From assembly GCA_016234495.1 (NCBI GenBank), contig JACRBI010000004.1, positions 62,001-126,000 of the forward strand: a stretch of 64,000 bases of DNA. The letters run 5' to 3'. The notes beneath the pieces were generated by a model. The model saw only the letters and a list, made by a program, of their open reading frames with translations, was not told where the DNA came from and ran no database searches. The stretch's first letter is position 1, and each line of letters begins with the position of its first letter. The translations under genes were made by a program, and so were the position numbers. The stretch is from Chloroflexota bacterium (GTDB taxonomy: Bacteria; Chloroflexota; Anaerolineae; Anaerolineales; Villigracilaceae). Of this stretch, positions 1-64,000 are shown piece by piece.

Positions 1-614
1 TAGCGCGCGTGAAGTTCATGGACGGTAGACGGTAGACCGTTGACGATAGACCACCGTCCACCGTCAACGGTCAACGGTCGAATGTCTTTCACCTGAAAAT
101 TCAAAAATAATTCCGCCCCATTCAGCACAGCCTGATACGCAAAAGCAAGCGGAACGCTGAACGTGCAAAGAATCCCCTCACCCGGGACGAACAATCCACC
201 CAGTGCGCCTTTATTGATATTCGGCTCGCGTTCGTAAATCTCATCCGCAGAAATTATTTTTACATCGAACTCCCCATTGTCATGCGCCTGTTTCAGCAAT
301 TTTGGCAGTGTTTCAAATTGCTCCTGATTCCACGCAATCAACAAACCGCCCAAGCGTTCATGCGCGATATTTGCCTCGGGCAAAAATTTATCCATCAAGG
401 CGTAACTGCGTTTTAGCAGTTTCGCTTCCAGCGACCCGGGCTTTGCGTCATAGCCTGTGTGCCAGATGGCTGTGCTGGCTTTCGAAGTCCCCATCCCCAC
501 ATCTGGATTCGACTCGACCAGCGCGACTTTCAAGTCGTAACGCGAGAGTTCCCGTGCAATGGCCGATCCGACCGCACCTGCGCCGATGATGGCGATGTCA
601 AATATTTGCGTCAT
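1..614 (-). CDS. FAD-dependent glycerol-3-phosphate dehydrogenase-like oxidoreductase (3' part cut by window edge)
   Basis: The protein begins MTQIFDIAIIGAGAVGSAIA, a dinucleotide-binding GxGxxG fold of the FAD-dependent DAO/GlpA family, followed by a VALVE-type strand end and a GMGTSKA segment. It would oxidise glycerol-3-phosphate or a related substrate, and glycerol kinase next door supports this. The start at 614 is the ATG giving the intact Rossmann motif. About 205 residues are visible before the window edge. From about residue 178 the frame runs through a heptad-type repeat (21-80) that adds roughly 20 unusual residues without a stop. The exact substrate is inferred; a generic DAO-family oxidoreductase is the alternative. 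Confidence 0.82.
   Translation of the reverse strand, partial: MTQIFDIAIIGAGAVGSAIARELSRYDLKVALVESNPDVGMGTSKASTAIWHTGYDAKPGSLEAKLLKRSYALMDKFLPEANIAHERLGGLLIAWNQEQFETLPKLLKQAHDNGEFDVKIISADEIYEREPNINKGALGGLFVPGEGILCTFSVPLAFAYQAVLNGAELFLNFQVKDIRPLTVDGGRWSIVNGLPSTVHELHAR
21..80. repeat. heptad-type inverted repeat inside a coding sequence
   Basis: This is a run of degenerate 7-bp units (GACGGTA, GACCGTT) followed by their reverse complements (ACCGTCC, AACGGTC), so the strand can fold into a long imperfect hairpin. It is the same class of sequence as the intergenic repeat at 634-690. It lies in frame within the dehydrogenase-like gene. Confidence 0.7.
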
Positions 615-633
615 TGATAGCCTTTCCTATTTT

Positions 634-690
634 GACAGTGGACGATAGACTGTTGACCGTGAAATCGTCCACCGTCTATTGTCCATCGTC
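634..690. repeat. heptad-type inverted repeat, intergenic
   Basis: The left arm begins GACAGTGGACGATAGACTG and the right arm is CGTCCACCGTCTATTGTCC, a hairpin built of GACNGTN-like units. It fills the gap between the dehydrogenase-like gene and glpK and resembles the in-gene copy at 21-80. No promoter is obvious inside it. Confidence 0.7.
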
Positions 691-693
691 TAA

Positions 694-2157
694 TTAGTGA
701 TGAAATCCCTTCACGGCCTCAACCGCCTTATTCCACTGCGACAATTTCTTTCCTCTTTCTTCCTCACTCATCTTCGGTGAGTAACTTGTCTCAGATTTCC
801 AATTAGCCGACAACACATCAAAAGATGTTCCCAGCGCAGAGACTCCGGCGAGATTGGCAATCCCAATTGCAGTCGCTTCCAACGCCGCAGAGACTCGCAC
901 TTCAAGGTCCAGCAAGTCTGCGATCATCTGCATCAGGTAGTGATTGCCCGATGGACCGCCATCCACTTTCAGGTGAGGTGGAGGCGTGCCCGCATCCTGC
1001 GACATGGCTGTCACCACTTCGTAAACCCGACAGGCAATTCCATCCAATGTGGCGCGGACAATATCATCAGAGGTGGTGCTGCGGTTCAAGCCGAACATCG
1101 CGCCTTGCACATCGGTGCGCCAATGCGGAGCGGCGAGTCCCTGCAAAGCCGGGACAACCACCACGCCGCCATCTTTAGAATTATTCGCCGCATTGTGGCT
1201 GGAGGCTGAATCAGGGATAAATTTCAAATTATCTCTCAGCCACTGCACAGCCGAGCCTGTGACAAAGATGCCGCCGTCGAAGGCATAAGCCGTGTGACCG
1301 TTGAAATTCCAGCCGACAGTGGTGAGCAGTCCATTATTCGAAAGTTTTGGTTTATCGCCGATGTTCATTAGCAGAAAACTGCCTGTGCCGAATGAACATT
1401 TCATTTCTCCCGCTTTGAAGCAAGCCTGGCCAAATAGCGCCGCTTGTTGATCGACCAATAACGCATGTAGGGGCAAAGGCTTTCCGTTTCCAAAATCAAC
1501 ATCGCCAATATAGCCGGCGGAAGGTTTCACTTCGGGCAGCATACTGCGCGGTACATCAAATAATTTCAGCAAGTCTTCATCCCACTCGAATTTGTTCATG
1601 TCGAACAAAAGTGTGCGCGAAGCTGTTGACGGGTCAGTAACGTGTAATTTTCCGTTGGTCAAAGACCAGATGACCCAGGTTTCAGTTGTCCCAAATTTTA
1701 ATTTGCCTTCATGTGCTTTTTTGCGAAGGTCGGGATATTTTTCAAACACCCATTTTAATTTCGGCGCGGAGAAATAACTGTCGAGGAGCAACCCTGTCGT
1801 TTGGCGCAGCCAGATCTGGTCGACGGAAGATGCGAGCGAATCGCAGACGGATTGTCCGCGCGTATCCTGCCAGACGATGGCGGGAGTCACCGCCTCGCCT
1901 GTTTCCGCATCCCAAACGACGAATGTTTCGCCCTGGTTGTCAAACCCGACTGCGGAGATTTCATATTTATCAATGAGCGGCGCGCAGGCTTCCTTCACCG
2001 TGCGGACGATATCAGAAGGTTCCTGCTCCACCCAGCCTGCCTGCGGAAAGCGCGCCGGCAATTGGGAAGAGTTCTTTTCAAGCATCACCCCATTTTCGTC
2101 CACAATGACAGCGGTGGTCTGTGTTGTGCCTTGGTCAATTCCGAGGAGGTAGTTCAT
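694..2157 (-). CDS. glpK: glycerol kinase
   Basis: This FGGY-family sugar kinase phosphorylates glycerol to glycerol-3-phosphate with ATP. The N-terminus MNYLLGIDQGTTQTTAVIVD is the phosphate-1 motif of the family. KCSFGTGSFLLMNIG and LKVDGGPSGNHYLMQMIADL match the later nucleotide-binding motifs. The length of 487 residues is close to the usual 490-510. I chose the ATG at 2157, preceded by TAGGAG, because a longer frame reads into the palindromic repeat upstream. It stands next to the glycerol-3-phosphate dehydrogenase-like gene, giving a two-step glycerol catabolic unit in which the kinase is transcribed first. Confidence 0.93.
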   Translation of the reverse strand: MNYLLGIDQGTTQTTAVIVDENGVMLEKNSSQLPARFPQAGWVEQEPSDIVRTVKEACAPLIDKYEISAVGFDNQGETFVVWDAETGEAVTPAIVWQDTRGQSVCDSLASSVDQIWLRQTTGLLLDSYFSAPKLKWVFEKYPDLRKKAHEGKLKFGTTETWVIWSLTNGKLHVTDPSTASRTLLFDMNKFEWDEDLLKLFDVPRSMLPEVKPSAGYIGDVDFGNGKPLPLHALLVDQQAALFGQACFKAGEMKCSFGTGSFLLMNIGDKPKLSNNGLLTTVGWNFNGHTAYAFDGGIFVTGSAVQWLRDNLKFIPDSASSHNAANNSKDGGVVVVPALQGLAAPHWRTDVQGAMFGLNRSTTSDDIVRATLDGIACRVYEVVTAMSQDAGTPPPHLKVDGGPSGNHYLMQMIADLLDLEVRVSAALEATAIGIANLAGVSALGTSFDVLSANWKSETSYSPKMSEEERGKKLSQWNKAVEAVKGFHH

Positions 2158-2162
2158 TGGAC

Positions 2163-2290
2163 TCCTACTATTACCCGTCCTTGCGAGGAGGGCGTTCTTC
2201 CCGATATCATCCCGAATACTTTTATCGGGACGAAGCAATCTCCTCTCGCAAACAGGGGGATTGCTTCGAGAAGATCACTCTCGCAATGAC
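2163..2290. repeat. REP-like palindromic repeat (TTGCGAGG class)
   Basis: The arms contain CCTTGCGAGGAGGGC, ACGAAGCAATCT, GATTGCTTCGAGA and CTCTCGCAATGACGG. The same GAAGCAATCT and TCGCAATGAC words recur at 5513-5592, so this is a dispersed palindromic family. It lies between glpK and the permease gene, just upstream of the kinase start. Confidence 0.75.
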
Positions 2291-2302
2291 GGAAAATAAA
2301 AA

Positions 2303-2393
2303 ATTGGAGATTAGAGATTGGTTTTTGCCAACCTGCTAATCTCCAATCTCCAATTACAGATTACCGGCCACTGGTTAATGCTCACTGGCCATT
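2303..2393. repeat. GGAGATTAG-type inverted repeat
   Basis: ATTGGAGATTAGAGATTGG (2303-2321) is mirrored by CTAATCTCCAATCTCCAAT (2336-2354). A second simple block rich in CACTGG and GGCCA follows, to 2393. This is another class of hairpin-forming simple repeat beyond the 3' end of the permease gene. Confidence 0.6.
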
Positions 2394-2402
2394 ATTCGCT
2401 GA

Positions 2403-4109
2403 TTATTGTTCGCCGAACTTCTTCTCAATATCGGCAATCATCTTCTGGCGTTCCTTGATCTTATCGCCTTCGGGTACGCCTTCAAAACGCTTGTCTTCAC
2501 CACCACGGAGGAACGAGAAAGCCGCACCGATCACACCGACAATGATGGCGGTAATAGCTGTGCCACTCGGTGGGATGAGGAAGTGCAGGCTGCTCGCTTC
2601 AGATACTGGCAGGAAGGACATCCCGTAGCCGGCGATAGCAACCACGATCCCGATGATGGCATACTGCTTCGACCAGAAACTGAGCAGAGCCACAACGAAG
2701 ATGAGGGTGAAGTAAAAGACTTTTTCATTGGGCGGGAAGAAACCGCTGATGGCCAATGTTATACCGAAGATGACAGCAAGCACCGCATTTGGCTTGGAGA
2801 GGCCGCCAAGGTTGAAGGGACCCTTCTCTTTCCACTTCGCGCTACCTTCGGCCAGCAAGCCGGCCGCGATCGGCATGACCATGGAGATGTACAGGAAGAC
2901 CGCGCAGGCCACTGCCAGTACAAGGTAGTACGGAGCGTAAACGGTGCTTAGCAGAGCGAAAGCCGCAGATACCCAAATGGCATAGGTGGGAGTACGATAT
3001 TGGGTACTGACATGAGCAAGAGTCTTAGAGACGAAGGGGATGCCGTCATCGCGCGAGAAGGCGTACATCATGCGTGATGTGGAGGTGAGGCCAGCCAGCG
3101 CGCAAAGGTAGTTCACAACCACCATGCCTCCCGCGAGGAAGATGCTCAGCCAACTGGGCATGTTAGATGAGCCCCACATATAGAAGAACGAGCCCCAGCC
3201 AGCAGCGTGGGCCTCTTCGAGGCTTGGCATGGTCAAAACATAGGCGGCCACGGCAATGAGGCCGAACACCCACGACCAGAACACGGCAGTCCACATGCCT
3301 TTCGGCACGTTCACCTGCGCATCTTGTGTCTCTTCGGCAGTATGCGCAGATGCATCAAAGCCTGTGATGGTGTAGCACACATATGAAAGACCAAGCAGGA
3401 AGGCAAAGGCCACGCTCTCGGTACGGAACGGAACCACCGCGCCGCCGGCATCGCCGGTCACGTTTTGGAAGCTGGTCAGGCGGCTGAAATCGAGCGCCAC
3501 CGGGCTGAAGGCAAAGAGCACGATGATGAGAACAATCGAGAGCGCGAGGATTGCGTACCCGCTGAAGTCGGTCAACTTGGTTGTCAGTTCAATTCCGTAA
3601 TGGTTGAGCATGGCCTGGGTTGTGAGTACGACAACCATGAAGCCAAACTGATGCCAGTAGCCGAAGCCAGATACATCCACACCGAGAGCGGTGCTGAGGA
3701 AGAGGTCCTTGAAGAAGACCGAGTACAGCAATACATCCACCGAAGACACCACGCAGATCAAGCCGATGAGGTTGAACCAGGCGGTTGCCCAGCCCCAGAA
3801 TTTCCCGCCGAGGTGGGAAGACCAGTGATACAAACCACCCGCTGTCGGGAAGGATGAAGCGATCTGTCCCATGCCGACTGCCACGCTCATCGCGAGCACG
3901 CCGCCCACCAGCCAGATCAAGAACGCGCCGCCGGAACCAAGCGAATTGAACGCTGCAGGAAAGGCAGAGATACCGCCGGCAAGAATACAAATGATCGAGA
4001 AAGAAATTGCAAAATTTGAAAAGCCGCTCATGCGGCGTGAAAGTTCCTGCGCATACCCCATCTTATGCAGGACTTGCTTGTCGTGCGCCTGACTTTTGTT
4101 ATCAGCCAT
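2403..4109 (-). CDS. APC-family amino acid permease
   Basis: This is a 568-residue inner-membrane transporter of the amino acid-polyamine-organocation superfamily, probably taking up an amino acid or GABA-like substrate. The N-terminal region has RMSGFSNFAISFSIICILAG, typical of the GABA-permease branch. GLYHWSSHLGGKFWGWATAW and a TGFDASAHTAEET substrate-site helix follow, and about twelve hydrophobic segments cover the protein. The charged C-terminus is cytoplasmic in the family. The gene is monocistronic. Substrate cannot be read from sequence alone. Confidence 0.9.
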   Translation of the reverse strand: MADNKSQAHDKQVLHKMGYAQELSRRMSGFSNFAISFSIICILAGGISAFPAAFNSLGSGGAFLIWLVGGVLAMSVAVGMGQIASSFPTAGGLYHWSSHLGGKFWGWATAWFNLIGLICVVSSVDVLLYSVFFKDLFLSTALGVDVSGFGYWHQFGFMVVVLTTQAMLNHYGIELTTKLTDFSGYAILALSIVLIIVLFAFSPVALDFSRLTSFQNVTGDAGGAVVPFRTESVAFAFLLGLSYVCYTITGFDASAHTAEETQDAQVNVPKGMWTAVFWSWVFGLIAVAAYVLTMPSLEEAHAAGWGSFFYMWGSSNMPSWLSIFLAGGMVVVNYLCALAGLTSTSRMMYAFSRDDGIPFVSKTLAHVSTQYRTPTYAIWVSAAFALLSTVYAPYYLVLAVACAVFLYISMVMPIAAGLLAEGSAKWKEKGPFNLGGLSKPNAVLAVIFGITLAISGFFPPNEKVFYFTLIFVVALLSFWSKQYAIIGIVVAIAGYGMSFLPVSEASSLHFLIPPSGTAITAIIVGVIGAAFSFLRGGEDKRFEGVPEGDKIKERQKMIADIEKKFGEQ

Positions 4110-4306
4110 TTTCGTAATTCTCCTTGGACTTGAATTAATTTTTCGAACTCAAGAAACCGAACTTACGAATAGCGAATATATTTATCGGCAATACACAACC
4201 TCCTCGCTCCCTCGCGGAAACTCTCCTCTGAATATTATGTGTTGATAACCCTGCCAATAGGAAAAAGGTACGGGTTAATTGCGCCAATTATTGCACAAAA
4301 TTCCTC

Positions 4307-4335
4307 TTGATAAAATAGAGCAAATGTTCTAAAAT
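4307..4335 (+). promoter_or_regulatory. sigma-70-type promoter for the radical-SAM gene, apparently leaderless
   Basis: A -35 box TTGATA (4307-4312), a 17-bp spacer and a -10 box TAAAAT (4330-4335) are present. The expected transcription start falls at about 4342, the A of the gene's ATG, and no Shine-Dalgarno sequence is visible. A leaderless transcript is inferred. Confidence 0.6.
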
Positions 4336-4341
4336 GGATTT

Positions 4342-5499
4342 ATGGACTCGCTGGGCACCCTCAAGTTATTATCTTCTCAAATGACGTTTGAAGCGGATGG
4401 AGAACCGCGCGTCAATTCCCCCGCCCCGGCCTGTTTCAGTCCGAAAGAGCAGGATCAAGCCTTTGTACATCCTGCTCAACTCCCCAACGGACAGAAGATT
4501 CTGCTCCTCAAGACTCTGCTCTCGTCAGCTTGTGAACGCGATTGCTTCTACTGTCCATTCCGCGCGGGTAGAGACTTTCGGCGTGCCACCTTCAAGCCCG
4601 ATGAATTTGCGGGGCTGTTCAGTAAAATGAATCGGGGAGGAATGGCCGAAGGTGTATTCCTCAGCTCGGGGTTGGCAGGAGGCGGTGTCCGGACGCAGGA
4701 TAAACTTCTCGACACGGCAGAGATCTTGCGCAAGAAACATCACTTTCGTGGATATCTTCATTTGAAAATTATGCCCGGCGCAGAGAAGGATCAGGTCTAT
4801 CGCGCCATGCAGCTGGCCGACCGAGTCTCGGTCAATTTGGAAGCGCCAAACACGGAACGGCTTGCAAAACTTGCCCCGCATAAAGTCTTCATGGAAGAAT
4901 TGCTGCGTCCGTTAAAGTGGGTCGAGGAAATTCGCAGAACTGTCCCAGCCTATAAATTTTGGAATAGACGCTGGCCTTCAACAGTCACGCAGTTTGTGGC
5001 GGGCGGCTCCGATGAAAGCGACCTTGAATTGCTGACCATCACGAATTGGTTGAACAAAAATGTGAGGCTCAAGCGCGCGTATTTTTCCGCGTTCCACCCA
5101 ATTCGAGATACGCCACTGGAAAACAAGCCCGCCGTCCACCCCATGCGCGAGCATCGTTTGTATCAAGCCTCTTTCTTGCTGCGTGATTATGGCTTTGACC
5201 TGGAAGACCTGCCGTTTACAACTGACAGCAACCTCCCCCTCAATGCCGATCCGAAACAAGCCTGGGCGCAAATGTATTTGGTGAACAGTCCAGTTGAAAT
5301 CAATAAAGCGGAGAAACAGGAATTGATTCGCATTCCCGGAATTGGCTTGAAAGGAGCAAACGCGATCATGAATGCCAGAAGGTCAAATAAACTGCGCGAT
5401 CTGTCTGCGCTGAAAAAAATTGGCATCATCGCTGAACGTGCCGCCCCGTATGTTTTATTCGATGGAAAAAAGGCAGCCATGCAATTGGCGTTGTTTTAA
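4342..5499 (+). CDS. radical SAM protein with helix-hairpin-helix domain (putative DNA modification/repair)
   Basis: The protein has 385 residues. Cys64, Cys68 and Cys71 form a CX3CX2C cluster, the radical-SAM [4Fe-4S] site. The C-terminal part (about 322-370) has RIPGIGLKGANAIMNARR, a helix-hairpin-helix DNA-binding motif. This architecture matches the putative DNA-modification/repair radical-SAM family often encoded with a uracil-DNA glycosylase-like partner. No such partner is visible beside it here. The biochemical reaction of the family is not established. The ATG at 4342 sits seven bases after a good -10 box. Confidence 0.87.
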   Translation: MDSLGTLKLLSSQMTFEADGEPRVNSPAPACFSPKEQDQAFVHPAQLPNGQKILLLKTLLSSACERDCFYCPFRAGRDFRRATFKPDEFAGLFSKMNRGGMAEGVFLSSGLAGGGVRTQDKLLDTAEILRKKHHFRGYLHLKIMPGAEKDQVYRAMQLADRVSVNLEAPNTERLAKLAPHKVFMEELLRPLKWVEEIRRTVPAYKFWNRRWPSTVTQFVAGGSDESDLELLTITNWLNKNVRLKRAYFSAFHPIRDTPLENKPAVHPMREHRLYQASFLLRDYGFDLEDLPFTTDSNLPLNADPKQAWAQMYLVNSPVEINKAEKQELIRIPGIGLKGANAIMNARRSNKLRDLSALKKIGIIAERAAPYVLFDGKKAAMQLALF

Positions 5500-5512
5500 G
5501 TACGAAAGAGCA

Positions 5513-5592
5513 TGTCGTTGCGAGGAGCGGAGCGACGAAGCAATCTTTAAGGAACTAAAGATTGCTTCGGGCTAGCGCCTTCGCAATGACAT
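5513..5592. repeat. REP-like palindromic repeat (TTGCGAGG class)
   Basis: TGTCGTTGCGAGGAGCGGAG and ACGAAGCAATCTTTA are mirrored by TAAAGATTGCTTCGG and CGCCTTCGCAATGACA, with a short loop. It belongs to the same family as 2163-2290. It separates two convergent genes and could also act as a transcription barrier. Confidence 0.8.
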
Positions 5593-5600
5593 TATTTTTT

Positions 5601-6833
5601 TCACGTTCCCATAGTTACAGCGAGTACATCATAATAGGTTCCAGCGCCAAACCCATCAAACAGGACGTTGTCGCCCGGCTTGATGTGAGGCAACTGGCGT
5701 AAAAAGACGATCATATTGCTTGCCGCGCTTACGTTGCCAAAATCCTTCATCAGCCACGGCATGGGGAATTCAATACCGCTGCCTTGCAATTGCTTGGCCT
5801 TAAGTTGATTGATCTTATAGTTGGCGTGATGCACAATTCCAACCGAAATCTTCTTTTCCGGCGTCCCAAGTTTATTCATTAATTCGGCATACTCATTGAA
5901 CACATCAGTCACAACTTTTACGCCGGTGCGGACAAACAACTTGACCATGCCCATCGGTCCTGCCATTGCGATCGGACCGCCGTCTTCCGGTTCGTGCATC
6001 AACCCGGCCACACGGATGTGAGACGAGTCGGACTGTGTGATCTCCACCTTCGATCCATGATCCAACTGCCTTGAATGTGGGTAATACATATGAACAGCCA
6101 GCACACCTTCATCGTCAAAGGCTTCGTAATCCTTGCCGACCAAAAACTTGAAAGTATCTCCCGGCACAACTCCGATGATTCCTGCCGCATTACCAAATAA
6201 CTGCAAGGCATATTTATCATGTGAATGACTCGTAAAGCGGCTCAATCCTTCGACGCCGCCCACCAGCACCTTCTTCCCCTTTAACTCTTCAGCAATGTTC
6301 ATCTGACCTTTCCGTGCCAATCCCGGATTGAGCGCAAGGTTCAAGCCGCCAACCGAACCGTCGCAGGCCTTATGCACACTGACTTTCAATGCCTTGCCGG
6401 GGATTCCAGCGCGCTCACAGATCAATGAAACAAAATCATGCGACACCGGTCCGCTCATGCCGATTAACACAGCATCCACATCAGCAGGACTCCAGCCATT
6501 TGCCCGCGCCGCCTCCTGAAGCATCCGCGAGCCGACCTGTAATTCCAGTTCGAGATGATCGGCATCGTTCAAATCGGGAATATGATGGCGGCTCAAAAAG
6601 CCCAACTCATCGAGGTTCATGGCATCTTCATCTTTCAAGGTCTCGCCGCGGCGGTGCGACACCAATTCACGCAGTCTGACATTGTCATAACTTTCGCCCC
6701 ATGTGCCATACGCGCCGCCGACCCCAAGCGCGGAATTGGTAACGCTCTCAAATGCAAACGGGATGCCTGCCCCGATCTGAATGATTTCTTTCTTTACATT
6801 TTGACGTTCAAAGAACGAATGGCTTTCTGTCAT
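5601..6833 (-). CDS. 3-oxoacyl-ACP synthase III-like (FabH/thiolase superfamily)
   Basis: This is a condensing enzyme of the KAS III fold that would join an acyl-CoA to a malonyl or similar extender. The catalytic Cys is in KACDGSVGG (about residue 157), with His in VHHANYKINQ (about 333) and Asn in GNVSAASN (about 366), so the triad is complete. At 410 residues it is longer than housekeeping FabH (about 320), so a specialised role in secondary or polyketide-like lipid synthesis is possible. I chose the ATG at 6833, which has AAGGAG six bases upstream; an in-frame ATG at 6854 overlaps that site. Confidence 0.85.
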   Translation of the reverse strand: MTESHSFFERQNVKKEIIQIGAGIPFAFESVTNSALGVGGAYGTWGESYDNVRLRELVSHRRGETLKDEDAMNLDELGFLSRHHIPDLNDADHLELELQVGSRMLQEAARANGWSPADVDAVLIGMSGPVSHDFVSLICERAGIPGKALKVSVHKACDGSVGGLNLALNPGLARKGQMNIAEELKGKKVLVGGVEGLSRFTSHSHDKYALQLFGNAAGIIGVVPGDTFKFLVGKDYEAFDDEGVLAVHMYYPHSRQLDHGSKVEITQSDSSHIRVAGLMHEPEDGGPIAMAGPMGMVKLFVRTGVKVVTDVFNEYAELMNKLGTPEKKISVGIVHHANYKINQLKAKQLQGSGIEFPMPWLMKDFGNVSAASNMIVFLRQLPHIKPGDNVLFDGFGAGTYYDVLAVTMGT

Positions 6834-6925
6834 TTTCATCTCCTTATTAGCCAAACCACATCCATAAAATAAGCTCTTCAGAAAAATGTAACACCATTCC
6901 CCCGTTCACGTTTCTATTCAATCAG

Positions 6926-8821
6926 TCATGGACTGGGTTTTCTGCGTGCGATTTTCCGAACACCGCGAAAGATAAACAGGACGATCAGCCCAAGCAGCAA
7001 AACAAGAAGCCCGATCACCAGCGCCAGGTTTCCCGTCACTTGCAGTTTACTGGTGTTCGGCTGAACATCCACAGAAAGGAAGGCTGTCCTTTCAACAGAT
7101 GAGCCATCAGGCGCGGTGCCGGTGACAACAACATCGATCCCGTGTGTGCCGGAGAGCTTCGGAGTCCACACTGTTGTAATTTTCCCGCCTGGTGCAAAAT
7201 CAATTTTTTCGATTCCGCCATCGGGATCTCGGATGACAGCCTGCGCCTGCGTAATATCCAATAATTGGCCATCGAGCGAAACTTCCGCGTTTAACTGAAC
7301 CTGTTCGCCAATTTTTGGAATTAATGTGCTGGATTGAGCGCTGAGCATTGCCCCGCCGACAAAATAAACCGAAACAGCAAAGTCCGCGCCAGTTGCGGGG
7401 GTTTTGTCAGTTGCCAGCACAGATACTTTCCACAACCCAGGTTTGGGGTTTGGAAATCCATACCCGAGATAAATCATCGAAGCAGGATCATCCACTTGCA
7501 TAAATCCATTTTTTTCAGCATCAAGTGCGATCTCTTTACCACTTGCGCCTACCACACTGACAGCCACGGAACGCGTCGGGTCAAAAAGCGCGAAGGATGC
7601 AACTGTCACATTTGGGTCAATGGTGATCGTCAATTCTGCCGAACCGCCAGAATCAACATGCCCCGTGTAAACTCGCGTAAATTGCAGCGAATTTGATTTA
7701 ACGGTGGCAGGCTCGGGGTCCGCGCCGACCGTGAACATCCCGGCGCTTTTTTGTAAAAGAGGTTTAACAAAACTCTCGAACACCTCACTTGACAAAGTCA
7801 ATTCGCTGTGAATAATGTCAATTTTTTCAGACTTCAACTTGATGGCATTGATGCTGTCAAACGAGACAACCGTGTCATTCGGCACGCCCGTACAAGGCGA
7901 CTTAAATTCTTCAAGAATCGGTGTGCCGCCCAGGTCATAAAACTCCACGCCGTGGCGGTGAATAATTTGATTATTAAAAACTCCCTGCATATAACTTTGG
8001 CGAATTTCAATCGAGGCAGGCAGATAAAAACCGAGCGCCGCGGGGAGCACCGAACAATCGGAGCCGCCCATCGGAGAGCCAAGCATGATCAACTGTGCCA
8101 CATCGCGATCCTGCATCACGCGGTCAATGTAATAGCGCGAGATCATCCCGCCCATACTATGCACCACCAGGTCAACCATTTCTGCGCCCGTTGCTTTTTT
8201 TACACCCGCGATATATTGCCCTTCGATTTCCGCATTTTGCGCAATTGTATTCGTGCGCCCGGTCGGATCGGTTAACGCGCCTGTATTCATCACGCCATCC
8301 ACTTGCCCATCGCCTAAAGCGAATCCCTGCAAGCCGATGGGCGCTAAAAAGCCGTCTGGGCCGAGATAAGCTTTCCAGGATTCCCAACTGGATATAAACC
8401 CATGCACCATCACTACTGGACGTGGATTAATCTCAAGCGCATCAGACTGACCGAGAAGCCTGTTTCCGTTTCCATAAGCATTCACCACCCGACTGTTTTG
8501 CGCCGCTCCTCCTGCATCCCAGCGCCATCCCAATGAAAGAAACGCCTCCGTCTGACAACCATCACCCCCGCCCGGAATAACACAACTGCCGAGAACGACG
8601 CCATCATCCTCAAACGTAAAATTAATTTGTTCCTGCTGAGCCAGTGATTGGGATAATTTAATCTGCAATCGAATCATGTCCCCGTCTGTGATTCGTGACG
8701 TCACCTGGCCTGCGCGGTTGAGGGTGACAACTTTCGAATCCGCGGCCAGCCAGCCTGACCTGAAACCGTATAAGGAAATAATACATGCAGACACAATCAG
8801 TACCGTTAAAATTCTGCGCAT
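6926..8821 (-). CDS. secreted alpha/beta-hydrolase (lipase-like) with C-terminal membrane anchor
   Basis: The 631-residue protein starts with MRRILTVLIVSACIISLYGF, a signal peptide. The oxyanion segment VVMVHGFISSWESW and the nucleophile elbow VVHSMGG (Ser about 222) identify an alpha/beta-hydrolase of the lipase/PGAP1-like group. The middle and C-terminal parts are beta-rich, Ig-like regions. A hydrophobic segment (LALVIGLLVLLLGLIVLFIF) and a basic tail end the protein, so it is probably held on the outer face of the membrane. I chose the ATG at 8821, preceded by GAGG, because it gives a clean signal peptide. The substrate is unknown. Confidence 0.85.
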   Translation of the reverse strand: MRRILTVLIVSACIISLYGFRSGWLAADSKVVTLNRAGQVTSRITDGDMIRLQIKLSQSLAQQEQINFTFEDDGVVLGSCVIPGGGDGCQTEAFLSLGWRWDAGGAAQNSRVVNAYGNGNRLLGQSDALEINPRPVVMVHGFISSWESWKAYLGPDGFLAPIGLQGFALGDGQVDGVMNTGALTDPTGRTNTIAQNAEIEGQYIAGVKKATGAEMVDLVVHSMGGMISRYYIDRVMQDRDVAQLIMLGSPMGGSDCSVLPAALGFYLPASIEIRQSYMQGVFNNQIIHRHGVEFYDLGGTPILEEFKSPCTGVPNDTVVSFDSINAIKLKSEKIDIIHSELTLSSEVFESFVKPLLQKSAGMFTVGADPEPATVKSNSLQFTRVYTGHVDSGGSAELTITIDPNVTVASFALFDPTRSVAVSVVGASGKEIALDAEKNGFMQVDDPASMIYLGYGFPNPKPGLWKVSVLATDKTPATGADFAVSVYFVGGAMLSAQSSTLIPKIGEQVQLNAEVSLDGQLLDITQAQAVIRDPDGGIEKIDFAPGGKITTVWTPKLSGTHGIDVVVTGTAPDGSSVERTAFLSVDVQPNTSKLQVTGNLALVIGLLVLLLGLIVLFIFRGVRKIARRKPSP

Positions 8822-8999
8822 GTCAACCTCGCTCAAAATAAAGCCGCCATTAATTTTTGAAGTCATTATAAATGCTTCAGTTTTACAGCGCAATTATCAT
8901 ATTTGGATTCGATTGCAACAGAAACACACTCAAACAAATTTATTTTTATTCTTTACATCGATTCAACCTTAAAATATTTCAACAATTCCCTTCCAAACC

Positions 9000-9027
9000 T
9001 TGTAATTATTTTTATTATCGCTATACT
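9000..9027 (+). promoter_or_regulatory. putative promoter of the SET-domain gene
   Basis: TTGTAA (9000-9005), a 16-bp spacer and TATACT (9022-9027) lie in an AT-rich region about 50 bases before the start codon. Confidence 0.5.
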
Positions 9028-9078
9028 AAATGAATATGAAATATATTTAACAATTTATTTCGCAAAGGAGAAAATATA

Positions 9079-9558
9079 ATGACAACAACAATGGAAACGC
9101 TTTCTATAAAAACAGAAAACAAATTCCGAACGCTCGTTACAAAGCAGGCATATAAAAAAGGCGATGTGATCTGCAGCATGCCCAGCGAAAACATAATGGA
9201 CAAGCCGAATCGCTTCACAGTGCAGATCGGCAAAACAGTCCACACGCATGTCGGAAAACTCGCCGCGCTGAATCATTCTTGCGACCCCAACGTCGTCCTT
9301 GACACCCAAAACATGATTATGATCGCCCGTCGCGACATAGAAAAAGGCGAGGAACTCTCCTTCTTCTACCCATCCACAGAATGGGAAATGCAGGCGCCAT
9401 TCATTTGTTTATGCGGCGCGGCAAACTGCATCCACGTGGTGGCCGGCGCGCGCTTCCTGCCGCTCTCCACGCTTGAGGGACATTACCTCAACAAGCACAT
9501 CCGCGAGATGATGATTGAATTGCTGAACAACACCAAACAGCATTTGAAGAATTTGTAA
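9079..9558 (+). CDS. SET-domain protein (putative protein-lysine methyltransferase)
   Basis: The 159-residue protein consists of little more than a SET domain. The diagnostic NHSCDPN motif is at 65-71, the catalytic-type Tyr in ELSFFYPS is near 97, and a post-SET-like Cys cluster (CLCGAANC, 110-117) could bind zinc. SET domains use S-adenosylmethionine to methylate lysines. AAGGAG lies eight bases before the ATG, and a strong terminator follows. SET proteins are common in eukaryotes and sporadic in bacteria, so transfer is plausible but not shown. The target protein is unknown. Confidence 0.88.
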   Translation: MTTTMETLSIKTENKFRTLVTKQAYKKGDVICSMPSENIMDKPNRFTVQIGKTVHTHVGKLAALNHSCDPNVVLDTQNMIMIARRDIEKGEELSFFYPSTEWEMQAPFICLCGAANCIHVVAGARFLPLSTLEGHYLNKHIREMMIELLNNTKQHLKNL

Positions 9559-9570
9559 ACACCAATATAA

Positions 9571-9607
9571 AAAACTCCGAGGACAAGACAAGCCTCGGAG
9601 TTTTTTT
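9571..9607. terminator. Rho-independent terminator
   Basis: AAAACTCCGAGG pairs perfectly with CCTCGGAGTTTT around a 10-base loop, followed by a T run to 9607. An A run precedes it, so it may serve both the SET gene and the convergent gene at 9629. Confidence 0.92.
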
Positions 9608-9628
9608 GCATGAAGAAATATTCTTAAC

Positions 9629-10051
9629 TTACAGCTTGCGGTGAAATGCCAGCAAGGTGTAGGCTCCCACCCATGGCTTTCCCAGCCTGTGATTATCAGA
9701 AACAATGATCTTGCCAAACCTCGAAGCGATCTGCGGCATGAGCATGGCGACCGCCGCCCAATCATCCGTCAAAACAGCGGTTTTCATCTTTGCCGCCGAC
9801 TGGCCCGCCCACATCCACTCCATGCGGAATTTATCAGCCTTCACCCAATAATCACGTTTTTCCCAGGCAGCAACTGAAGCGTCAATTCCTTCCGATATCG
9901 ATTGCAAAGCCAGCGCAATATAGGCTGCCAGGTCTTTTGATTCCGGCGTCACCGCCGTTTGTTTCGCCAATTCCCGGATACACAAAACAATGCCTTTTGT
10001 CAGACGGGTTCGTTCTTTTCCAACAGAATCAGGGTTAATCACACGGCTCAA
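9629..10051 (-). CDS. conserved hypothetical protein
   Basis: I do not recognise a functional family. The protein (140 residues from the preferred start) is helical, with LTKGIVLCIRELAKQT and LAAYIALALQSISEGIDASV, then the WEKRDYWVKADKFRMEW segment and a basic C-terminus. The start is uncertain. A TTG at 10051 has GGAG seven bases upstream and gives MSRVINPDSVGKER; an ATG at 10069 overlaps that ribosome-binding sequence. It converges on the SET gene and shares its terminator. Confidence 0.7.
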   Translation of the reverse strand: MSRVINPDSVGKERTRLTKGIVLCIRELAKQTAVTPESKDLAAYIALALQSISEGIDASVAAWEKRDYWVKADKFRMEWMWAGQSAAKMKTAVLTDDWAAVAMLMPQIASRFGKIIVSDNHRLGKPWVGAYTLLAFHRKL

Positions 10052-10151
10052 GATAATTCTCCAATACAAGTGTAGTTTGTAATTTCAAGTGCGGGATTAT
10101 ACCGCTTCCCCGCTAATCGGATAAAATAAAGTCCGGAGTTCTATTCTGTAG

Positions 10152-10781
10152 ATGACTCATCCGATCACAGCCATCATCTTCGACTTTGGGAATGTCTTTG
10201 TAAAATGGGACCCTCGCGAAGTCTACAAGCGCTTCTTCCCCAGCTCCGAAGCTATTGACTCTTTTCTGGAAGAGATTCGATTCACCGAGTGGAATGCCCA
10301 TCAGGACGCAGGCCGCCCTTTCAAAGAGGGCGTCGCCGAACTCACGAAGCAATTTCCGCACTACTCTAATTTAATAGAAGCGTACAAAACTCACTGGGAA
10401 GACAGCATCACAGAAACAATAATTGGCACAGTGGAAATTGCGTACAAATTAAAGTCGGCAGGCTGGGATTTATATTTGTTGAGCAATTTCTCCGCTGAAA
10501 CATTTCCTCTGATGCAGCGACGTTACAGCTTTCTATCTTTGTTTGACGACATGATCATTTCTGGTGAGCATAAAATCGTCAAACCAGGCCCATCCATTTT
10601 TGATCTTGCATTAAACAGGCTCAATCGCGAAGCGCGCGAATGTATGTTTATTGACGACTCACTCCCAAATATTGAGACCGCAAAAAAATTAGGATTTAAC
10701 ACCATTCAATTCCACTCTCCAGAACAACTGGAGGATGACTTGAAGAGTTTTCTTGGCGAATACGCCGCACACGGGAATTAG
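10152..10781 (+). CDS. HAD-superfamily hydrolase
   Basis: The 209-residue protein has the HAD motifs in order: I in IIFDFGNVF (Asp11), II in LYLLSNFS, the motif III lysine in HKIVKPGPSIF, and IV in CMFIDDSLPN. It belongs to the phosphatase/haloacid-dehalogenase type with a helical cap. The stop codon lies three bases before the polyprenyl synthase start, so the two genes are co-transcribed. A phosphatase acting on an isoprenyl or sugar phosphate is one possibility, but that is inference. Confidence 0.88.
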   Translation: MTHPITAIIFDFGNVFVKWDPREVYKRFFPSSEAIDSFLEEIRFTEWNAHQDAGRPFKEGVAELTKQFPHYSNLIEAYKTHWEDSITETIIGTVEIAYKLKSAGWDLYLLSNFSAETFPLMQRRYSFLSLFDDMIISGEHKIVKPGPSIFDLALNRLNREARECMFIDDSLPNIETAKKLGFNTIQFHSPEQLEDDLKSFLGEYAAHGN

Positions 10782-10784
10782 AAA

Positions 10785-11822
10785 ATGAACATTCAGAAAC
10801 AAATGCTCGAAGCAATTGAAGCAGAACTCCAAAAACAGGTGGCGCGTCTCGATCAACCGCTCACCAAACAATTTCACGAGATGCTCACCTATCACATGGG
10901 CTGGACTGGGGAAGGAGCAGGCTCGGACGCAACAGGCAAACGAATCCGCCCGCTGCTTGTTTTGCTTACAACAGCCTCTTGCAGCAATGATCGTGAAAAA
11001 GACGAAGCAGCGCGCAGCCCTTATTGGTTGCGAGCCAGATCAGCGGCGGCGGCAATTGAACTTGTCCACAATTTTTCTCTTGTGCATGATGATATTCAGG
11101 ATAATTCAGATAAACGCCGCGGCCGCAATACAGTCTGGGTCAATTGGGGCGCTCCAATGGCGATCAACGTTGGGGACGCTTTGTTCGTACTTGCCAATCA
11201 AGCCATCCTTGACCTGACAGAATATTATCCTGCTGATGTAGTGCGTCAGGCCGCCAGCATTTTGAACAACAGCTGCCTTGACCTGACACGCGGTCAATTC
11301 ATGGACATGTCTTACGAAGAACGCAACGATCTTGGTCTTGATGATTACTGGCCGATGGTCGGCGGAAAAACCTCTGCCTTGCTTGCGGCTTGCACGCAAA
11401 TTGGCGCGTTGCTCGGGAACGCCAGCGAAGCCGAGCAGGATGCCTACCGCTTTTTTGGCTGGCATCTGGGTCTTGCTTTCCAGGTTCAGGATGATATTTT
11501 GGGCATTTGGGGTGACGAAGCCCTTATCGGGAAGTCCACTGCAAGCGACCTTGTGGAGGGTAAAAACTCCCTGCCGATCCTTTATGGGCTCGGAAAACAG
11601 GGTAAGTTCGCCCAAAGATGGGCGGAGGGGCCGATACAATTGAGTGAAGTTAATGCTGTGGCAAGCCAGCTTGAGGACGAAGGCGCAAGAAGCTACGCAG
11701 AGGAGACATCCGAAGCTGAGACAAAAAAGGCGCTGGAATGTCTGGATCGGGCGAATCCGCGCGGCGAGGCTGGCGAGGCAATCCGTCAGCTGGCGAATAT
11801 GCTCCTTAAACGGAAGCAGTAA
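10785..11822 (+). CDS. polyprenyl (geranylgeranyl-type) diphosphate synthase
   Basis: This is an all-alpha prenyltransferase that elongates isoprenyl diphosphates. The first aspartate-rich motif DDIQD is at 102-106 and the second, QDDILG, at about 236. KRIRPLLVLL near the N-terminus binds diphosphate. The length of 345 residues is normal. It is the second gene of a pair with the HAD hydrolase. Products in this group feed carotenoid, quinone or undecaprenyl-type lipids; the chain length cannot be fixed by eye. Confidence 0.9.
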   Translation: MNIQKQMLEAIEAELQKQVARLDQPLTKQFHEMLTYHMGWTGEGAGSDATGKRIRPLLVLLTTASCSNDREKDEAARSPYWLRARSAAAAIELVHNFSLVHDDIQDNSDKRRGRNTVWVNWGAPMAINVGDALFVLANQAILDLTEYYPADVVRQAASILNNSCLDLTRGQFMDMSYEERNDLGLDDYWPMVGGKTSALLAACTQIGALLGNASEAEQDAYRFFGWHLGLAFQVQDDILGIWGDEALIGKSTASDLVEGKNSLPILYGLGKQGKFAQRWAEGPIQLSEVNAVASQLEDEGARSYAEETSEAETKKALECLDRANPRGEAGEAIRQLANMLLKRKQ

Positions 11823-11856
11823 ACGGGTCAGGGACGATGCGTGTTTTTCATCAGGC

Positions 11857-11886
11857 TTGACATGCCTTTCCGGCGTAGCGTATAAT
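11857..11886 (+). promoter_or_regulatory. promoter of tRNA-Gly
   Basis: TTGACA (11857-11862), an 18-bp spacer and a perfect TATAAT (11881-11886) lie 15 bases before the tRNA. Confidence 0.9.
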
Positions 11887-11901
11887 CCGTTTTGTTGACA
11901 C

Positions 11902-11973
11902 GCGGGTGTAGTTCAGTGGTAGAACGCTTGCTTCCCAAGCAAGATATCGAGGGTTCGATCCCCTTCACCCGCT
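11902..11973 (+). tRNA. tRNA-Gly (anticodon CCC), chimeric with prophage DNA
   Basis: The acceptor stem GCGGGTG/CACCCGC, a D arm, the anticodon stem CTTGC/GCAAG with loop TTCCCAA (anticodon CCC at 11934-11936) and the T arm GAGGG-TTCGATC-CCCTT all fold, with U73 as expected for glycine. The gene is the prophage target. The sequence up to 11949 matches both ends of the prophage, and the T arm and 3' acceptor half come from the phage side. The displaced original 3' half is at 52465-52489. Confidence 0.95.
11919..11949 (+). other. attL core of the prophage
   Basis: The 31 bp from the D-arm end through the anticodon arm to the variable loop are repeated exactly at 52435-52465. The anticodon stem-loop forms the symmetric core used by tyrosine integrases. 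Confidence 0.93.
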
Positions 11974-12056
11974 CTGTGGATTGGTCGGCCACGCTTCTTC
12001 ATCGTGGCCTGGTTGTTAAAGTACCATGCTTACTTTACACACAATCCCCGCTACTC

Positions 12057-12093
12057 AAAGACCTTGTGCGCTAACACAGGGTCTTTAGTTTTT
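12057..12093. terminator. phage-supplied terminator downstream of the tRNA
   Basis: AAAGACCTTGTG pairs with CACAGGGTCTTT (one G-T) around CGCTAA and is followed by AGTTTTT. A second hairpin without a T run (GGCCACG/CGTGGCC, 11987-12009) lies just before it. It replaces the host terminator stranded at 52498-52522 and also overlaps the end of the convergent excisionase-like gene. Confidence 0.75.
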
Positions 12094-12291
12094 CTTGCTC
12101 TGCTGCGCCTTCTCAAGCTTGACGGCAAACTTCTCCACGTCAGATTCAGGAACAACGATGGGAGAATTGTACGCAAACGGGTTCTTTTGTTTGGCGTTGG
12201 GGAAATGCCCGGCGTGCCACCAGCGAATAACCATTTGCTTATTGACGCCGAAACGATCTGCAATTTGTTTCATTGAAAAATATTTAATCAT
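12085..12291 (-). CDS. excisionase-like small DNA-binding protein
   Basis: The 68-residue protein MIKYFSMKQIADRFGVNKQ continues into an RWWHAGHFPNAKQ recognition region, the winged-helix pattern of MerR/AlpA/Xis-type proteins. Its position next to attL fits an excisionase that bends the attachment DNA for the integrase. The ATG at 12291 is about seven bases after a consensus -10 box, so the transcript is probably leaderless. A transcriptional regulator is the alternative role. Confidence 0.75.
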   Translation of the reverse strand: MIKYFSMKQIADRFGVNKQMVIRWWHAGHFPNAKQKNPFAYNSPIVVPESDVEKFAVKLEKAQQSKKN

Positions 12292-12297
12292 AGTCGC

Positions 12298-12326
12298 TTT
12301 ATACACCCGTACAATCAGGATGTCAA
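12298..12326 (-). promoter_or_regulatory. promoter/operator of the excisionase-like gene
   Basis: On the minus strand TTGACA (12321-12326), a 17-bp spacer and TATAAA (12298-12303) form a strong promoter. The end of the spacer, CTGATTGTACGGGTGTAT through the -10 start, is repeated in the promoter at 13369-13397, which suggests a shared regulator site. Confidence 0.75.
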
Positions 12327-12737
12327 GTACTCATTCCACACGATCTTAAACCGCCACTGCCCGCGCCCCGCCCAAAACTGACAGCCGTGGTACGCCAGCC
12401 GGCAGTCCGCGTCCCAATGCCGGTCCAAATCTAAAATGTCGCACTCCGTCCCAAACGCGAAGGGTAAGTTCTCGGCAGTCAACACCGCTTTATAACGCAT
12501 GTTCTCTTTTACAAACCCGCAATAGGCCAGCGCCTCCGCTTCCGTCTCAGCCCATCCCATCCCCTGCCCCCAGCCCGTAGAGATGTAATACCGCCCGTCG
12601 CCGCCGGCCCAATGAGTGTAGGTATATTCCCGCAGTTGCGCCAGCGAATAGGTACAGCGCGGGTTCCGCCCCGGCAGGATGATCCTCGACCAGCTTCCGT
12701 TACAGCGCGGAATCAGCACATGCTCAGAGCGTGTCAT
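12315..12737 (-). CDS. hypothetical phage protein
   Basis: I do not recognise this 140-residue protein. It starts MTRSEHVLIPRCNGSWSRI and is rich in Trp, Tyr and Cys, with HWAGGDGRYYISTGWGQGM and a WFKIVWNEYL-like end. The ATG at 12737 follows GGAGGGCGGG and overlaps the stop of the preceding gene (ATGA), so I prefer it to a longer reading frame opening at 12839. Its 3' end overlaps the promoter of the excisionase-like gene. Confidence 0.6.
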   Translation of the reverse strand: MTRSEHVLIPRCNGSWSRIILPGRNPRCTYSLAQLREYTYTHWAGGDGRYYISTGWGQGMGWAETEAEALAYCGFVKENMRYKAVLTAENLPFAFGTECDILDLDRHWDADCRLAYHGCQFWAGRGQWRFKIVWNEYLTS

Positions 12738-12847
12738 CCCGCCCTCCACAATCGAATGCTGATGATCTTCTTCGGGTGCCGGCTCATGTGTCCAACCATC
12801 TCCGCCGCGCTTCGGCTCTCCCATCCGCACACAGGGCATATAAACAT
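12734..12847 (-). CDS. C2H2-type mini zinc-finger protein
   Basis: The 37-residue protein MFICPVCGWESRSAAEMVGH continues to MSRHPKK, giving the spacing of a C2H2 finger (CPVC ... HMSRH). The ribosome-binding sequence GGAGGTG sits upstream, and the stop overlaps the next start as ATGA. A DNA- or RNA-binding control role is likely. The call rests on the zinc pattern and the tight coupling. Confidence 0.6.
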   Translation of the reverse strand: MFICPVCGWESRSAAEMVGHMSRHPKKIISIRLWRAG

Positions 12848-12848
12848 C

Positions 12849-13208
12849 CTACACCTCCGCCTGTTGCACGGCCTTAAACAATACCGCCGCCCCGCTCGGC
12901 TGCGCCATGATCTTGATCGTCTGCTTGTTGTTGAACGCCACCGCCGGCGCAATCGTGATCTCCACCCCCGCCCACTTCTGCTCGTGCTCCGTGCCCGTAA
13001 TCCGCTCCATCTCCGCCGCCTGGGTCGCGTTCAAGAGCATGTTCTTGCGCCTGTTCTCGAACGCCAGCGCAATCTTCCGTTCCTGCTTGCGGGTGTTCGG
13101 GTTGTACGCCATCTTCTGATACGCCCGCTTCACCTTTACCGTGTGCTCCATCCCCCGCAGGTCTTCCACCTTCAATAAAAAATCATAGTCGTAATCGTAA
13201 ATACTCAT
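12849..13208 (-). CDS. hypothetical phage protein
   Basis: The 119-residue protein starts MSIYDYDYDFLLKVEDLRG and is charged, with KRAYQKMAYNPNTRKQERK and AFENRRKNMLLN segments, then a beta-rich C-terminus. GGAGAA lies upstream of the ATG at 13208. A longer frame to 13325 runs through a hairpin repeat and is unlikely. It is the first gene of a three-gene overlapping unit ending at 12315, driven by the promoter at 13369-13397. The function is unknown. Confidence 0.65.
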   Translation of the reverse strand: MSIYDYDYDFLLKVEDLRGMEHTVKVKRAYQKMAYNPNTRKQERKIALAFENRRKNMLLNATQAAEMERITGTEHEQKWAGVEITIAPAVAFNNKQTIKIMAQPSGAAVLFKAVQQAEV

Positions 13209-13228
13209 CGCTGTTCTCCTTTTTTTTT

Positions 13229-13282
13229 CTCCCCCCAAAATGCGTTCTCCCTTTTGGGGGGAGATGTCCGCTTCAGCGGACA
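13229..13282 (-). repeat. GC-rich hairpin repeat (phage family, copy 1)
   Basis: CTCCCCCCAAAA and CTTTTGGGGGGAG form a hairpin, followed by a second stem TGTCCGCT/AGCGGACA. On the minus strand it precedes the ribosome-binding site of the gene starting at 13208. It is related to copies near 16985, 22303, 22768, 24566, 38062 and 43410. Confidence 0.65.
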
Positions 13283-13368
13283 GAGGGGGGTGGTGTATAA
13301 TCTGGCGCGAGGTCGTAAACCTCATCGCTTGGGCGGCGGCTGTTTAGCCAGTCGTCGCCCTATGTATT

Positions 13369-13397
13369 AGATGATACACCCGTACAATCAGAGTGTC
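13369..13397 (-). promoter_or_regulatory. second copy of the phage promoter/operator
   Basis: TTGACA (13392-13397), a 17-bp spacer and TATCAT (13369-13374) on the minus strand share CTGATTGTACGGGTGTAT with the promoter at 12298-12326. It would drive the gene unit starting at 13208 through a leader of about 150 nt with a stem GGGCGACGACTGG/CAGCCGCCGCCC. Confidence 0.65.
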
Positions 13398-13421
13398 AAG
13401 GTTTTTGAGGAGGAAGGCGCC

Positions 13422-13589
13422 ATGAAAGAAAACGCCCTATACTTTGTCGTCTTGTTTATTATTATCCTTGTATCTGATAAATACTTACGTCACAGAATGT
13501 CACGCTTTGAAATAACTTTAATTGGTCTCATTATCGGGATCATTACCTTTTACATCAGCGCAGGTATTGGCCGTCTTCTCGGCTGGTAA
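13422..13589 (+). CDS. small two-helix membrane protein (rightward cargo gene)
   Basis: The 55-residue protein MKENALYFVVLFIIILVSDK has two hydrophobic helices separated by a basic loop (LRHRMSRFE). GAGGAGG lies upstream of the ATG at 13422. It is transcribed against the phage late genes and paired with the next gene, so it looks like lysogenic cargo. A superinfection-exclusion role is possible but unproven. Confidence 0.6.
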   Translation: MKENALYFVVLFIIILVSDKYLRHRMSRFEITLIGLIIGIITFYISAGIGRLLGW

Positions 13590-13614
13590 ACCATGTTAAT
13601 CATGAGGTAAAGTA

Positions 13615-14160
13615 ATGAGTATATTTACCGCTCTGTGCGGCGGTCTTGTTGGCGTTCTGTCATCAGCATATTTTCTGCTAGGTCACTTCAATAACCGAAT
13701 AAAACTAACTACAAGAGCCGGACTCTATATGTGGATAGTATTGTTTGGCTCAATCGGATCAATTCTGGTTGGTTCTGTTGACCTGCTCAAGTTGGCAATA
13801 ACTACCCCACTTTCTGGCTCGGAAGCTACACCAACCGCACGTCCCCCAACCGCACGCCCTACGGCTCGCGCCGTTTCCAATCCAACTCCCTCCTGTCTCA
13901 AATGGGATCAAATTACATCGAGCATGGAAGGCAAGACTCTTCCTTGCGTCTATGGCATTGTTGTGGATTACGTTGAAAATCCTACCCTGAACGCCACCTA
14001 TTTCTATTTCGGCAGACGTGACCAATTCTTCCTTGTCGCCTCAGACGTGTACTTTCTAGGCTTCAAGGATGGAGATTGCGCCAAAGCCACTGGCACAGTC
14101 CAACTAAATACATATCGCACGCCTTATCTAAAAGTGGATGACGTTTATTTCTGCGAATAA
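13615..14160 (+). CDS. membrane-anchored hypothetical protein (rightward cargo gene)
   Basis: The 181-residue protein has two N-terminal membrane helices (about 5-25 and 35-60), a Pro/Thr-rich linker with PTARPPTARPTARA repeats, and a C-terminal domain with two or three Cys (SCLKWD, LPCVYG, DDVYFCE). The layout suggests an extracytoplasmic domain tethered to the membrane. GAGGTAAAG precedes the ATG. With the gene at 13422 it forms the only rightward pair in this half of the prophage. I do not recognise the domain. Confidence 0.7.
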   Translation: MSIFTALCGGLVGVLSSAYFLLGHFNNRIKLTTRAGLYMWIVLFGSIGSILVGSVDLLKLAITTPLSGSEATPTARPPTARPTARAVSNPTPSCLKWDQITSSMEGKTLPCVYGIVVDYVENPTLNATYFYFGRRDQFFLVASDVYFLGFKDGDCAKATGTVQLNTYRTPYLKVDDVYFCE

Positions 14161-14246
14161 TTCTCCTCCTCCCTCGCCAACCTTCCCGAAAGCACAAACG
14201 GCGCATACAAAATAGCCAGTATCAAAACAGTCGCAACGCAGATCAT
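14145..14246 (-). CDS. 33-residue single-helix membrane protein
   Basis: MICVATVLILAILYAPFVLS followed by a charged tail is one membrane helix. The ATG overlaps the stop of the upstream gene as ATGA, and the gene ends inside the 3' end of the convergent gene at 13615. It is the last gene of the lysis and tail operon, so a lysis accessory is possible. Very short genes like this can be chance frames. Confidence 0.45.
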   Translation of the reverse strand: MICVATVLILAILYAPFVLSGRLAREEENYSQK

Positions 14247-15046
14247 ATCGGTACTTCGGGGTTCTCAATCTTCCAATTCGTCTTAAACCCATGCGGGTCT
14301 CGCAATAGCACGCTCGTCCCATCCGACCTCACGCCGTAAATGTTATACCCGTAAAGCGTGTACTCCACGATCTGCGTCCCATCATCCAGCGCAAACGGCA
14401 GCTCAGGCCAAAACTCCAGCGTATCGTTTCGCGCCCACATCCCCTGCCCGTCATCCACCAGCGGAGTGTAGCAGTCAAACCCTTTGCCAAGTTTTATCAA
14501 CCCGCCCGTCATCGTGATCGCATTAAATTTGTGAATGTGCAGCCGATGGTCTTTCTCGAAAAACGTTCCAGCCACCGCCAGCGGGCTGTCGAACCTGGGC
14601 GCGAAAAGACGCGAATACACCGCACCTTTCTCCATCGCAATCACATGATTAAGCGCCCACGATAATCTCTGTGTGTAATGAGACACGCCCTCGCTGTTGA
14701 TCCAGCCCGCTTCAGGAATCATAATCCGCTCATACGTCCGCTGTCCGTTCAGGCGGATAACGCAGTCCTTCATCTCCTGCGTCAGCGGCAATACATCACC
14801 CTTGCCATCCCTCGGCAAATCGTTGAATACAAACGTCTGCGGCGGCGCGGGCAGTCCCTTCCATTCTGGGTCTGCGCTGCGCGAGGCGTAATTCCAACGC
14901 GGCGTCAGCAAGTCCCATGTCAGCGTAGCGATCCGCCCGATCCGCTTGACTGCGGTAATATCGTTCCAGTCAAACGGGGGCGGAGTATGATTCACAACCT
15001 CCACGCTCCCATCACTGTAAACACGGATGTCATTGAGGGAGGACAT
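14243..15046 (-). CDS. hypothetical phage protein, possible cell-wall or tail accessory
   Basis: The 267-residue protein starts MSSLNDIRVYSDGSVEVVNH. The VYSDGSVEV motif resembles the VYNDGSIDVL end of the upstream endolysin, so the two genes share a short module. The rest has many Trp and aromatic residues and no family I recognise. I prefer the ATG at 15046 with GGGAG six bases upstream; one at 15061 is also in frame. It overlaps both neighbours. Confidence 0.65.
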   Translation of the reverse strand: MSSLNDIRVYSDGSVEVVNHTPPPFDWNDITAVKRIGRIATLTWDLLTPRWNYASRSADPEWKGLPAPPQTFVFNDLPRDGKGDVLPLTQEMKDCVIRLNGQRTYERIMIPEAGWINSEGVSHYTQRLSWALNHVIAMEKGAVYSRLFAPRFDSPLAVAGTFFEKDHRLHIHKFNAITMTGGLIKLGKGFDCYTPLVDDGQGMWARNDTLEFWPELPFALDDGTQIVEYTLYGYNIYGVRSDGTSVLLRDPHGFKTNWKIENPEVPI

Positions 15047-16013
15047 CAATGCTCCCGTCATTGTAGACGTGGATCAGGTTCGTCAGCCTCTTGGTCGGCG
15101 GAGGCGGCGGCGCAACTGCTGTCACCTGCACAGCCAGAGTTCCGTTCTTCATCACGTTCACCCATTCATTCGTCGAGATCATCAGCCAATCACCCGTTTG
15201 CGAGAGCGCGTTAAACGTCACGCCCGCGCCAATCAAGCGCACCTGCGCGGCATTCGCAGCCGTTGAGTTGAAGACCTTTACCTGTACCAATGTTTTACAT
15301 GAAAGCATATTATTTTCTCCTGTTGTCGGGGGTGGTGTCACAATCGGCGGGGGCACATTTCCAAACTCTCTGAAGAAGTCCGCCACATCGCCGTTAAATT
15401 TATTATGGTCAATCTCCACGCTCTCCACGCCTGCGTCATGCCCAATCGTGGGCGTGCCATCCTGCCAGATCAATGCCTTCGTCCAGCCCTTCGGCAAGGC
15501 CACATTCGCAGGGTCACTGGTGTACCCCGCCACCCATAGCGGATATTTCCCAAAGTACGCATAATCTCCGATCACCTGTTCGTGCCACCACCAATCAGCC
15601 GTATAAATCCCAACGGGCAAACCGCTCAGGCGTTTCGTTTCCTCGATCATCGTCCGCCATTCTGTCCAGTGTGTGTACATCCCGCCCCACGATGCAGGGT
15701 ATTCCAGGTCAATCCATAGCCTGCCTTCTGGCGGGTCGTTCTTGAACAGGTCGGTGAATAATTTCGCCTGTCTCTGCGGACTCACACGCGGGTCATAAAA
15801 CCAATACGCGCCTCTTGGCAGTCCCGCCCTCCCTGCGTTCTGCCAGTTAACGTAAAAGTCCTGGTCAATCCATACGTTTTGCCCCGCGCGGATGATCACA
15901 AAATCCGCTCCCCATGCCTTCATCTTCTCGAAGTCAATCACTGCGGGGGTGGTCGGGTTGTCCTGATACGTGCTTACATCAAACCCTTCAATGCCTGTAT
16001 AGTTGAAGTTCAT
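15030..16013 (-). CDS. GH25 family endolysin (lysozyme)
   Basis: The 327-residue protein opens with NYTGIEGFDVSTYQDN, the GH25 signature with its first catalytic Asp. LWIDLEYPASW supplies the DxE pair and GYTADWWW-like and LWVAGYTSD strands follow, typical of the muramidase barrel. The C-terminal part (about 250-320) resembles a small SH3-like wall-binding module followed by a proline stretch. It cleaves the peptidoglycan glycan strand at lysis. The start ATG overlaps the previous stop as ATGA at 16010-16013. Confidence 0.9.
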   Translation of the reverse strand: MNFNYTGIEGFDVSTYQDNPTTPAVIDFEKMKAWGADFVIIRAGQNVWIDQDFYVNWQNAGRAGLPRGAYWFYDPRVSPQRQAKLFTDLFKNDPPEGRLWIDLEYPASWGGMYTHWTEWRTMIEETKRLSGLPVGIYTADWWWHEQVIGDYAYFGKYPLWVAGYTSDPANVALPKGWTKALIWQDGTPTIGHDAGVESVEIDHNKFNGDVADFFREFGNVPPPIVTPPPTTGENNMLSCKTLVQVKVFNSTAANAAQVRLIGAGVTFNALSQTGDWLMISTNEWVNVMKNGTLAVQVTAVAPPPPPTKRLTNLIHVYNDGSIDVLPQ

Positions 16014-16531
16014 ACAAAGTACCAACCCTCCACCATAAACCTGTCATTTGTAGCCCACGTAAAAGGCACAATCGTTGTCGGGTTCGCGCTTACTGCATAC
16101 GCCCCGCTCGTGTCCAAACATCGAACACTGCAATAACCATTCGTTCCTGATACAAAGTACATTGCAATTCCACTGCAATATATACTCGCGCTCACATCAT
16201 GGAAACTCGCCAAACCAAGTGAAGCGCGATTCATCATTCCTACATCCTGTACTGGCAGATTAAAATACGCCTGTCCACCACTAAAGGATGACGTGCTTCC
16301 AAAAATTACATCAACTCGAAACCTGCAAACATGCCCGCTTGTTTTGTAGTACGCCGTCTGCGTTCCGTTCCCTAAAGTAAAACCCGTCCATGTCGGCGTC
16401 CATGTTTCCTTGTCTGCGCTGGACACATAGTACCTGTCCAAAATCGACTTGAACACTCGGTCAAGGTCGTTGCCCAGGTCGTTCAATATCTTCGGCGCTC
16501 TCTTTACGGGGGGTTGTAATGGGTCGCTCAT
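16010..16531 (-). CDS. virion-associated hypothetical protein, possible tail fibre or appendage
   Basis: The 173-residue protein has an N-terminal helical segment (APKILNDLGNDLDRVFKSIL) and then TWTPTWTGFTLGNGTQTAYY and a beta-rich remainder. This layout is common in phage receptor-binding or appendage proteins that sit before the lysis genes. It overlaps both neighbours by four bases. The assignment rests on position and composition. Confidence 0.65.
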   Translation of the reverse strand: MSDPLQPPVKRAPKILNDLGNDLDRVFKSILDRYYVSSADKETWTPTWTGFTLGNGTQTAYYKTSGHVCRFRVDVIFGSTSSFSGGQAYFNLPVQDVGMMNRASLGLASFHDVSASIYCSGIAMYFVSGTNGYCSVRCLDTSGAYAVSANPTTIVPFTWATNDRFMVEGWYFV

Positions 16532-16980
16532 GCTCCTAATTTTCCTTTCAAAAACGTGTACATGATTTCCTTGGTCGGCGTCTCATCGGTAAACCACGCC
16601 AGTAATTCCGCGCCCTTCTTGCGCGCCGCGTCCATCATCTGCATCCTGTCTTCGTTCCTGCCTGTATGCCAGTAACGCCCCATAGGATCCAACCACACAA
16701 CCCGCGCCCCAACATACACAATAAAGTCCACCACGTTCCCGCCCGCCCGCGTCCGCCCGCCATAGATCGGAACCTGATACTGCCAACTCAACCCGCTCGA
16801 CTCTTCCAATCGCATCAGCGCAAGGCTCACCCAATATTCCTCTTTCGATGCGGCCTTTATCCCTCGGATGAAGAACGGCGGTTCATCCTTCGGGTCTTTG
16901 AGCTGCTCCGCCTTCCGAAACAATCCCTTCGTTGTTGCGGCTTTCCCCTTCTTCCGCAGTTTGAATGTTCCTAACTTCAT
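16528..16980 (-). CDS. hypothetical phage protein, possible nuclease-like fold
   Basis: The 150-residue protein has a basic N-terminus (MKLGTFKLRKKGKAATTKGL), a conserved-looking helix KEEYWVSLALMRLEE and then GGNVVDFIVYVGARVVWLDP. The VDF-x-WLDP arrangement is reminiscent of restriction-like nucleases. I cannot identify a full catalytic set. The ATG at 16980 has GGGAG seven bases upstream; a longer frame passes through a hairpin repeat. Confidence 0.6.
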   Translation of the reverse strand: MKLGTFKLRKKGKAATTKGLFRKAEQLKDPKDEPPFFIRGIKAASKEEYWVSLALMRLEESSGLSWQYQVPIYGGRTRAGGNVVDFIVYVGARVVWLDPMGRYWHTGRNEDRMQMMDAARKKGAELLAWFTDETPTKEIMYTFLKGKLGA

Positions 16981-16984
16981 CAGC

Positions 16985-17039
16985 AATCTCCCCCCTCTCC
17001 ATTTTGCCTTCCAAATGGGGAGGGGTCGGGGGTGGGGTT
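16985..17039 (-). repeat. GC-rich hairpin repeat (phage family, copy 2)
   Basis: On the minus strand the sequence reads ACCCCACCCCCGACCCCTCC, then a stem ATTTGG/CAAAAT region and GGAGAGGGGGGAG, ending beside the ribosome-binding site of the gene at 16980. Confidence 0.65.
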
Positions 17040-19646
17040 CTACGCTTCCTGCGCCGTCGTACTGCACACGAATACATCCCCTGTCCACTCCCTGCCCGTG
17101 TCGGGGTTCACTGCCACCTGCCGCGTATTGGGCGGGTTGATAAACACATACTTCCCGTTATACAGCGGGCTTTCACTCTCCATGTACAGCAGCCCTTCCG
17201 TGTCCGCATCCGCCCAGGCTTCCAGTTGCGCCAGCTTCGTGATCGCGCTCATCCCAGCCGCCGTCACGCTGTCTTCGTCCATCTCCCTCGGCGCAAGGCT
17301 CGGCTCGTCGTCCATCACCCTGAAGGTCAGGTTATATATATATTTCACCTGCGAGCGCAAGACTGCCTCGATTACCGTAGCCTTTAGTATCGGGGTTGTG
17401 TAGCTGTCCGAAGAAAAGAATCTAAGCCTTAATTGCATCGCCTTTCCAGCCAGTCCATAGGTAGAAGATAAATCAATGATCGCAACTTCAACCGTCCCAA
17501 TGCCTGGATTATCCCTCTTTATAGATGGACCCGATGCGGGGGTGATGTTACTGATTGCCAGTGCTGTCCATGCGTCATCGTCCTGTAGTCTGTAATCCAC
17601 CCCAATATCAATCAGGCCAAGATCGTCGCTCGTATGATAAGAAAGATTGTCCGCCACAATCTTTATCGCTCGTATTAACTTCTGTGTGTCAAATAATCCA
17701 GCATGAAACCATGATGTAATAATCTCACCATCTGGCGCAAACCTGTAGTCACTGGACTCTAATTCACTCTTTCCACCGCTGGCAATGTGAACATACACAG
17801 AAATATCTCCCTGCCATAGCCACATCCTGTCAACTGTCGAGCCTGGTATTATCTGCAAAGCAAGCGCCTTCAAGCGTTCCCCGTATGGCGCTCTATACAC
17901 CTCATGCCATCCGCCGCCGCTGCGTTCCAGCAGGCTTGAATAAGGCCACGCATCCACAATCGCAAAGAAACGCCCAGGGTATCCCAGCAAGGATATGATA
18001 TTTCCCTGCCGTCCGCTCGGCAAACCCTCGCCCAGGTTCGGCCCCAAATCCTCCACGTTCCCCCCGTAATATCTTTCCAATCCCTGCCCCATCGAAAAAT
18101 AACTGTAAACATTATGTGTCAGGTTCGCGCTTCCGTTTGTGCGTGAGCGCATCGCGCTCATCTCGTTTAGTTTTATCGGCTCGGCTGTCGTCGTCACAAT
18201 GTAGGGTATGTCCTCCTTGTACACCCACAAGGCTTCAAGCCCGCTGTCATTCGGGTACACCTGCATCCCGTTGATAAAACTGTATTTGTCACCTACCTCA
18301 ATCACAGCGGCAAAGGTCAGGTCTGTTCCATACGCCGCCGCAGGTGAGGCCGAAGATACCGAAACAATCCCCGTCGCGTCGCTGTTCTGGCTTCTCCAAA
18401 TCTTATTCGCCAGCGGCTGGTAGGCCAGGTGTAATGCGTAATTCGCCGCCTCTGCCCGCCAGTTCGCCTCACTCCATACTCCCGCATTGTTGTATTCTCT
18501 GTGGCTTCTCATAAGCACAGAGTCGCCTTGCGCAAAATACACCACCTCGCCTACGGGTAGTACCGCAGTCACGGGTACGGTCAAGCCGTGCCCCGTCAAC
18601 TCGCGCCACTCCTCACTACCTAGGATCACATATTCTGTGGTTGTGTCGTGTTGAATTGTCCATGCACTGCTTATTAATTCCGTTGCCGTGTTGCTGGTGA
18701 TGGTGCGGTACTGCACTTTCTCAGCCTTGCCTGTTCCCTGCACGATCTTCACCACCTTGCCTACATGCTCATTGACTGTCCATGCCTTTGTCGCATCAAT
18801 TAATTTCGTCAACTGCCCCGCGTTGCTATCCGCCGCGCCCCTGTCCCCGTTCATCCAGACCGTCGGCGCGCCGCTTGCGGGGCTGAGTACCTTGTACTGC
18901 TGTCCCTTATATTCATAATAAATGCAGTCACGTTCTACAACCGCCGCCTCCAAAGAGTACAAACCTTGCCATCCCGAATCACTTTGATACAAAACATTCC
19001 ACGGGCTGCCCATTGGTTTTAATGTATATTGAGTTCCAGCAGTCACCGCGCCCGTCATTGTTATTGCAAGCCACCCGCCAGGGTGATCGGCGGTAACGTT
19101 TCCAGTTGCAATCGTCGTGTATGGTGATGCGGTCAATTTTAGGTTAACAGTGATCGGTTCGCCGCCAGATAAAGGCGCGGTATAAATCCATATTCTCCCA
19201 ACCGTAAACGAAACAGTGGGGATGATTGAAATACCTGTTGCGTAAAAATCAAACCATGCCAGGTTTCGTTTGAACGCTGGGTAATCAATCGTCTTATGCC
19301 CCTTGCTAAAATTCATTCGAGGCCCCAAAAAAGCCTTGTTCTCGTGCCTTGTGTTCACGCGGCATCCGTCAAAATACTTCGTGCTGTCCCGCTCAAAGTC
19401 CAGGTTTCCACGTCCCCCGCTCCAATCGTCCTGCACAATCGGGCTATATGGGTAATTGAAATCACTGTACTTGCTGCTCCCGCTCTGCGTCTTTAGCGCC
19501 GTCCTGTCCACTGGCGTGCGGCTGTACACTGGCGCGGCTTCGCCCTTGTCGTTGCACAAGATCAATCCCACGCTGTTCCCGTTCTTGTCCGTCAGCTTTA
19601 CATGGTGGGTCGGGTTCGGTTCTGTCGGGCTGCTTCGTATCGTCAT
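17040..19646 (-). CDS. large virion (tail/appendage) protein
   Basis: This 868-residue protein is beta-rich and lacks long helices. DWSGGRGNLDFERDSTKYFD near residue 75 resembles a segment seen in podovirus-like tail proteins, and the middle has repeated short strands with Trp and Gly. A function as tail tube, nozzle or spike component is inferred from size, fold and position between the connector-like gene (19648) and the lysis genes. The one-base gap to the previous stop indicates co-translation. Confidence 0.7.
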   Translation of the reverse strand: MTIRSSPTEPNPTHHVKLTDKNGNSVGLILCNDKGEAAPVYSRTPVDRTALKTQSGSSKYSDFNYPYSPIVQDDWSGGRGNLDFERDSTKYFDGCRVNTRHENKAFLGPRMNFSKGHKTIDYPAFKRNLAWFDFYATGISIIPTVSFTVGRIWIYTAPLSGGEPITVNLKLTASPYTTIATGNVTADHPGGWLAITMTGAVTAGTQYTLKPMGSPWNVLYQSDSGWQGLYSLEAAVVERDCIYYEYKGQQYKVLSPASGAPTVWMNGDRGAADSNAGQLTKLIDATKAWTVNEHVGKVVKIVQGTGKAEKVQYRTITSNTATELISSAWTIQHDTTTEYVILGSEEWRELTGHGLTVPVTAVLPVGEVVYFAQGDSVLMRSHREYNNAGVWSEANWRAEAANYALHLAYQPLANKIWRSQNSDATGIVSVSSASPAAAYGTDLTFAAVIEVGDKYSFINGMQVYPNDSGLEALWVYKEDIPYIVTTTAEPIKLNEMSAMRSRTNGSANLTHNVYSYFSMGQGLERYYGGNVEDLGPNLGEGLPSGRQGNIISLLGYPGRFFAIVDAWPYSSLLERSGGGWHEVYRAPYGERLKALALQIIPGSTVDRMWLWQGDISVYVHIASGGKSELESSDYRFAPDGEIITSWFHAGLFDTQKLIRAIKIVADNLSYHTSDDLGLIDIGVDYRLQDDDAWTALAISNITPASGPSIKRDNPGIGTVEVAIIDLSSTYGLAGKAMQLRLRFFSSDSYTTPILKATVIEAVLRSQVKYIYNLTFRVMDDEPSLAPREMDEDSVTAAGMSAITKLAQLEAWADADTEGLLYMESESPLYNGKYVFINPPNTRQVAVNPDTGREWTGDVFVCSTTAQEA

Positions 19647-19647
19647 C

Positions 19648-20436
19648 CTACGCCCCCGCCGTGTGAATCAGAAAGTCAATCTCGCGCCTCGGCATCTTCC
19701 CCTTCAATCCCTGCAAGACCTTGTTCATCCGTTCTTCAATGCGGTACTCCACCTGCGCCCCATACATGCCCACACCCCACCATAACAACTCTTGCGCGGC
19801 CTTGTACTTCAGCCATTCCAAATTAATCTCATTGTTGATCGTCACGCTGTAACTGGTCAGTTCCGTGTGCAGCCCCTTGTAATAAACGTGGATCGTGTCG
19901 CCATCGTTCGGCGCGTACCCATAATCAAAACGCAGCTTGCCATCGTGGGTTTCCTTCCAGTGGTGCGAAATATTCCGCCCGCTGTTGGCTGTTGCGGTAT
20001 CTTCAAATTCAACCTGCTTCACATCGTACACCCCGCTTGGGAGCGTAAACTGCAAAGACTCCCCGTCCCCTGTCAGGGTCGAGTTCAACCCTGTAACGTG
20101 TGTGCTTTCCAAAGCCCTGCCAATCGCCGCCACGATCTGATCCCACGGGTAGGCGTTCTTCGCAATCGCATATCTGTCGCCTGCCACAATCGCCCCGCTC
20201 ACTGCCGCGAATGTCACCGTGCCTGTTGTAGTTGCAAAGTCGGTAACGGTGAACACCTTGCTCGCGTGCGTCCCGCTCAATATCCACAAGCGCCCATTAT
20301 TAAACGTGTCATTCGGGTATTGGGCAAGCAGCACACTGTCTAAAAGTGTGGTCGTGCTTCCGCCTGTCGCCACACCCTCGATCACGTCCATCACTTCCCT
20401 AGCAACTTTGAGAGCTATATCGAATACAGTCGTCAT
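19648..20436 (-). CDS. virion protein, possible head-tail adaptor
   Basis: The 262-residue protein starts with a helix (MTTVFDIALKVAREVMDVI), then beta-rich parts with DTFNNGRLWILSGTHASKVF, and ends with a long helix ELLWWGVGMYGAQVEYRIEE and a basic tail. The location after the capsid module and before the big tail protein fits a connector or adaptor. This is inference from order. GAGGAATT precedes the ATG. Confidence 0.62.
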   Translation of the reverse strand: MTTVFDIALKVAREVMDVIEGVATGGSTTTLLDSVLLAQYPNDTFNNGRLWILSGTHASKVFTVTDFATTTGTVTFAAVSGAIVAGDRYAIAKNAYPWDQIVAAIGRALESTHVTGLNSTLTGDGESLQFTLPSGVYDVKQVEFEDTATANSGRNISHHWKETHDGKLRFDYGYAPNDGDTIHVYYKGLHTELTSYSVTINNEINLEWLKYKAAQELLWWGVGMYGAQVEYRIEERMNKVLQGLKGKMPRREIDFLIHTAGA

Positions 20437-20809
20437 AATTCCTCTGTGGTTTCAGTTCAATGATCAACCTGCCCGCCTGTCCAGTCGGCGGGTAGCAGGT
20501 TACCAGTGTTACGCTGTTCGGGTCTGAGTTGGCGGTCAATGCCTGCATCCATTGGTTTAGCCCGCTGTCCAGCATGTAAATCTCTGCCTCGCCTGCTTCA
20601 AATCTCTGTGTGTGCCCGTCTGAATAAAAGCCCGTCACGCTGTCAATGTCGTAAAACATTCCCCCCGCCTGTCCATTGTGCGCCCACACCATCACCCCGC
20701 CATCCCAATAATAGATGTTTGCATATCCGTCTCGGTCTGTGGTGGTGGTCGGGTAGGTGGGCAGCATGGGTAGGTATATTCCGTTCAAGAGCAAGCCAAT
20801 CAAAATCAT
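20399..20809 (-). CDS. hypothetical virion protein
   Basis: The 136-residue protein begins with a short hydrophobic stretch (MILIGLLLNGIYLP) and is then rich in Tyr, Asp and Gly, with DGYANIYYWDGGVMVWAHNG. Its start overlaps the upstream stop as ATGA and its end overlaps the next start by 38 bases. No family is recognised. Confidence 0.6.
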   Translation of the reverse strand: MILIGLLLNGIYLPMLPTYPTTTTDRDGYANIYYWDGGVMVWAHNGQAGGMFYDIDSVTGFYSDGHTQRFEAGEAEIYMLDSGLNQWMQALTANSDPNSVTLVTCYPPTGQAGRLIIELKPQRNYDDCIRYSSQSC

Positions 20810-21732
20810 GTCAGGCTGAAATAAGCAAAATTGTTAAATTCGCTTCCACCAAACATCCCATGTCTGGTGTTTGAAATAATCCCCGCGTCCGTTACGGTCT
20901 GTTGCGTGCCAACCTGCGTGCCGTTGTAGTAGGCGTCCAGCGTCAATGTCCCGCCGCTAACCGTCCCTGTCAACTTCAACGGCGCACCCGCCGCGTATGT
21001 CACCACGCCAGATGTCAGGGTCGTGTACGTCCCGCCCACGCACTTTTCAAGATACAGCGTTACGGTTGTCAGACCAGGTGTCACATTCAAATACGCAATG
21101 ATGAAATTAGCGGGGGAGGTATAACTATCCATCCAGCCCGCAACCCCGATGGGCTGATTGAACAGGATGGACGAGTTGAGACCAGTTACGATATTCGCCG
21201 TGATTGTCGCGTTGTTATTCGCAATTTTTGAGGCGAACATATCTGAAAGCGTTATCAACTTGGCAGTTGCGGTATCTGCCTGAACCACCGCATTGGTGGT
21301 GGCGCGAAGCCCCATGTCTGTTGTACTTAACTGCCTCCGCACAGCAATTACCTGCTGGTTTGTTTGTGTTGCGTGCTGACGCCCCATATTCGTTGTTGCG
21401 CCGAAATAAACATACGTTTGGTTTGTCGCGCCAGATTCGTGCATATATCCAGCCCTGTACCAATTGCCAATCCCCCCAATCGCCTGTGTCAAACTGCCAG
21501 CCGTTGCGCCTGCATGATTCGCTTTACCTGCCGATATTGTCCACCCCGCGCCCTTTGTCCAGTTGGTGTCCGCGTCAAAGCCAGTGTTGGCAAATAACTC
21601 CGCGCCGAGGGTGGGGGTGCAAACAGCCTTCCCGCCAAGCACGCGCCAGGCGCTGTTGGTAGTATTCCATGCTCCACCAAGCAGGCCGTTTGCTCCAAAT
21701 ACGCCGCGTCTAGACAGCAACAGATTCATCAT
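20806..21732 (-). CDS. virion protein with lectin-like beta-sandwich features
   Basis: The 308-residue protein is Thr-, Ala- and Gly-rich. The segment LFANTGFDADTNWTKGAGWT resembles carbohydrate-binding modules of the CBM/discoidin type seen in phage structural proteins. The C-terminal LTLDAYYNGTQVGTQQTVTD is typical of a concanavalin-like fold. A role in host-surface binding or as a capsid or tail decoration is inferred. It starts with two adjacent Met codons overlapping the previous stop. Confidence 0.65.
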   Translation of the reverse strand: MMNLLLSRRGVFGANGLLGGAWNTTNSAWRVLGGKAVCTPTLGAELFANTGFDADTNWTKGAGWTISAGKANHAGATAGSLTQAIGGIGNWYRAGYMHESGATNQTYVYFGATTNMGRQHATQTNQQVIAVRRQLSTTDMGLRATTNAVVQADTATAKLITLSDMFASKIANNNATITANIVTGLNSSILFNQPIGVAGWMDSYTSPANFIIAYLNVTPGLTTVTLYLEKCVGGTYTTLTSGVVTYAAGAPLKLTGTVSGGTLTLDAYYNGTQVGTQQTVTDAGIISNTRHGMFGGSEFNNFAYFSLT

Positions 21733-22064
21733 GGCGCATACAAAACAACAATGATGCTTCTGTCCGCGCCCTGGTTTACAGGAGTTCCACTCGTCCCGCT
21801 CCGTAACTTCAGGCTGTTTGCTCCCAAAAAGTCGGCAGGGTTCAGCAATATATAGCGGCTGGCAGAAGCGACGATGGTCTTCTCCGTGCCCATCTCGTCA
21901 TACACATTGTTATATGTGCTGTCGTCATGGCTCATTTGCAGGGTCAGGTTCGCCGCCGTCCATGCTGCGGGCATGATGAGTCCAACGATGGAAGCCCCGT
22001 CAATGTCCAGCAATTCCGCGCTCAGGCTTGCGCCGTTTGCAATCGTTACGGTTCTATAAATCAT
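21729..22064 (-). CDS. small virion protein
   Basis: The 111-residue protein MIYRTVTIANGASLSAELLD contains LIMPAAWTAANLTLQMSHDD, a beta-rich pattern common in small phage structural proteins that accompany the preceding lectin-like protein. GAGGAAG precedes the ATG. The specific role is unknown. Confidence 0.65.
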   Translation of the reverse strand: MIYRTVTIANGASLSAELLDIDGASIVGLIMPAAWTAANLTLQMSHDDSTYNNVYDEMGTEKTIVASASRYILLNPADFLGANSLKLRSGTSGTPVNQGADRSIIVVLYAP

Positions 22065-22074
22065 GGCTTCCTCA

Positions 22075-22278
22075 CTACTGCGGGAGTACTCTCAGCACAA
22101 AAATACCGGACCTGTTCGCGGGTTCAAGGTAGTACAAATTCCCGTCCTTGTCCTTCACTAAAACTTTCGCCTGCGCCAGGTCTTCATACAAGATCGGCGT
22201 CACGCCATCCCAAAGCGACGGTGCGCTTACGGGTTCTTCTGCAATCACTACCTCAACGGGTTCAGATTTCTTTGCCAT
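22075..22278 (-). CDS. hypothetical small phage protein
   Basis: The 67-residue protein is acidic at the N-terminus (PVEVVIAEEPVSAPSLWDGV) and ends in a beta-hairpin-like VLVKDKDGNLYYLEPANRSG. AAGGATG precedes the ATG. It lies between the cement-like and lectin-like genes, ten bases from its downstream neighbour. Confidence 0.6.
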   Translation of the reverse strand: MAKKSEPVEVVIAEEPVSAPSLWDGVTPILYEDLAQAKVLVKDKDGNLYYLEPANRSGIFVLRVLPQ

Positions 22279-22302
22279 TGTTCACATCCTTATGGGTATA
22301 AC

Positions 22303-22350
22303 TTTGTCCCCCTCCCGTTTGCTCCAAAACGGAAGGGGGATGGAGGAGAG
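22303..22350 (-). repeat. GC-rich hairpin repeat (phage family, copy 3)
   Basis: CCCCCTCCCGTTT pairs with AAACGGAAGGGGG around a short loop. It fills the gap between the genes ending at 22357 and starting at 22278. Confidence 0.6.
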
Positions 22351-22356
22351 AGTAAC

Positions 22357-22755
22357 TTAGCCCAAAACGTTGGACTGGTTGTTGTAACGCCCGGCCGGCA
22401 CAATGCCGATCAATACCTTGCCGGCGTTGAAGTCCGCGCCCGCGTCCGCGTCGGTGACGGTCGCCGTCACCTTCACATACCGCGCGCCTTCCAAAAGCGG
22501 GGTAAAGTATTCGGTGATCTTGCTCGTCACCACCTTGGCGTATGTCACGTCAGGCAGTGTCACCACTTCCTTGGCGTTCGTGCCATCATCCGAATAGGTA
22601 AACGCAAAGACAATCTTGTCTCCCGTTTCCGCAAAGGTCGGCACAACGATGCGAAGGATCAGGTTTTCCGCTTTCGGCACAAGCACATAACTGCCCGTCA
22701 GGGTCGCGGTCATGTCAGCCGATCCGTCGCGTAAAAGTAATTGAGAGTCTTGCAT
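22357..22755 (-). CDS. capsid cement-like protein
   Basis: The 132-residue protein MQDSQLLLRDGSADMTATLT has strands LVPKAENLILRIVVPTFAE and KIVFAFTYSDDGTNAKE. This resembles the small beta-rich cement proteins that follow the major capsid gene in several podoviruses. It sits directly downstream of the coat gene. The call depends on position and pattern and needs structure comparison to be firm. AGGAG precedes the ATG. Confidence 0.6.
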   Translation of the reverse strand: MQDSQLLLRDGSADMTATLTGSYVLVPKAENLILRIVVPTFAETGDKIVFAFTYSDDGTNAKEVVTLPDVTYAKVVTSKITEYFTPLLEGARYVKVTATVTDADAGADFNAGKVLIGIVPAGRYNNQSNVLG

Positions 22756-22767
22756 GGTTTTTTCTCC

Positions 22768-22816
22768 TTATTCCCCTCTCCAAATTATTTGGGGAGGGGC
22801 TGGGGGTGGGGTCTAC
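22768..22816 (-). repeat. GC-rich hairpin repeat (phage family, copy 4)
   Basis: The + strand CCCCTCTCCAAATTATTTGG folds with GGGGAGGGGCTGGGGGTGGGG. It lies between the coat and cement-like genes and ends at the coat stop codon. Confidence 0.65.
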
Positions 22817-23790
22817 AGGGCTTGTACGTTGTACAGCCATGAAATACTGCGCGGGTCGGTGATGAACAGGCCGGCCGCCCAATCCATTTCAACGTTCTTC
22901 AGCACGCCCGTCTGCCACTCAAAGGTCTTCATGCCGCCGTCATCCTGGAAGCCAGTCACATGCTCCGGCCCAAACTTGACGAACATCAACGAAGACTTGC
23001 CCGCGCTGCCTGTCTGCAAGCCGGTCGCGCCTTCGTCGTCCGCAAAAATCTTGGTGGTCTGGTCGGCCTTCAAGCCCATGTCAATGATCGCCGGTCCGCC
23101 CTGTCCCCAGGTCGAGATCGTGCGGCCAAAGCTGTCGGTCGTGGTGGTGTACAAACCCAACTGGCGCAGCCCGCTTTCCATCCGCAGCTTGATCGTGTCG
23201 CTGGTCAAGATCGCGTCACAGGTATGGTCGCGGCAGGCATACAAGGCCTTCTGCACCAGGTCAAAGAACGAGTTGAAGTTCGCGCTCAGGGTCGTGGCGT
23301 CAGGTGAAATATCAACCGCGCCGCCGTCGAAGATCTGCCCGCTGAAATCTCGCGCCATGCGGTAACGCAAACCAACCACGCTCTTGGTGTTCGCGCTCGG
23401 CGTGTTGTTGATGACATCGCTGTTCCAGCCGTAGGCCAGTGAAGTGGCGTACATCTTCACATTCCACGCGGCCGGGTCAGAGATCAAGTCGGGCTTGCCC
23501 GTCAAGCGGTGGTCGAATGAGACCTTGCCGCCGAACAGGTAGGCGTTCTCTTCGAGCGGTTCAATCTCGCCTACGCTGTGGGTGTAGCCTTCGTTCAGGT
23601 TGCGGTTTTGCAGAGTCGGCAGACTCTTGATGCGTAAGCCCTTCGCCTTCAAACTGTTGATCGAAGGAAACTGCATCTTGTCCAGCAAAAAACTTTCCTT
23701 GCGCAGGATGTCCACGATCCCGCTCGAAAGCATCTTGCCGTCCTTTTCAAGAAACTGGCTGTACTCAGCCAGGGTGATGTAACTTGCCAT
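22813..23790 (-). CDS. major capsid protein (HK97-type fold)
   Basis: The 325-residue protein begins MASYITLAEYSQFLEKDGKM, an N-terminal arm, followed by GIVDILRKESFLLDKMQFPS. The sequence and context (after portal and scaffold) match HK97-fold coat proteins of podovirus type. DAILTSDTIKLRMESGLRQL and FVKFGPEHVTGFQDDG fit the P and A domains. AAGGAG is placed for strong translation. It assembles the icosahedral shell with the scaffold encoded just upstream. Confidence 0.85.
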   Translation of the reverse strand: MASYITLAEYSQFLEKDGKMLSSGIVDILRKESFLLDKMQFPSINSLKAKGLRIKSLPTLQNRNLNEGYTHSVGEIEPLEENAYLFGGKVSFDHRLTGKPDLISDPAAWNVKMYATSLAYGWNSDVINNTPSANTKSVVGLRYRMARDFSGQIFDGGAVDISPDATTLSANFNSFFDLVQKALYACRDHTCDAILTSDTIKLRMESGLRQLGLYTTTTDSFGRTISTWGQGGPAIIDMGLKADQTTKIFADDEGATGLQTGSAGKSSLMFVKFGPEHVTGFQDDGGMKTFEWQTGVLKNVEMDWAAGLFITDPRSISWLYNVQAL

Positions 23791-23808
23791 AGTTTCTCCT
23801 TGCCGGGC

Positions 23809-24477
23809 TTATCCTCGGTTCTCAGCCCAATTGCCTGAAAGACCCTTGGATATTTTTTCCTCGGCGGTTAATGTTCTGGTGGATGTGCTTTGCATTCCGC
23901 CGGCGCTCACGGCGCGGGCGGCTGCTCCCTGCTTCAAGGAGGTAATACGCTCTGCCTTGGCTTCCGCCTGCCTCGCGGCCACGCGGATCAACTTCGGCAG
24001 TGATCCCTTCGGGTCATCCAGCACCGCCTGAATCTCCCTATACTCAGGGTCGTTCGGCGTTACCTTCGTTCCCACATCGGCAAAAGTGGCTTCCAGTTGT
24101 GCATAAACAAATTCTGCTTGCGCCTGCATTTCAGGGGTCGTTGCGCTGGCTTGCGCTGCGGCCTGTCCTTCGCTTCCGCCTTCTTCCTCGATCTGCTCGC
24201 GTAGGGCGTTCACCTGCTGCGGCGTCAGTTGAGTCCCGCCGGCCTCAAGCCGGGTCTTTATGGCGCTCAACTTGTCGTCAATTTGTTTCATGCGATCCCG
24301 CTCAGATTGTTTTGTCCGGCGAAAATTCTCCGCCAGAATCTGATCGAGTTCTTCCTTCGTGACATACGACGGGCTTACTGGTGTCTCCTGCGCCTCTCCC
24401 TGTTGCGCCGAAGTCTGGTCAGGCGAAGCAGCCAACTCCGCGCCAGTTGTTCCAGTAATTTGTGTATTGTCTGCCAT
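23809..24477 (-). CDS. scaffold-like protein of capsid assembly
   Basis: The 222-residue protein is Gln-, Glu- and Ala-rich and largely helical, starting MADNTQITGTTGAELAASPD, with EELDQILAENFRRTKQSERD and a long coiled-coil centre. This composition and its place directly before the coat gene are typical of internal scaffolds. I chose the ATG at 24477, preceded by GGAGG at about ten bases, over an upstream frame that reads from 24528. Confidence 0.75.
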   Translation of the reverse strand: MADNTQITGTTGAELAASPDQTSAQQGEAQETPVSPSYVTKEELDQILAENFRRTKQSERDRMKQIDDKLSAIKTRLEAGGTQLTPQQVNALREQIEEEGGSEGQAAAQASATTPEMQAQAEFVYAQLEATFADVGTKVTPNDPEYREIQAVLDDPKGSLPKLIRVAARQAEAKAERITSLKQGAAARAVSAGGMQSTSTRTLTAEEKISKGLSGNWAENRG

Positions 24478-24510
24478 TGCGTTTGCGCCTCCTATGCGCT
24501 GGGTTAAAAC

Positions 24511-24638
24511 AAAAAAAACGGGGCGCACTCGTTTGAGTGCGTCCCGTTTCTAATGTCTGTCGGACTCATCCCCTCCCCTAAATTGCGCTCTCCAATTTGG
24601 GGGAGGGCTAGGGTGGGGGCTTGTTGAAATTATAGCAC
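24511..24638 (-). promoter_or_regulatory. duplicated hairpin-terminator unit, copy A
   Basis: On the minus strand it starts with the extended -10 sequence GTGCTATAAT (24629-24638), runs through a GC-rich hairpin of the phage family (24566-24625), and ends in a perfect terminator, ACGGGACGCACTC/GAGTGCGCCCCGT (24518-24547) plus eight T. Nearly the same sequence is at 43353-43482. It sits between the lipoprotein and scaffold genes, so it could be a small-RNA unit or a leader that sets late expression. Confidence 0.7.
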
Positions 24639-24711
24639 TTTTTTAATTTGTGATATACTCCGCCTTGCCGTTTGATTGGATGCCCCCCTCATCCCGTCAG
24701 CGGCATTTTCA

Positions 24712-24906
24712 TTACCTCTTCACATAACTGCGGTACGGAATGTATAGCGTAACAACAGGCTCCGCCGCCCCCCGCTGGCGTGATACGCAGATCCACACCT
24801 GCTCGCCTGTTCCAGCGTTCACATAGGCCGGCGTGCAAACTCTCAGCGTACACGCGCTCCCCATCAAAGCAACTGCGATCAATATCAATACAATTTTTCT
24901 TTTCAT
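24712..24906 (-). CDS. small secreted or lipoprotein-like protein
   Basis: The 64-residue protein MKRKIVLILIAVALMGSACT has a signal peptide ending in a weak lipobox (GSAC). The mature part has further Cys residues (RVCTPAYV, WICVSR). GAGGGAAG precedes the ATG, which overlaps the stop of the tiny upstream frame. A role in lysis or the cell surface is possible. Confidence 0.65.
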   Translation of the reverse strand: MKRKIVLILIAVALMGSACTLRVCTPAYVNAGTGEQVWICVSRQRGAAEPVVTLYIPYRSYVKR

Positions 24907-24986
24907 TCTTCCCTCGCAAAATAAGGTATGTAAATCCACTCCGCCGGTATCAGCAGCGTGGTTCCGTCCACAAAGATAACTATCAC
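24903..24986 (-). CDS. possible 27-residue coupled peptide
   Basis: A GTG overlapping the stop of the giant gene (GTGA) opens a frame MIVIFVDGTTLLIPAEWIYI that ends exactly at the next ATG (ATGA). The chain of overlaps on both sides suggests translation. It is very short and may be only a bridging frame. Confidence 0.35.
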   Translation of the reverse strand: MIVIFVDGTTLLIPAEWIYIPYFAREE

Positions 24987-27900
24987 GGCTGGCCTCCATA
25001 CAACAAGGCCGGCACCACCTGCGCATCCAGCCACACCTGCACATCATCATACGGCTTGCCCGCCATCAGCCATTGCTGTTCAAGCGCCTTCCACGCGCCC
25101 TTGCCCAGCTTGCCGCCTGTCATGGCGTACATCCCAACATAATCCAAAAGCATGGTGCTCCACCCGCTGGTGTCAATCCGCTTGAATACATGCCCCCTAA
25201 AGATCGGCTCGTATTGCGGGTACGTTTCAAACCAGGTATCCTTCCAATCCCAATACTGCTTTAGTTCGGGGTGTTCAACCAGGTAGCGTGTGCGCTTGCT
25301 CTTCGGGAGATTGAAGTATTCATTCTCCTGCGTAAAGTAATTCGGGAATTTCTCCGCCCGCTGGCTAAAGTATTTATCCGTCACCTGTGTGATCTGCGGG
25401 TCATACTTCTGCAAAGGCGGGGTCGGGTTCTCGATTGCCGGCGCGGTCTGCTCCACATTCGGCACGCGCTTGCTCAACATCTGCGCCCAGCGGGTCAACG
25501 TCTCTACGTCCACATCCATAGGGGCGCGGGTTTCCTCATCCCGGAACGCTTCCTGAAAACCGCGCGCCTCAGCCTCGAATGTCTTCTGGTCTGTCTTCCC
25601 AAGCGCCATATACCCATCCCATATCTGGCTCACAAGGAACGATGATAGTCTTTCCTCCGGCTTCTTGTTCTTCGCAAGGTAGGCCTCATACTCAGGGTGT
25701 TCGTCAAAAAATTTCCCTATCGCTTTGTCGTCGCCCATGTCTTTCTTTTTCCAGGCCTCGTTCCACTCCTGCGCTAATCCTCGGTATTCCAGTTCTCCGC
25801 TCGGTAACAGCCCCGCCCCAAACAGTGAGGGCACGCTGGTCGCCGCAAGCCGCGCCACTCCCTGCCCAAAGTTATCCGCCGTCAAGCCGGCCATCATCGA
25901 AGACGCAAGCGGCACGCGCATGGCGAGCTCATACTTCACCCTCTCGCGCGCAAGGTCAAAGTTCGCGCCCGTCCGCTCCAGCATGGCTATCTGCGCTTCC
26001 TCCGCGCTGATATCCCCATCCGCAACCATGTTCGCAAGCTGGCGGTCTATGTAATATTCGCCGTACTCTCCAAACTCAGGCAGTCCCAATCCTTCCCGAA
26101 GCATCTGCTCAGGCTTCCCGATCAACCCAAGCACATCTCCAAACGGCTCCGCCCAGGTATTCTGTGTCACCGTGTCTATCGCCTGAGTCGTGTTCAAGAT
26201 CGGCGTCGGGTTTATGCTTTCCCTGCCGCCCGGAGATCCCGGAATATTCTTCACGCCCAGCAGCTTCAGCGGGGTGGTCAAATACCAGGCCGGTCCGAAC
26301 ATCATTCCCATAAAATCAAGCGGGTTTGAAATCGCACTCTCGCGCCGCATCTGCGCCTCGGCAAACGCCCGCTCCCACGTTGAGCCGCTGTGCGTCCGCG
26401 CCGCCTCCACAATCTCCGTCTCGCTTGCCCTGCCGTCCTGCGCCCATTCCTGTAACACGCGCTCGGCCTCCGCCTGCTGGCTGTTGGAGTCCCTCGTCAT
26501 CTGCTCGAACGGCCTGCCAAAGTTCGCAAACGGGAACAGTGTTTTCAACGGGTCAATGTACAACCCGTCGCCCATCCAGTCGGGCATCCACGGCGCGGGT
26601 ATCTTGATCTTGCCGCGCAATCGTTCAGGGATGTCACGCTCATAGCGGTTCTGCTGTCTCTTGATACGGGCATAGTTCGCAAACCACGAAGGCCGGTCCA
26701 GCGCGCGCAATGCCCAATTCATCATCGATCGCGTGTAATAAAACTGGTACGGGAAAAACTTCTCAAGCTGGCTGTCAAACCCATAGCGCCGCTTGTAGTT
26801 CAGCATCGCAAAATCGCGCTGGTTCTCGCCCCATCGTATCGTTGCCAGTTTCGCGCCCGCCATGTCGCCCTTTACCTGCTGCATGTACTTCCTCAGCATC
26901 TCCTGTCCTTCCGGGCTCATGTCGCGCATCGCGCCCTCTGGCGTCTTGTTATCCAGTCTCTTGATCGCCACGTCGCGCATCTTATCCAGCAGCGGCATCA
27001 CATGCTGACTCCATCCCTCGTCTTCAACCTCCGAATGCAGCACCACATCCGCCGCCTGTTCATACCCGCCCAATGGCATACGCGGGTCGGCATCCGGCAG
27101 TATCGGCGCATCCTGGTAAAGCGTTGGTTGCTTTGCCGGCGCATCGTTCCGAATCGGGAAGCGTTTCAGGAAGGCGTCGAGACTCTCAGGCGCAACGTAA
27201 AAGAAATTCCCAATCGCAGAGAATGACGCGCCGTTATTCATCAACACATCCTTATCCTTGATCCGTGCCTTGTCGATCACGATCTTATCCTCGCGCGCCC
27301 CGCCCCGTCCCATGTATAGCTCCCACTCTGCCACATCCGCGCCTGTGATCTTGATCCTGTCACCTGCTTGCAGGTCGATCATGGCCGTCTCTGGTTTATG
27401 TCCGCTCCCCAATATCTGCCCAAAGTGTTCGGCCACATCCTTAACCTTGCTGGTCTTTACCCGCAAGCCAGTTACATACTGGTTCTTCTTCTCATCAAAG
27501 AATTGCACCCAGCGCATCCAGGCATTCCCGCCTTGCAAGTACCTCTCGGCCACATCCGCGCCCGCTGTCACCACTCCCTTAACTTCGTTCATGTGCGGGG
27601 TAAGCACGCCGTCAATGATTCCGTACTTGCTCCCGTCGGCGGCTCTCACTTCGGTCATGCGTAGGTTGTCGCCCAAGTCCACCTGTCTGGTAATGTCGCC
27701 TGTCTGTGCGGCTGTATTGCGCTCGGCTGTATCGTCAAGTTCCGATCCAGCGTTCATGATCTCGGCGCGTTTGGCTGTGTACGCATCCATAATCTCGTTG
27801 GCAGTCTCAACCTCGATAGACTGCAAACCCATCAGGAACTTGCTAAGTGACTGTGAGTTAGTATCCAGTGTTGAACGTGGTACATCTGGTATCTGTGGGT

Positions 27901-30900
27901 CGCGGAAGAACTTATCAAGGAACGCCATCTTCCACTCAGGTTTGAACTCCTGCCATGCCGCATTCAGCGCAATCTTATCCAGCGTTGTGCCAAGTTCGAA
28001 TGTATCTGTAAGCGCACTGGTTCCCGTAGACTCTGCGCCGCCTTTGGATGTCGCGCCCAATCCCTTCATGCGGTTGGAGATCGTCGCTACAAACTTCTTC
28101 TCTCCTGCGCTGCCAGTGTGCATCACTGTGATGATCGGGCTGCTTACTTGTCCTGTGCGGTCTACCCGTCCAAGTTCCTGTTTGAAGTCTGTCGCGCTCC
28201 ATTCGTAATCGCCTACGATCAGGTGTATCCGTTTCTTGCCTGTTACATCGTGCAGGTTAATGCCCGTCTTGCCAGCTTTTGAGATAACGATCAGGTCAAT
28301 CTTATTATTCTGAAAGTCCTGCTGTGCCTGTATTCTGTCCTTGGTGGAAGTTGATCCGATCACAAACGCAATCCGATCCCCGAACGCATCCCGCAATACA
28401 TCCACTGGCGAAGGTAGACTCTCCAGGTCTTTCAAATCTTCTTTGAGCGTCAGCACTTCAACCAATGCTTCGGGTATCTCGGTCGGGTCGCTGAAGGTAT
28501 CCTTGCCGATCTTCTCAACCTTCTTTGTGTTGATCTTGTCAATCGCAGAGACAAGACTTCCAGACTCTCCGCTCGAATCGCCAACAGATACAATCGAGAT
28601 AACCGCCTGCTCTCCGCGTTCTATGGATGCGCGTGCCTCATCGATAATGCCAGGTAAACGCATGTTGAACAATGCCCGTTTTGCATCGGCCTGAATATCT
28701 CCATTGATACCGAATAGTGCCGCCGCCTTCTTTGCGCCTTCATTCATCGCGCCAAACTTCGACCATGCGTCATACATTCGCCTGTAAAGTTGAACTCGTT
28801 TGTTGAAGGATGCTTTTGCTTTTGCTGGCGGGATGTACTCTTTCACGCCAAAGTCCACACCTGCGCGTGAAATATCTCGCGCCATGTAACTACCCGCCAC
28901 TTTCAACTCGCGCATGATCTGCTCGGTGTGTGCTGGCGGGAGGGTTGAGTCGAAGGCACCCAATCCTTTCTTGCCCCACTTGCCGCTTTCAGCCTTCGAG
29001 AGAATATCGCTCGCGTCCCTCATCCCAACATCTTTTATGTCGGCTCGGTCGGGCGGGGAGAATGTTTCAGTATACGCTTGCTGTGCATCCCCAATAAAAC
29101 CTTGTATGTCGTTGGGTGATGCTTCATAACCAAGTGCGTCAAGCCGCTTGCCTACCAGGTCGGCAACGATGATCGCCTCCGTCTCTGTTTGGACTGGCGA
29201 ACGATAGCTTTTATCCTTTATCTCGAATCGGTAATAGTCATTTCTGTACTCGGTTGACTTGTAAAATCCTATCTCTCCAACTTTCCAGCCGTCATACTCG
29301 CCACCGTATTGGTTGGTAACCTTGGCTGGCTTGGCTCCTATTCTTTCTCTCTCGGCTTGCACTTTCTCCACCCACGTATCCACGTTGGCGCGGGCAGTCT
29401 GCTTCCGTTTCATCTGCTCAGGGCTTTCTTGCCCCGTAATCACCTTCACCCAATCATCAAAGCCATCCAAAGACCACACCTTCAAGCCGTACAGGTAGCG
29501 CAAGTCTGCCAGGTCTATGCCCGGTGTCGCAGTCAGATACAACATACTTGCCTTATCCCCGATCCAACTCTTGTGCAGGTCTGTCCAGGCTTGCCCTCGG
29601 TCTGTGCCGCTGTTCTTAAATTGGTGAGCTTCATCCACCACTACCACGTCTGCACGAAGTTCTTTTATCTTCGGTGCAAAATTCGCAAACTCGTTGGCTG
29701 TTACAAAATAAACTGTCGGCTCCGCAAAGGTTGGTATGGCTTCCTCGCCTTTCTTTACCTTCGGGAAGTTCTCGCCGCGCAGGAAGATACGTTTCGCTGG
29801 GTAATCTGTTGGGGCTTCACCTCTTGGGAATGCTCCGTTCTCGTCTGCCACGCTGTTATACACATGCGGGAACTCGCCATTCATCAGGTTAAGTACGTTC
29901 TGCTCATCCTTGGTAATGACCAGGATTTTCTTTTTCCCCTTCTCAATGCGGTCAAGCACAAAGGCCGCGCCCGTTCTGCTCTTGCCCATGCCCACATCAT
30001 CGGCCACCAGCATACCCATGTTGTGCTTGTCGTTCTGCTGAATGGCTGCCCACACCGGGTCGATATTTCCCTCATGCGAAAGTGCGCGGTTATTCATCGC
30101 CCGCATCACGGAGGGGGATGGTCTGTATGCTTCTTCAAGATCGGGGTATGGAACGCCCGCTAATCCTTTGGTTTCTACAACTGTGTTCGGGTGCGGATGT
30201 GCTACGTCCCCTTCTCCCAAAGGCGACCTTGCCAGATATTCAGCAAAGCTTCGAGAGTTCTTAACTTCCGCTTTGCCAGCGATAATCCTGGCTTTGAAAG
30301 CATCGGAGTAAGTTCTTCGTTCAACGCCTGCTGGAATGTTTGCGGGCTTGCCGTCCACCACCACGGCACGAGTATCCCCTCCCGCTCCTTCCAATTCAGC
30401 AGATCCCGTACCACGCTCCGCGACTCTCCCGTCAAGTCCATCCCCATCTCTACCAAGTCCCACTCGTTCTCCTCGGTCAAGAGGAATTCCAACGGGTCGT
30501 ATTCCAGCTTCGCTTGGCTTACCGATTCGCTCTGGCCTGCCTGCTTCACCCAGGCGGGCGGCGGGGTCAACGATTCCGCTGGCGTCTGGTCCGGCGACTG
30601 TCGGTCTAAGTTGTCTTTGAGCATTGTCTACTGCCTCCTGTGCGCGCTTCGGCACACTCTCTACCGCTTTCACGTATTCCGCTAAGGTCTTTGGTTGTGT
30701 GTCCCCATAATGTTCTACGGTTGGCACATCCAAAAGATGCGAAGTCTTGTCGATCACCACCAGCAAAGATGATACGTCCGTGCCTCTCTGCTTGTACGCG
30801 CCCGGTAGACTCTCGATCACCGCCTGCACGGTGTAATTCTTTTTCAGCCATTTATAAAACTCGCTCGGCTTGTTGGTGATAGCGCGCGTCTTCCTATCCA

Positions 30901-33900
30901 AAGTATACAACCAATTGGCTGGCATTACACCTGTCAATCTTCCGCCGTCTGGCATCCTTTGTAATGTCAGGTAGGTAAAGCGCTGACTCCAATCGTTCAT
31001 CTTCACCGGCACATTCACAGGCGTGCCATACTTGCCAGTTGAATACGCTCCCCAGGGCGGGTTGGTGATGACATTCGTCGCCCACGGCCCGGCCTTCTTC
31101 CCGTCCGCGATCACCCAATCCTTATCCATCAGGCTGATCCCTGTCGGTTCATACCCGATCAGGCTCAATACCTGCTGTCTGCCCGCGTCAATTTCATTCA
31201 CCTTTAGGGTGATGTCTTCGCGCCCAAAGAATTTATCAACCAGGTTCGCGGTTCCTGCTGTCGGCTCACCCAGCGTATCCCCTGCCCGCACATCTGCCAC
31301 CCAGCCCGCCGCCTCGCTGATCGTAATCGGCGTGCTGAATTGTTGCAGTTTCATCTTGCCCAATGTGCGCCGCGCCTCCGTCAAATTAGACTCAAGCGCA
31401 TCCATCGCCTCGATCCGCTCCTGCAAGCCCGCCCCGCGTGAGTCCAGTTCCGCCCGCACCTTGCGCGCCTGCATGTTGTACGCCCCCTCCATGATGTCAT
31501 AGGCTAAATTCAACTCGCCTTCATCATCGAGATTAAATCCAAGGTTCTTGATAAACGACTCAAAGTCGCGGCTCTTTGCAAACCAATCCTTCGCCTCGAT
31601 CTTCTCCACCAGCGCATTCAGTAACCGACTCTCACGGTTATCCACTGGTTCAACCTTCGGCGTTTCTTCCACCAATCCCTGCTTGATCTTGGCAAGGTTC
31701 TCCTCATACCTCATACCTAATCCCTCACCCCTAATTCCTTCCCCCTCCCCTCCCAGCATCTTGTCAAAGAACGCCCGCATCTCAGGCGTAAGGTTCACAT
31801 CAATGGCCGATCCAGTGATGACCGAATACACCTTGTACAGCCAGTTCCTAAAGTTCTTGAAGACTCTCGCCAGGGCCGGGGTCGGGGCTTTGCCATCCAC
31901 CATGTACCGCTCAAACCCGCGTGAAAACATCTCGTGTTCAAGCACGTACTTCGCCTCATCGAACGTATCAAAGGCGCGTGTCTCTCCGCTCGGACTCTTA
32001 TAGCCAAACGTCCCGTCATCCAGCTTCGTAATGCTGTGCCTGCCGTTCCCATTCACGGCTTCCCAAATCTGCCTTCCGCCCTCTGCCTTCTGCTCCATCC
32101 TCGCCCACTCCTGAAAGACTCCAAGGTCATCCAGCATCTTCACGTTGCCGCGCTCCGCCATGTCCTTCATCATTTGCAGGAACACATGCCCGTTCTCGTG
32201 GACGATGGTTGAAATATCCCCGCCCTCCCACGCGGAGATGATCGCCTTCCCGTCGAGGAATTGCACCCCCCCTTTATTAAATTGTTCCAGCGTGGTATTT
32301 TCCCGCTTGACTTTTTCAAGCCATTGCAGTACCCTGCTATTAGAGTTGCTTCCGCCCAGTTCCCCCGTCTTGTAAATGTCGGAAAGGATAGCGGAGGCAG
32401 CTTTCATATCCTCTCCAAGAATCACAAGATTATCGTAATAAAGATTTTTCCCTTTCCCTTCTTCCCGCACAATCAAATTAACAATCACCTGCTCGCCGTC
32501 AATCTTTACCCTGGCGGCATAGTTATGTACTGCTTCAATGTTCGGCCTGTTTTTTCTGTCTGGCTCGCTGAATAGATGGATCGCGTCTCTCATGATCCCG
32601 TCAAGGTTTTGAATTACGCGGATATTGACCGCCCCCTCGGATTTATGCGAAACAGTTTTATTAAACCCGCTTCTCGGAAATTCAATCACCCTCCCGCTGT
32701 CCCTATTCGTCACCTTCTCAAAAGATAAATACCTTTGCAGGGCGTTGGCAATCAGGCTCTTAATGTTCCCATTCCCCCCAAGACTGCGGCTGTCCACAGG
32801 TATTGACTCCATCGCCGCAAGGCGTTTTGCCTTCTGCGCGGCGCCGCCGTGAGAAGCATCCTGAAACAAAATTCCCCGCGCCTGCATAGCCACACTCTCC
32901 GCCATGCGCGCGCCGCGTTCCGATAACCCGTGCATCGTGTCCAGTATCGCTATGCGGTCTGCTCTTGTTTCATCACGCAAAGCAGAGAGAACATCCTGCA
33001 CACTGGTTCGTTCCAAAGCGCGGGCATAGCCTTCTATCTCTTCGGAGGTCATGCGCCTGTTATTGGTTTCAATTCTTCCGTCATCCTGCATCAACCCGCC
33101 GCGCTCCCCTTTCAGCACGTCGCCATACTTCGCGTACATCTCCTCTTTCGTCTTACCGTCCTGCTTCCCGATCCATTCCAGCGCCGAGTCGCTCACCTTC
33201 ATCCAGTCGGCAATCTCCTGCTCGCTGGCTTTCGGGAAGGCGTCTCTATATCTTTCCTCCAATAGCTCGCGCGTCATGGCTATATCTGCGGTCTGCTGTT
33301 GTTCCTCCACCGCCAGTTGTGAGCGCGTCATAGACTCTGCTATCGCTTCCTGGTCTGCCTCTGCGATCTGCCGCGCAATCACATCATCGAATACCTGGCT
33401 TGCGTAGGCTTGCAGGTTCGGGTCAAGGTCGTTCGGCATGTCGGCAATGATGTTCAACTTCTCCGCGTCATCCGCCGCATTCAACCTGTCCACCCAATCG
33501 GTTGCGCTAAACGGTTCCGCATTCTGCATTTCGCTCGCTTCGCGTGCTTCGATCTCCTCAAGCTGTGCCACCGCCGCGTCTTCCTTCTGCTGTTCAATAT
33601 GCGCGGCCTCGTCTGCCTTGATCGCTTTCTCATTGGCTGTGTAATCATGCCCAATCGGGTAAACCTTCTCGCCCTGGTAGGACCGGTCGAGCAATTCCTG
33701 TAACTGCTTCACTCCGCCTATATCATCGGGTCGGTTTACGTCAATCGCGTACTTTCCTTCTTCAGCAACCAGCCGCACAATATCGCTAATGTCGCGCCCG
33801 CCTGTGGTGAACAAACCCGGCATGGTATTGGCTTTCGCATCGTGCGCCCATTCCGCCTTCTTCGCAATGTCCAACCCGCCCATCTTCTTGATATAAACCA

Positions 33901-36900
33901 ACAGCGAAATATCCTTTGCGATCTTCGCCTTCTTCTGTTCCATGGCTTTGGCCGGCGCTTCCCTTACCACGCGCTCCGCCTGCACATCTACATCCCTCAA
34001 ATTGAGAATGGACTTAACCACTTCTGGTTTCAGTCTGCCATCGTCCAACCCTCTCAGGTCCGGGAAGCCGCCGTACTTCTCGTCCATCAGAGCGCGCATA
34101 AGCGCGTGCTTGTCCTTGCCGCCGCCCAATACACTGCGGTCAAAGTTCCCGCCCTGCGCCCAATACCCCTCGGCCACATCCCACACCGCCGAAACAGCCG
34201 CCGCCTTTTCCTGCGCCCTGCTCTCGATGTCTGCCTTCAACTGTACCCGCTCGGCTTCATCCACCTTGCCCTGCGCGATCCTGTCTAAATTCGCTATCGC
34301 CTCCTGCTTGATCTTCGCCATTTCATAGATCATGAATTTATACGTCTCGCCCCAAAACTTCTTGGCCGCAATCTGGCGCAGTTCCAAAGGCACGCCCGCC
34401 GCCCGCGCCTGTTTCTGTTCATCTCTAAAGGTCTGCTGGCGCGTTACCATCTCCTTGCGGAATTTGGCAATCTGTTCGTAAGCCTGCCGCGCCGCCTCGC
34501 CCACCTCCGCGTTCTTGAAAAGCAATTCATACTGCTTGCCGATCAAGTCCGCCATGCGCAGAGTGTTGGCGTCCTCGCGCGCAAAAGCCTTCTTGAAAGC
34601 CTTGTCTATGTTGTATTCGATTGCGTCCCGCTCTGTGTATTGCAGCGGGTTATCCCAATCGTCGCGCCATTTCTCAAAGTGCCCGCTCCTCTGCTCGCGC
34701 ATGTAACGGTATACATTGTCCATCGTGTTAACCGTATCGCCCATCGTGGCAAGAAACTGCCGCGCAAGCGGGTTATCTCCCAGCCCCACGCCCTTTATAA
34801 TTCCAAGGTAGGTACTGGCTCTCAGTGTATTAAAGAATCTATACTCGTCCGTGCTTTGTTCATAGGCGCTGTCCCATGTCAACTTCCGCATCTTCGGGTC
34901 AAGCATATCCATACTGTCGGCGGCTATCCCCATCCGCTCCAAGTGCTGAATATGTTTCTCCATCCCCATCTCTTCGATCTCTGTCGCAATATCTACAAAC
35001 GCCTTCGCGCCTTCCGTGGTCAACCGCTGGCTGATCTTCTCCGCCCGCGCCACCATATCGCGCGCCGCGTCCATATCAATCTTGTTCCTTGCTTTGCGCC
35101 TTGCCCTGTCGAACGCCGCGAATACCTTCTCGCGTGTGTCCACGCCTCTCAGGTTATCGTCAAGGCTGTCCAGCACGCCCGCCTTTTCCAAAATATCCGA
35201 AGCCTCCGCGCTGGTCTTGCCCGCCATCTGCGCCGCCTCATGCACCAATGCGCGCGCCCGCAGTCCCTTCTCGCGCCCGAAGATCGCGCTCTCCACCTCG
35301 CGTATGTTCATGCCCGACTCAATCGCGCTGTGCATCAAGTTCGGGTCAAGCCCCGCCGCCTTTACCGCCGCCTTCAACTCAGGCGACATTTCCTTGAAGC
35401 CTACGTTCCGCTTCCACGTCTGCCCCCAAAAGTTCTTCATCGCAATGACGTAACCCTGCTGGCCTTCCAACTTCTCGAACGCCGAAGACAATCTGGTAAA
35501 CGGCATCATGTTCCCGGCCTTGCTTAACATCCTCTGCGCCCATGCCAGTGCGCCCTTCGTCTCGGTCTGCGCCGCTCTTATCGCCTTGTCTGTCGCAACC
35601 GCATTTTCCCCCGCCTGGCTAAACTCACCCGCCATGCCAAAGCCCTCATGCAGGCGGGTCGGGGTCGCGCCAAATCTATCCATCCACTTATTGATCTGCC
35701 TCGGAGTCATGTACCCGTATATGCCGGTCGCCGCCCGGTGTACCATGTTGCTGATCCCATTCGTCAGCGCATAACCGGGGCTTCCCCCCAGCAATAGGAT
35801 GGACTGCGCCGCTTTCAACAAGTGCGCGGTTCGTGTTGTAAATGAGTCTGGTTTCAGCCCCAACTGTTTGGATACCCACGTATCGAAATGCTCTGCCATA
35901 TCCCCAAGCATCGAAGCCCGCCACTGACCGGGGTTCCACGGCAGCGCCCCTTCCCCATCGAAGATGTCTACGATCTGCTTCAACGTCTCAGGCTTGAATG
36001 TGCCCGCCTCCACATCGGCCAGTAACGCCCGCGCCGCCGGCGACTCTGACCGCCGCGCCTCATTCACGATCCGCGCAAAGTCCTGCTGGTATGTGCCGCG
36101 TTTCGCCCAATCGTCAATCAGCTTGCCGGGTTCGGTTCGCAGAATACTCGCAATCTGAAACAACGGTTCGCGGTTCGGCGCGCCTGCCTGCCATTCAGCA
36201 ACCCGCTTATCCAGCACGTCCGCCGCGAACGCCTTGATCGCTGGCTGCACCGTGTACCACTCCGGGCTGTCTGCCAGTTTCAACCCCATCTCAGCCCACA
36301 CCGCATTATCCCCGCCCGCAATCCTGCGTACAAATCTCGCCGCGTCTTCCGGGTCGTCAATCACCGAAAGGATCGCGCTCATATTCTCAAAGAAAAAGTT
36401 CTTCCCCAATTCAGCCCTTGCGCCAGGCTGAAGCGTGCTCATCTCCTGCAACCAGTTCAACTTTGTGGGCTTGTCCAGCAATCCCATGTTGCTGAATTTC
36501 CCCGCCCGTATCTTCCCTTCGCTTGTCACCCCTGCAATCTGCCGCCCCATCCATCCCAATTGATCCACCTGAAAAGATGGGTCAATCGTCTTCGCCATTC
36601 CCTGCGTCTGCACCAATGCGCGGTACTTGCTGATAGCCTCCTGCACTCCGCGCGTTCTCGTAAACGCCGCCTCCCCCACCTTGTTCCCCGCCAACTTAGC
36701 CACCCTCCGCCCCACTACACTCTGTGCCTGTGGCATAACATTCAGCGGGTCGATTACTGCCTGACCGATCATGTCGCCAATCTGCGCTTTGATCCCCGTC
36801 TGCATCTCGGTCATCACTTCGCGGTAGTTCCTGCCCTTTGCGATCTCAGCCCGCGCCGCATCAATCCGCTCGATCCAACTTTGCTCCAACTCAACGGGCA

Positions 36901-38047
36901 TCGCCGCGCCAAGATACAACTCCTCACCCTTGTATTTCTCAGGGTGACGTACAAGGTCTAACATTACCCCTGTTTCAAATAAAGCAGGGATTAACTTCGC
37001 CGCGTCTGTCCAATCTAGCCGTCCCTTCCCAACCTCCCGCGCCGCCTGATGTGCTGGCAAAAATGTCTCAAAGAAAATTGATCCCGCATTGAAAGACTCT
37101 TTGTTCAGTACGTCTATTACCTTGCGGTTCGGGTCGCTGGCGGCGTTGGCTATCTGCGCCCCCATGCCAATGCTTTTTTCCGCAAACTCAGCAAGTAGGT
37201 TCAGGTATCCAAACGCTCCCTTGGTTACATCCTTTGCTTGTTGCCAATCCCATGTAAATTTATTATCGCCCTGCTGCCAGGCTTCCTTCGTCTGGTCATA
37301 TTCACTCGCTCCTGCCGCTGCCCCCAATACGCCTCCCACTACACCAGCTACACCCATCGCCACGGGGTTCAGCGTTCCTACTGCCATCAATGCTCCCTGT
37401 ATCGCTCCCATTTTTGCAGGGCTGGAAGACATCTCATAATATGTCTTCTGCCACCAGGGTAATTGATCCCAATCAAAATTAAAGTCAGACAATATCTGCT
37501 GTTGAACAAACTGCGGGTACTGCGTTATCTTGTTCTGCTTGTAAAAGTTCGGGTCTTTGAGGATGTTCTTTCGATCCTCGATCAATACGTCCGTCCAATT
37601 GGCGCGGCCTGCCTTCACTTCCTCGGCGCTCGCAAACTTCATTACAGGTCTCGGCATCGCCGTCTCAGCGCGGATGGTCGGCTCTGTCCCGTAGGTGTGC
37701 GGCTTCACCCGTACCAGCAATCCATTATCAGACTGCGCGAATACTGGTTCATTCGCATTGTATGGCACGGCCTGCTTGGGTCGCTGAATTGGCTGTTGTG
37801 GCTGCGCTGTCGGCGGGGCATAGTTCGGCTGTGTGTTTCCCTGCGCGTTGTTGTCAATCGCATTGACTCCCGTCTTGCCAAAGTCACGCAGGCGCACACC
37901 GGCATTGGCATATCGCCGTGATACTTCATCCGCGCTCATCCCCTTGGTCTGGTAGTTGAGCAGCCCCTGACTTTCCAAATACCTGTCCATCCGTTGGCGT
38001 TCCGTCAAGAGTTTCGGGTTCTGCCACTTGTTATAACCTTTAGCCAT
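24983..38047 (-). CDS. giant polyvalent virion protein: metallopeptidase-like, N6-adenine methyltransferase and SNF2/SNO-type helicase domains
   Basis: The single frame codes for 4354 residues, about a third of the prophage. In order it has a low-complexity N-terminus (PPTAQPQQPIQRPKQ), a hydrophobic stretch near 206-245, a long helical region and a zincin-type HENGH at 1950-1954. A methyltransferase follows, with GEPTAGTANLV (motif I) and NPPW at 2329-2332. An SF2 helicase has Walker A GMGKS at 2686-2690, DEAH at 2805-2808 and QELGRVDRTGQ from 3290. A long C-terminal region of mixed helices and amphipathic segments ends it. Methyltransferase plus helicase in one huge phage protein matches DarB-like antirestriction proteins and the polyvalent proteins injected with phage DNA. 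Lying between portal and scaffold genes fits a virion role. AGGAGAATT precedes the ATG. Catalysis is inferred from motifs only. Confidence 0.88.
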   Translation of the reverse strand: MAKGYNKWQNPKLLTERQRMDRYLESQGLLNYQTKGMSADEVSRRYANAGVRLRDFGKTGVNAIDNNAQGNTQPNYAPPTAQPQQPIQRPKQAVPYNANEPVFAQSDNGLLVRVKPHTYGTEPTIRAETAMPRPVMKFASAEEVKAGRANWTDVLIEDRKNILKDPNFYKQNKITQYPQFVQQQILSDFNFDWDQLPWWQKTYYEMSSSPAKMGAIQGALMAVGTLNPVAMGVAGVVGGVLGAAAGASEYDQTKEAWQQGDNKFTWDWQQAKDVTKGAFGYLNLLAEFAEKSIGMGAQIANAASDPNRKVIDVLNKESFNAGSIFFETFLPAHQAAREVGKGRLDWTDAAKLIPALFETGVMLDLVRHPEKYKGEELYLGAAMPVELEQSWIERIDAARAEIAKGRNYREVMTEMQTGIKAQIGDMIGQAVIDPLNVMPQAQSVVGRRVAKLAGNKVGEAAFTRTRGVQEAISKYRALVQTQGMAKTIDPSFQVDQLGWMGRQIAGVTSEGKIRAGKFSNMGLLDKPTKLNWLQEMSTLQPGARAELGKNFFFENMSAILSVIDDPEDAARFVRRIAGGDNAVWAEMGLKLADSPEWYTVQPAIKAFAADVLDKRVAEWQAGAPNREPLFQIASILRTEPGKLIDDWAKRGTYQQDFARIVNEARRSESPAARALLADVEAGTFKPETLKQIVDIFDGEGALPWNPGQWRASMLGDMAEHFDTWVSKQLGLKPDSFTTRTAHLLKAAQSILLLGGSPGYALTNGISNMVHRAATGIYGYMTPRQINKWMDRFGATPTRLHEGFGMAGEFSQAGENAVATDKAIRAAQTETKGALAWAQRMLSKAGNMMPFTRLSSAFEKLEGQQGYVIAMKNFWGQTWKRNVGFKEMSPELKAAVKAAGLDPNLMHSAIESGMNIREVESAIFGREKGLRARALVHEAAQMAGKTSAEASDILEKAGVLDSLDDNLRGVDTREKVFAAFDRARRKARNKIDMDAARDMVARAEKISQRLTTEGAKAFVDIATEIEEMGMEKHIQHLERMGIAADSMDMLDPKMRKLTWDSAYEQSTDEYRFFNTLRASTYLGIIKGVGLGDNPLARQFLATMGDTVNTMDNVYRYMREQRSGHFEKWRDDWDNPLQYTERDAIEYNIDKAFKKAFAREDANTLRMADLIGKQYELLFKNAEVGEAARQAYEQIAKFRKEMVTRQQTFRDEQKQARAAGVPLELRQIAAKKFWGETYKFMIYEMAKIKQEAIANLDRIAQGKVDEAERVQLKADIESRAQEKAAAVSAVWDVAEGYWAQGGNFDRSVLGGGKDKHALMRALMDEKYGGFPDLRGLDDGRLKPEVVKSILNLRDVDVQAERVVREAPAKAMEQKKAKIAKDISLLVYIKKMGGLDIAKKAEWAHDAKANTMPGLFTTGGRDISDIVRLVAEEGKYAIDVNRPDDIGGVKQLQELLDRSYQGEKVYPIGHDYTANEKAIKADEAAHIEQQKEDAAVAQLEEIEAREASEMQNAEPFSATDWVDRLNAADDAEKLNIIADMPNDLDPNLQAYASQVFDDVIARQIAEADQEAIAESMTRSQLAVEEQQQTADIAMTRELLEERYRDAFPKASEQEIADWMKVSDSALEWIGKQDGKTKEEMYAKYGDVLKGERGGLMQDDGRIETNNRRMTSEEIEGYARALERTSVQDVLSALRDETRADRIAILDTMHGLSERGARMAESVAMQARGILFQDASHGGAAQKAKRLAAMESIPVDSRSLGGNGNIKSLIANALQRYLSFEKVTNRDSGRVIEFPRSGFNKTVSHKSEGAVNIRVIQNLDGIMRDAIHLFSEPDRKNRPNIEAVHNYAARVKIDGEQVIVNLIVREEGKGKNLYYDNLVILGEDMKAASAILSDIYKTGELGGSNSNSRVLQWLEKVKRENTTLEQFNKGGVQFLDGKAIISAWEGGDISTIVHENGHVFLQMMKDMAERGNVKMLDDLGVFQEWARMEQKAEGGRQIWEAVNGNGRHSITKLDDGTFGYKSPSGETRAFDTFDEAKYVLEHEMFSRGFERYMVDGKAPTPALARVFKNFRNWLYKVYSVITGSAIDVNLTPEMRAFFDKMLGGEGEGIRGEGLGMRYEENLAKIKQGLVEETPKVEPVDNRESRLLNALVEKIEAKDWFAKSRDFESFIKNLGFNLDDEGELNLAYDIMEGAYNMQARKVRAELDSRGAGLQERIEAMDALESNLTEARRTLGKMKLQQFSTPITISEAAGWVADVRAGDTLGEPTAGTANLVDKFFGREDITLKVNEIDAGRQQVLSLIGYEPTGISLMDKDWVIADGKKAGPWATNVITNPPWGAYSTGKYGTPVNVPVKMNDWSQRFTYLTLQRMPDGGRLTGVMPANWLYTLDRKTRAITNKPSEFYKWLKKNYTVQAVIESLPGAYKQRGTDVSSLLVVIDKTSHLLDVPTVEHYGDTQPKTLAEYVKAVESVPKRAQEAVDNAQRQLRPTVAGPDASGIVDPAARLGEAGRPERIGKPSEAGIRPVGIPLDRGERVGLGRDGDGLDGRVAERGTGSAELEGAGGDTRAVVVDGKPANIPAGVERRTYSDAFKARIIAGKAEVKNSRSFAEYLARSPLGEGDVAHPHPNTVVETKGLAGVPYPDLEEAYRPSPSVMRAMNNRALSHEGNIDPVWAAIQQNDKHNMGMLVADDVGMGKSRTGAAFVLDRIEKGKKKILVITKDEQNVLNLMNGEFPHVYNSVADENGAFPRGEAPTDYPAKRIFLRGENFPKVKKGEEAIPTFAEPTVYFVTANEFANFAPKIKELRADVVVVDEAHQFKNSGTDRGQAWTDLHKSWIGDKASMLYLTATPGIDLADLRYLYGLKVWSLDGFDDWVKVITGQESPEQMKRKQTARANVDTWVEKVQAERERIGAKPAKVTNQYGGEYDGWKVGEIGFYKSTEYRNDYYRFEIKDKSYRSPVQTETEAIIVADLVGKRLDALGYEASPNDIQGFIGDAQQAYTETFSPPDRADIKDVGMRDASDILSKAESGKWGKKGLGAFDSTLPPAHTEQIMRELKVAGSYMARDISRAGVDFGVKEYIPPAKAKASFNKRVQLYRRMYDAWSKFGAMNEGAKKAAALFGINGDIQADAKRALFNMRLPGIIDEARASIERGEQAVISIVSVGDSSGESGSLVSAIDKINTKKVEKIGKDTFSDPTEIPEALVEVLTLKEDLKDLESLPSPVDVLRDAFGDRIAFVIGSTSTKDRIQAQQDFQNNKIDLIVISKAGKTGINLHDVTGKKRIHLIVGDYEWSATDFKQELGRVDRTGQVSSPIITVMHTGSAGEKKFVATISNRMKGLGATSKGGAESTGTSALTDTFELGTTLDKIALNAAWQEFKPEWKMAFLDKFFRDPQIPDVPRSTLDTNSQSLSKFLMGLQSIEVETANEIMDAYTAKRAEIMNAGSELDDTAERNTAAQTGDITRQVDLGDNLRMTEVRAADGSKYGIIDGVLTPHMNEVKGVVTAGADVAERYLQGGNAWMRWVQFFDEKKNQYVTGLRVKTSKVKDVAEHFGQILGSGHKPETAMIDLQAGDRIKITGADVAEWELYMGRGGAREDKIVIDKARIKDKDVLMNNGASFSAIGNFFYVAPESLDAFLKRFPIRNDAPAKQPTLYQDAPILPDADPRMPLGGYEQAADVVLHSEVEDEGWSQHVMPLLDKMRDVAIKRLDNKTPEGAMRDMSPEGQEMLRKYMQQVKGDMAGAKLATIRWGENQRDFAMLNYKRRYGFDSQLEKFFPYQFYYTRSMMNWALRALDRPSWFANYARIKRQQNRYERDIPERLRGKIKIPAPWMPDWMGDGLYIDPLKTLFPFANFGRPFEQMTRDSNSQQAEAERVLQEWAQDGRASETEIVEAARTHSGSTWERAFAEAQMRRESAISNPLDFMGMMFGPAWYLTTPLKLLGVKNIPGSPGGRESINPTPILNTTQAIDTVTQNTWAEPFGDVLGLIGKPEQMLREGLGLPEFGEYGEYYIDRQLANMVADGDISAEEAQIAMLERTGANFDLARERVKYELAMRVPLASSMMAGLTADNFGQGVARLAATSVPSLFGAGLLPSGELEYRGLAQEWNEAWKKKDMGDDKAIGKFFDEHPEYEAYLAKNKKPEERLSSFLVSQIWDGYMALGKTDQKTFEAEARGFQEAFRDEETRAPMDVDVETLTRWAQMLSKRVPNVEQTAPAIENPTPPLQKYDPQITQVTDKYFSQRAEKFPNYFTQENEYFNLPKSKRTRYLVEHPELKQYWDWKDTWFETYPQYEPIFRGHVFKRIDTSGWSTMLLDYVGMYAMTGGKLGKGAWKALEQQWLMAGKPYDDVQVWLDAQVVPALLYGGQP

Positions 38048-38061
38048 AATTCTCCTATAAT

Positions 38062-38112
38062 CCTCCTCCCCTATTTTCGTTCTTTGAAAATGGGGGAGGT
38101 CGGGAGGGGGGG
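38062..38112 (-). repeat. GC-rich hairpin repeat (phage family, copy 6)
   Basis: CTCCCCTATTTTCG and GAAAATGGGGGAGG form a stem, with AGGTCGGGAGGGGGGG beside it. It lies between the Gly-rich gene and the giant gene start. Confidence 0.6.
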
Positions 38113-38826
38113 TTATCCTTTAAAATTCCAATTGTACAAATTCATCAGCCACGACGGTGTTCTCTGTTGGTATCCACCCCCACCGCCCCCGCGACCACCA
38201 CCATAACCGCCTCCTGTTCCAGTTCCAGCCCCGCCCCCGCCGCCAGTCGTAGGAGGAGGAGTCGCAAGCGCGTATTCTACATTCGCGTTTCTGGTGTTCC
38301 CCGTCCATGTGTAATCTTCACCACTCGGCGGGTTGAGCGCGGCATTCCCGCCGCTGAAGAATGAGCCTGTCAACATCCCAGGCTGCCACGCTACGGGCGT
38401 CATTGTGCCGTTGCCAGTCCGCACCCAGCGCGTCCCTCGGCTCGTATCCACCACCCGCGCCCCTCCAACTCCCTCACCCATCCGCACTACGTTCCCGCCT
38501 TCCGCAAAGAATGAACCAGTCGGCATCAGCGGCTTATTCCACGCGGCCTTAAATCCGTTGGTCGTCGGCGTCTGAAATCCGTTATATGGCGAGTTGTCGT
38601 ACAAGCCCAGGTTATTACTTGGCGCGTATGGGTTTACAAATGGCGCGTTCTCAGCATCAATCTGTTCCTGCGCCCATGCGGGTATCGCTCCGCCGAAACC
38701 TCTAGCGGTAGGTTCTTCCTCGCCCTTCCCCATGTTCCCCTTCTTCGTTCTCTGTGGTCTCGGCGGCCTGGGCGGGTTGTTCCACTTCGGGGCGGGTAAT
38801 CCCTCCCATTCAGAATCTTTCGGCAT
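38113..38826 (-). CDS. Gly/Pro-rich virion protein
   Basis: The 237-residue protein is low-complexity. Its N-terminus is Pro- and Lys-rich (APKWNNPPRPPRPQRTKKG), the middle has two copies of a TGSFF-EGGN type motif (TGSFFAEGGN, TGSFFSGGN), and the C-terminus is a long Gly stretch. It lies between portal-associated and giant genes and is probably a disordered virion linker. The function is unknown. Confidence 0.65.
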   Translation of the reverse strand: MPKDSEWEGLPAPKWNNPPRPPRPQRTKKGNMGKGEEEPTARGFGGAIPAWAQEQIDAENAPFVNPYAPSNNLGLYDNSPYNGFQTPTTNGFKAAWNKPLMPTGSFFAEGGNVVRMGEGVGGARVVDTSRGTRWVRTGNGTMTPVAWQPGMLTGSFFSGGNAALNPPSGEDYTWTGNTRNANVEYALATPPPTTGGGGGAGTGTGGGYGGGRGGGGGGYQQRTPSWLMNLYNWNFKG

Positions 38827-38827
38827 T

Positions 38828-39037
38828 TTATTTACCTCCGTTCTCCAACATATTCATCAAGCCCTCGTACTCATCGGGCTTGGCCGTCATAAACTGTTCC
38901 TTCAATTCGTCGGGCAGTCCTGCCCACATCTGCCGCAGTTGCGCCAGTATCTGTGGCTCCATCAAATCAGCCACCACCTCGCGCATCACCGCCTGCACCT
39001 CCGCCTGCGCTTCCAGCATCACATCCCGCAGATCCAT
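38828..39037 (-). CDS. small helical protein following the portal
   Basis: The 69-residue helical protein MDLRDVMLEAQAEVQAVMRE starts on the portal stop as TAATG. Coupling to the portal suggests a head-assembly partner. No family is recognised. Confidence 0.65.
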   Translation of the reverse strand: MDLRDVMLEAQAEVQAVMREVVADLMEPQILAQLRQMWAGLPDELKEQFMTAKPDEYEGLMNMLENGGK

Positions 39038-40689
39038 TACATCCTCTCCATGTCCGTGTTCATCGGGTCGGTCTGCGGCATCTGCTCAAATCCCTCTTGC
39101 GGCATGGGCGGCATTGCTCCCTCTCCACCCTCTGGGGGTGGGGTCGGCATTCCGCCGCCAGAGGGCTGGGGTGGGGCGCTCGGCATCCCCATCACTGAGT
39201 TCACCATCTGCTTCATGATCTCAGGGTTCTGCACAATCCCGCCAACAATCGCCTTGACCATCGCCTCCTTGATCGTCTGCTTGCGCATCTCGTCGCTGTC
39301 GCCAATCTGCAAAAGGTTGCTGTGCTTCCACTCGTCTGATACCAGGTCGCCCAAACTCTGCGCCACCTGCGCATTCCTCAGCTTGTCCTGCGGTAGGTTC
39401 GGCTCAAGCGAAACTTCCAAATCCAAATCGTCAGGGATTTCATTCGGCGCGATCAGCGTGTTCTCGATCCCCTCGTCCTTGATCCGTTGCAAAATATTCA
39501 GGAACACATCGCGGAACGACATCTCAATCGCCCGCTGGCTGTCCACCAGTGGCAGTTTGCCCGCGCTTGAAAGCATTGCCAGTCCGCTGAATGTCCCATC
39601 GTTACTGCCAAATCCCAGGGTGGATTGCTGAATGGTAGACTCCCCGCCGATCTCCTTTAGCAAAGCCCGCCACTGGAAAATCACCGGGTCAATGATCTTG
39701 TCATCCACCTGCTGCGCCTTGGCAATGATGTACCTCACTCCGCCTGCATACTCCACGCGGATGGACTCAGGCACGTTGTCAGGGTCAATCGCAAGCAACG
39801 GCCCCACCAGCCCGCGCATATTGATCGCCGTCGAAACCGCCGTAAGCAGTGCGTTCTCGCGCTTGTCCAATCGGCTCTTGGCTTTCGAGTACAGGAACGA
39901 TCCCATCTGTCTCTCAGGCTCGCTGAATAAACTGCTGCCCCCCGCGTACCTGCTTATAACTGGCACGCCGTTCAGACCATGCGCCCCGGCAAACAACTCG
40001 CCTTTCATTTCGTCGCAGTACACCAGCCTGTTCTCGCAGTCGTAAATATCGTTCACCGTATAATCTTCATCGGGCTTCGCGTTCGCGTCCCAACGTTCAT
40101 TCAACACACTGCCTCTCAGCTTGTACTTCCAGATGTGCGAGAGCAATCCAAACTCGCCCCATTCCGGGTAACTCTGCTCAGGGTTTATCGAGCGGATCAA
40201 AAACGGACTGTGCCGCAGTATCCCCTGCATCTGTCTCTGCTTGTACGGGTTCTTCGTCACCGCCATCAGGTCGCCAATAGACTCAGAGTACAGCACCACC
40301 GGACCATACAGCACCGCCGATAACGCCGCATCGCTCTCGATCCGCGCCCGCCTGTATTCCCCGCTCACACGCAAGATGGTCTTCAGCGCCTTCTCGATCT
40401 TGTCTGCATACTGCGCCTTGTCATCACCGCTTCGGGCGGTAATGTGTATCTCGCTCGTGTCCAGCAGGCGCACCATCCCCACCACCTCATTGCGCGATGA
40501 CGGGCTGACCGTGATCGCCCAATCCTTCTCGTCCACCTTGCTATTGTTCGGGCGTTTGTACTCATCTTCCATGAAGTACATCTCACGGTAACGCGCATAT
40601 AAGTCGCTGTCCCGCCGGCCGTATGCGCTCATCACCCGCTTGGCGTGCGCCTTCATCTCTGCCACATCAATTTTCTTGTTGTCTACCAT
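39037..40689 (-). CDS. portal protein
   Basis: The 550-residue protein follows the large terminase with a seven-base overlap, as portals usually do. It starts VDNKKIDVAEMKAHAKRVMS-like (MVDNKK) and contains YAGGVRYIIAKAQQVDDKII and IPDDLDLEVSLEPNLPQDK, segments typical of podovirus portals, which form the dodecameric DNA channel. The C-terminus (about 505-545) is Pro/Gly/Met-rich and coincides with a GC-rich repeat of the phage hairpin family read in frame (39118-39180). AAGGAG precedes the ATG. Confidence 0.82.
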   Translation of the reverse strand: MVDNKKIDVAEMKAHAKRVMSAYGRRDSDLYARYREMYFMEDEYKRPNNSKVDEKDWAITVSPSSRNEVVGMVRLLDTSEIHITARSGDDKAQYADKIEKALKTILRVSGEYRRARIESDAALSAVLYGPVVLYSESIGDLMAVTKNPYKQRQMQGILRHSPFLIRSINPEQSYPEWGEFGLLSHIWKYKLRGSVLNERWDANAKPDEDYTVNDIYDCENRLVYCDEMKGELFAGAHGLNGVPVISRYAGGSSLFSEPERQMGSFLYSKAKSRLDKRENALLTAVSTAINMRGLVGPLLAIDPDNVPESIRVEYAGGVRYIIAKAQQVDDKIIDPVIFQWRALLKEIGGESTIQQSTLGFGSNDGTFSGLAMLSSAGKLPLVDSQRAIEMSFRDVFLNILQRIKDEGIENTLIAPNEIPDDLDLEVSLEPNLPQDKLRNAQVAQSLGDLVSDEWKHSNLLQIGDSDEMRKQTIKEAMVKAIVGGIVQNPEIMKQMVNSVMGMPSAPPQPSGGGMPTPPPEGGEGAMPPMPQEGFEQMPQTDPMNTDMERM

Positions 40690-42203
40690 ATTAACCCGTC
40701 TCCTTGAAGCGGGTGTTTACTTTCCTGCTTCCGTTTCTCTGGCTGTTTCATGTTGGTGAGGCCATATCGAGTCATATCGTATGCGTCATCGCCGTCCACC
40801 TTCTTCACGTCTTCGGGGTTGCGCGTGTCGCGCACCAGCGAAGCCATGCACTTGAACACATCGTAGTAAGGCTCAAATACCTGAATGCCTGGCTTGCCGT
40901 CTGGCATGTCCATCAAGAGCCTGTCTATCTTGCGCTTGCCGTTCAGCCTGTCATCATCGGCGCGGGTCAGGATCACCCCAACATCCTTGTACTCATCCAC
41001 CGCCGTAAATATTCTGTTCTTGGCCGTCTTCCTCGCCCACATATCGGGGCTGGCATAAGTGACAGTGATCGTCTCGTCCGGCGCGGTCATATCCCTTATC
41101 AATTCCGCCTGCTGTGTGTCGCTCAGTCCGTCCTTCAACACTGCGCGGTAGATGTACACCCGCCTGCTTTGCGGGTCAACCGTAAACCAGCCCGCCGTCC
41201 ACGGGTGAACAAATCCGTAATCGGTCGCCCGCCACTTAGCCCAATGGTCGGGTATCTCGAACGGTTTGCAGATCATCCGCTCCCTGCTCCAGGTCGGGAA
41301 TGCCTGCCCCGCAAAGATAGTCCAATCACCCCAGCGCAAAGCCCGCGCGATCTCTGGGTCGCGCTCCATCAGCCTGTCCTCATAGCCGGGGTCGCGGCTT
41401 ACGCCGATCTGGTTATCCTCCAAAAATGCGGGGATGAAATACACGCTCGTATATTTCCCGTTCGGGTTCTGTGTGCGCTTCACCCGCTCATGCTCCCCCT
41501 GCTTGTTCTCCACGTCAAATATCTGGCTGTACCATACGTGCCCCACATTGCCGGGGTTGCTCGGCAGCACGGCAAACGGTCTAAAATTTTGAATGTCCCC
41601 GCTCACCCTGTTCCTTGTCAACAGGTAATCCACAATGAACCAGCTAAAATGTGTCGCCTCATCCAATAACAAAATATCTATCTGCTGGCTCTGGTAGTTG
41701 TACACATCCCCTTCATTCTGGCAATGCCGAAAATAAAAAGTGCTCCCGTTCGGGAAGTTCCACTCCCTGCCCCCGTCGCTGTTACTCGCCGCCCCGCCGA
41801 ATATCTCATGGCTCTTTTGGAAGGCCGCGCCCGGTCCGTCCAACTCAGGATACGTGCGCCGAAAATAGGCGATCTGCACGCCCGGCAATAACTCCGCCGC
41901 CACTCTCGCAAGGATTAAAAGACCGTAACTTTTCCCGCCGTAGGCTGCCCCGCCGTACCCAATGATGTCCGCCGCTGCGGGTTTGTACTCCCCCGTCGCC
42001 TGATACATCCGCACCAGCGCGCCGTTAAACTCCTGCTCTCCCACATCAGCGCACGCAAATCCGCACGCCTCAAGCAGCGCCGCCTGCCGCTTCTGCAAGT
42101 ACGGAAATACCTGCGGGTTCGTCTCGGCCGGCATCATCCCCGCCAGGAACGAGTCCACGGAGTTCTTCGATAAAATTCCTACGTCGGTTTGGATCAGTGA
42201 CAT
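40683..42203 (-). CDS. terL: terminase large subunit
   Basis: The 506-residue packaging motor has an ATPase with Walker A GGAAYGGKSYG (84-94) and Walker B ILLLDEA (177-183). A C-terminal RNase H-like nuclease begins near ATDYGFVHPW (about 318), with later acidic residues (VTYASPDMW). It cuts and pumps DNA through the portal. The predicted start at 42203 overlaps the small subunit gene by 134 bases. Met23 or Met24 (42137, 42134) are alternative starts with less overlap, and neither has a strong ribosome site. Confidence 0.9.
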   Translation of the reverse strand: MSLIQTDVGILSKNSVDSFLAGMMPAETNPQVFPYLQKRQAALLEACGFACADVGEQEFNGALVRMYQATGEYKPAAADIIGYGGAAYGGKSYGLLILARVAAELLPGVQIAYFRRTYPELDGPGAAFQKSHEIFGGAASNSDGGREWNFPNGSTFYFRHCQNEGDVYNYQSQQIDILLLDEATHFSWFIVDYLLTRNRVSGDIQNFRPFAVLPSNPGNVGHVWYSQIFDVENKQGEHERVKRTQNPNGKYTSVYFIPAFLEDNQIGVSRDPGYEDRLMERDPEIARALRWGDWTIFAGQAFPTWSRERMICKPFEIPDHWAKWRATDYGFVHPWTAGWFTVDPQSRRVYIYRAVLKDGLSDTQQAELIRDMTAPDETITVTYASPDMWARKTAKNRIFTAVDEYKDVGVILTRADDDRLNGKRKIDRLLMDMPDGKPGIQVFEPYYDVFKCMASLVRDTRNPEDVKKVDGDDAYDMTRYGLTNMKQPEKRKQESKHPLQGDGLIW

Positions 42204-42633
42204 ACTTCTCTATCAGCCTCATCATTCCAAGCTGGATAAACTTGATCTCGGCCACCGTCAGGGCTGTGTCGTTTCGCACCTTCGCAATGGTCGCCGCCGT
42301 CCGTACCACATCCTCAGCCAGTACACTGATTGATTTCAATTCGTCAATACTGACCTTGGCCTTGAAACTCACCTTCTCAATGTGCTGCGCCAGTAACGCG
42401 CGCTGTACTGCAAGCTCTGGCAATAGGTCAAGCGGGGCCGGCTCTTCGCTGGCGCGTACAAATTTCCCGGCCAGTTCGCCCCGAAACACATCTGCGTATC
42501 GTCCGTGTTTGAAACTTGCGCTTGCCGGTCCGCTCGGCGAAGCCCCCCCATGCAATTTGCACCGCGTCTTGCCTTTCATTGGCGCTCTCTTGCATGTGCC
42601 TCCGCCGCGTGTCTTGGCTCCACACGCTTTCAT
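42070..42633 (-). CDS. terminase small subunit-like DNA-binding protein
   Basis: The 187-residue protein has an N-terminal zinc-type motif, ACGAKTRGGGTCKRAP and KTRCKLHGG, found in many phage small terminases and DNA-binding proteins. A helical core (ALLAQHIEKVSFKAK, VVRTAATIAKVRNDTAL) for oligomer formation follows. Its position directly before the large terminase supports the assignment. GAGG lies eight bases before the ATG. Confidence 0.8.
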   Translation of the reverse strand: MKACGAKTRGGGTCKRAPMKGKTRCKLHGGASPSGPASASFKHGRYADVFRGELAGKFVRASEEPAPLDLLPELAVQRALLAQHIEKVSFKAKVSIDELKSISVLAEDVVRTAATIAKVRNDTALTVAEIKFIQLGMMRLIEKYVTDPNRRRNFIEELRGLVPGGDDAGRDEPAGISVLAEAAGGAA

Positions 42634-42680
42634 GGGCTCTACCTCATCCGTGTTCCTTCATGGGGTCTCCCGGTTGGAAG

Positions 42681-43004
42681 TCACTGTTTGTGAAGTCCGC
42701 GCAGCTCAGAGACTTCCTTTCCGAGTGCGCGGATCTCGTCCGAAAAACGAACGGCCATGTTTTGTATTGCCATGTTGTTCGCCTCCCGTTGCTGGTTGAA
42801 GAAGTCCCGCCACGCCGCATCCCGCTTATCGCCAGACTCCACAAATGATTTTGTCACCGCCTCCACCGACGCGGCAAAAGCCGCCGTCAACTGCTGGATG
42901 GACTTCAAAAACTTGTCGATCATCATCAGCGAGAAGGCAATAAACAACCCCACCAGTGGTACTTGAATGGCAAGCGTGATCCAGGACTCTGCTATCGGCG
43001 TCAT
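42681..43004 (-). CDS. membrane-anchored coiled-coil protein of the lysis module
   Basis: The 107-residue protein has one N-terminal membrane helix (LAIQVPLVGLFIAFSLMMI) followed by a long heptad-like helix (SIQQLTAAFAASVEAVTKSF). The order after the holin-like gene fits a lysis accessory such as an inner-membrane spanin-like or holin partner. Anaerolineae are mostly diderm-atypical, so a classical spanin is not assumed. Confidence 0.6.
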   Translation of the reverse strand: MTPIAESWITLAIQVPLVGLFIAFSLMMIDKFLKSIQQLTAAFAASVEAVTKSFVESGDKRDAAWRDFFNQQREANNMAIQNMAVRFSDEIRALGKEVSELRGLHKQ

Positions 43005-43009
43005 CCGCC

Positions 43010-43321
43010 CTAGCCTTTCGCGCTCTTGCGCGTGAACAGGTACGCCAATTGCTGAGACGACGCCACGATGAAGATCGCGCGTAGCAGGGTAAACACAGTG
43101 GTCTTATCGCACGTCACGGCAATGCCTAACTCTGCCGCAAACGGAGTGCAGGATAGGCCAACATACGCCGCGCCCGTCACGGTCACAAAGACCAGCATCA
43201 ACAAGCCCTTGTTCTCGTGCGCCTGATACCACTGGCTCACACGCGGGGCATATCTGAAGACGATCTGCAATACAGCGCCAACAATGGCAAGGATCAAAGC
43301 TGAAAGTTCGGTAGGTGTCAT
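43010..43321 (-). CDS. holin-like membrane protein
   Basis: The 103-residue protein has three hydrophobic segments (about 8-25, 39-60, 77-95), with a basic C-terminus FTRKSAKG, the topology of class I holins. AAAGGAG precedes the ATG. It is transcribed just after the duplicated terminator unit B. The endolysin is far away at 15030, so the lysis genes are split. Confidence 0.65.
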   Translation of the reverse strand: MTPTELSALILAIVGAVLQIVFRYAPRVSQWYQAHENKGLLMLVFVTVTGAAYVGLSCTPFAAELGIAVTCDKTTVFTLLRAIFIVASSQQLAYLFTRKSAKG

Positions 43322-43352
43322 GGTTTATTTCTCCTTTGGGTTTGGGTTAAAT

Positions 43353-43482
43353 AAAAAAAAACGGGGCGCACTCGTTTGAGTGCGTCCCGTTTCTATGTCT
43401 GTCGGACTCTCTTCCCCCTCCCCTAAATTGCGCTCTCCAATTTGGGGGAGGGCTGGGGTGGGGGTCTCCGAAATTATAGCAC
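43353..43482 (-). promoter_or_regulatory. duplicated hairpin-terminator unit, copy B
   Basis: It has the same design as 24511-24638: GTGCTATAAT at the start, a GC-rich hairpin (43410-43467), then a terminator stem ACGGGACGCACTC/GAGTGCGCCCCGT (43361-43390) and nine T. Its -10-like sequence also forms the stop codon of the gene ending at 43474. It lies directly before the holin-like gene. Confidence 0.7.
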
Positions 43483-43722
43483 CGATTCTGGTTTGTATAC
43501 CACGCTCACATTATCCGATCCGTTGAAAAATCTCGGCAGTCCCTTGTCGTTGAAAATGATCGTCAGTGTCTGTTCACAGCGGCGTTCCTTCGCCCGCTCT
43601 GCCAGTCTCCCGCACAGGTCGGCCAGTAACCGTAATTGTTCCCTGGTGTAGATCACGCGCAAATACTCATACAACTTCTCGGCATCTTCACTAACCGTAT
43701 AGGCTGCCTTTTCTTCGCTCAT
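43474..43722 (-). CDS. hypothetical phage protein
   Basis: The 82-residue protein MSEEKAAYTVSEDAEKLYEY is helical with RVIYTREQLRLLADLCGRLA and ends in beta strands. It is unrecognised. Its last codons form the start of unit B. It is the last gene of the leftward early block. Confidence 0.6.
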   Translation of the reverse strand: MSEEKAAYTVSEDAEKLYEYLRVIYTREQLRLLADLCGRLAERAKERRCEQTLTIIFNDKGLPRFFNGSDNVSVVYKPESVL

Positions 43723-43741
43723 TCAATCTCCTTTGTTCTGA

Positions 43742-44053
43742 TTATAACCTTTCACAAATCCCCTTACTCTCCCCAATCGCCTTTTCAGCCAGCGCAATCT
43801 GCTCCCTGCTCTTTCGCATCCCCTCCCGCGCCCGCGAAGTCAGGAACATCCCCGCATCCCCCTCCGCAATCTCAAAGACCTGTAAGGCATAATCCACAAT
43901 CAGTCTTAGCCGGCGGTTGTAAATCTTCAACGCCGTATTCTCATCATGCAATTCACGCATACCCTGTCTTTCCCCCTCCAAATTCTCCAACGCCTCGGCC
44001 AGATCATCCGTGCCAAGAAAGCGATACAAATCCTCTACCTGCTTTGCGCTCAT
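43742..44053 (-). CDS. hypothetical coiled-coil phage protein
   Basis: The 103-residue protein MSAKQVEDLYRFLGTDDLAE has a heptad-rich EALENLEGERQGMRELHDEN stretch and a charged helical C-terminus. The start overlaps the stop of the next upstream gene as ATGA. No family is recognised. Confidence 0.6.
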   Translation of the reverse strand: MSAKQVEDLYRFLGTDDLAEALENLEGERQGMRELHDENTALKIYNRRLRLIVDYALQVFEIAEGDAGMFLTSRAREGMRKSREQIALAEKAIGESKGICERL

Positions 44054-44295
44054 AATAATGCTCCAGCTTCCAACACAATCCGCCTGGCAATTCTCGGCGC
44101 GTTCAACTTCTCATACCGCGCCGCCAGCTTCAACAATCCCTCAGCATCACCCGCCCCCAACAAGCGGCTATAACTCTCATCCAAACTCACCAGTAAATTC
44201 ATCCGCTCGGCAATCTTCTCGCTCGTCGTCTTGATCAAGTACTCCGCCTCCCATTTCTTCGGGCGTCCTCTTTTTTGTTTTTTTTCGCCTGTCAT
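44050..44295 (-). CDS. small DNA-binding-like protein (AT-hook-like N-terminus)
   Basis: The 81-residue protein starts MTGEKKQKRGRPKKWEAEYL; KRGRPKK resembles an AT-hook. The rest is helical (LLVSLDESYSRLLGAGDAEG). GGAG lies six bases before the ATG at 44295. It is the first gene downstream of the phased GTAC array and is a candidate for the factor acting there. Confidence 0.6.
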   Translation of the reverse strand: MTGEKKQKRGRPKKWEAEYLIKTTSEKIAERMNLLVSLDESYSRLLGAGDAEGLLKLAARYEKLNAPRIARRIVLEAGALL

Positions 44296-44352
44296 AATAG
44301 ACTCCATGTATATATTATTAATTTTATGGATTAGCAGTAGTAGTAGGTAATT

Positions 44353-44595
44353 GTACAAGTCCTCTCATAATCGTGCATAGGAAGAGAGCACAGAAAATAA
44401 GTGAAAAAATAAATGTACAATAAATGTACAAGTCTGGTACAAGTCCAGTACATCTACCTAATTTAATGTACATCTTCCTGATTTCGGCATCTTCACCCTA
44501 TTGCCTACGCGCCAAAATTGTACAAGTCAGGCACTTGTACTAGGGTTGTACTGGACTTGTACAATTAATTTCCCTCGCAGATTTCGAGTTTGTAC
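44353..44595. repeat. iteron-like GTAC array, 11-bp phased
   Basis: Eleven GTAC words lie at 44353, 44415, 44426, 44437, 44448, 44468, 44520, 44537, 44548, 44559 and 44592. Many extend to TTGTACAAGT or its complement. Two runs are spaced exactly 11 bp, about one helical turn. The stretch occupies an AT-rich 300-bp gap without a gene, so it is probably an operator cluster or replication origin. Confidence 0.8.
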
Positions 44596-44597
44596 AA

Positions 44598-45050
44598 TTA
44601 TTTCACCCTCGCCACCTTCGGTATCTGCACCCGAATCGGCCTGCCACGCCCCGGCATTGTCGAAGCCGGCACCAGCCGCGCCACGTCCAATACCTCATCG
44701 TACAGAAAGCAGTAATCCTCGGTCACATCGGGCAGGTTCTGAAACTGCCTAACAAAATCCATCCATGCAGTCTCAGACCAGTACCAGGCACACATCATCA
44801 CCCTGTCCCCCGTCGGGAACGTCTTCCCCAACGCCGCCTTCGTCCCCAACAAATGCGCCATGCCCTCAAACAGACTCCCATCTATTCGCATCTCAGGCGC
44901 TGGAACCTCGCGCATGATCACCGCGCCCACACGCACCATGTCTTCAACACAGTACATCTTCGCCGCTCCCCTGTTCTTGTAATGCCATTCCCAATTGAAG
45001 GCGCGACGGGCATATATCTCTTTCACGCTCAAAATATATCGCCTACCCAT
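44598..45050 (-). CDS. hypothetical phage early protein
   Basis: The 150-residue protein starts MGRRYILSVKEIYARRAFNW. Trp- and Met-rich stretches (MMCAWYWSETAWMDFVRQF) follow, and PASTMPGRGRPIRVQIPKVA at the C-terminus is basic. The start overlaps the upstream stop by eight bases. It ends at the GTAC array. The function is not recognised. Confidence 0.6.
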   Translation of the reverse strand: MGRRYILSVKEIYARRAFNWEWHYKNRGAAKMYCVEDMVRVGAVIMREVPAPEMRIDGSLFEGMAHLLGTKAALGKTFPTGDRVMMCAWYWSETAWMDFVRQFQNLPDVTEDYCFLYDEVLDVARLVPASTMPGRGRPIRVQIPKVARVK

Positions 45051-45264
45051 GAGCGGCCTCCTCCAACACTTCATCCAGCATATCCGCCATCATGCGGCAG
45101 CCCTCATCCTTCGCATGTTCCTCAGTCTCACAATCCCCGCTCAACGCGCTCCACGTCCCCACCTTCACCAGCGCACAGTAATACCCGTTCCCCTGCAAAA
45201 GCAGCCTGATCAACCATTCAACCCCCTCATTATTGCCGCTAAACCGCCTCACCGTTTCGCTCAT
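45043..45264 (-). CDS. hypothetical phage early protein
   Basis: The 73-residue protein MSETVRRFSGNNEGVEWLIR contains LLLQGNGYYCALVKVGTWSA and an acidic helical end. GGGAG precedes the ATG at 45264. It lies just downstream of the 20-bp palindrome at 45316-45335. No family is recognised. Confidence 0.6.
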   Translation of the reverse strand: MSETVRRFSGNNEGVEWLIRLLLQGNGYYCALVKVGTWSALSGDCETEEHAKDEGCRMMADMLDEVLEEAAHG

Positions 45265-45308
45265 TTTGGCTCCCTTCGGGGCGTGAAGGTCATCCACGCC
45301 CCGACTAT

Positions 45309-45467
45309 TCACTCTGTTACGACACGTGTCGTAACTTTTTCGCGTTTCATGGCGCGATTCCAGTACACACGGCAATGCTTTTCAGGGCAAAATCGCGCGC
45401 GCGCGCTTCCATCCCTGTACGTGCCGCTCTGAAACTCATCACCGCACCACTCGCACCGTACCCAAAT
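45309..45467 (-). CDS. zinc-ribbon frame lacking a standard start codon
   Basis: The frame encodes RCEWCGDEF and ARFCPEKHCRVYWNRAMKRE, the two CXXC-like knuckles of a common phage zinc-ribbon protein. No ATG, GTG, TTG or CTG occurs between the preceding in-frame stop and the first Cys, so I set the boundary at an ATT. A -1 frameshift from the end of the gene at 45485 could also supply the N-terminus. Confidence 0.4.
   Translation of the reverse strand: MWVRCEWCGDEFQSGTYRDGSARARFCPEKHCRVYWNRAMKREKVTTRVVTE
45316..45335. promoter_or_regulatory. perfect 20-bp palindrome, likely operator
   Basis: GTTACGACACGTGTCGTAAC is a perfect palindrome upstream of the gene at 45264. On the minus strand TTACGA inside it, a 17-bp spacer and TGAATA form a weak promoter, so a bound dimer would block it. 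Confidence 0.65.
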
Positions 45468-45484
45468 CTTCGGACGACGCCCGC

Positions 45485-46249
45485 CTAACCCTCGTCGTCC
45501 AGTTCCGCCAAAGGGAGCGTCTGTTCCCGCTTCACGAAACCAAGTTCAGGGTCTACCATCACCTCGGCAGGCGCGGGAGCCAGTCCATAATTCTCTTGCA
45601 GCTTCCCGTCCACACGCGCCAGAAGCTTTTCCATTTCATCCAGGCCGATAACGTCTGTGTATTTCCCCTTCACATGCGCCAGGGCGCGGCTCGAAGCGAT
45701 TGCGGGACGAGCCTTCTCAAGCGCGATCTTCGTCGCATTGTTAGACTCCTTCGTCACTTCCTCATCCAGTTCAATGAGGTCGAGTTCTGCCTTCTTGTCA
45801 GGATCATTCAGCGCGTACAACCTATATAACGCGGCCAGCGTCACGATCCACGCCACCAGCATTACCAGCGAGGAAACCATCACCACATCCCGCGCCGTCC
45901 ATGCCAGTCCCATCCACACGCCCGCGCTTTGCAGAAGCAATTCCTCGCCGCCAAATTCCAGCAGACCAGAGACTCCCGCGAACAGCCCAATCACCACCAG
46001 CGAACAAAAGAAACCGATGGTAGCGAAGCTCGTCTGACGCCGGCTCTTGGCCTTCGCCGTCGCCATCTCAAAGCCCAGGAACGCGCCTTCCACCACGCCC
46101 AGCGCCGCAAACTCGCGCACAAACGCGAACGATGTGTCAGGCGTCATAATGTCCACCACGTTCCAGGTCGAGAAACCCGTCACGATCAGGAGCAAAATCT
46201 TCACCCCGTCCAAGATCGTAAATTCTTTATCAAACAGATTGTCCTTCAT
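45485..46249 (-). CDS. multi-helix membrane protein with charged C-terminal domain
   Basis: The 254-residue protein has about four membrane segments (near 17-37, 45-60, 75-100 and 120-146), then a long charged cytoplasmic helix region (DDKKAELDLIELDEEVTKES-like) and a tail ending ELDDEG. AAGGAG lies six bases before the ATG at 46249. It is the first leftward gene after the divergent integrase region. No family is recognised; an exclusion or signalling protein is possible. Confidence 0.7.
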   Translation of the reverse strand: MKDNLFDKEFTILDGVKILLLIVTGFSTWNVVDIMTPDTSFAFVREFAALGVVEGAFLGFEMATAKAKSRRQTSFATIGFFCSLVVIGLFAGVSGLLEFGGEELLLQSAGVWMGLAWTARDVVMVSSLVMLVAWIVTLAALYRLYALNDPDKKAELDLIELDEEVTKESNNATKIALEKARPAIASSRALAHVKGKYTDVIGLDEMEKLLARVDGKLQENYGLAPAPAEVMVDPELGFVKREQTLPLAELDDEG

Positions 46250-46271
46250 TGCAGACTCCTTTTCTAAATTT

Positions 46272-46406
46272 TTGATAGAATACAAATCGTGCCCGCTGTG
46301 CGGTCATGTTTTTGCAGACTCCGCCGCACAGTGGGTAACACATTACATACAACTGCTTGCATCACCTCGCTTTCTTCACTACCTGAAATACCTGCTACAC
46401 ACATAG
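46272..46406 (+). CDS. possible small zinc-finger protein
   Basis: A TTG-start frame gives MIEYKSCPLCGHVFADSAAQ and then WVTHYIQLLASPRFLHYL, with a CPLC knuckle and two later His, the spacing of a loose C2H2 finger. It resembles in design the mini-finger at 12734. No ribosome-binding site is visible, so the start is uncertain. Confidence 0.4.
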   Translation: MIEYKSCPLCGHVFADSAAQWVTHYIQLLASPRFLHYLKYLLHT

Positions 46407-46410
46407 CAGG
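46391..46410. promoter_or_regulatory. inverted repeat upstream of the integrase
   Basis: CCTGCTA and TAGCAGG form a perfect seven-base stem around CACACA. It lies about 65 bases before the integrase start and may be an operator or short hairpin. Confidence 0.4.
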
Positions 46411-46473
46411 AACAAACGGGGGAGGGGACTATCTCCGCCGATCATCACATTCTCAACACAGGAGCATATTCGG

Positions 46474-47322
46474 ATGGACACTTCAATTGAAAACTTTCTA
46501 TCTTCGCACCCCTACGCCAAAACCACAAAACGCACCTACTCAGATATTCTTTCCCACTTCATAGACTCAACCGACATTACATCAATTACAGCCGAAACCT
46601 TGCTCGCCTACATAGACTCACGCGCATGGGGTAACGCCCGTCAATGCCTCGCCCTGGCTTGCATCACTGCCTTTATAAAACATACCTACGGACACGCGCA
46701 TCCCGCCCTCAACGCAAAGATAAAACGCACTTCGGGCAAACTACAACGCGCCATCACCCAGGAGCAGCTTGATCAACTTCTCGCCACCTTCAACCGCTTC
46801 ACCCCCAAGGGAGCGCGTGATCTCGCAATCGCCGCCATGCTCTCGCAAACAGGTTTTCGATGCGCCGAAATCTGCAATCTCAAACAGGCAGATACCGACA
46901 CCGAGCGCGGCTTCGGGCAGGTCATTGCCAAAGGCGGGCAGTGGAGAGTCGGAGCATTCAACCCCGACACCGCCGCGCACATCGAACACTGGAAGCGATA
47001 CAGAGAAGGCTTACAGCCCAAAGGCGGGTACTTATTCGTAAGTCTAAAATCTAATTATGTTGGACATAAACTCACCCCCGAAGGACTCAACCGCATCATC
47101 GCAAAATGGGGTGAGAGTATCAATATCTCCCTCTCGCCTCACGACTTCCGCCGTGGCTTTGCCACCATGACCGGCGAGAATGGCGGACCCGACACACTCA
47201 TCATGTACGGCGGAGGCTGGTCGTCTCAATCCTCATTCAACAAATACACTCGCCGCGCACAACTCGCCGCCCTCCGAAAATTCCTCCCAAACACTACTTT
47301 AGAACAAGTCCTTCCCAAGTAG
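46474..47322 (+). CDS. int: tyrosine-type phage integrase
   Basis: The 282-residue recombinase has an N-terminal SAM-like core-binding region (TKRTYSDILSHFIDS) and a catalytic domain with Arg129 (TGFRCAEI), His223 and Arg226 (SPHDFRRGF), Trp249 in the place of the second His (GGGWSS) and the nucleophile Tyr258 (FNKYTRRAQ). It catalyses integration between the attP core and tRNA-Gly. AGGAG lies eight bases before the ATG. It lacks the size and added segment of integron integrases, so it is not an obvious partner of the cassette array next to it. Confidence 0.9.
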   Translation: MDTSIENFLSSHPYAKTTKRTYSDILSHFIDSTDITSITAETLLAYIDSRAWGNARQCLALACITAFIKHTYGHAHPALNAKIKRTSGKLQRAITQEQLDQLLATFNRFTPKGARDLAIAAMLSQTGFRCAEICNLKQADTDTERGFGQVIAKGGQWRVGAFNPDTAAHIEHWKRYREGLQPKGGYLFVSLKSNYVGHKLTPEGLNRIIAKWGESINISLSPHDFRRGFATMTGENGGPDTLIMYGGGWSSQSSFNKYTRRAQLAALRKFLPNTTLEQVLPK

Positions 47323-47450
47323 AGCCGCCGAAGCAGAGCGACCTGATTTGGCAGATTGCTGGGGTAGGGATTTGCACCGCTTGTCCGCCATGTAAGCCGA
47401 CGATGACCGTTGACGATTTCCACGTCCTAGCCGTACGCCTTCACAATCTT

Positions 47451-47783
47451 TCATGTGTCACGCTCCCAGCGATCTTTGCACCAGCGTTTGTGCAATTCTT
47501 TAGCGACTATGTTTATATCGTTTATCGAATGCAGGCGGCTTTTCATTGTGCGTCCACAGTAACATTCAATAATCCAATAATATGGCAATTCGCTATCAAC
47601 TTCCACGCCCCAATCCATGTGTGCATCATCAGAGCCGCAATCGCAACGGTCAACCAATAACGCCTGACAATCTCGGCAAACAAAATCCATATAATCAGAC
47701 GGCTGGAATATTTCATCACACACGCTGCACACCGAGAGCGAGGTTTGGTTTTCGGTTTTTCCTTGAACAGACACGAATTTCAT
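47451..47783 (-). CDS. cassette 11 gene: Cys-rich small protein
   Basis: The 110-residue protein starts MKFVSVQGKTENQTSLSVCS and has CSVCDEIFQPSD, FVCRDCQALL and DRCDCGSDDA knuckles, then YCGRTMKSR. Two zinc sites are likely. The ATG lies 14 bases after the attC10 core, as expected for an integron cassette, with AAGG as the ribosome site. No attC follows before the integrase, so this is the last and probably truncated cassette. Confidence 0.7.
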   Translation of the reverse strand: MKFVSVQGKTENQTSLSVCSVCDEIFQPSDYMDFVCRDCQALLVDRCDCGSDDAHMDWGVEVDSELPYYWIIECYCGRTMKSRLHSINDINIVAKELHKRWCKDRWERDT

Positions 47784-47790
47784 TTTAGCC

Positions 47791-47916
47791 TTCCAACGGA
47801 TTGCGTTAGCCGCGTGCGGGTTTGTAGCACATGCCACAATACCAGCCAGACGACTCTTTCCAAAGCAACTTTGGTTCAGCGCATGTACAGCACGTCGGCT
47901 GCACGCTTTGTTGGCT
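47791..47916 (-). other. attC10 recombination site
   Basis: Read leftward, it starts AGCCAAC and ends CTAACGCAATCCGTTGGAA. Inner arms GCAGCCGACGTGC and GCACGCGGCTAACGC pair with one unpaired A. The 126-bp length fits the long attC class. Confidence 0.8.
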
Positions 47917-48045
47917 GGCGTACACAACCAACCCGTGCCTATTGTGGGTTTTCAAAAACGCACCCACTTCTTCTTGTGAATCACGGTACGCAACGATATG
48001 AAAAACTTGCCTTCGGGAAAAATAGCCTATTAGAAATTTTGCCAT
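47806..48045 (-). CDS. cassette 10 gene: small zinc-ribbon protein ending inside attC10
   Basis: The 79-residue protein starts MAKFLIGYFSRRQVFHIVAY and ends with CCTCAEPKL and WYCGMCYKP, a two-knuckle zinc ribbon. The C-terminal half is encoded within attC10. GAGG precedes the ATG, which lies about 16 bases after the attC9 core. Function is unknown; a nucleic-acid or protein binding role is typical of such ribbons. Confidence 0.7.
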   Translation of the reverse strand: MAKFLIGYFSRRQVFHIVAYRDSQEEVGAFLKTHNRHGLVVYASQQSVQPTCCTCAEPKLLWKESSGWYCGMCYKPARG

Positions 48046-48060
48046 GATTACCTCGTGTCC

Positions 48061-48177
48061 AGCCAACGGTTTGCGTTACTGGCGCGGCGTTGTATATTGG
48101 AAGTGCATGGGGCAAGTGCCATCAGGCAATAACGAAAGCCCACAGGAGCAACGCCCAGCCGCGTCCGTGCGTTTCTA
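48061..48177 (-). other. attC9 recombination site (one end degenerate)
   Basis: Leftward it ends CAGTAACGCAAACCGTTGGCT. The proximal end is TAGAAAC rather than RYYYAAC. Arms GCACGGACGCGGC and GCCGCGCCAGTAACGC pair with the shared unpaired A. Confidence 0.65.
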
Positions 48178-48319
48178 TTCTTTCAACTACACCCTTTGCA
48201 AATTCAAGCAAATCCAGAATTTCCATTGCCATCTGATTACCAACTTGGACAATAGCAATTTGAGGACTATCTTTTCTTTCGTGAAATTCTATATTTATTG
48301 CCATAAATTCATTTTGCAC
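48122..48319 (-). CDS. cassette 9 second gene: small hypothetical protein
   Basis: A GTG at 48319 with GGAG five bases upstream gives a 65-residue protein with IEFHERKDSPQIAIVQVGNQ and a helical MAMEILDLLEFAKGVVERI. An alternative GTG lies at 48337 and an ATG at 48304. Its C-terminus reads into attC9. No family is recognised. Confidence 0.5.
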   Translation of the reverse strand: MQNEFMAINIEFHERKDSPQIAIVQVGNQMAMEILDLLEFAKGVVERIETHGRGWALLLWAFVIA

Positions 48320-48548
48320 GTAAGCTCCTATCCACACTTGTTAGGTGGCGGCACTTTGAACAAGCATCAACACCTAAATTCAAAAACTCTTGCCATGTCA
48401 TTTCGCCTACATCATCGTGATTTTGTAAACCACAATACGAACGAGTTTCATTCTGGCGCAAAATATGAATCTTGATGCGCTTGGATTTTGGGAAATCCAA
48501 CTGAGCATGAAACCAAGACCATGTTTGAGTAACCATTACATTTAGCAT
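48309..48548 (-). CDS. cassette 9 first gene: small hypothetical protein
   Basis: The 79-residue protein starts MLNVMVTQTWSWFHAQLDFP, with RIKIHILRQNETRSYCGLQN and ACSKCRHL, so one CXXC knuckle. The ATG at 48548 lies eight bases after the attC8 core. An extra core-like GTTAGGT/ACCTAAC (48340-48346) lies in its 3' part, possibly the remains of an attC. Confidence 0.55.
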   Translation of the reverse strand: MLNVMVTQTWSWFHAQLDFPKSKRIKIHILRQNETRSYCGLQNHDDVGEMTWQEFLNLGVDACSKCRHLTSVDRSLRAK

Positions 48549-48555
48549 GGAAGCC

Positions 48556-48684
48556 ACCTAACGGTTTGCATTACCAGCGGCGGGTGGGCGTTTGATCATG
48601 CCTGAGACGGGATAAAAACTTCGGGCGGGGAAAATGCTTTTCGAGGCGCAGAATCCCCGCCGTCTGGTGCATGCTGTGTTAGTT
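48556..48684 (-). other. attC8 recombination site
   Basis: Leftward it runs from AACTAAC to GTTAGGT. Arms GCACCAGACGGCGGG and CCCGCCGCTGGTAATGC pair with one unpaired A; the end GGTAATGCAAACCGTTAGGT matches the array consensus. Length 129 bp. Confidence 0.85.
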
Positions 48685-48975
48685 TGCGCTCTTGCGAGGA
48701 CGCCCCCCTTTTTTGCCATTGAGACGGCTCTGCTCGGAGCGTTTCGTGCTGGGGATGGAACGTAATTCAGACGCGGCATTTTTTTTATGCCATTCTGTTT
48801 TCTGTGTACTCCAAACATATTTAGCCCAATCGCCATTCTCGCATTCGAGATATGAGCATTCAAAACCATCATCAGCGGTATAGGATTCAAGTTCTTTGAT
48901 TGCCTCTTCCAAATTATCAAACTCGTGTTTCGAGTTGTTTTTTGGGTTGTTGTGGAAATGAGTTACAGTGTGCAT
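48679..48975 (-). CDS. cassette 8 second gene: small hypothetical protein
   Basis: The 98-residue protein MHTVTHFHNNPKNNSKHEFD has an acidic helix EEAIKELESYTADDGFE and a basic C-terminus GKKGGRPRKSAN resembling a DNA-binding tail. It starts on the stop of the upstream gene (TAATG), so the two are translationally coupled. It ends at the attC8 core. Confidence 0.65.
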   Translation of the reverse strand: MHTVTHFHNNPKNNSKHEFDNLEEAIKELESYTADDGFECSYLECENGDWAKYVWSTQKTEWHKKNAASELRSIPSTKRSEQSRLNGKKGGRPRKSAN

Positions 48976-49310
48976 TAGTTGCTCCCGTCAGAGTAGAACA
49001 TTCCGAATGAACCAACACCATCACCACGTTTCGCGGCGTCAATCGCTGCGCTGGCTGCGCGTTTTGTCATTCCATCGGTTACTGCAATTCCGAGAGATTT
49101 CATGTACGAGATTTGAGCGGGGGTAGCGCGATCAGAAAACGGGACGGTCTCAACTGCGTTTTCAATTTCGACTTCGACATTTGCCGAGAACCGCTCGCTC
49201 TTGCCGCTCGTGCCATAATCAGCCGCCTTATCAGAACCTTTTTTGTACAACTTGCGACTTCCGTACATGAACACCGCGCCGTTTACTAATTTTCCGAATG
49301 TTGTTTTCAT
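48975..49310 (-). CDS. cassette 8 first gene: small hypothetical protein
   Basis: The 111-residue protein MKTTFGKLVNGAVFMYGSRK has ATPAQISYMKSLGIAVTDGM, a short helical motif found in proteins that bind or follow nucleic-acid enzymes, and an Ala-rich helix. AGGAG precedes the ATG and a consensus promoter lies at 49342-49370. It is one of the few cassettes with its own promoter. The function is unknown. Confidence 0.65.
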   Translation of the reverse strand: MKTTFGKLVNGAVFMYGSRKLYKKGSDKAADYGTSGKSERFSANVEVEIENAVETVPFSDRATPAQISYMKSLGIAVTDGMTKRAASAAIDAAKRGDGVGSFGMFYSDGSN

Positions 49311-49341
49311 TTCGTTTCTCCTGTTGTTTGATTGTGACTAG

Positions 49342-49370
49342 ATTGTAAACCCGACGTCAGGTTTTGTCAA
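49342..49370 (-). promoter_or_regulatory. promoter inside cassette 8
   Basis: On the minus strand TTGACA (49365-49370), a 17-bp spacer and TACAAT (49342-49347) form a near-consensus promoter within the cassette, about 30 bases before the gene. It would also transcribe the cassettes downstream. Confidence 0.75.
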
Positions 49371-49429
49371 GGGCAAACAGGAAACTCGTTTACTCGGATT
49401 TTCACGAAACTATGAACGCGGGACAAGCA

Positions 49430-49558
49430 AACTAACGGTTTGCGTTACCTGCGTGTGGGCGGGCGTGGACTCTGCTTGGAAGCAGGAAAATGCTGAGGCT
49501 AGAAAAATGCCTGAAAATGCCGCAGACTCCCACACGTCAGGTGCGCGCTGTGTTGGCA
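49430..49558 (-). other. attC7 recombination site
   Basis: Leftward it starts TGCCAAC and ends GGTAACGCAAACCGTTAGTT. Arms GCACCTGACGTGTGGG and CCCACACGCAGGTAACGC pair with one unpaired A. Length 129 bp. Confidence 0.85.
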
Positions 49559-49878
49559 AGCCGCAACAATACATCGGCATGGCAGGGCTGGTCAAGTGGA
49601 CACCAACACGCGAGGTCTTTACCGCGCAACGGCGCAAGCCATCCTTCAACCGTTTCATCATTGCCTTTGTTCGGGAAACAATCACCATCCCGAATCATTT
49701 CTTCAAGCATTTCTTCAAACAAATCACGGCACTTTTCGCGGGCGCAATATTCATCACGGTTATCCATCCACTCCGCGACGATGTTGGGATTGCCCCACTT
49801 GCTAGGGCGTCCAACATACAAAGTATTTTCAGGCATACGCCAGCCGCGAGTGCGGAGGCGTTGTATTCGCTTCGGCAT
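49537..49878 (-). CDS. cassette 7 gene: DUF4326-family protein
   Basis: The 113-residue protein has the DUF4326 pattern: NTLYVGRPSKWGNPN, then the GWLAPLRGKDLACWCPLDQP core and CHADVLLRL. The family is widespread in phages and mobile DNA and its biochemistry is not established. AAGGAG lies upstream of the ATG at 49878, about 22 bases after the attC6 core. Its last residues are encoded at the edge of attC7. Confidence 0.8.
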   Translation of the reverse strand: MPKRIQRLRTRGWRMPENTLYVGRPSKWGNPNIVAEWMDNRDEYCAREKCRDLFEEMLEEMIRDGDCFPNKGNDETVEGWLAPLRGKDLACWCPLDQPCHADVLLRLANTART

Positions 49879-49899
49879 AAAGACTCCTTTGCTTAGGCT

Positions 49900-50022
49900 T
49901 GCCAACGGCTTGCATTACTGGCGGCTGGCGAGAGAATGCCAGAGCGACAGGATAAACTTCACGACAGGAAACTGCTTGAAACGACGCACAATACCAGCCG
50001 TCCAGTGCATGTTTTGTTGGGC
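49900..50022 (-). other. attC6 recombination site
   Basis: Leftward it starts GCCCAAC and ends AGTAATGCAAGCCGTTGGCA. Arms GCACTGGACGGCTGG and CCAGCCGCCAGTAATGC pair with one unpaired A. Length 123 bp. Confidence 0.87.
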
Positions 50023-50139
50023 GTTGCCTTTGTGATAGGTTACGCTAACAACCGTCCAAATCCCGTTTTTGTGTTTCATTATCACTTCTGCGCCGTAATC
50101 TTCGCCATGCGCTTCATCAACTCCGATTATGTAACTCAT
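49915..50139 (-). CDS. cassette 6 gene: small hypothetical protein ending in attC6
   Basis: The 74-residue protein MSYIIGVDEAHGEDYGAEVI has a beta-rich N-terminal half (IWTVVSVTYHKGN) and a basic C-terminal helix encoded inside attC6. AAGGAG lies four bases before the ATG at 50139. The resemblance of IIGVDEAHG to RuvC-like starts is too short to rely on. Confidence 0.6.
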   Translation of the reverse strand: MSYIIGVDEAHGEDYGAEVIMKHKNGIWTVVSVTYHKGNAQQNMHWTAGIVRRFKQFPVVKFILSLWHSLASRQ

Positions 50140-50160
50140 AGAACTCCTTTGCAAGTAAAC

Positions 50161-50285
50161 GCCCAACGGTCTTTGCGTTAGGGGCGCGGCTGAGTATCAA
50201 ACTCAACAGCGGGGACAATGACAGGGCTAGAATTAGCCTCGGCGGACGGCGCAGAAGCCGCGTCCACTGCACGCAAGGGTTGGGC
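50161..50285 (-). other. attC5 recombination site
   Basis: Leftward it runs from GCCCAAC to GTTGGGC. Arms GCAGTGGACGCGGCT and AGCCGCGCCCCTAACGC pair with one unpaired A. Length 125 bp. Confidence 0.87.
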
Positions 50286-50417
50286 GGCGGCTTCTTCTAC
50301 GGATGCAATAAGTTCTTGAACACTCCAACAAAAGCACGTTTCATCGCATGACAGATATGCTTTGTTCTGATGCTCAATTAATAAGTTTTGTAATACATCT
50401 AACATTTTTTCAGGCAT
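50178..50417 (-). CDS. cassette 5 gene: small hypothetical protein ending in attC5
   Basis: The 79-residue protein MPEKMLDVLQNLLIEHQNKA has LSCDETCFCWSVQELIASVE, then an Ala/Pro-rich C-terminus that is the translation of attC5. AAAGGAAA precedes the ATG at 50417. The leader shares 19 bases with the leader of cassette 1. Confidence 0.55.
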   Translation of the reverse strand: MPEKMLDVLQNLLIEHQNKAYLSCDETCFCWSVQELIASVEEAAAQPLRAVDAASAPSAEANSSPVIVPAVEFDTQPRP

Positions 50418-50451
50418 GATTATTTTCCTTTCGTTGTGTTGAGCGAGAGCC

Positions 50452-50579
50452 GCCCAACGGCTTGCTTTACACGCGCTGGGTGTGCGTGTGGTCTGTTTGG
50501 GATGTGGATTCGGCTGAGGCGTGAACCAACTCACTCGAAGCCACAGACTCCCCAGCGTCGTGTGCAAGCTGTGTTGGGC
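50452..50579 (-). other. attC4 recombination site
   Basis: Leftward it runs from GCCCAAC to GTTGGGC. Arms CACACGACGCTGGG and CCCAGCGCGTGTA pair with one unpaired A. Length 128 bp. Confidence 0.85.
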
Positions 50580-50862
50580 GCGTTGCGAATATAGTTTTAC
50601 CTTCTGTCCAAGCAATAGAATCTTGATTGAACATTTCGCAAAGCACCTTCATCTCATCATACAAGCGGAGTGATGGAGTTTCTTCAATCTCAAAAATCCA
50701 CGCCGCATTTTGCCATTCAGCGGAAGGATGAGATGTACCGCTGAAATGAATTTGACTTGCTCGAATTCTCACGGCATTATCAACGCGCTTGAAAAAATGT
50801 GCCCATTGTGCCTGAGTGAGTTTGTCGTCACTGTTTCCAATTTGGATTACTGTTGTTGCCAA
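50467..50862 (-). CDS. cassette 4 gene: small hypothetical protein
   Basis: The 131-residue protein starts at a TTG (50862) with AAGGAG six bases upstream and reads MATTVIQIGNSDDKLTQAQW. RIRASQIHFSGTSHPSAEWQ and WIFEIEETPSLRLYDEM follow, an alpha/beta layout resembling small phage sensor-like or editing proteins that I cannot name. The C-terminal 38 residues come from attC4. A longer ATG frame passes through the attC3 core and is unlikely. Confidence 0.65.
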   Translation of the reverse strand: MATTVIQIGNSDDKLTQAQWAHFFKRVDNAVRIRASQIHFSGTSHPSAEWQNAAWIFEIEETPSLRLYDEMKVLCEMFNQDSIAWTEGKTIFATRPTQLAHDAGESVASSELVHASAESTSQTDHTHTQRV

Positions 50863-50886
50863 GTGATTCTCCTTGCGCCACGAAGC

Positions 50887-51018
50887 GCCCAACGATCATG
50901 CGTTAGCGGCTTGCCCCGTTCCATTGCAAGCCCTGCATGTGTAAAATACTTGATTGCCATTATTGACAAGCCCATTACCCCGACATGAGGGGCAAGTCCG
51001 CTGCACGCGGTGTTGGGC
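50887..51018 (-). other. attC3 recombination site
   Basis: Leftward it runs from GCCCAAC to GTTGGGC. Arms GCAGCGGACTTGCCCC and GGGGCAAGCCGCTAACGC pair with one unpaired A. Length 132 bp. Confidence 0.9.
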
Positions 51019-51150
51019 AGATAACCATTTTTCCGCACGCAATACCGCTGGCGGCTGCTCAACCCACGAAATACCAATTTTTTTGAGTACACCATTTTGC
51101 CAAGCATAAATCAATTCAAGCAAGCCTCTTATAACTTCTTCGGTTTCCAT
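50896..51150 (-). CDS. cassette 3 gene: protein with DnaJ-type zinc knuckles inside attC3
   Basis: The 84-residue protein METEEVIRGLLELIYAWQNG is helical and then has CPSCRGNG and CRACNGTG, two CXXCXGXG repeats as in the DnaJ zinc centre. Both repeats lie inside attC3. The ATG at 51150 is 14 bases after the attC2 core with AGGAG upstream. A co-chaperone-like or nucleic-acid role is possible. Confidence 0.7.
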   Translation of the reverse strand: METEEVIRGLLELIYAWQNGVLKKIGISWVEQPPAVLRAEKWLSAQHRVQRTCPSCRGNGLVNNGNQVFYTCRACNGTGQAANA

Positions 51151-51163
51151 TTTGCTCCTGTCT

Positions 51164-51291
51164 GCCCAACGGTTTGCGTTACCCGCTTGTGGGCGGGGTG
51201 GATAAATGCTCGGCGAGTGGATTCGCTTTGAGCGCGGATAATGCCTGGAACGGCGCAGAGTCCCACAAGTCGGGTACACGCTTTGTTAGGT
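51164..51291 (-). other. attC2 recombination site
   Basis: Leftward it runs from ACCTAAC to GTTGGGC. Arms TACCCGACTTGTGGG and CCCACAAGCGGGTA pair with one unpaired A. The 128 bp fold almost perfectly at both ends. Confidence 0.92.
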
Positions 51292-51838
51292 GGCGTGACC
51301 ATTGCGCCGCCATTGCGTTTGCAATACCCTGGAATGTTCGAGAGCGCTCCTTCCACCTATCGGGTGACGGTGGCATTTTGTGAACGCGCTGTTCTCTGCC
51401 TTCAACAATATTTGACGGTTGCAACTTCGGCAAGTTTTTCAACCATAAGCAAGTTGCTTTCGTTTCTCCATGCCCGAATTGCCAGGGCTGAATGATTTGG
51501 TCTGGCTTGCGGATGCGGGATGAAATAATGCTGATTGGATTTTCAATTGCAATATGTTCAATCGGCGCATTCATCAGCAGGCGGACAAATTCCAATGCCT
51601 CGGCTTGCTCGGCTTGCTTGCGGTAAAAGTAACGCGCTCCGCTGACTGCCAGATGTGTACAAGGCGGATGGGCAATCATCAAATCCCATTGCTCTTTGAG
51701 CAGGTCGCGCACATCACCTTGATAATGCTGACCTGGTATTTCTGTAGGCAGTAAATCGCACGACCACGCATTATGACCAAGAGCTGCGAATGCTGACCGA
51801 ACGATACCGCTATACTCACACGCAACTAAGATATTCAC
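51179..51838 (-). CDS. cassette 2 gene: DNA (cytosine-5)-methyltransferase-like protein
   Basis: The 219-residue protein MNILVACEYSGIVRSAFAAL has the SAM-binding start of the C5-methyltransferase fold. The catalytic loop AHPPCTHLAVSGARYF carries the PPC motif, and HIAIENPISIISSRI the ENP/ENV-like motif. It is much shorter than restriction-associated enzymes and belongs to a phage-type group; a full target-recognition domain is not evident. The start is a GTG whose ribosome site AGGTGG is part of the attC1 core. Its C-terminus reads into attC2. Confidence 0.85.
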   Translation of the reverse strand: MNILVACEYSGIVRSAFAALGHNAWSCDLLPTEIPGQHYQGDVRDLLKEQWDLMIAHPPCTHLAVSGARYFYRKQAEQAEALEFVRLLMNAPIEHIAIENPISIISSRIRKPDQIIQPWQFGHGETKATCLWLKNLPKLQPSNIVEGREQRVHKMPPSPDRWKERSRTFQGIANAMAAQWSRHLTKRVPDLWDSAPFQALSALKANPLAEHLSTPPTSG

Positions 51839-51846
51839 AAGAAGCC

Positions 51847-51973
51847 ACCTAACGGTTTGCGTTAGCGGCGGGGCGTTCTACGAGCGCCACAATTACCGCA
51901 AACATTTCCTTTTACCAATGCGCCACATTCATCGCATACCGCAGCCCCGTCCGCTGCAGGCGGCGCGTAACTC
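51847..51973 (-). other. attC1 recombination site (one end degenerate)
   Basis: Leftward the proximal end is GAGTTAC and the distal end GTTAGGT. Arms GCAGCGGACGGGGC and GCCCCGCCGCTAACGC pair with one unpaired A. Length 127 bp. Confidence 0.8.
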
Positions 51974-52147
51974 TGGCACGACATACCTTTGGAAACAAGG
52001 TTCACACCACATGTGACCTTTTGCGTAGGTTGAATTCATGCCAACCAGTTCGCCACAATGCCAGCACGCCATTAGCACACGATGAAAGAACCAGCGCGAA
52101 ACCTTTTGAAAAAACCTGCCAATTGCATGATAGATTTTATTTTTCAT
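51929..52147 (-). CDS. cassette 1 gene: small Cys-rich basic protein
   Basis: The 72-residue protein MKNKIYHAIGRFFQKVSRWF is basic and aromatic, followed by ACWHCGEL and WCEPCFQ knuckles and a C-terminal GRGCGMR from attC1. AGGAG precedes the ATG at 52147. An in-frame ATG upstream is inside the cassette leader. Zinc binding is likely; the role is unknown. Confidence 0.6.
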   Translation of the reverse strand: MKNKIYHAIGRFFQKVSRWFFHRVLMACWHCGELVGMNSTYAKGHMWCEPCFQRYVVPELRAACSGRGCGMR

Positions 52148-52171
52148 AACCTTTTCTCCTGAGCGAGAGCC

Positions 52172-52212
52172 GCCCAACTATGTTTTGAGCAGACTGATAT
52201 ATATCAATCCGC
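52172..52212 (-). other. array entry site: lone GTTGGGC core and palindrome
   Basis: A GTTGGGC core (52172-52178) directly follows the stop of the RHH gene. A palindrome TGATATATATCA with flanking pairs (52189-52212) lies beside it, but the usual attC arms are missing. It may be the start of the first cassette, a reduced attC or an attI-like site. Confidence 0.45.
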
Positions 52213-52411
52213 ATAAATGACCGCGAATAGCAGTTCTGATCTGTGCGCTCACAGAATCGCAACCGCCTGTCTCTTCATTGCGTATTCGCATAATTTCCAA
52301 ATGCTCAACAGGCACATTAACCAGCACCTTCACGTACCGCTTCGGCTTCGGACCGGGCTTCCAAGACCGTATAAATCTGTTATTATTTACATCCGTGACC
52401 ACTTTTTCCAT
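52178..52411 (-). CDS. ribbon-helix-helix regulator-like protein next to attR
   Basis: The 77-residue protein has a basic KPGPKPKR stretch, then KVLVNVPVEHLEIMRIRNEE and SVSAQIRTAIRGHL, the strand-helix-helix pattern of CopG-type DNA-binding proteins. AGGAGG lies six bases before the ATG at 52411. It is the first gene of the leftward cassette region and may control it or the attachment region. Confidence 0.7.
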   Translation of the reverse strand: MEKVVTDVNNNRFIRSWKPGPKPKRYVKVLVNVPVEHLEIMRIRNEETGGCDSVSAQIRTAIRGHLCGLIYISLLKT

Positions 52412-52434
52412 GCTTCTCCTCCTGGAAATTGACT

Positions 52435-52489
52435 GTAGAACGCTTGCTTCCCAAGCAAGATATCGTGAGTTCGAGTCTCATCACCCGCT
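52435..52489 (+). pseudogene. attR and displaced 3' part of the host tRNA-Gly
   Basis: Positions 52435-52465 repeat the attL core exactly. Then the T arm GTGAG-TTCGAGT-CTCAT and acceptor CACCCGC with T continue. Joined to the 5' half at 11902 it rebuilds a normal tRNA-Gly, so this is the original host 3' half. Confidence 0.92.
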
Positions 52490-52497
52490 CAATTTGA

Positions 52498-52522
52498 TCG
52501 AGGCCAGCCAGCCTCGATTTTT
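52498..52522 (+). terminator. original terminator of the host tRNA
   Basis: TCGAGGC and GCCTCGA form a perfect seven-base stem around CAGCCA, then TTTTT. It is now separated from its tRNA by the prophage. Confidence 0.85.
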
Positions 52523-52599
52523 CGTTATACTATTTGTAAGGTTGCTGTCATGTGGGCAATTTTTGCCATACGGTAAAATTCAGTACGGAGAATTCCAGC

Positions 52600-52995
52600 A
52601 TGATGCCAGAGACCAGCAAAGGCACGATCCTTTACGTCGAAGACAATTCAGACAATAGAAGTTTGGTTCGCAGAGTCCTCGGCGCGGAAGGTTATTCAGT
52701 CGTTGATGCTATAAATGCAAAGCAGGCAATTGAAGAACTTGAGAATAGGTCGTTTGACCTGATATTAATGGATATCAACATGCCGGACATGGATGGCTAC
52801 ACACTTACGGCAAAGATCAAGGGCATGAAGAATTACTCCAGAATTCCGATCATTGCGGTTACGGCCAATGTAATGCGCGGCGACCGTGAAAAATCATTGG
52901 AAGCGGGTTGTGATGGTTACATTCAAAAGCCGATTGACATTGACGCAATCGGCCCGCAGATCGAGAGATTTATTACAAGGAGCGCTAATGTCTGA
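52600..52995 (+). CDS. receiver-only response regulator
   Basis: The 131-residue protein is a single REC domain: acidic pair YVEDN near 14, phosphoacceptor Asp58 in DLILMDINMP, Thr in AVTAN near 88 and Lys110 in YIQKPID. There is no output domain, so it acts by protein contact as a phosphorelay intermediate. GGAG precedes the ATG at 52600. The stop overlaps the next start by eight bases. No cognate kinase is visible in the window. Confidence 0.92.
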   Translation: MMPETSKGTILYVEDNSDNRSLVRRVLGAEGYSVVDAINAKQAIEELENRSFDLILMDINMPDMDGYTLTAKIKGMKNYSRIPIIAVTANVMRGDREKSLEAGCDGYIQKPIDIDAIGPQIERFITRSANV

Positions 52996-53440
52996 CCAAC
53001 CACCCTCTGTTTCTGATACCCAGCCGATTCGCAAACCGAATATACCCAACGATGCGGCTGTATTGGTGGTGGAGGATAACGTCTCCAATTTTGTTTTAAT
53101 CGCGCGTATGCTCGGGTACCTTGGCATTCATTGCGAATGGAAAACTTCGGGCTACGAAGTCGTTGAATACGCAGACACACTTCCACGACTTGACCTGATC
53201 CTGATGGATATTCGTCTTCCCTACGAAGACGGTTATGGGGCATTGAAAAAAATCCGCGCTTCGGAGAGATTCAAGATCGTGCCGATCATTGCCGTAACTG
53301 CTGAAGCCAGCCCTGAACAGATGAAGAAAGCGAAAGATGCAGGCTTTGACGGTTTCCTGGGCAAGCCCCTGGATCCGGATCGTTTTCCGGACCAGATTCG
53401 GCGCATCTTGAGCGGAGAGCCGGTCTGGGAATATAGTTAA
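52988..53440 (+). CDS. receiver-only response regulator
   Basis: The 150-residue protein is a REC domain with a 20-residue N-terminal extension: VVEDN (27-31), Asp74 in LILMDIRLP, Thr in AVTAEA and Lys126 in FLGKPLD. Like its upstream partner it has no output domain. It is seven bases before the first GAF protein, so it is part of the same operon. Confidence 0.92.
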   Translation: MSDQPPSVSDTQPIRKPNIPNDAAVLVVEDNVSNFVLIARMLGYLGIHCEWKTSGYEVVEYADTLPRLDLILMDIRLPYEDGYGALKKIRASERFKIVPIIAVTAEASPEQMKKAKDAGFDGFLGKPLDPDRFPDQIRRILSGEPVWEYS

Positions 53441-53447
53441 TTTCACA

Positions 53448-56400
53448 ATGATAACGACGCCCGCACTAAACACCCAACAAAAAAGATTTAAGGGCAGTCT
53501 GACAAGCACGCTTGTAAGAACACTCCTTATCTTTACGTTTATTCCTCTGGCGATCATGGCGGGGGTGGCATATTTTCGTGCGCGCGCGCTTTTAACCGAG
53601 CAGGCCATAACCCAATCACAAAACCTGCTGACCAATCAGCTAAAGCTCATCGACCATGAAATTAACAACAAGGAAGCCCTGCTTCAACATCAATTGACGG
53701 ATGAAAACTTTACCATTCTCGTGGAGCTTGCATTACATGCGAATCCGCAAAGTAACGAGTTTGGTGAAATACGCGGGAATTTTATTAGGGAATTCCAAAA
53801 GATCAATTCTCAGCAGGATTCTCCGGTGTTCGATCAATTCTTCCTGGTGGACCCGAACGGAAACATCAAGGTTGCCAGCAGCGCCGACTGGCAGGGCGTA
53901 AAGCTTGACCCATCCTTCTTTGACCACAGCACGGAAGGATTCCAGTCCATTGCAGTAAACGAACTGGCGCCTATTTACAAAGGCCAATTCATTCTTGTTA
54001 CCATGGTGGAATACAAAACCGCGCGCGGTTCTTCGCTCGGTTCAATTGTCGGGGTCACTGAAAAAGAAAATTTGCAAAGCCTGATCCAGCCGCTTAGCGG
54101 CATGTCTACGCTTGCAAGCGCCTACTTCATTTTGCCAAACAATCAATTTATTTATAACAACACAAGCACCGGCGAGTTCGAGCTTATCGCGGCTTCTTCT
54201 CCATCGCAAAATGAACTTACAAAAAAGCTCTCAAATTTAATACTCACAGGCAAATCATCACCAGAGGCCTTGGAAATCCAGTCGACGGATGGCGATGATG
54301 CCCTCGCGCAGTTAATCTGGTTTCCGGGGATGCAGGCCGGCGTTGTGCTGGAAGTAAAAGCGGTCGATATCTACGGGAAGATAGCAAGCCTTGCCCCTTT
54401 TACATTATTCCTGGTGTTGGGCACTTTATTTGCCATAGGTCTGGTATTGAGTTTCGGGGTCAATCGCATCATCAAGCCTTTGCGCTCACTTTCTGAGATC
54501 ACTCGTGGATTCGCCGAAGGAGATTGGAGTCGGCGGGCAGATGTGTTGAGCAATGACGAAGTCGGTCTGCTTGCCAACTCCTTCAACGACATGGCGGATG
54601 AACTTAGCGGAGCATACCGCTCCCTTGAACAAAAAGTTGAAGAACGCACGCGGCAAATCCGCACTGCCGCCGAGGTGGCGCAGAACATCACCACCATTTC
54701 CAATCTTGACGAAATGCTGAACAAGACAGCGCAGCTACTCGTCCAGCAATTTGAGTTTTATCAGGCAAGTATTTTCCTGGTGGACCGGGGAGGCAAATTT
54801 GTTGAATTCAAAACCGGCTACGGTCCCGCGACGAAAGGTCTGGCTGATAAAAAATACAGGCTGGAAGTCGGATCCGCTTCGCTCATCGGGTGGGTCAGCG
54901 CAAACAACCGTCCGCGCATCGCCTCTGACGCTTTGGATGATCCGCTTCACCTGAAGAATGAACTCCTCCCCGAGACTCGCTCGGAAGCCAGCGTTCCCAT
55001 CTCAATTGGGAATCTTGTACTAGGCATCCTCGATGTGCAAAGCGCAACTGCAGGGGCGTTTAATAGCGCAGAGACTCTCGTCATGTTGCAAACACTGGCA
55101 AGCCAGATCGCAGCGGCGATACAGACAATGGGATTGGCTGAGACAAGCCAGGTGAATTTTGAAGAGCTTGAAAGGCTTTATCGGTCAAGCCGCCTGATTG
55201 CGCACGCCGGCAGCGAAGCAGAGATATTAAAGATCAGCGGCCAGATTCTCAAGGACGCCCCCTACCCCGTCATCCTGTTTCGTGCGCATGGTGCAGAAAT
55301 GAATCAGCTGGAAATACTCTCTTCGGCAGATTCAACCCGCGACATGGCATTGATCGGAGGACTTCCAAGATATTTCAAGGCTGATCTTGAAAAAATCAAG
55401 GAATATCTGTTTAGAGGGCCGGTCATTGCCTCATCTGACAAAGCCGATATGCCCGAACCGTTTAACAATGTCATGGAAATGTTGGAGTTGAAAGGAGCGG
55501 CTTTCCTGCCAGTTAGAAAACGCGATCAGTTAATTGCAATCATTATGATTGGAGCAAGAAAGCGAAGCCTGTCGAACACAACGATACAACCGTACGCCAA
55601 CCTGGCAGATCTCATGGCAGTCACATTGGAAAAGGCTGACGCCATCCTGCAAACGGAAAAACACCTGCGTGAAGTGGAATCGATCGCATCGATCAACGAT
55701 CTGATCTCGTCGACGATGGATCTGCAAAGTTTTTACAAGGGTCTGCTCGACAAGATTCATCAAATCATCGGCAAATATAGTTTAATCGTCGCGCTTTATG
55801 ATGAAAAGAGCGACACTGTCAACATCCCTTTCAGTTACGAAAACGAGAAAATCACTTCGATAGAATCTTTTCCGTTGGGAGAAGGCTTGACATCCATTTT
55901 GCTCCGAACCCGCCAACCATTGATGCTGGTCGAAGACACTGAAAGAAAGGCTGTTGAACTCGGAGCCAAGCTGGCAGGCAAACCTGCACGATCTTGGATG
56001 GGCGCGCCGATGCTCATTCAGAATAATCCGATCGGCGCGTTGATCATTCAGGATTCTGAAAAAGAGCTCGCGTTCAGCGAGGCCGACCTGAAGTTTTTCA
56101 CCACCATTACAGGTCAGGTAGCTGGCGTGATCAACAACATCCGCTTATTGAACGAGAGTCAGCAAAGGGCATTGCAGCTCGAAACTGCCGCCGAGATTGC
56201 CCGTGATATCAGCGGCTCGCTTAATCTTGACGAGTTATTGATCAAGGCGGTCAATTTTATTCGAGAGCGTTTGGACTTTTACCATGCCGCTGTGTTTTTG
56301 CGAGACCTGTCAGGCGAGTTCACCATGATCCGCGAAGCAACAGGCGAAGCCGGCGCGCAAATGAAGCGCGCCGGATACAAGATCGGGATCGGGTCGAAAT

Positions 56401-57335
56401 CCATCGTGGGGTTTGTGAGCAGCCGCGGCGAACAACTCGTGGTCAACGATACAACCAAGGATGCAACCTACTATGCCAACCCGTTACTGCCTGACACTCG
56501 CGCTGAAGCAGCCATCCCATTAAAAGTCGGTGAGCGCATCCTTGGCGCACTGGATATCCAAAGCACAAAACCTTTTGCATTTTCAGAAGATAATTTACGG
56601 AGCCTGCAGATCCTCGCAGATCAATTGGCTGTGGCGGTAGTCAATACGGAGTTATTCGCCGAAACACAGGAACACCTTTCACAGCACCGGCTGCTCCATC
56701 ACATCACTACAACAGCTGCGTCTGGAACAACGCTCGAGGAGGCTCTCGAAGGCGCTGTAAATGGATTGCAAGTGACCCTCGGCGGCGACCGTGTTATGAT
56801 TTTCCTGGCAGATCGAGAGAAGAAACTGCTGGAAGTAAAAGCATCCATGGGCTATTCTGAAAATGTCTCATCCGAAACTGTGCCCATCGGCAGCGGTATT
56901 ACCGGTTGGGTCGCCGCACACAGGCGGCCGCTGCGCGTGAAAGATGTAAGGGAAGATCCGAGGTACATCCAGATGAGTTCGAATACCCGCTCCGAACTAG
57001 CCATTCCGCTTATTTATCGTAACGAGTTGCTGGGTGTGCTTAACGTAGAGAGCGAAGTACCTGACGCCTACACCGAAAATGATGAGGAAATGCTCGGCAC
57101 ACTTGGCGGCAGCCTTGCCGCCATCATCGCCAACGCACGCCTCTTGGAGCAAATCCGTTTGCAGGCGGAGCGCGAACGGGTGATCTACGAAGTCACCAGC
57201 AAAATCAGAAGGTCAACAGATATACAATCCATTTTAATGACCACTGCCAGTGAATTGACAAGAATCACCGGAGCACGCTACGCAAAGATAGAGGTAAAAC
57301 CGGTCGACGATTTCGAGCAGAAAGACCCGCAATAA
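53448..57335 (+). CDS. membrane sensor with HAMP and five GAF-like domains, no kinase
   Basis: The 1295-residue protein has a membrane helix at about 25-43, an extracellular sensing region to about 305, a second membrane helix (about 310-332) and HAMP (about 333-385). Then come a coiled coil and GAF-type domains near 400-565, 575-740, 755-895, 905-1070 and 1080-1240. Signatures such as RAEAAIPLKVGERILGALDI and RSELAIPLIYRNELLGVLNV repeat. It ends in a short helix-like tail (DIQSILMTTASELTRIT). No H-box or ATP-binding domain is present. It presumably senses and passes a signal to partners; TAATG joins it to the next gene. Confidence 0.9.
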   Translation: MITTPALNTQQKRFKGSLTSTLVRTLLIFTFIPLAIMAGVAYFRARALLTEQAITQSQNLLTNQLKLIDHEINNKEALLQHQLTDENFTILVELALHANPQSNEFGEIRGNFIREFQKINSQQDSPVFDQFFLVDPNGNIKVASSADWQGVKLDPSFFDHSTEGFQSIAVNELAPIYKGQFILVTMVEYKTARGSSLGSIVGVTEKENLQSLIQPLSGMSTLASAYFILPNNQFIYNNTSTGEFELIAASSPSQNELTKKLSNLILTGKSSPEALEIQSTDGDDALAQLIWFPGMQAGVVLEVKAVDIYGKIASLAPFTLFLVLGTLFAIGLVLSFGVNRIIKPLRSLSEITRGFAEGDWSRRADVLSNDEVGLLANSFNDMADELSGAYRSLEQKVEERTRQIRTAAEVAQNITTISNLDEMLNKTAQLLVQQFEFYQASIFLVDRGGKFVEFKTGYGPATKGLADKKYRLEVGSASLIGWVSANNRPRIASDALDDPLHLKNELLPETRSEASVPISIGNLVLGILDVQSATAGAFNSAETLVMLQTLASQIAAAIQTMGLAETSQVNFEELERLYRSSRLIAHAGSEAEILKISGQILKDAPYPVILFRAHGAEMNQLEILSSADSTRDMALIGGLPRYFKADLEKIKEYLFRGPVIASSDKADMPEPFNNVMEMLELKGAAFLPVRKRDQLIAIIMIGARKRSLSNTTIQPYANLADLMAVTLEKADAILQTEKHLREVESIASINDLISSTMDLQSFYKGLLDKIHQIIGKYSLIVALYDEKSDTVNIPFSYENEKITSIESFPLGEGLTSILLRTRQPLMLVEDTERKAVELGAKLAGKPARSWMGAPMLIQNNPIGALIIQDSEKELAFSEADLKFFTTITGQVAGVINNIRLLNESQQRALQLETAAEIARDISGSLNLDELLIKAVNFIRERLDFYHAAVFLRDLSGEFTMIREATGEAGAQMKRAGYKIGIGSKSIVGFVSSRGEQLVVNDTTKDATYYANPLLPDTRAEAAIPLKVGERILGALDIQSTKPFAFSEDNLRSLQILADQLAVAVVNTELFAETQEHLSQHRLLHHITTTAASGTTLEEALEGAVNGLQVTLGGDRVMIFLADREKKLLEVKASMGYSENVSSETVPIGSGITGWVAAHRRPLRVKDVREDPRYIQMSSNTRSELAIPLIYRNELLGVLNVESEVPDAYTENDEEMLGTLGGSLAAIIANARLLEQIRLQAERERVIYEVTSKIRRSTDIQSILMTTASELTRITGARYAKIEVKPVDDFEQKDPQ

Positions 57336-58924
57336 TGGAAAAATTCTCTCCCCGCGATCAGGCGTTAAATCCAGAGGAAACGACGCGCCAATTTTACAAA
57401 AACTGGCGCGAGCAGTTTTCACTTCCCCTGCTTATTGGCATGCTCGTTTTCGGCGGTGTCGCGCTAATCCCCGCACTGAGCACATCCAAAAGCACGCTCA
57501 TTAATGCTGTCTTTATTGCATTGTTTGTAATTACCGGCATTGTGACCGTTGTCCGTTTTTCGTATTCGGCACGCATGAGTGTGATCATGCTCGGGGTTTA
57601 TGTGATCGGGCTGATCGAACTGATCACACATGGCATTTTGGGCGACGGTCTATTTTTCTTTTTAGGCTTGATCGTGTTCGCCACAATGTTACTTTCGCCC
57701 AAGGCTGGCGTAGCCGCTCTGGTTGTCAATTTATTAACTTTCGTATTATTTGGCTGGCTCATTTTGGGCGGAAAGTTAATCCCTCTGAACCCGAATGCGC
57801 CTCCGGCGTTAATGGCAGACTGGCTTAGCGCCACAGTTGCTGTCATCATGTTCGGCGCCGTAATCATTTTTGGTTTCCAGAGGCTCGAGGCAGAATTCCT
57901 CAAAGCTCAAAACCAGGTTGAGTCAACTTTGAATACGCTCAAGATCGAGCGCACCAATCTTGAGATTACAGTTTCTGAGCGCACCCGCCAACTGGACAAG
58001 GTCAATCAGATCGGTCGGGCAGTTACCGCAATCCTGGAGCCCGACGAACTTCTGCGGCGCGCAGCGCATCTCATTTCACAAGAATTTGAATATTATTACA
58101 TCGCGATATTTTTACTCGACATTACCGGGCAATGGGCTGAATTAAAAGAAGCCACCGGCGAGGCCGGGCGGATATTGCGCGAAAATAAACACCGCGTCGA
58201 TATAAATGGGAAAAGCATAATCGGCAGAGCCATACGCACAAAAATAGCCCATTTCGTTCAGGAAAATACGAACGAACCCGTCCGCCCCGATAACCCCTTG
58301 CTTCCGTATACCCGCTCCCAGATCGCCCTGCCACTGATCGTTGGCGAAATTGTCCTTGGCGCTTTGGAAATGCATTCAACAAAAACGAACGCCTTCTCTT
58401 TGCAGGAAGTGGGAGCGTTCCAAAGCATGGCAAATGAAATAGCGATTGCCCTTGAAAATTCGCATTTGTTCCGCGAGGCACAACAAAGCCTTTCAGAAAT
58501 GCGCGCAACACAAAGGCAGTACATTCAAGGCGCATGGTCATCATTGACAGCGGATCAAAGCCTGGAATACGCGCTCGGAGATAACGATCAGGCAAATAAC
58601 AAAGACCTGGAAATCCCCCTCTTGCTGCGGGATCAGGCAATCGGGCAGATCCATTTGGAGAATTCATCCGACTGGACACCCGAGCAAAAAAATCTGATCG
58701 CATCCATCACAGCGCAAGCGACCCTGGCATTGGAAAACGCCAGACTGGTTGAGGAGAGTCAGTCGGTCGCCGTCCGCGAGAGACTTGCAAATGAACTTAT
58801 TGCCAAGATTTGGTCTTCCACGAACATGGACAACATTCTTCAAACAACGGTACGGGAACTGGGGCGCACGCTCGAAGCTGCCGAAGTGGTGATCGAAGTT
58901 TCAATGGACGGAGACCATGGATAG
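57335..58924 (+). CDS. membrane GAF-domain protein, no kinase
   Basis: The 529-residue protein has about five or six N-terminal membrane helices (30-190), then a coiled coil (ERTNLEITVSERTRQLDKVN), a GAF domain with RSQIALPLIVGEIVLGALEM (about 235-390), a degenerate second GAF-like part and the conserved tail NMDNILQTTVRELGRTLEAA. Start and stop overlap with both neighbours. No catalytic domain is present. Confidence 0.9.
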   Translation: MEKFSPRDQALNPEETTRQFYKNWREQFSLPLLIGMLVFGGVALIPALSTSKSTLINAVFIALFVITGIVTVVRFSYSARMSVIMLGVYVIGLIELITHGILGDGLFFFLGLIVFATMLLSPKAGVAALVVNLLTFVLFGWLILGGKLIPLNPNAPPALMADWLSATVAVIMFGAVIIFGFQRLEAEFLKAQNQVESTLNTLKIERTNLEITVSERTRQLDKVNQIGRAVTAILEPDELLRRAAHLISQEFEYYYIAIFLLDITGQWAELKEATGEAGRILRENKHRVDINGKSIIGRAIRTKIAHFVQENTNEPVRPDNPLLPYTRSQIALPLIVGEIVLGALEMHSTKTNAFSLQEVGAFQSMANEIAIALENSHLFREAQQSLSEMRATQRQYIQGAWSSLTADQSLEYALGDNDQANNKDLEIPLLLRDQAIGQIHLENSSDWTPEQKNLIASITAQATLALENARLVEESQSVAVRERLANELIAKIWSSTNMDNILQTTVRELGRTLEAAEVVIEVSMDGDHG

Positions 58925-60593
58925 CAATTTCACATCTTCGCAGCCGCCCGAAGCAAACCCGGCGTTTTTCAATTACAAAGACTGGCGGGCCGGTTTTATT
59001 CTGATCGTTTTACGTGTGGCATGCGTGCTTGGCGCAGCACTCATCCTGTTCAACTGGGAAACTACACCACCCAACGACCGAATTTTATTTATCGGCATTT
59101 ATTCCGCGATTCTCCTTTTGACATTACTCCCTGTGCCTTACCTGGCGCGCGCATCTCTGCTTCTGGTCATCATCTACATCGTCGGCGCAAACTCAATTCT
59201 GGGGTGGGGTCCCTGGCTGGACGGAAGCATCTTTTTCATCACCTGCGCGGCATTGGCCTCCCTGCTGTTTGACCGTCATGTTGACTTATTTATCCTGACT
59301 GCAAGCGTATTAACGACCATCGTGATTGCAGTTTTACAGCAATCTGGAATATATCAGCTTCCACCGCATGGCTTACCTGCCATCACACCAGCAGACTGGT
59401 TCGCGTATATTCTTGATTTTTCTGTCCCTGCGGCAATTCTCATTATTGCAATTACCCAGTTCAAAGAGGCCTTCGTGCGGGTCGTTGGTCAAATGCAGGA
59501 TACACTTCAATCGTTTTCTGCAGAACGCTCGGCGCTGCAGGAAAAGGTCAGCGAACGCACCGAGGAATTAAATTCCCAGACAGCGCAATTCCGTACTTCG
59601 GCCAGCGTGGCAAGATTTGTCGCTGAGATTCAAGACATCCCCAGCTTGATCGAAATTGTGACGCGGCTCATTTCAGATCAATTTGGCTACTATCATGCCG
59701 GATTTTACATTTTGGATGAGCAGAAAAAGACCGCGTTCCTTCAGGCTGCTTCATCTCAAATCGGCAAACAACTCATCGGCCAGGGATTTCGCGTGGAGCC
59801 TGACAGGCGCAACGTTATGAATCAGGTCATACAACAGAATCGCCCCATCCTCTCGACAGATGTTGAAGATGCCAATTTTGTCCGCGAGCCAAACTTCCCG
59901 CTTACCCGCTCACGCATGATCCTGCCGCTCGCAGTGCGCGGAGATGTGATCGGAATGCTGGACCTGCATTCAGATCAACCAAAGGCTTTCACACCTCAAG
60001 ATGCAGAGATACTAAAAACCCTCTCTGACCTGATCGCCATTTCATATGATAATATGCGGCTTATTAATGAAACCAAAAACCTCGCCAATCAGCTTGAACT
60101 CAGCACTTCATTCCAGGCACAAAAAACGTGGGCTAAATTTACCAGCCGCCACAAGCCGGCGTATCAATATACTCCTGCGGGCGTTCGTCCCATCTTCGCT
60201 TTTGATAAACAGAGCGCCGCGGAAGGAATGCGCGTGCCGTTAACTTTATATGGAAAAAAAATTGGGACTATAAATTTGATAAGAAAAGGCGCGGTCACCG
60301 AATGGTCTGAGCGCGAGCGGGCTCTGGTCGAAAAGATTGCGCATCAGGTGGCGCTGGCGCTGGAAAACAGCCGGTTGGTTGATGAAGCCCAGAAAAGCTC
60401 GCTTCGGGATCAAATGATCGCGAACATTTCTACACGCGTCCGCGAAACATTGGATGTTGAGTCTGTCATTCGCACAGCCGCCACAGAACTGCGCAGAGTC
60501 TTTGACCTGAAAGAGGCTGAGATCACGATCGGCACCAATCAAGCTGAGGTATTACCCGGCAAAAAGCCGGCAAGTTCCATTCGCTCGAAATAA
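58917..60593 (+). CDS. membrane GAF-domain protein, no kinase
   Basis: The 558-residue protein has six or so membrane segments (25-195), a coiled coil ending SERTEELNSQT, a GAF domain with RSRMILPLAVRGDVIGMLDL (about 225-385), a second divergent GAF-like region with KPAYQYTPAGVRPIFAFDK and the tail DVESVIRTAATELRRVFDLK. It overlaps the previous gene by eight bases. The layout repeats that of its neighbours. Confidence 0.9.
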   Translation: MDSNFTSSQPPEANPAFFNYKDWRAGFILIVLRVACVLGAALILFNWETTPPNDRILFIGIYSAILLLTLLPVPYLARASLLLVIIYIVGANSILGWGPWLDGSIFFITCAALASLLFDRHVDLFILTASVLTTIVIAVLQQSGIYQLPPHGLPAITPADWFAYILDFSVPAAILIIAITQFKEAFVRVVGQMQDTLQSFSAERSALQEKVSERTEELNSQTAQFRTSASVARFVAEIQDIPSLIEIVTRLISDQFGYYHAGFYILDEQKKTAFLQAASSQIGKQLIGQGFRVEPDRRNVMNQVIQQNRPILSTDVEDANFVREPNFPLTRSRMILPLAVRGDVIGMLDLHSDQPKAFTPQDAEILKTLSDLIAISYDNMRLINETKNLANQLELSTSFQAQKTWAKFTSRHKPAYQYTPAGVRPIFAFDKQSAAEGMRVPLTLYGKKIGTINLIRKGAVTEWSERERALVEKIAHQVALALENSRLVDEAQKSSLRDQMIANISTRVRETLDVESVIRTAATELRRVFDLKEAEITIGTNQAEVLPGKKPASSIRSK

Positions 60594-60623
60594 TTCAATT
60601 AAGCTGCAAGGAAAGAATCTTCT

Positions 60624-62063
60624 GTGGATAAAGTGCCAGCGTTCGTGAAAATGAGTGAAACACAACGGTACACCCTTGTTGGTGTGCTTTTTGGATTCTT
60701 ATTCCCCATCCTTGGCACGCTGATAAAAATAATGGTCGCCGGGTTGCCGCTTACCGGGCTTGTGTTTATTAATGTTCAATTAACAGAACCACTGCTCTGG
60801 GTGATCGACACTGCGCCGGTGTTTCTTGGGCTGTTTGCCGGTTACGCCGGCCGAAAACAGGACTTGCTGTTAAAAGCCAACGAATATCTCAACGCGCACG
60901 AACAGGAATTAAAAACATATCAGTCCAACCTCGAAGAGCGGGTAAATGAACGCACCCGCGAGATCGAACATCGCAGCCACCTGCTCAAAGCTGTTGCCGA
61001 AGCCGGCAAAGGGATCACCTCATATCGAAACCTCTCCGAACTGCTGCAACAGACAACATATCTGATCCATGACAATTTTGGGTATTACCATGTGGGAATA
61101 TTTTTACTCGATGCCCGGAAAGAGTTCGCAGTATTGGCAGCAGCAAACAGTGAAGGCGGCCAGCGGATGCTCGAAAGGAAGCACCAACTCAAAGTTGGGG
61201 AAACAGGCATCGTCGGGTACGTGACCGAGAAAATTGAAGCCCGCATCGCATCTGACGTGGGCAAGGACGCGGTCTTTTTCAACAATCCCGACCTGCCTCA
61301 GACACGCTCCGAGATGGCGCTCCCTCTGGTGGTGGGCGGACAAATCCTCGGCGCGCTGGATGTGCAAAGCACGGAATCGCAGGCTTACACCGAAGAGGAT
61401 ATTGCGACCCTGCAAATTCTCGCCGAACAACTCGCGATCGCCATCCAAAATGCGAATTTGTTCAACGAGACTGAGAAAGCGCTTGAAGCTTCAAGGCTGG
61501 TGTACGGCGAGGTCAGCCGTGAGGCTTGGGGGAAGATTCTTCGCAACCAGCCGCGCACAAGTTTTCTTGCCACACCGCCGGCTACAGTGCAGATCTATTC
61601 CGAAGCGCTGGACCCGGTTATTTCAAAAGCTGTTGACACAGGCGATATTATTCTCGGGAGCGATAACTTGACGATCAGCGTTCCAGTCAAGGTGCGCGGA
61701 CTGGTTATTGGCGCGATCCGATTAAAAAAGAATGACATTTCTGAAGCCTGGACGCAGGACGAGACCAACCTTGCAATTGCCTTGTCGGAACAAATAAGCG
61801 GCGCTTTGGAGAGCGCCCGTCTTTACAGAGAGTCGCAGCAGCGCGCGGCGCGCGAAACTCTGGTTTCAAATATCTCAGCCCGCATCAGCGCCTTCCCGAA
61901 TGTTGAAACAATTTTGCGCGAAACCGTGCAGGAACTTGGGCAGACCATCGGGAACGCAGCCGTCACTTTTCAGCTGCTGGACCAGCCTGATGGACAGATT
62001 CAGGCTGAGGGTCAGGTTGGCCGAAGCGTAAATCCCGATACAACCAGAAGGGCAAGAGGGTAG
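60624..62063 (+). CDS. membrane GAF-domain protein, no kinase
   Basis: The 479-residue protein starts at a GTG (60624) after AAGGAAAG; an ATG nine codons later is possible. Two membrane segments near 18-40 and 55-75 are followed by a coiled coil (NERTREIEHRSHLLKAVAEA), a GAF domain with RSEMALPLVVGGQILGALDV (about 135-290), a divergent GAF-like region and the tail NVETILRETVQELGQTIGNA. It is a member of the same series with fewer helices. Confidence 0.88.
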   Translation: MDKVPAFVKMSETQRYTLVGVLFGFLFPILGTLIKIMVAGLPLTGLVFINVQLTEPLLWVIDTAPVFLGLFAGYAGRKQDLLLKANEYLNAHEQELKTYQSNLEERVNERTREIEHRSHLLKAVAEAGKGITSYRNLSELLQQTTYLIHDNFGYYHVGIFLLDARKEFAVLAAANSEGGQRMLERKHQLKVGETGIVGYVTEKIEARIASDVGKDAVFFNNPDLPQTRSEMALPLVVGGQILGALDVQSTESQAYTEEDIATLQILAEQLAIAIQNANLFNETEKALEASRLVYGEVSREAWGKILRNQPRTSFLATPPATVQIYSEALDPVISKAVDTGDIILGSDNLTISVPVKVRGLVIGAIRLKKNDISEAWTQDETNLAIALSEQISGALESARLYRESQQRAARETLVSNISARISAFPNVETILRETVQELGQTIGNAAVTFQLLDQPDGQIQAEGQVGRSVNPDTTRRARG

Positions 62064-62065
62064 CC

Positions 62066-63814
62066 ATGTCCACGCCACTTTTGCCCGCCGAAAATCAAAA
62101 CCGATCCATGCTGGGACGCCTCAGAGGATTCGGTCGAAGCGTGACCGCCGCGCACGGCAGCCTGCAAGATTTGGGACTTGCCCGCCGCGCCCAATTACTT
62201 AATGTCATTACTTTGCTTTTGACCCTCGCCTTTGCATTCGGTCTGGCATCCCAGCCCCGATCTGTCGTCCTCGTTTATTCCCTGTTGAGCGTATCGATCG
62301 TTTCATTTTTATTTGGAAAATCCAAATACCCCCGCGTTGGAATATTGCTTTTCTCGCTTGGCTTCATCTCTATTACATATCTTTCATTATTCCTCGGTCT
62401 CGCATCCGGGTTTCTGACATCTGTGCTGGCGGTTGTTCCGATCTCGTTGATCGTTGCCAGCGCTATCACGGGACCGCGCACCTTTGCCGTGCTTGCAATC
62501 TACGCCACCGCACTGACGGCGCTGGCTTCCTATTATTCAAAGGTTCCGATCCTTGAAAATAACATTGCCGAAGCAAGCGGCATTATCTTTTCAACTGGCG
62601 CGGTTCTTTTCGGTGTGATTGTTTTCCGTGCAAGGCTCGAAAAATCACGCCTGGAAGAGACCCGCGCAATCAATCAGGAATTGCAGGAAATAAAAACGAA
62701 TCTCGAAAAGCATGTGGATGATCGCACCCGCGAACTCGGCACAGCCAATCAACAGATTCAAGAACGCGCCATGCGGCTTCAAATCATCTCGGACATATCG
62801 CAGGAAATATCAACCAACATCGAACAGCAGCCCGCCGAATTGCTGGCGCGCATTGTCCGCTCCATCAGTGAAAAACTCGGCTTTTACCATGTGGGTATCT
62901 TTTTGCTGGACGAAAACCGTGAGTACGCAGTCTTGCGCGCCGCCAACAGTGAAGGCGGTCAGCGAATGCTTGAACGCCACCATCAATTAAAAGTTGGCGG
63001 TACAGGCATTGTGGGTTACGTCTCTCAGGCTGCCCACCCGCGTATCGCGCTCGACACCGGGTCAGATGCGGTGTTCTTTAATAATCCCAACCTGCCGAAG
63101 ACGCGTTCTGAAATCGCAATTCCCATTAAATACGGCAGCGCTGTCATCGGTGTATTGGACGCCCAAAGCACCCTGCCCTCAGCCTTCAAAGATGAAGATG
63201 TCAACATTCTTGAAACGCTTGCGAACCAGATCGCCATCGTTGTCAACATCGGAAATGCCGGCAACAATGCAAAAAATGCGAGCCTGAAAGCCGGCAGATT
63301 TACCCACAGCAAAGCCAAGCAGGATGGATTTCACTACCTGCCGGATGGAACGATCTCGACCAATCTCCCTTCAAACAGTCCGCTGCTGGAAAAAGCCCTC
63401 GCATCAGGCGAGACCGAGGTGACTGCCCAGCCTTCGACGGGCAATCCTGCCACTTTGGCAGTGCCGGTCAAATTCCGAGGTCAGGTGATCGGCGTTATCC
63501 ACATTCAGGCCGCGGAAGAAAAAAGGAAGTGGACGGAAGACGAAATCATCATGGTGCAGTCCATCTCTGACCGCGCGGCATTCGCCCTTGAGAATGCCCG
63601 CCTCTTTGAGGAAACCACCCGCCGCGCAGAACAGGAAGAAACCATTGCGCGGGTCACGACTCAAATTGGCGCTTCGACCAATTTCGACCACATCCTGCAG
63701 ACGACCATTCACGAACTTGGGCTGGCGCTTGGCGTTTCCCGCTCATTCATCCAGTTGGGCACCACGCCTGATGAAGAACCGTCCACGCAGACCAACCCTA
63801 ATGGACACAAGTAG
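62066..63814 (+). CDS. membrane GAF-domain protein, no kinase
   Basis: The 582-residue protein has about six membrane segments (45-190), a coiled coil (DDRTRELGTANQQIQERAMR), a GAF domain with RSEIAIPIKYGSAVIGVLDA (about 260-400), a second GAF-like region (PVKFRGQVIGVIHIQAAEEK) and the tail NFDHILQTTIHELGLALGVS. Only two bases separate it from the previous stop. Confidence 0.9.
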   Translation: MSTPLLPAENQNRSMLGRLRGFGRSVTAAHGSLQDLGLARRAQLLNVITLLLTLAFAFGLASQPRSVVLVYSLLSVSIVSFLFGKSKYPRVGILLFSLGFISITYLSLFLGLASGFLTSVLAVVPISLIVASAITGPRTFAVLAIYATALTALASYYSKVPILENNIAEASGIIFSTGAVLFGVIVFRARLEKSRLEETRAINQELQEIKTNLEKHVDDRTRELGTANQQIQERAMRLQIISDISQEISTNIEQQPAELLARIVRSISEKLGFYHVGIFLLDENREYAVLRAANSEGGQRMLERHHQLKVGGTGIVGYVSQAAHPRIALDTGSDAVFFNNPNLPKTRSEIAIPIKYGSAVIGVLDAQSTLPSAFKDEDVNILETLANQIAIVVNIGNAGNNAKNASLKAGRFTHSKAKQDGFHYLPDGTISTNLPSNSPLLEKALASGETEVTAQPSTGNPATLAVPVKFRGQVIGVIHIQAAEEKRKWTEDEIIMVQSISDRAAFALENARLFEETTRRAEQEETIARVTTQIGASTNFDHILQTTIHELGLALGVSRSFIQLGTTPDEEPSTQTNPNGHK

Positions 63815-63819
63815 ACGTT

Positions 63820-64000
63820 ATGAATCAGAGTAGTTCGGATCAAATTCGCACGGCTCCCAACATGGGGCTTAGACGCATCACATTGCAGACGCGCCTTGTG
63901 TTGATCATGCTGTTCATCTCCCTCGCACCGCTCATTTTCATTGCCGCGCGCAACATCCTTCAAACACAACAGGCGCTGGTCAGCAACGCCGAAGTCTCCC
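63820..64000 (+). CDS. membrane sensor protein, 3' end cut by window edge
   Basis: The visible 60 residues start MNQSSSDQIRTAPNMGLRRI and have one membrane helix (LVLIMLFISLAPLIFIAARN) like the first sensor of the operon. It begins five bases after the previous stop. It might be a further sensor or the missing histidine kinase. Confidence 0.8.
   Translation, partial: MNQSSSDQIRTAPNMGLRRITLQTRLVLIMLFISLAPLIFIAARNILQTQQALVSNAEVS

Follow-up and report, generated by a model that had tools for sequence, protein, structure and literature searches.

Conserved terminal shells and an exchangeable middle in a giant prophage protein with a DarB-like module order

Giant phage proteins that join several unrelated enzymes in a single late-gene product have been described as polyvalent proteins (Iyer et al. 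2017, PMC5512222; e.g., WP_004096050.1 of an Acetonema longum prophage). They draw on a common vocabulary of metallopeptidase (MPTase), methyltransferase-SNF2 dyad, ART, GGDEF, ddrB-ParB, PBECR and LPD domains, and according to the 2017 survey they did not conform to layouts like that of secreted toxins, in which a delivery portion is joined to a toxin end that varies; that the metallopeptidase frees cargo has also been proposed in print (PMC5512222). Phage protein injection as such is known, and the deliverability of a protein is hard to read from its sequence. Among individual systems, DarB of phage P1, a large virion-associated protein linked to anti-restriction, combines an adenine methyltransferase with a following SNF2-class helicase, and excerpts of the published account place it in the virion (PMC9024508). 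Burkholderia phage JC1 gp69 (4515 aa), a DarB-like giant which by its description carries a dyad of the same order, is likewise a virion protein in the excerpted report (PMC9144972). The N4 virion RNA polymerase, which contains a zincin domain (PMC5512222), is portrayed in another account as an ejected giant chain whose enzyme sits centrally, between an N-terminal and a C-terminal domain (PMC12633501).

Here we describe a giant gene from a prophage of a Chloroflexota bacterium, located in a 64,000-nt stretch of DNA (the window; Table 1). Two copies of a 31-nt exact repeat, one (11919-11949) inside tRNA-Gly and the other at 52435-52465, bound a 40.5-kb prophage, and the giant gene takes up 13,065 nt (32%) of it, in keeping with a sequence-only reading that had assigned it a third of the element. 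As that reading also held, the frame (24983-38047, minus strand) is single and uninterrupted, with 4354 codons from an ATG and an AGGAG ribosome site immediately 5' of it. A chance or artefactual frame is ruled out because 58 relatives out of 59, a set with little redundancy, align to it, and a host-gene origin is ruled out by the surrounding terminase, portal and head genes and the attachment repeat. Scans 5' of the giant gene gave one sigma-70 promoter-like site, on the opposite strand, and no terminator. The genes are ordered terminase large subunit, portal, 237-aa gene (no match in a Pfam scan), giant, 239-aa scaffold-like gene and major head protein. The neighbouring portal and capsid genes support the late structural position proposed earlier, between portal and scaffold genes; the term scaffold denotes position and conservation only, and no PHROG or Pfam profile names the 239-aa protein. 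Among the relatives, all 22 portal-recruited loci whose sequence runs on for at least 5 kb past the portal have the shelled giant a short way behind it, the five loci outside this count having at most 2.7 kb there.

Table 1. Features of the prophage and of the giant protein in window coordinates
Feature	Position	Strand	Residues and evidence
Attachment site in tRNA-Gly(CCC)	11919..11949	+	31-nt exact repeat with 52435-52465
Major head protein	22813..23790	-	PHROG 2.5e-27
Scaffold-like protein, 239 aa	23809..24528	-	By position; conserved 3' of giant
Giant gene	24983..38047	-	4354 aa; open frame; 58/59 relatives align
C-terminal shell	24986..27100	-	aa 3650-4354; coverage by relatives, alignment, AlphaFold
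Strawberry-notch/SNF2-class helicase payload	27752..30196	-	aa 2618-3432; AAA_34, ResIII, Helicase_C_4
N6-adenine DNA methyltransferase payload	30605..31645	-	aa 2135-2481; alignment and profile match
Zincin-like metallopeptidase (MPTase)	31739..32317	-	aa 1911-2103; HENGH 1950-1954, predicted third ligand E2039
LPD3 domain	32438..32749	-	aa 1767-1870; Pfam PF18798 3.4e-19
N-shell extension/linker	33128..34147	-	~aa 1301-1640; common mainly to nearer relatives
N-terminal shell	34148..38047	-	~aa 1-1300; coverage by relatives, AlphaFold, hydrophobicity scan
237-aa gene, portal-giant interval	38113..38826	-	Similar genes in L017, L021
Portal	39037..40689	-	PHROG portal 5e-4; family conserved in relatives
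Terminase large subunit	40683..42203	-	PHROG 6.3e-36
Integrase	46474..47322	+	PHROG integrase 4.8e-28
Second attachment site	52435..52465	+	31-nt exact repeat

The enzyme domains named by the sequence-only reading hold up, with their landmarks at the claimed places (HENGH 1950, NPPW 2329, DEAH 2805 and the other helicase motifs at 2683-3300), and segment-wise profile searches, a check set beforehand, found both the methyltransferase and the helicase. A profile of the window methyltransferase and four phage homologues matches the M subunits of EcoR124II (6e-14) and EcoKI as well as TaqI (5e-6); the window methyltransferase alone gave five weak matches in the PDB, with no methyltransferase among them. 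Its TP motif (STP 2238), motif I (EPTAG 2261) and motif IV (NPPW 2329) are all present, tryptophan replacing the Y/F of the NPP(Y/F) active site. The DEAH helicase is of the SF2/SNF2 class (AAA_34 9e-14, Helicase_C_4 3e-22), with Walker A, DEAH, TATP and motifs V and VI. In the peptidase-like part, the HExxH motif and a conserved glutamate provide three predicted zinc ligands: in an alignment of 28 sequences, the window's among them, H1950, E1951 and E2039 are invariant and H1954 is kept in 27, the zincin assignment being made without a solved-structure match, as the MPTase profile found nothing convincing in the PDB. With a methyltransferase, a helicase, LPD3 and a metallopeptidase as unrelated domains in one chain, and a gene position between portal and capsid, the giant fits the polyvalent class (PMC5512222), and the earlier idea of an injected multi-tool is the published polyvalent-protein idea. 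Domains specific to this class are LPD3 in the window and ART-PolyVal, ddrB-ParB, PBECR5 and LPD1/5 in relatives; Pfam LPD38 had no match in the window's own genome and none in the controls either. What seems new is the layout of conserved shells around an exchangeable middle, which the sequence-only reading had missed; the constant N- and C-shells with their slot appear to set this family apart from polyvalent proteins as the survey describes them.

The order of the two DNA-directed modules, adenine methyltransferase N-terminal to a SWI2/SNF2-clade helicase, fits a DarB-type dyad. The resemblance to DarB proposed earlier lies in the kinds of module and in their order. Compared directly with P1 DarB, the giant shows marginal similarity (best E=0.004, confined to the C-terminal helicase lobe), and a close relationship is not supported. 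Moreover, DarB gave no shell match, and the giant differs in its Strawberry-notch-type helicase and added metallopeptidase. LPD36 before the methyltransferase had no match in the Pfam scan, it being uncertain that Pfam holds such a model. Closer matches than DarB are Bacteroides phage BS-TP4 gp3 (5391 aa) and the N-6 methylase protein encoded by Acinetobacter phage MD-2021a, which are among the closest phage-record relatives of the methyltransferase and match in the helicase too. Pseudomonas phage H66 H66_0060, among the closest phage-record relatives of the window methyltransferase and homologous to it, is a virion protein according to a GenBank note of mass spectrometry. The N- and C-shell profiles found no match in any of these three proteins; what the mass-spectrometry precedents share with the giant is the kind of methyltransferase. 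Ruegeria phage 45A6 also matches the window helicase.

The very long flanks of the sequence-only reading are present but are more than filler: conservation in the family is concentrated in them, whereas the enzyme domains named by that reading vary. Counting the relatives that cover most of each 100-residue bin of the window protein, 38-43 of 58 do so over aa 501-1100 and 48-54 over aa 3701-4300; the figure is 27-29 at the peptidase and 0-1 over aa 2101-3500, where the methyltransferase and helicase lie. Bins of aa 1301-1700 are mostly covered by 10-13 of the 58, and in the short-slot member L004 the linker is shortened, without model positions 1390-1520. The helical N-shell ends in long helices and has, around aa 229, a Gly/Ala-rich stretch of moderate hydrophobicity; the AlphaFold model of its core (aa 370-1300) is helical (mean pLDDT 74.1), and that of the C-shell almost wholly so (mean pLDDT 76.9). 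Compared with known ejection proteins and internal head proteins, neither shell shows a resemblance in sequence or a confident one in fold. The window shells had no convincing Pfam, PHROG or PDB match: the C-shell profile found nothing in the PDB, and the N-shell profile eight marginal matches to unrelated proteins, the strongest at E 0.0044 across 89 positions. In Foldseek searches of BFVD with the shells, the best row had E 0.12 with a TM-score of 0.10 in one case and E 4.8e-3 with a TM-score of 0.15 in the other, and VIA-align gave a best Z of 6.2 over 62 residues for the C-shell and of 13.1 over 241 residues for the N-core, the latter a generic match to a designed helical switch protein. 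For podovirus ejection proteins (T7 gp14-16, P22 gp7/16/20 type), neither shell gave a convincing profile match or a confident fold match, the models being of middling confidence. The shells are rare in sequenced hosts, occurring in three of 152 genomes of the host family, the window's own included; two relatives lie in Chloroflexota genomes. In this phage group the helical N- and C-shells (~1300 and ~700 residues) thus belong to the core, and the gene for them lies with those for portal and head.

Every member entered the set by way of either one C-shell or one portal clade. There are 60 sequences with the window, of which 46 remain after exclusion of 14 without both shells bounded; most duplicate or near-duplicate contigs were excluded from the 59- and 46-member sets, and some close pairs stay (L078/L091, L049/L051). 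The first count of giant lengths took in five frames cut by locus ends, which the repeat count excludes. Slot length in the 46 is 20-319 aa in 17 and 610-2872 aa in 29, with none between, and the state of the slot switched at least seven times on the tree, the trees being quick ones with long branches. Payloads of the loaded middles are of ADP-ribosyltransferase, GGDEF, ParB-like or RNase-like kind, or unrecognised. Of 33 relatives scanned, 14 have payload families over the Pfam cut-off (ART-PolyVal, GGDEF, ddrB-ParB, PBECR5, RadC, LPD1/LPD5, SNF2), and 12 of 26 scanned long-middle relatives have no domain above it. The methyltransferase recurs in one other relative, as does the helicase. A whole payload can separate sisters whose shells are 67-79% identical: L016 (short slot) and L022 (MPTase and GGDEF) have shells 67% and 78.5% identical, and no similarity was found between their slots. 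L013 and L071, with shells 26% and 29% identical, have in common a 558-aa payload block at 60% identity, placed before the MPTase in L013 and after it in L071. Payload passes laterally between phages.

The two-peaked slot lengths with their repeated switches, the alignability of shells that share as little as 17% (N) and 26% (C) identity with those of the window, and the lack of any Pfam family on the shells of the window and L002 make it improbable that the giant is an ordinary polyvalent protein with domains shuffled throughout, its slot a sampling effect of one phage lineage. That explanation would draw on the general shuffling of domains in such proteins (PMC5512222), on the route by which members were recruited, on Pfam scans that outside the middle region took in just the window and L002, with portions of L003 and of L004, and on four members with extra sequence inside a shell (~240-260 residues in the N-shell of L084, L075 and L083; ~215 in the C-shell of L046).

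The MPTase is present (domain E<1e-8) in 27 of 29 loaded forms, the exceptions being L084 and L025, and in 0 of 17 short forms (Fisher p ~1e-10, kinship ignored); the copy in L026 is without HExxH. With kinship considered there are seven independent pairs, in which the MPTase follows in 6.3 on average and never the reverse (sign test for the association with payload, median p 0.031). Part of the link is a matter of room, in that the domain does not fit into a slot below ~150 aa, although 12 short slots out of 17 reach at least 190 aa. Among the 14 members without both shells bounded, four have an MPTase match (L003, L043, L060, L075) and ten none; several of the ten are cut, and L037 and L059 are long yet without it. 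A rule that payload enzymes always lie between MPTase and C-shell was dropped because L029, L044 and L013 carry payload before the MPTase (GGDEF in the first two, LPD5/LPD1 in L013, the same block following it in L071); the best over-cut-off stretches of ART, ddrB-ParB, SNF2 and PBECR5 do lie in that interval where an MPTase is present. This lack of a fixed place, with payload blocks on either side, would suit an MPTase that is no release tool but itself the most frequent payload, with host proteins as its targets, the payload working while joined to the shells. L017, with an MPTase and no Pfam-recognised payload, and the N4 virion RNA polymerase, packaged unprocessed despite its zincin domain (PMC5512222), point the same way. 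We nevertheless regard this as unlikely: the MPTase is the only recognised module that nearly all loaded forms have in common, other payloads turning over, and its active-site residues are kept across shells 26% identical. Bbp10 of Bordetella phage BPP-1 has a metallopeptidase domain 31% identical over 177 aa, but it gave no shell match and adjoins bbp9 and the tail gene mtd.

At the level of sequence, the findings comprise the domain identities, the constant shells, the variable slot, lateral payload exchange and the peptidase-payload association. Because both ends are conserved in related phages and the middle is exchanged from phage to phage, a standard injection carrier is suggested, and we propose that the giant is probably a virion-carried ejection protein, a carrier with an exchangeable slot which here bears an anti-restriction pair of DarB-like kind, perhaps set free by the peptidase. 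The shells would position the giant close to the portal inside the head and carry it with the DNA through the tail, with LPD3, metallopeptidase, predicted N6-adenine methyltransferase and SNF2-class DNA translocase in the slot. After entry, the peptidase would cut the chain and free the payload, and the methyltransferase-translocase pair might run along the incoming DNA and methylate or shield it against host restriction, like P1 DarB. The N4 chain, likened to the shells by description only, differs in that its enzyme is an RNA polymerase.

The conserved place between portal and scaffold-like gene, together with short-slot forms that leave only a shell role, could also be read as the mark of a non-ejected assembly factor, with the shells acting in procapsid assembly at the portal and the methyltransferase-helicase modifying progeny DNA before packaging in the producing cell. 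This appears improbable: ADP-ribosyltransferase, RNase-like and GGDEF payloads would presumably be of little use once the producing cell is committed to lysis, and P1 DarB and JC1 gp69, with the same kind of dyad, are in the virion by the excerpted accounts (PMC9024508; PMC9144972).

The ejection-protein reading can tentatively be extended to a temperate podovirus-like phage group in which one universal, otherwise undescribed ejection protein serves as an injection chassis with a single slot, modules being exchanged and payloads freed by its own protease; the payloads would then include, with the same reserve, the anti-restriction dyad, an ADP-ribosyltransferase, a GGDEF cyclic-dinucleotide synthase, nucleases and many unrecognised ones. 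Such a chassis would parallel, in phages, the pairing of constant delivery with variable effectors in polymorphic toxins, except that what varies would lie centrally and not at the C terminus. Short and loaded forms, and related carriers with other payloads, separate the presumed delivery parts from cargo, and every loaded slot therefore becomes a list of candidate early-infection effectors. Furthermore, the shell and slot family makes the published cargo-release proposal (PMC5512222) directly testable. As a minor observation, a small ORF (24712-25050) overlaps the end of the giant gene, and its family was found solely in the window and in the own-genome copy L005.

The gene for the giant protein is a minus-strand frame that is open throughout, and the HENGH, NPPW and DEAH landmarks named in the sequence-only reading lie at the residues assigned to them there. 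The gene belongs to a 40.5-kb prophage that is defined by an exact 31-nt repeat, one copy of which falls inside a tRNA-Gly gene, together with integrase, terminase, portal, head protein and endolysin. It takes up 32% of this element, in agreement with the proposed "third of the prophage", and is located, as also claimed, between the portal and the scaffold-like/head genes. Among 152 genomes of the host family, the C-terminal conserved part of the giant is present in three, including the genome under study; such parts, which we denote shells, are rare in hosts. Five genes that follow one another beyond the right end of the prophage (1295, 529, 558, 479 and 582 aa) encode many GAF domains and, in some cases, HAMP or MASE11 regions; they probably form a signalling cluster of the host.

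Features of the giant gene, its surroundings and its relatives
Feature	Position	Basis or remark
Giant gene	24983-38047 (-)	4354 codons
Repeat copy in tRNA-Gly	11919-11949	31 nt, exact
Second repeat copy	52435-52465	31 nt, exact
GAF-rich five-gene group	53448-63814 (+)	
PHROGs families of unknown function (two, large)	aa 1497-2100 and 2119-2436	PHROGs, which also gives helicases
LPD3	aa 1767-1870	Pfam
HENGH	aa 1950-1954	
AAA_34 + Helicase_C_4, Strawberry-notch type	aa 2618-3432	Pfam
Metallopeptidase copy of L026	aa 1407-1579	profile match, no HExxH
Shared block in L013	aa 1864-2410	covers LPD5 and LPD1 matches
Shared block in L071	aa 2249-2769	
Extra residues in N-shell of L084	aa 636-950	
Extra residues in N-shell of L075	aa 632-925	
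Extra residues in N-shell of L083	aa 614-861	
Bbp10 of BPP-1 (L007)	9874-16032	HESGH
Giant of Bacteroides phage BS-TP4 (L009)	1511-17686	5391 aa

We searched IMG/VR with an alignment of five sequences spanning the C-terminal 710 residues; 66 stretches matched and 50 loci were confirmed. In a set of 59 giants, largely non-redundant, 58 could be aligned to the window protein. Most of a given 100-residue bin is covered by 38-43 members at aa 501-1100, by 10-13 at aa 1301-1700 and by 27-29 at the peptidase; coverage is 0-1 at aa 2101-3500 and 48-54 at aa 3701-4300. Judged by these alignments, the conserved part of the giant is its flanks. Models of the two shells, built on alignments of 39 and 31 rows, predict an almost wholly helical structure (pTM 0.56 and 0.47, mean pLDDT 76.9 and 74.1), for which no confident fold match was found. 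The strongest hydrophobic stretch, at aa 229 in the window protein and at residues 180-330 in 15 of the 25 relatives examined, is only moderately hydrophobic. The shells are not perfectly uninterrupted: three divergent members carry about 240-260 extra residues within the N-terminal shell, a possible second insertion point, and L046 carries about 215 in the C-terminal one.

Between the shells lies a variable slot. In the 46 of 60 sequences, window included, in which both shells could be bounded, the inter-shell distance is 20-319 aa in 17 (short) and 610-2872 aa in 29 (loaded), with none between. For 29 members whose frame is complete within the locus, giant length ranges from 1801 to 4698 aa, with a coefficient of variation of 0.27. 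The neighboring portal (0.05), an 868-aa protein (0.08) and the head protein (0.13) vary less; a 262-aa neighbor family is also variable (0.35), perhaps reflecting a profile that catches longer ORFs. Pfam was run on 30 middle regions and on three giants or fragments of giants, covering 33 relatives, of which 14 have families above the curated cut-off, namely ddrB-ParB in six, ART-PolyVal in five, GGDEF in five, and PBECR5, RadC, LPD5+LPD1 and SNF2/Strawberry-notch in one each; below the cut-off, ART matched in L022, L025 and L036 and GGDEF in L025. Nothing exceeded the cut-off in the other 19, seven of which are short-slot forms. Middles without any family above the cut-off include those of L015, L019, L020, L021, L028, L030, L031, L035, L036 and L038, and long blocks are common to L002, L020, L030, L038 and L044; these regions and blocks are possibly undescribed domains.

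The zincin-like metallopeptidase of the slot tends to accompany the slot contents, or payload. Matches to it were found in 27 of 29 loaded and in none of 17 short-slot members (Fisher p about 1e-10, ignoring kinship). The loaded/short state switches at least seven times on the N-shell tree, which was built quickly and has long branches. Across seven independent pairs, the peptidase goes along with the state in an average of 6.3, and in none does it go the opposite way (median sign-test p 0.031, range 0.016-0.063). Room for the peptidase is partly decided by slot length itself. Exceptions are loaded L084 and L025, which yield no match, and L026, whose copy lacks HExxH and is possibly inactive. 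Among the 14 members outside the bounded set, four have the match and ten do not, including the long L037 and L059; L017 combines the peptidase with no Pfam-recognised payload.

Several comparisons show that payloads move between shells. On the C-shell tree, where the state changes at least five times, short-slot L016 is sister to L022 with peptidase and GGDEF (SH-aLRT 99), and short-slot L004, a row filled in just 32% of columns, to L003, which has ART (96). Between L016 and L022, identity is 67% and 78.5% in the two shells and 71-75% in the DNA to either side; for their middles, no similarity was found. Conversely, a 558-aa payload block is 60% identical between L013 and L071, where it lies on different sides of the peptidase; the shells of this pair are 26% and 29% identical (the latter over only 107 aligned residues, as the L071 locus ends). 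We scored payload sharing at E<=1e-6, excluding the peptidase and the 345 residues that follow the conserved core of the N-shell. C-shells are at least 50% identical in 37 pairs; 16 of these lack a common payload and the other 21 have at least 29 aligned residues in common. At least 80 residues are shared in 65 of 369 more distant pairs. Payloads are thus inherited in part and exchanged in part. The window giant has no payload in common with L002, L014, L015, L019 or L020; a 118-124-aa block common to it, L013, L017 and L022 is probably the end of an N-shell extension.

With respect to genomic setting, a further search, based on a portal alignment, recovered 27 loci, of which five end within 2.7 kb of the portal. 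A shelled giant follows the portal, usually after one small gene, in all 22 loci with at least 5 kb beyond it, a count that, given a portal profile built from this phage group, speaks for this clade only. Twelve of these are on contigs new to the set, two of them with giants that are equal in both length and scores. Among the 56 earlier giant loci (duplicates included, own-genome copy excluded), a portal was recognised upstream in 29 and a scaffold-like or head family downstream in 33; the remainder have short flanks or neighbors missed by the window-based profiles, as in the short-slot clade L047, L051 and L057. No reversed gene order was seen among the loci examined. The giant is a core component of this phage clade. 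L072 has the portal closest to that of the window among the 27 (62%), and a short-slot giant of 2287 aa. The circular L008 (MW202608), at 41.8 kb, is close in size to the 40.5-kb window prophage, although their giants measure 2156 and 4354 aa; this hints at a trade-off between payload and other genes, set by a packaging limit.

The enzymatic assignments made for the window payload hold up. In the putative methyltransferase, which matches no Pfam model, the TP motif, EPTAG and NPP(W/F) are retained in an alignment with four phage homologues, and profile matches in PDB are to the type I M subunits of EcoR124II (6.4e-14) and EcoKI (about 3e-7) and to TaqI (5e-6). The predicted helicase possesses Walker A, DEAH, TATP and the C-terminal lobe motifs in addition to its Pfam matches; SNF2-family matches in PDB are weak. 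In 28 aligned peptidase sequences, window included, H1950, E1951 and E2039 are invariant and H1954 is present in 27; no match was found among solved structures, and the tentative zincin label follows the residue pattern and the description in section 8 of PMC5512222. Bbp10 of BPP-1, elsewhere called a crystallin-motif protein or lysin, contains a domain of the same family. The methyltransferase profile matched one other shelled giant, L037 (5.6e-7), and none of the portal-recruited loci, and the helicase Pfam models matched only L043 among the 33 relatives scanned.

Taken at the level of sequence, these giants combine constant shells, a variable slot, lateral exchange and intact catalytic motifs. 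The recognised payload domains and the polyvalent-protein idea have been described (PMC5512222), and section 6 of that paper contrasts polyvalent proteins with layouts like those of secreted toxins, in which a delivery part carries a variable toxin end, themes to which polyvalent proteins are said there not to conform. The shelled giants do resemble such a layout, with the variable part placed internally. No earlier description of the shells or of this layout was found in the literature searched; subscription papers and preprints fell mostly outside it, so that absence is unproven. We propose that the shells would mediate packaging and ejection, the peptidase would release the payload, and the methyltransferase-translocase would protect incoming DNA. 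Among known systems, DarB of P1 belongs to the head, and its N-terminal 30 residues are enough to direct a reporter to the capsid (PMC9024508); for the 4515-aa DarB-like gp69 of podophage JC1, 51 unique peptides were detected in virions (PMC9144972). The GenBank record of H66_0060, whose methyltransferase is homologous to that of the window giant, notes verification by mass spectrometry. In the N4 vRNAP, a giant chain that is ejected, the enzyme is central (PMC12633501). The ejection proteins of podoviruses are described as mosaics that can exchange a hydrolase domain, a milder form of the payload-slot idea (PMC8954989). The BS-TP4 giant, encoded immediately upstream of the portal, is the nearest methyltransferase-helicase match to the window giant but has no shell match, and might be an independent carrier type.
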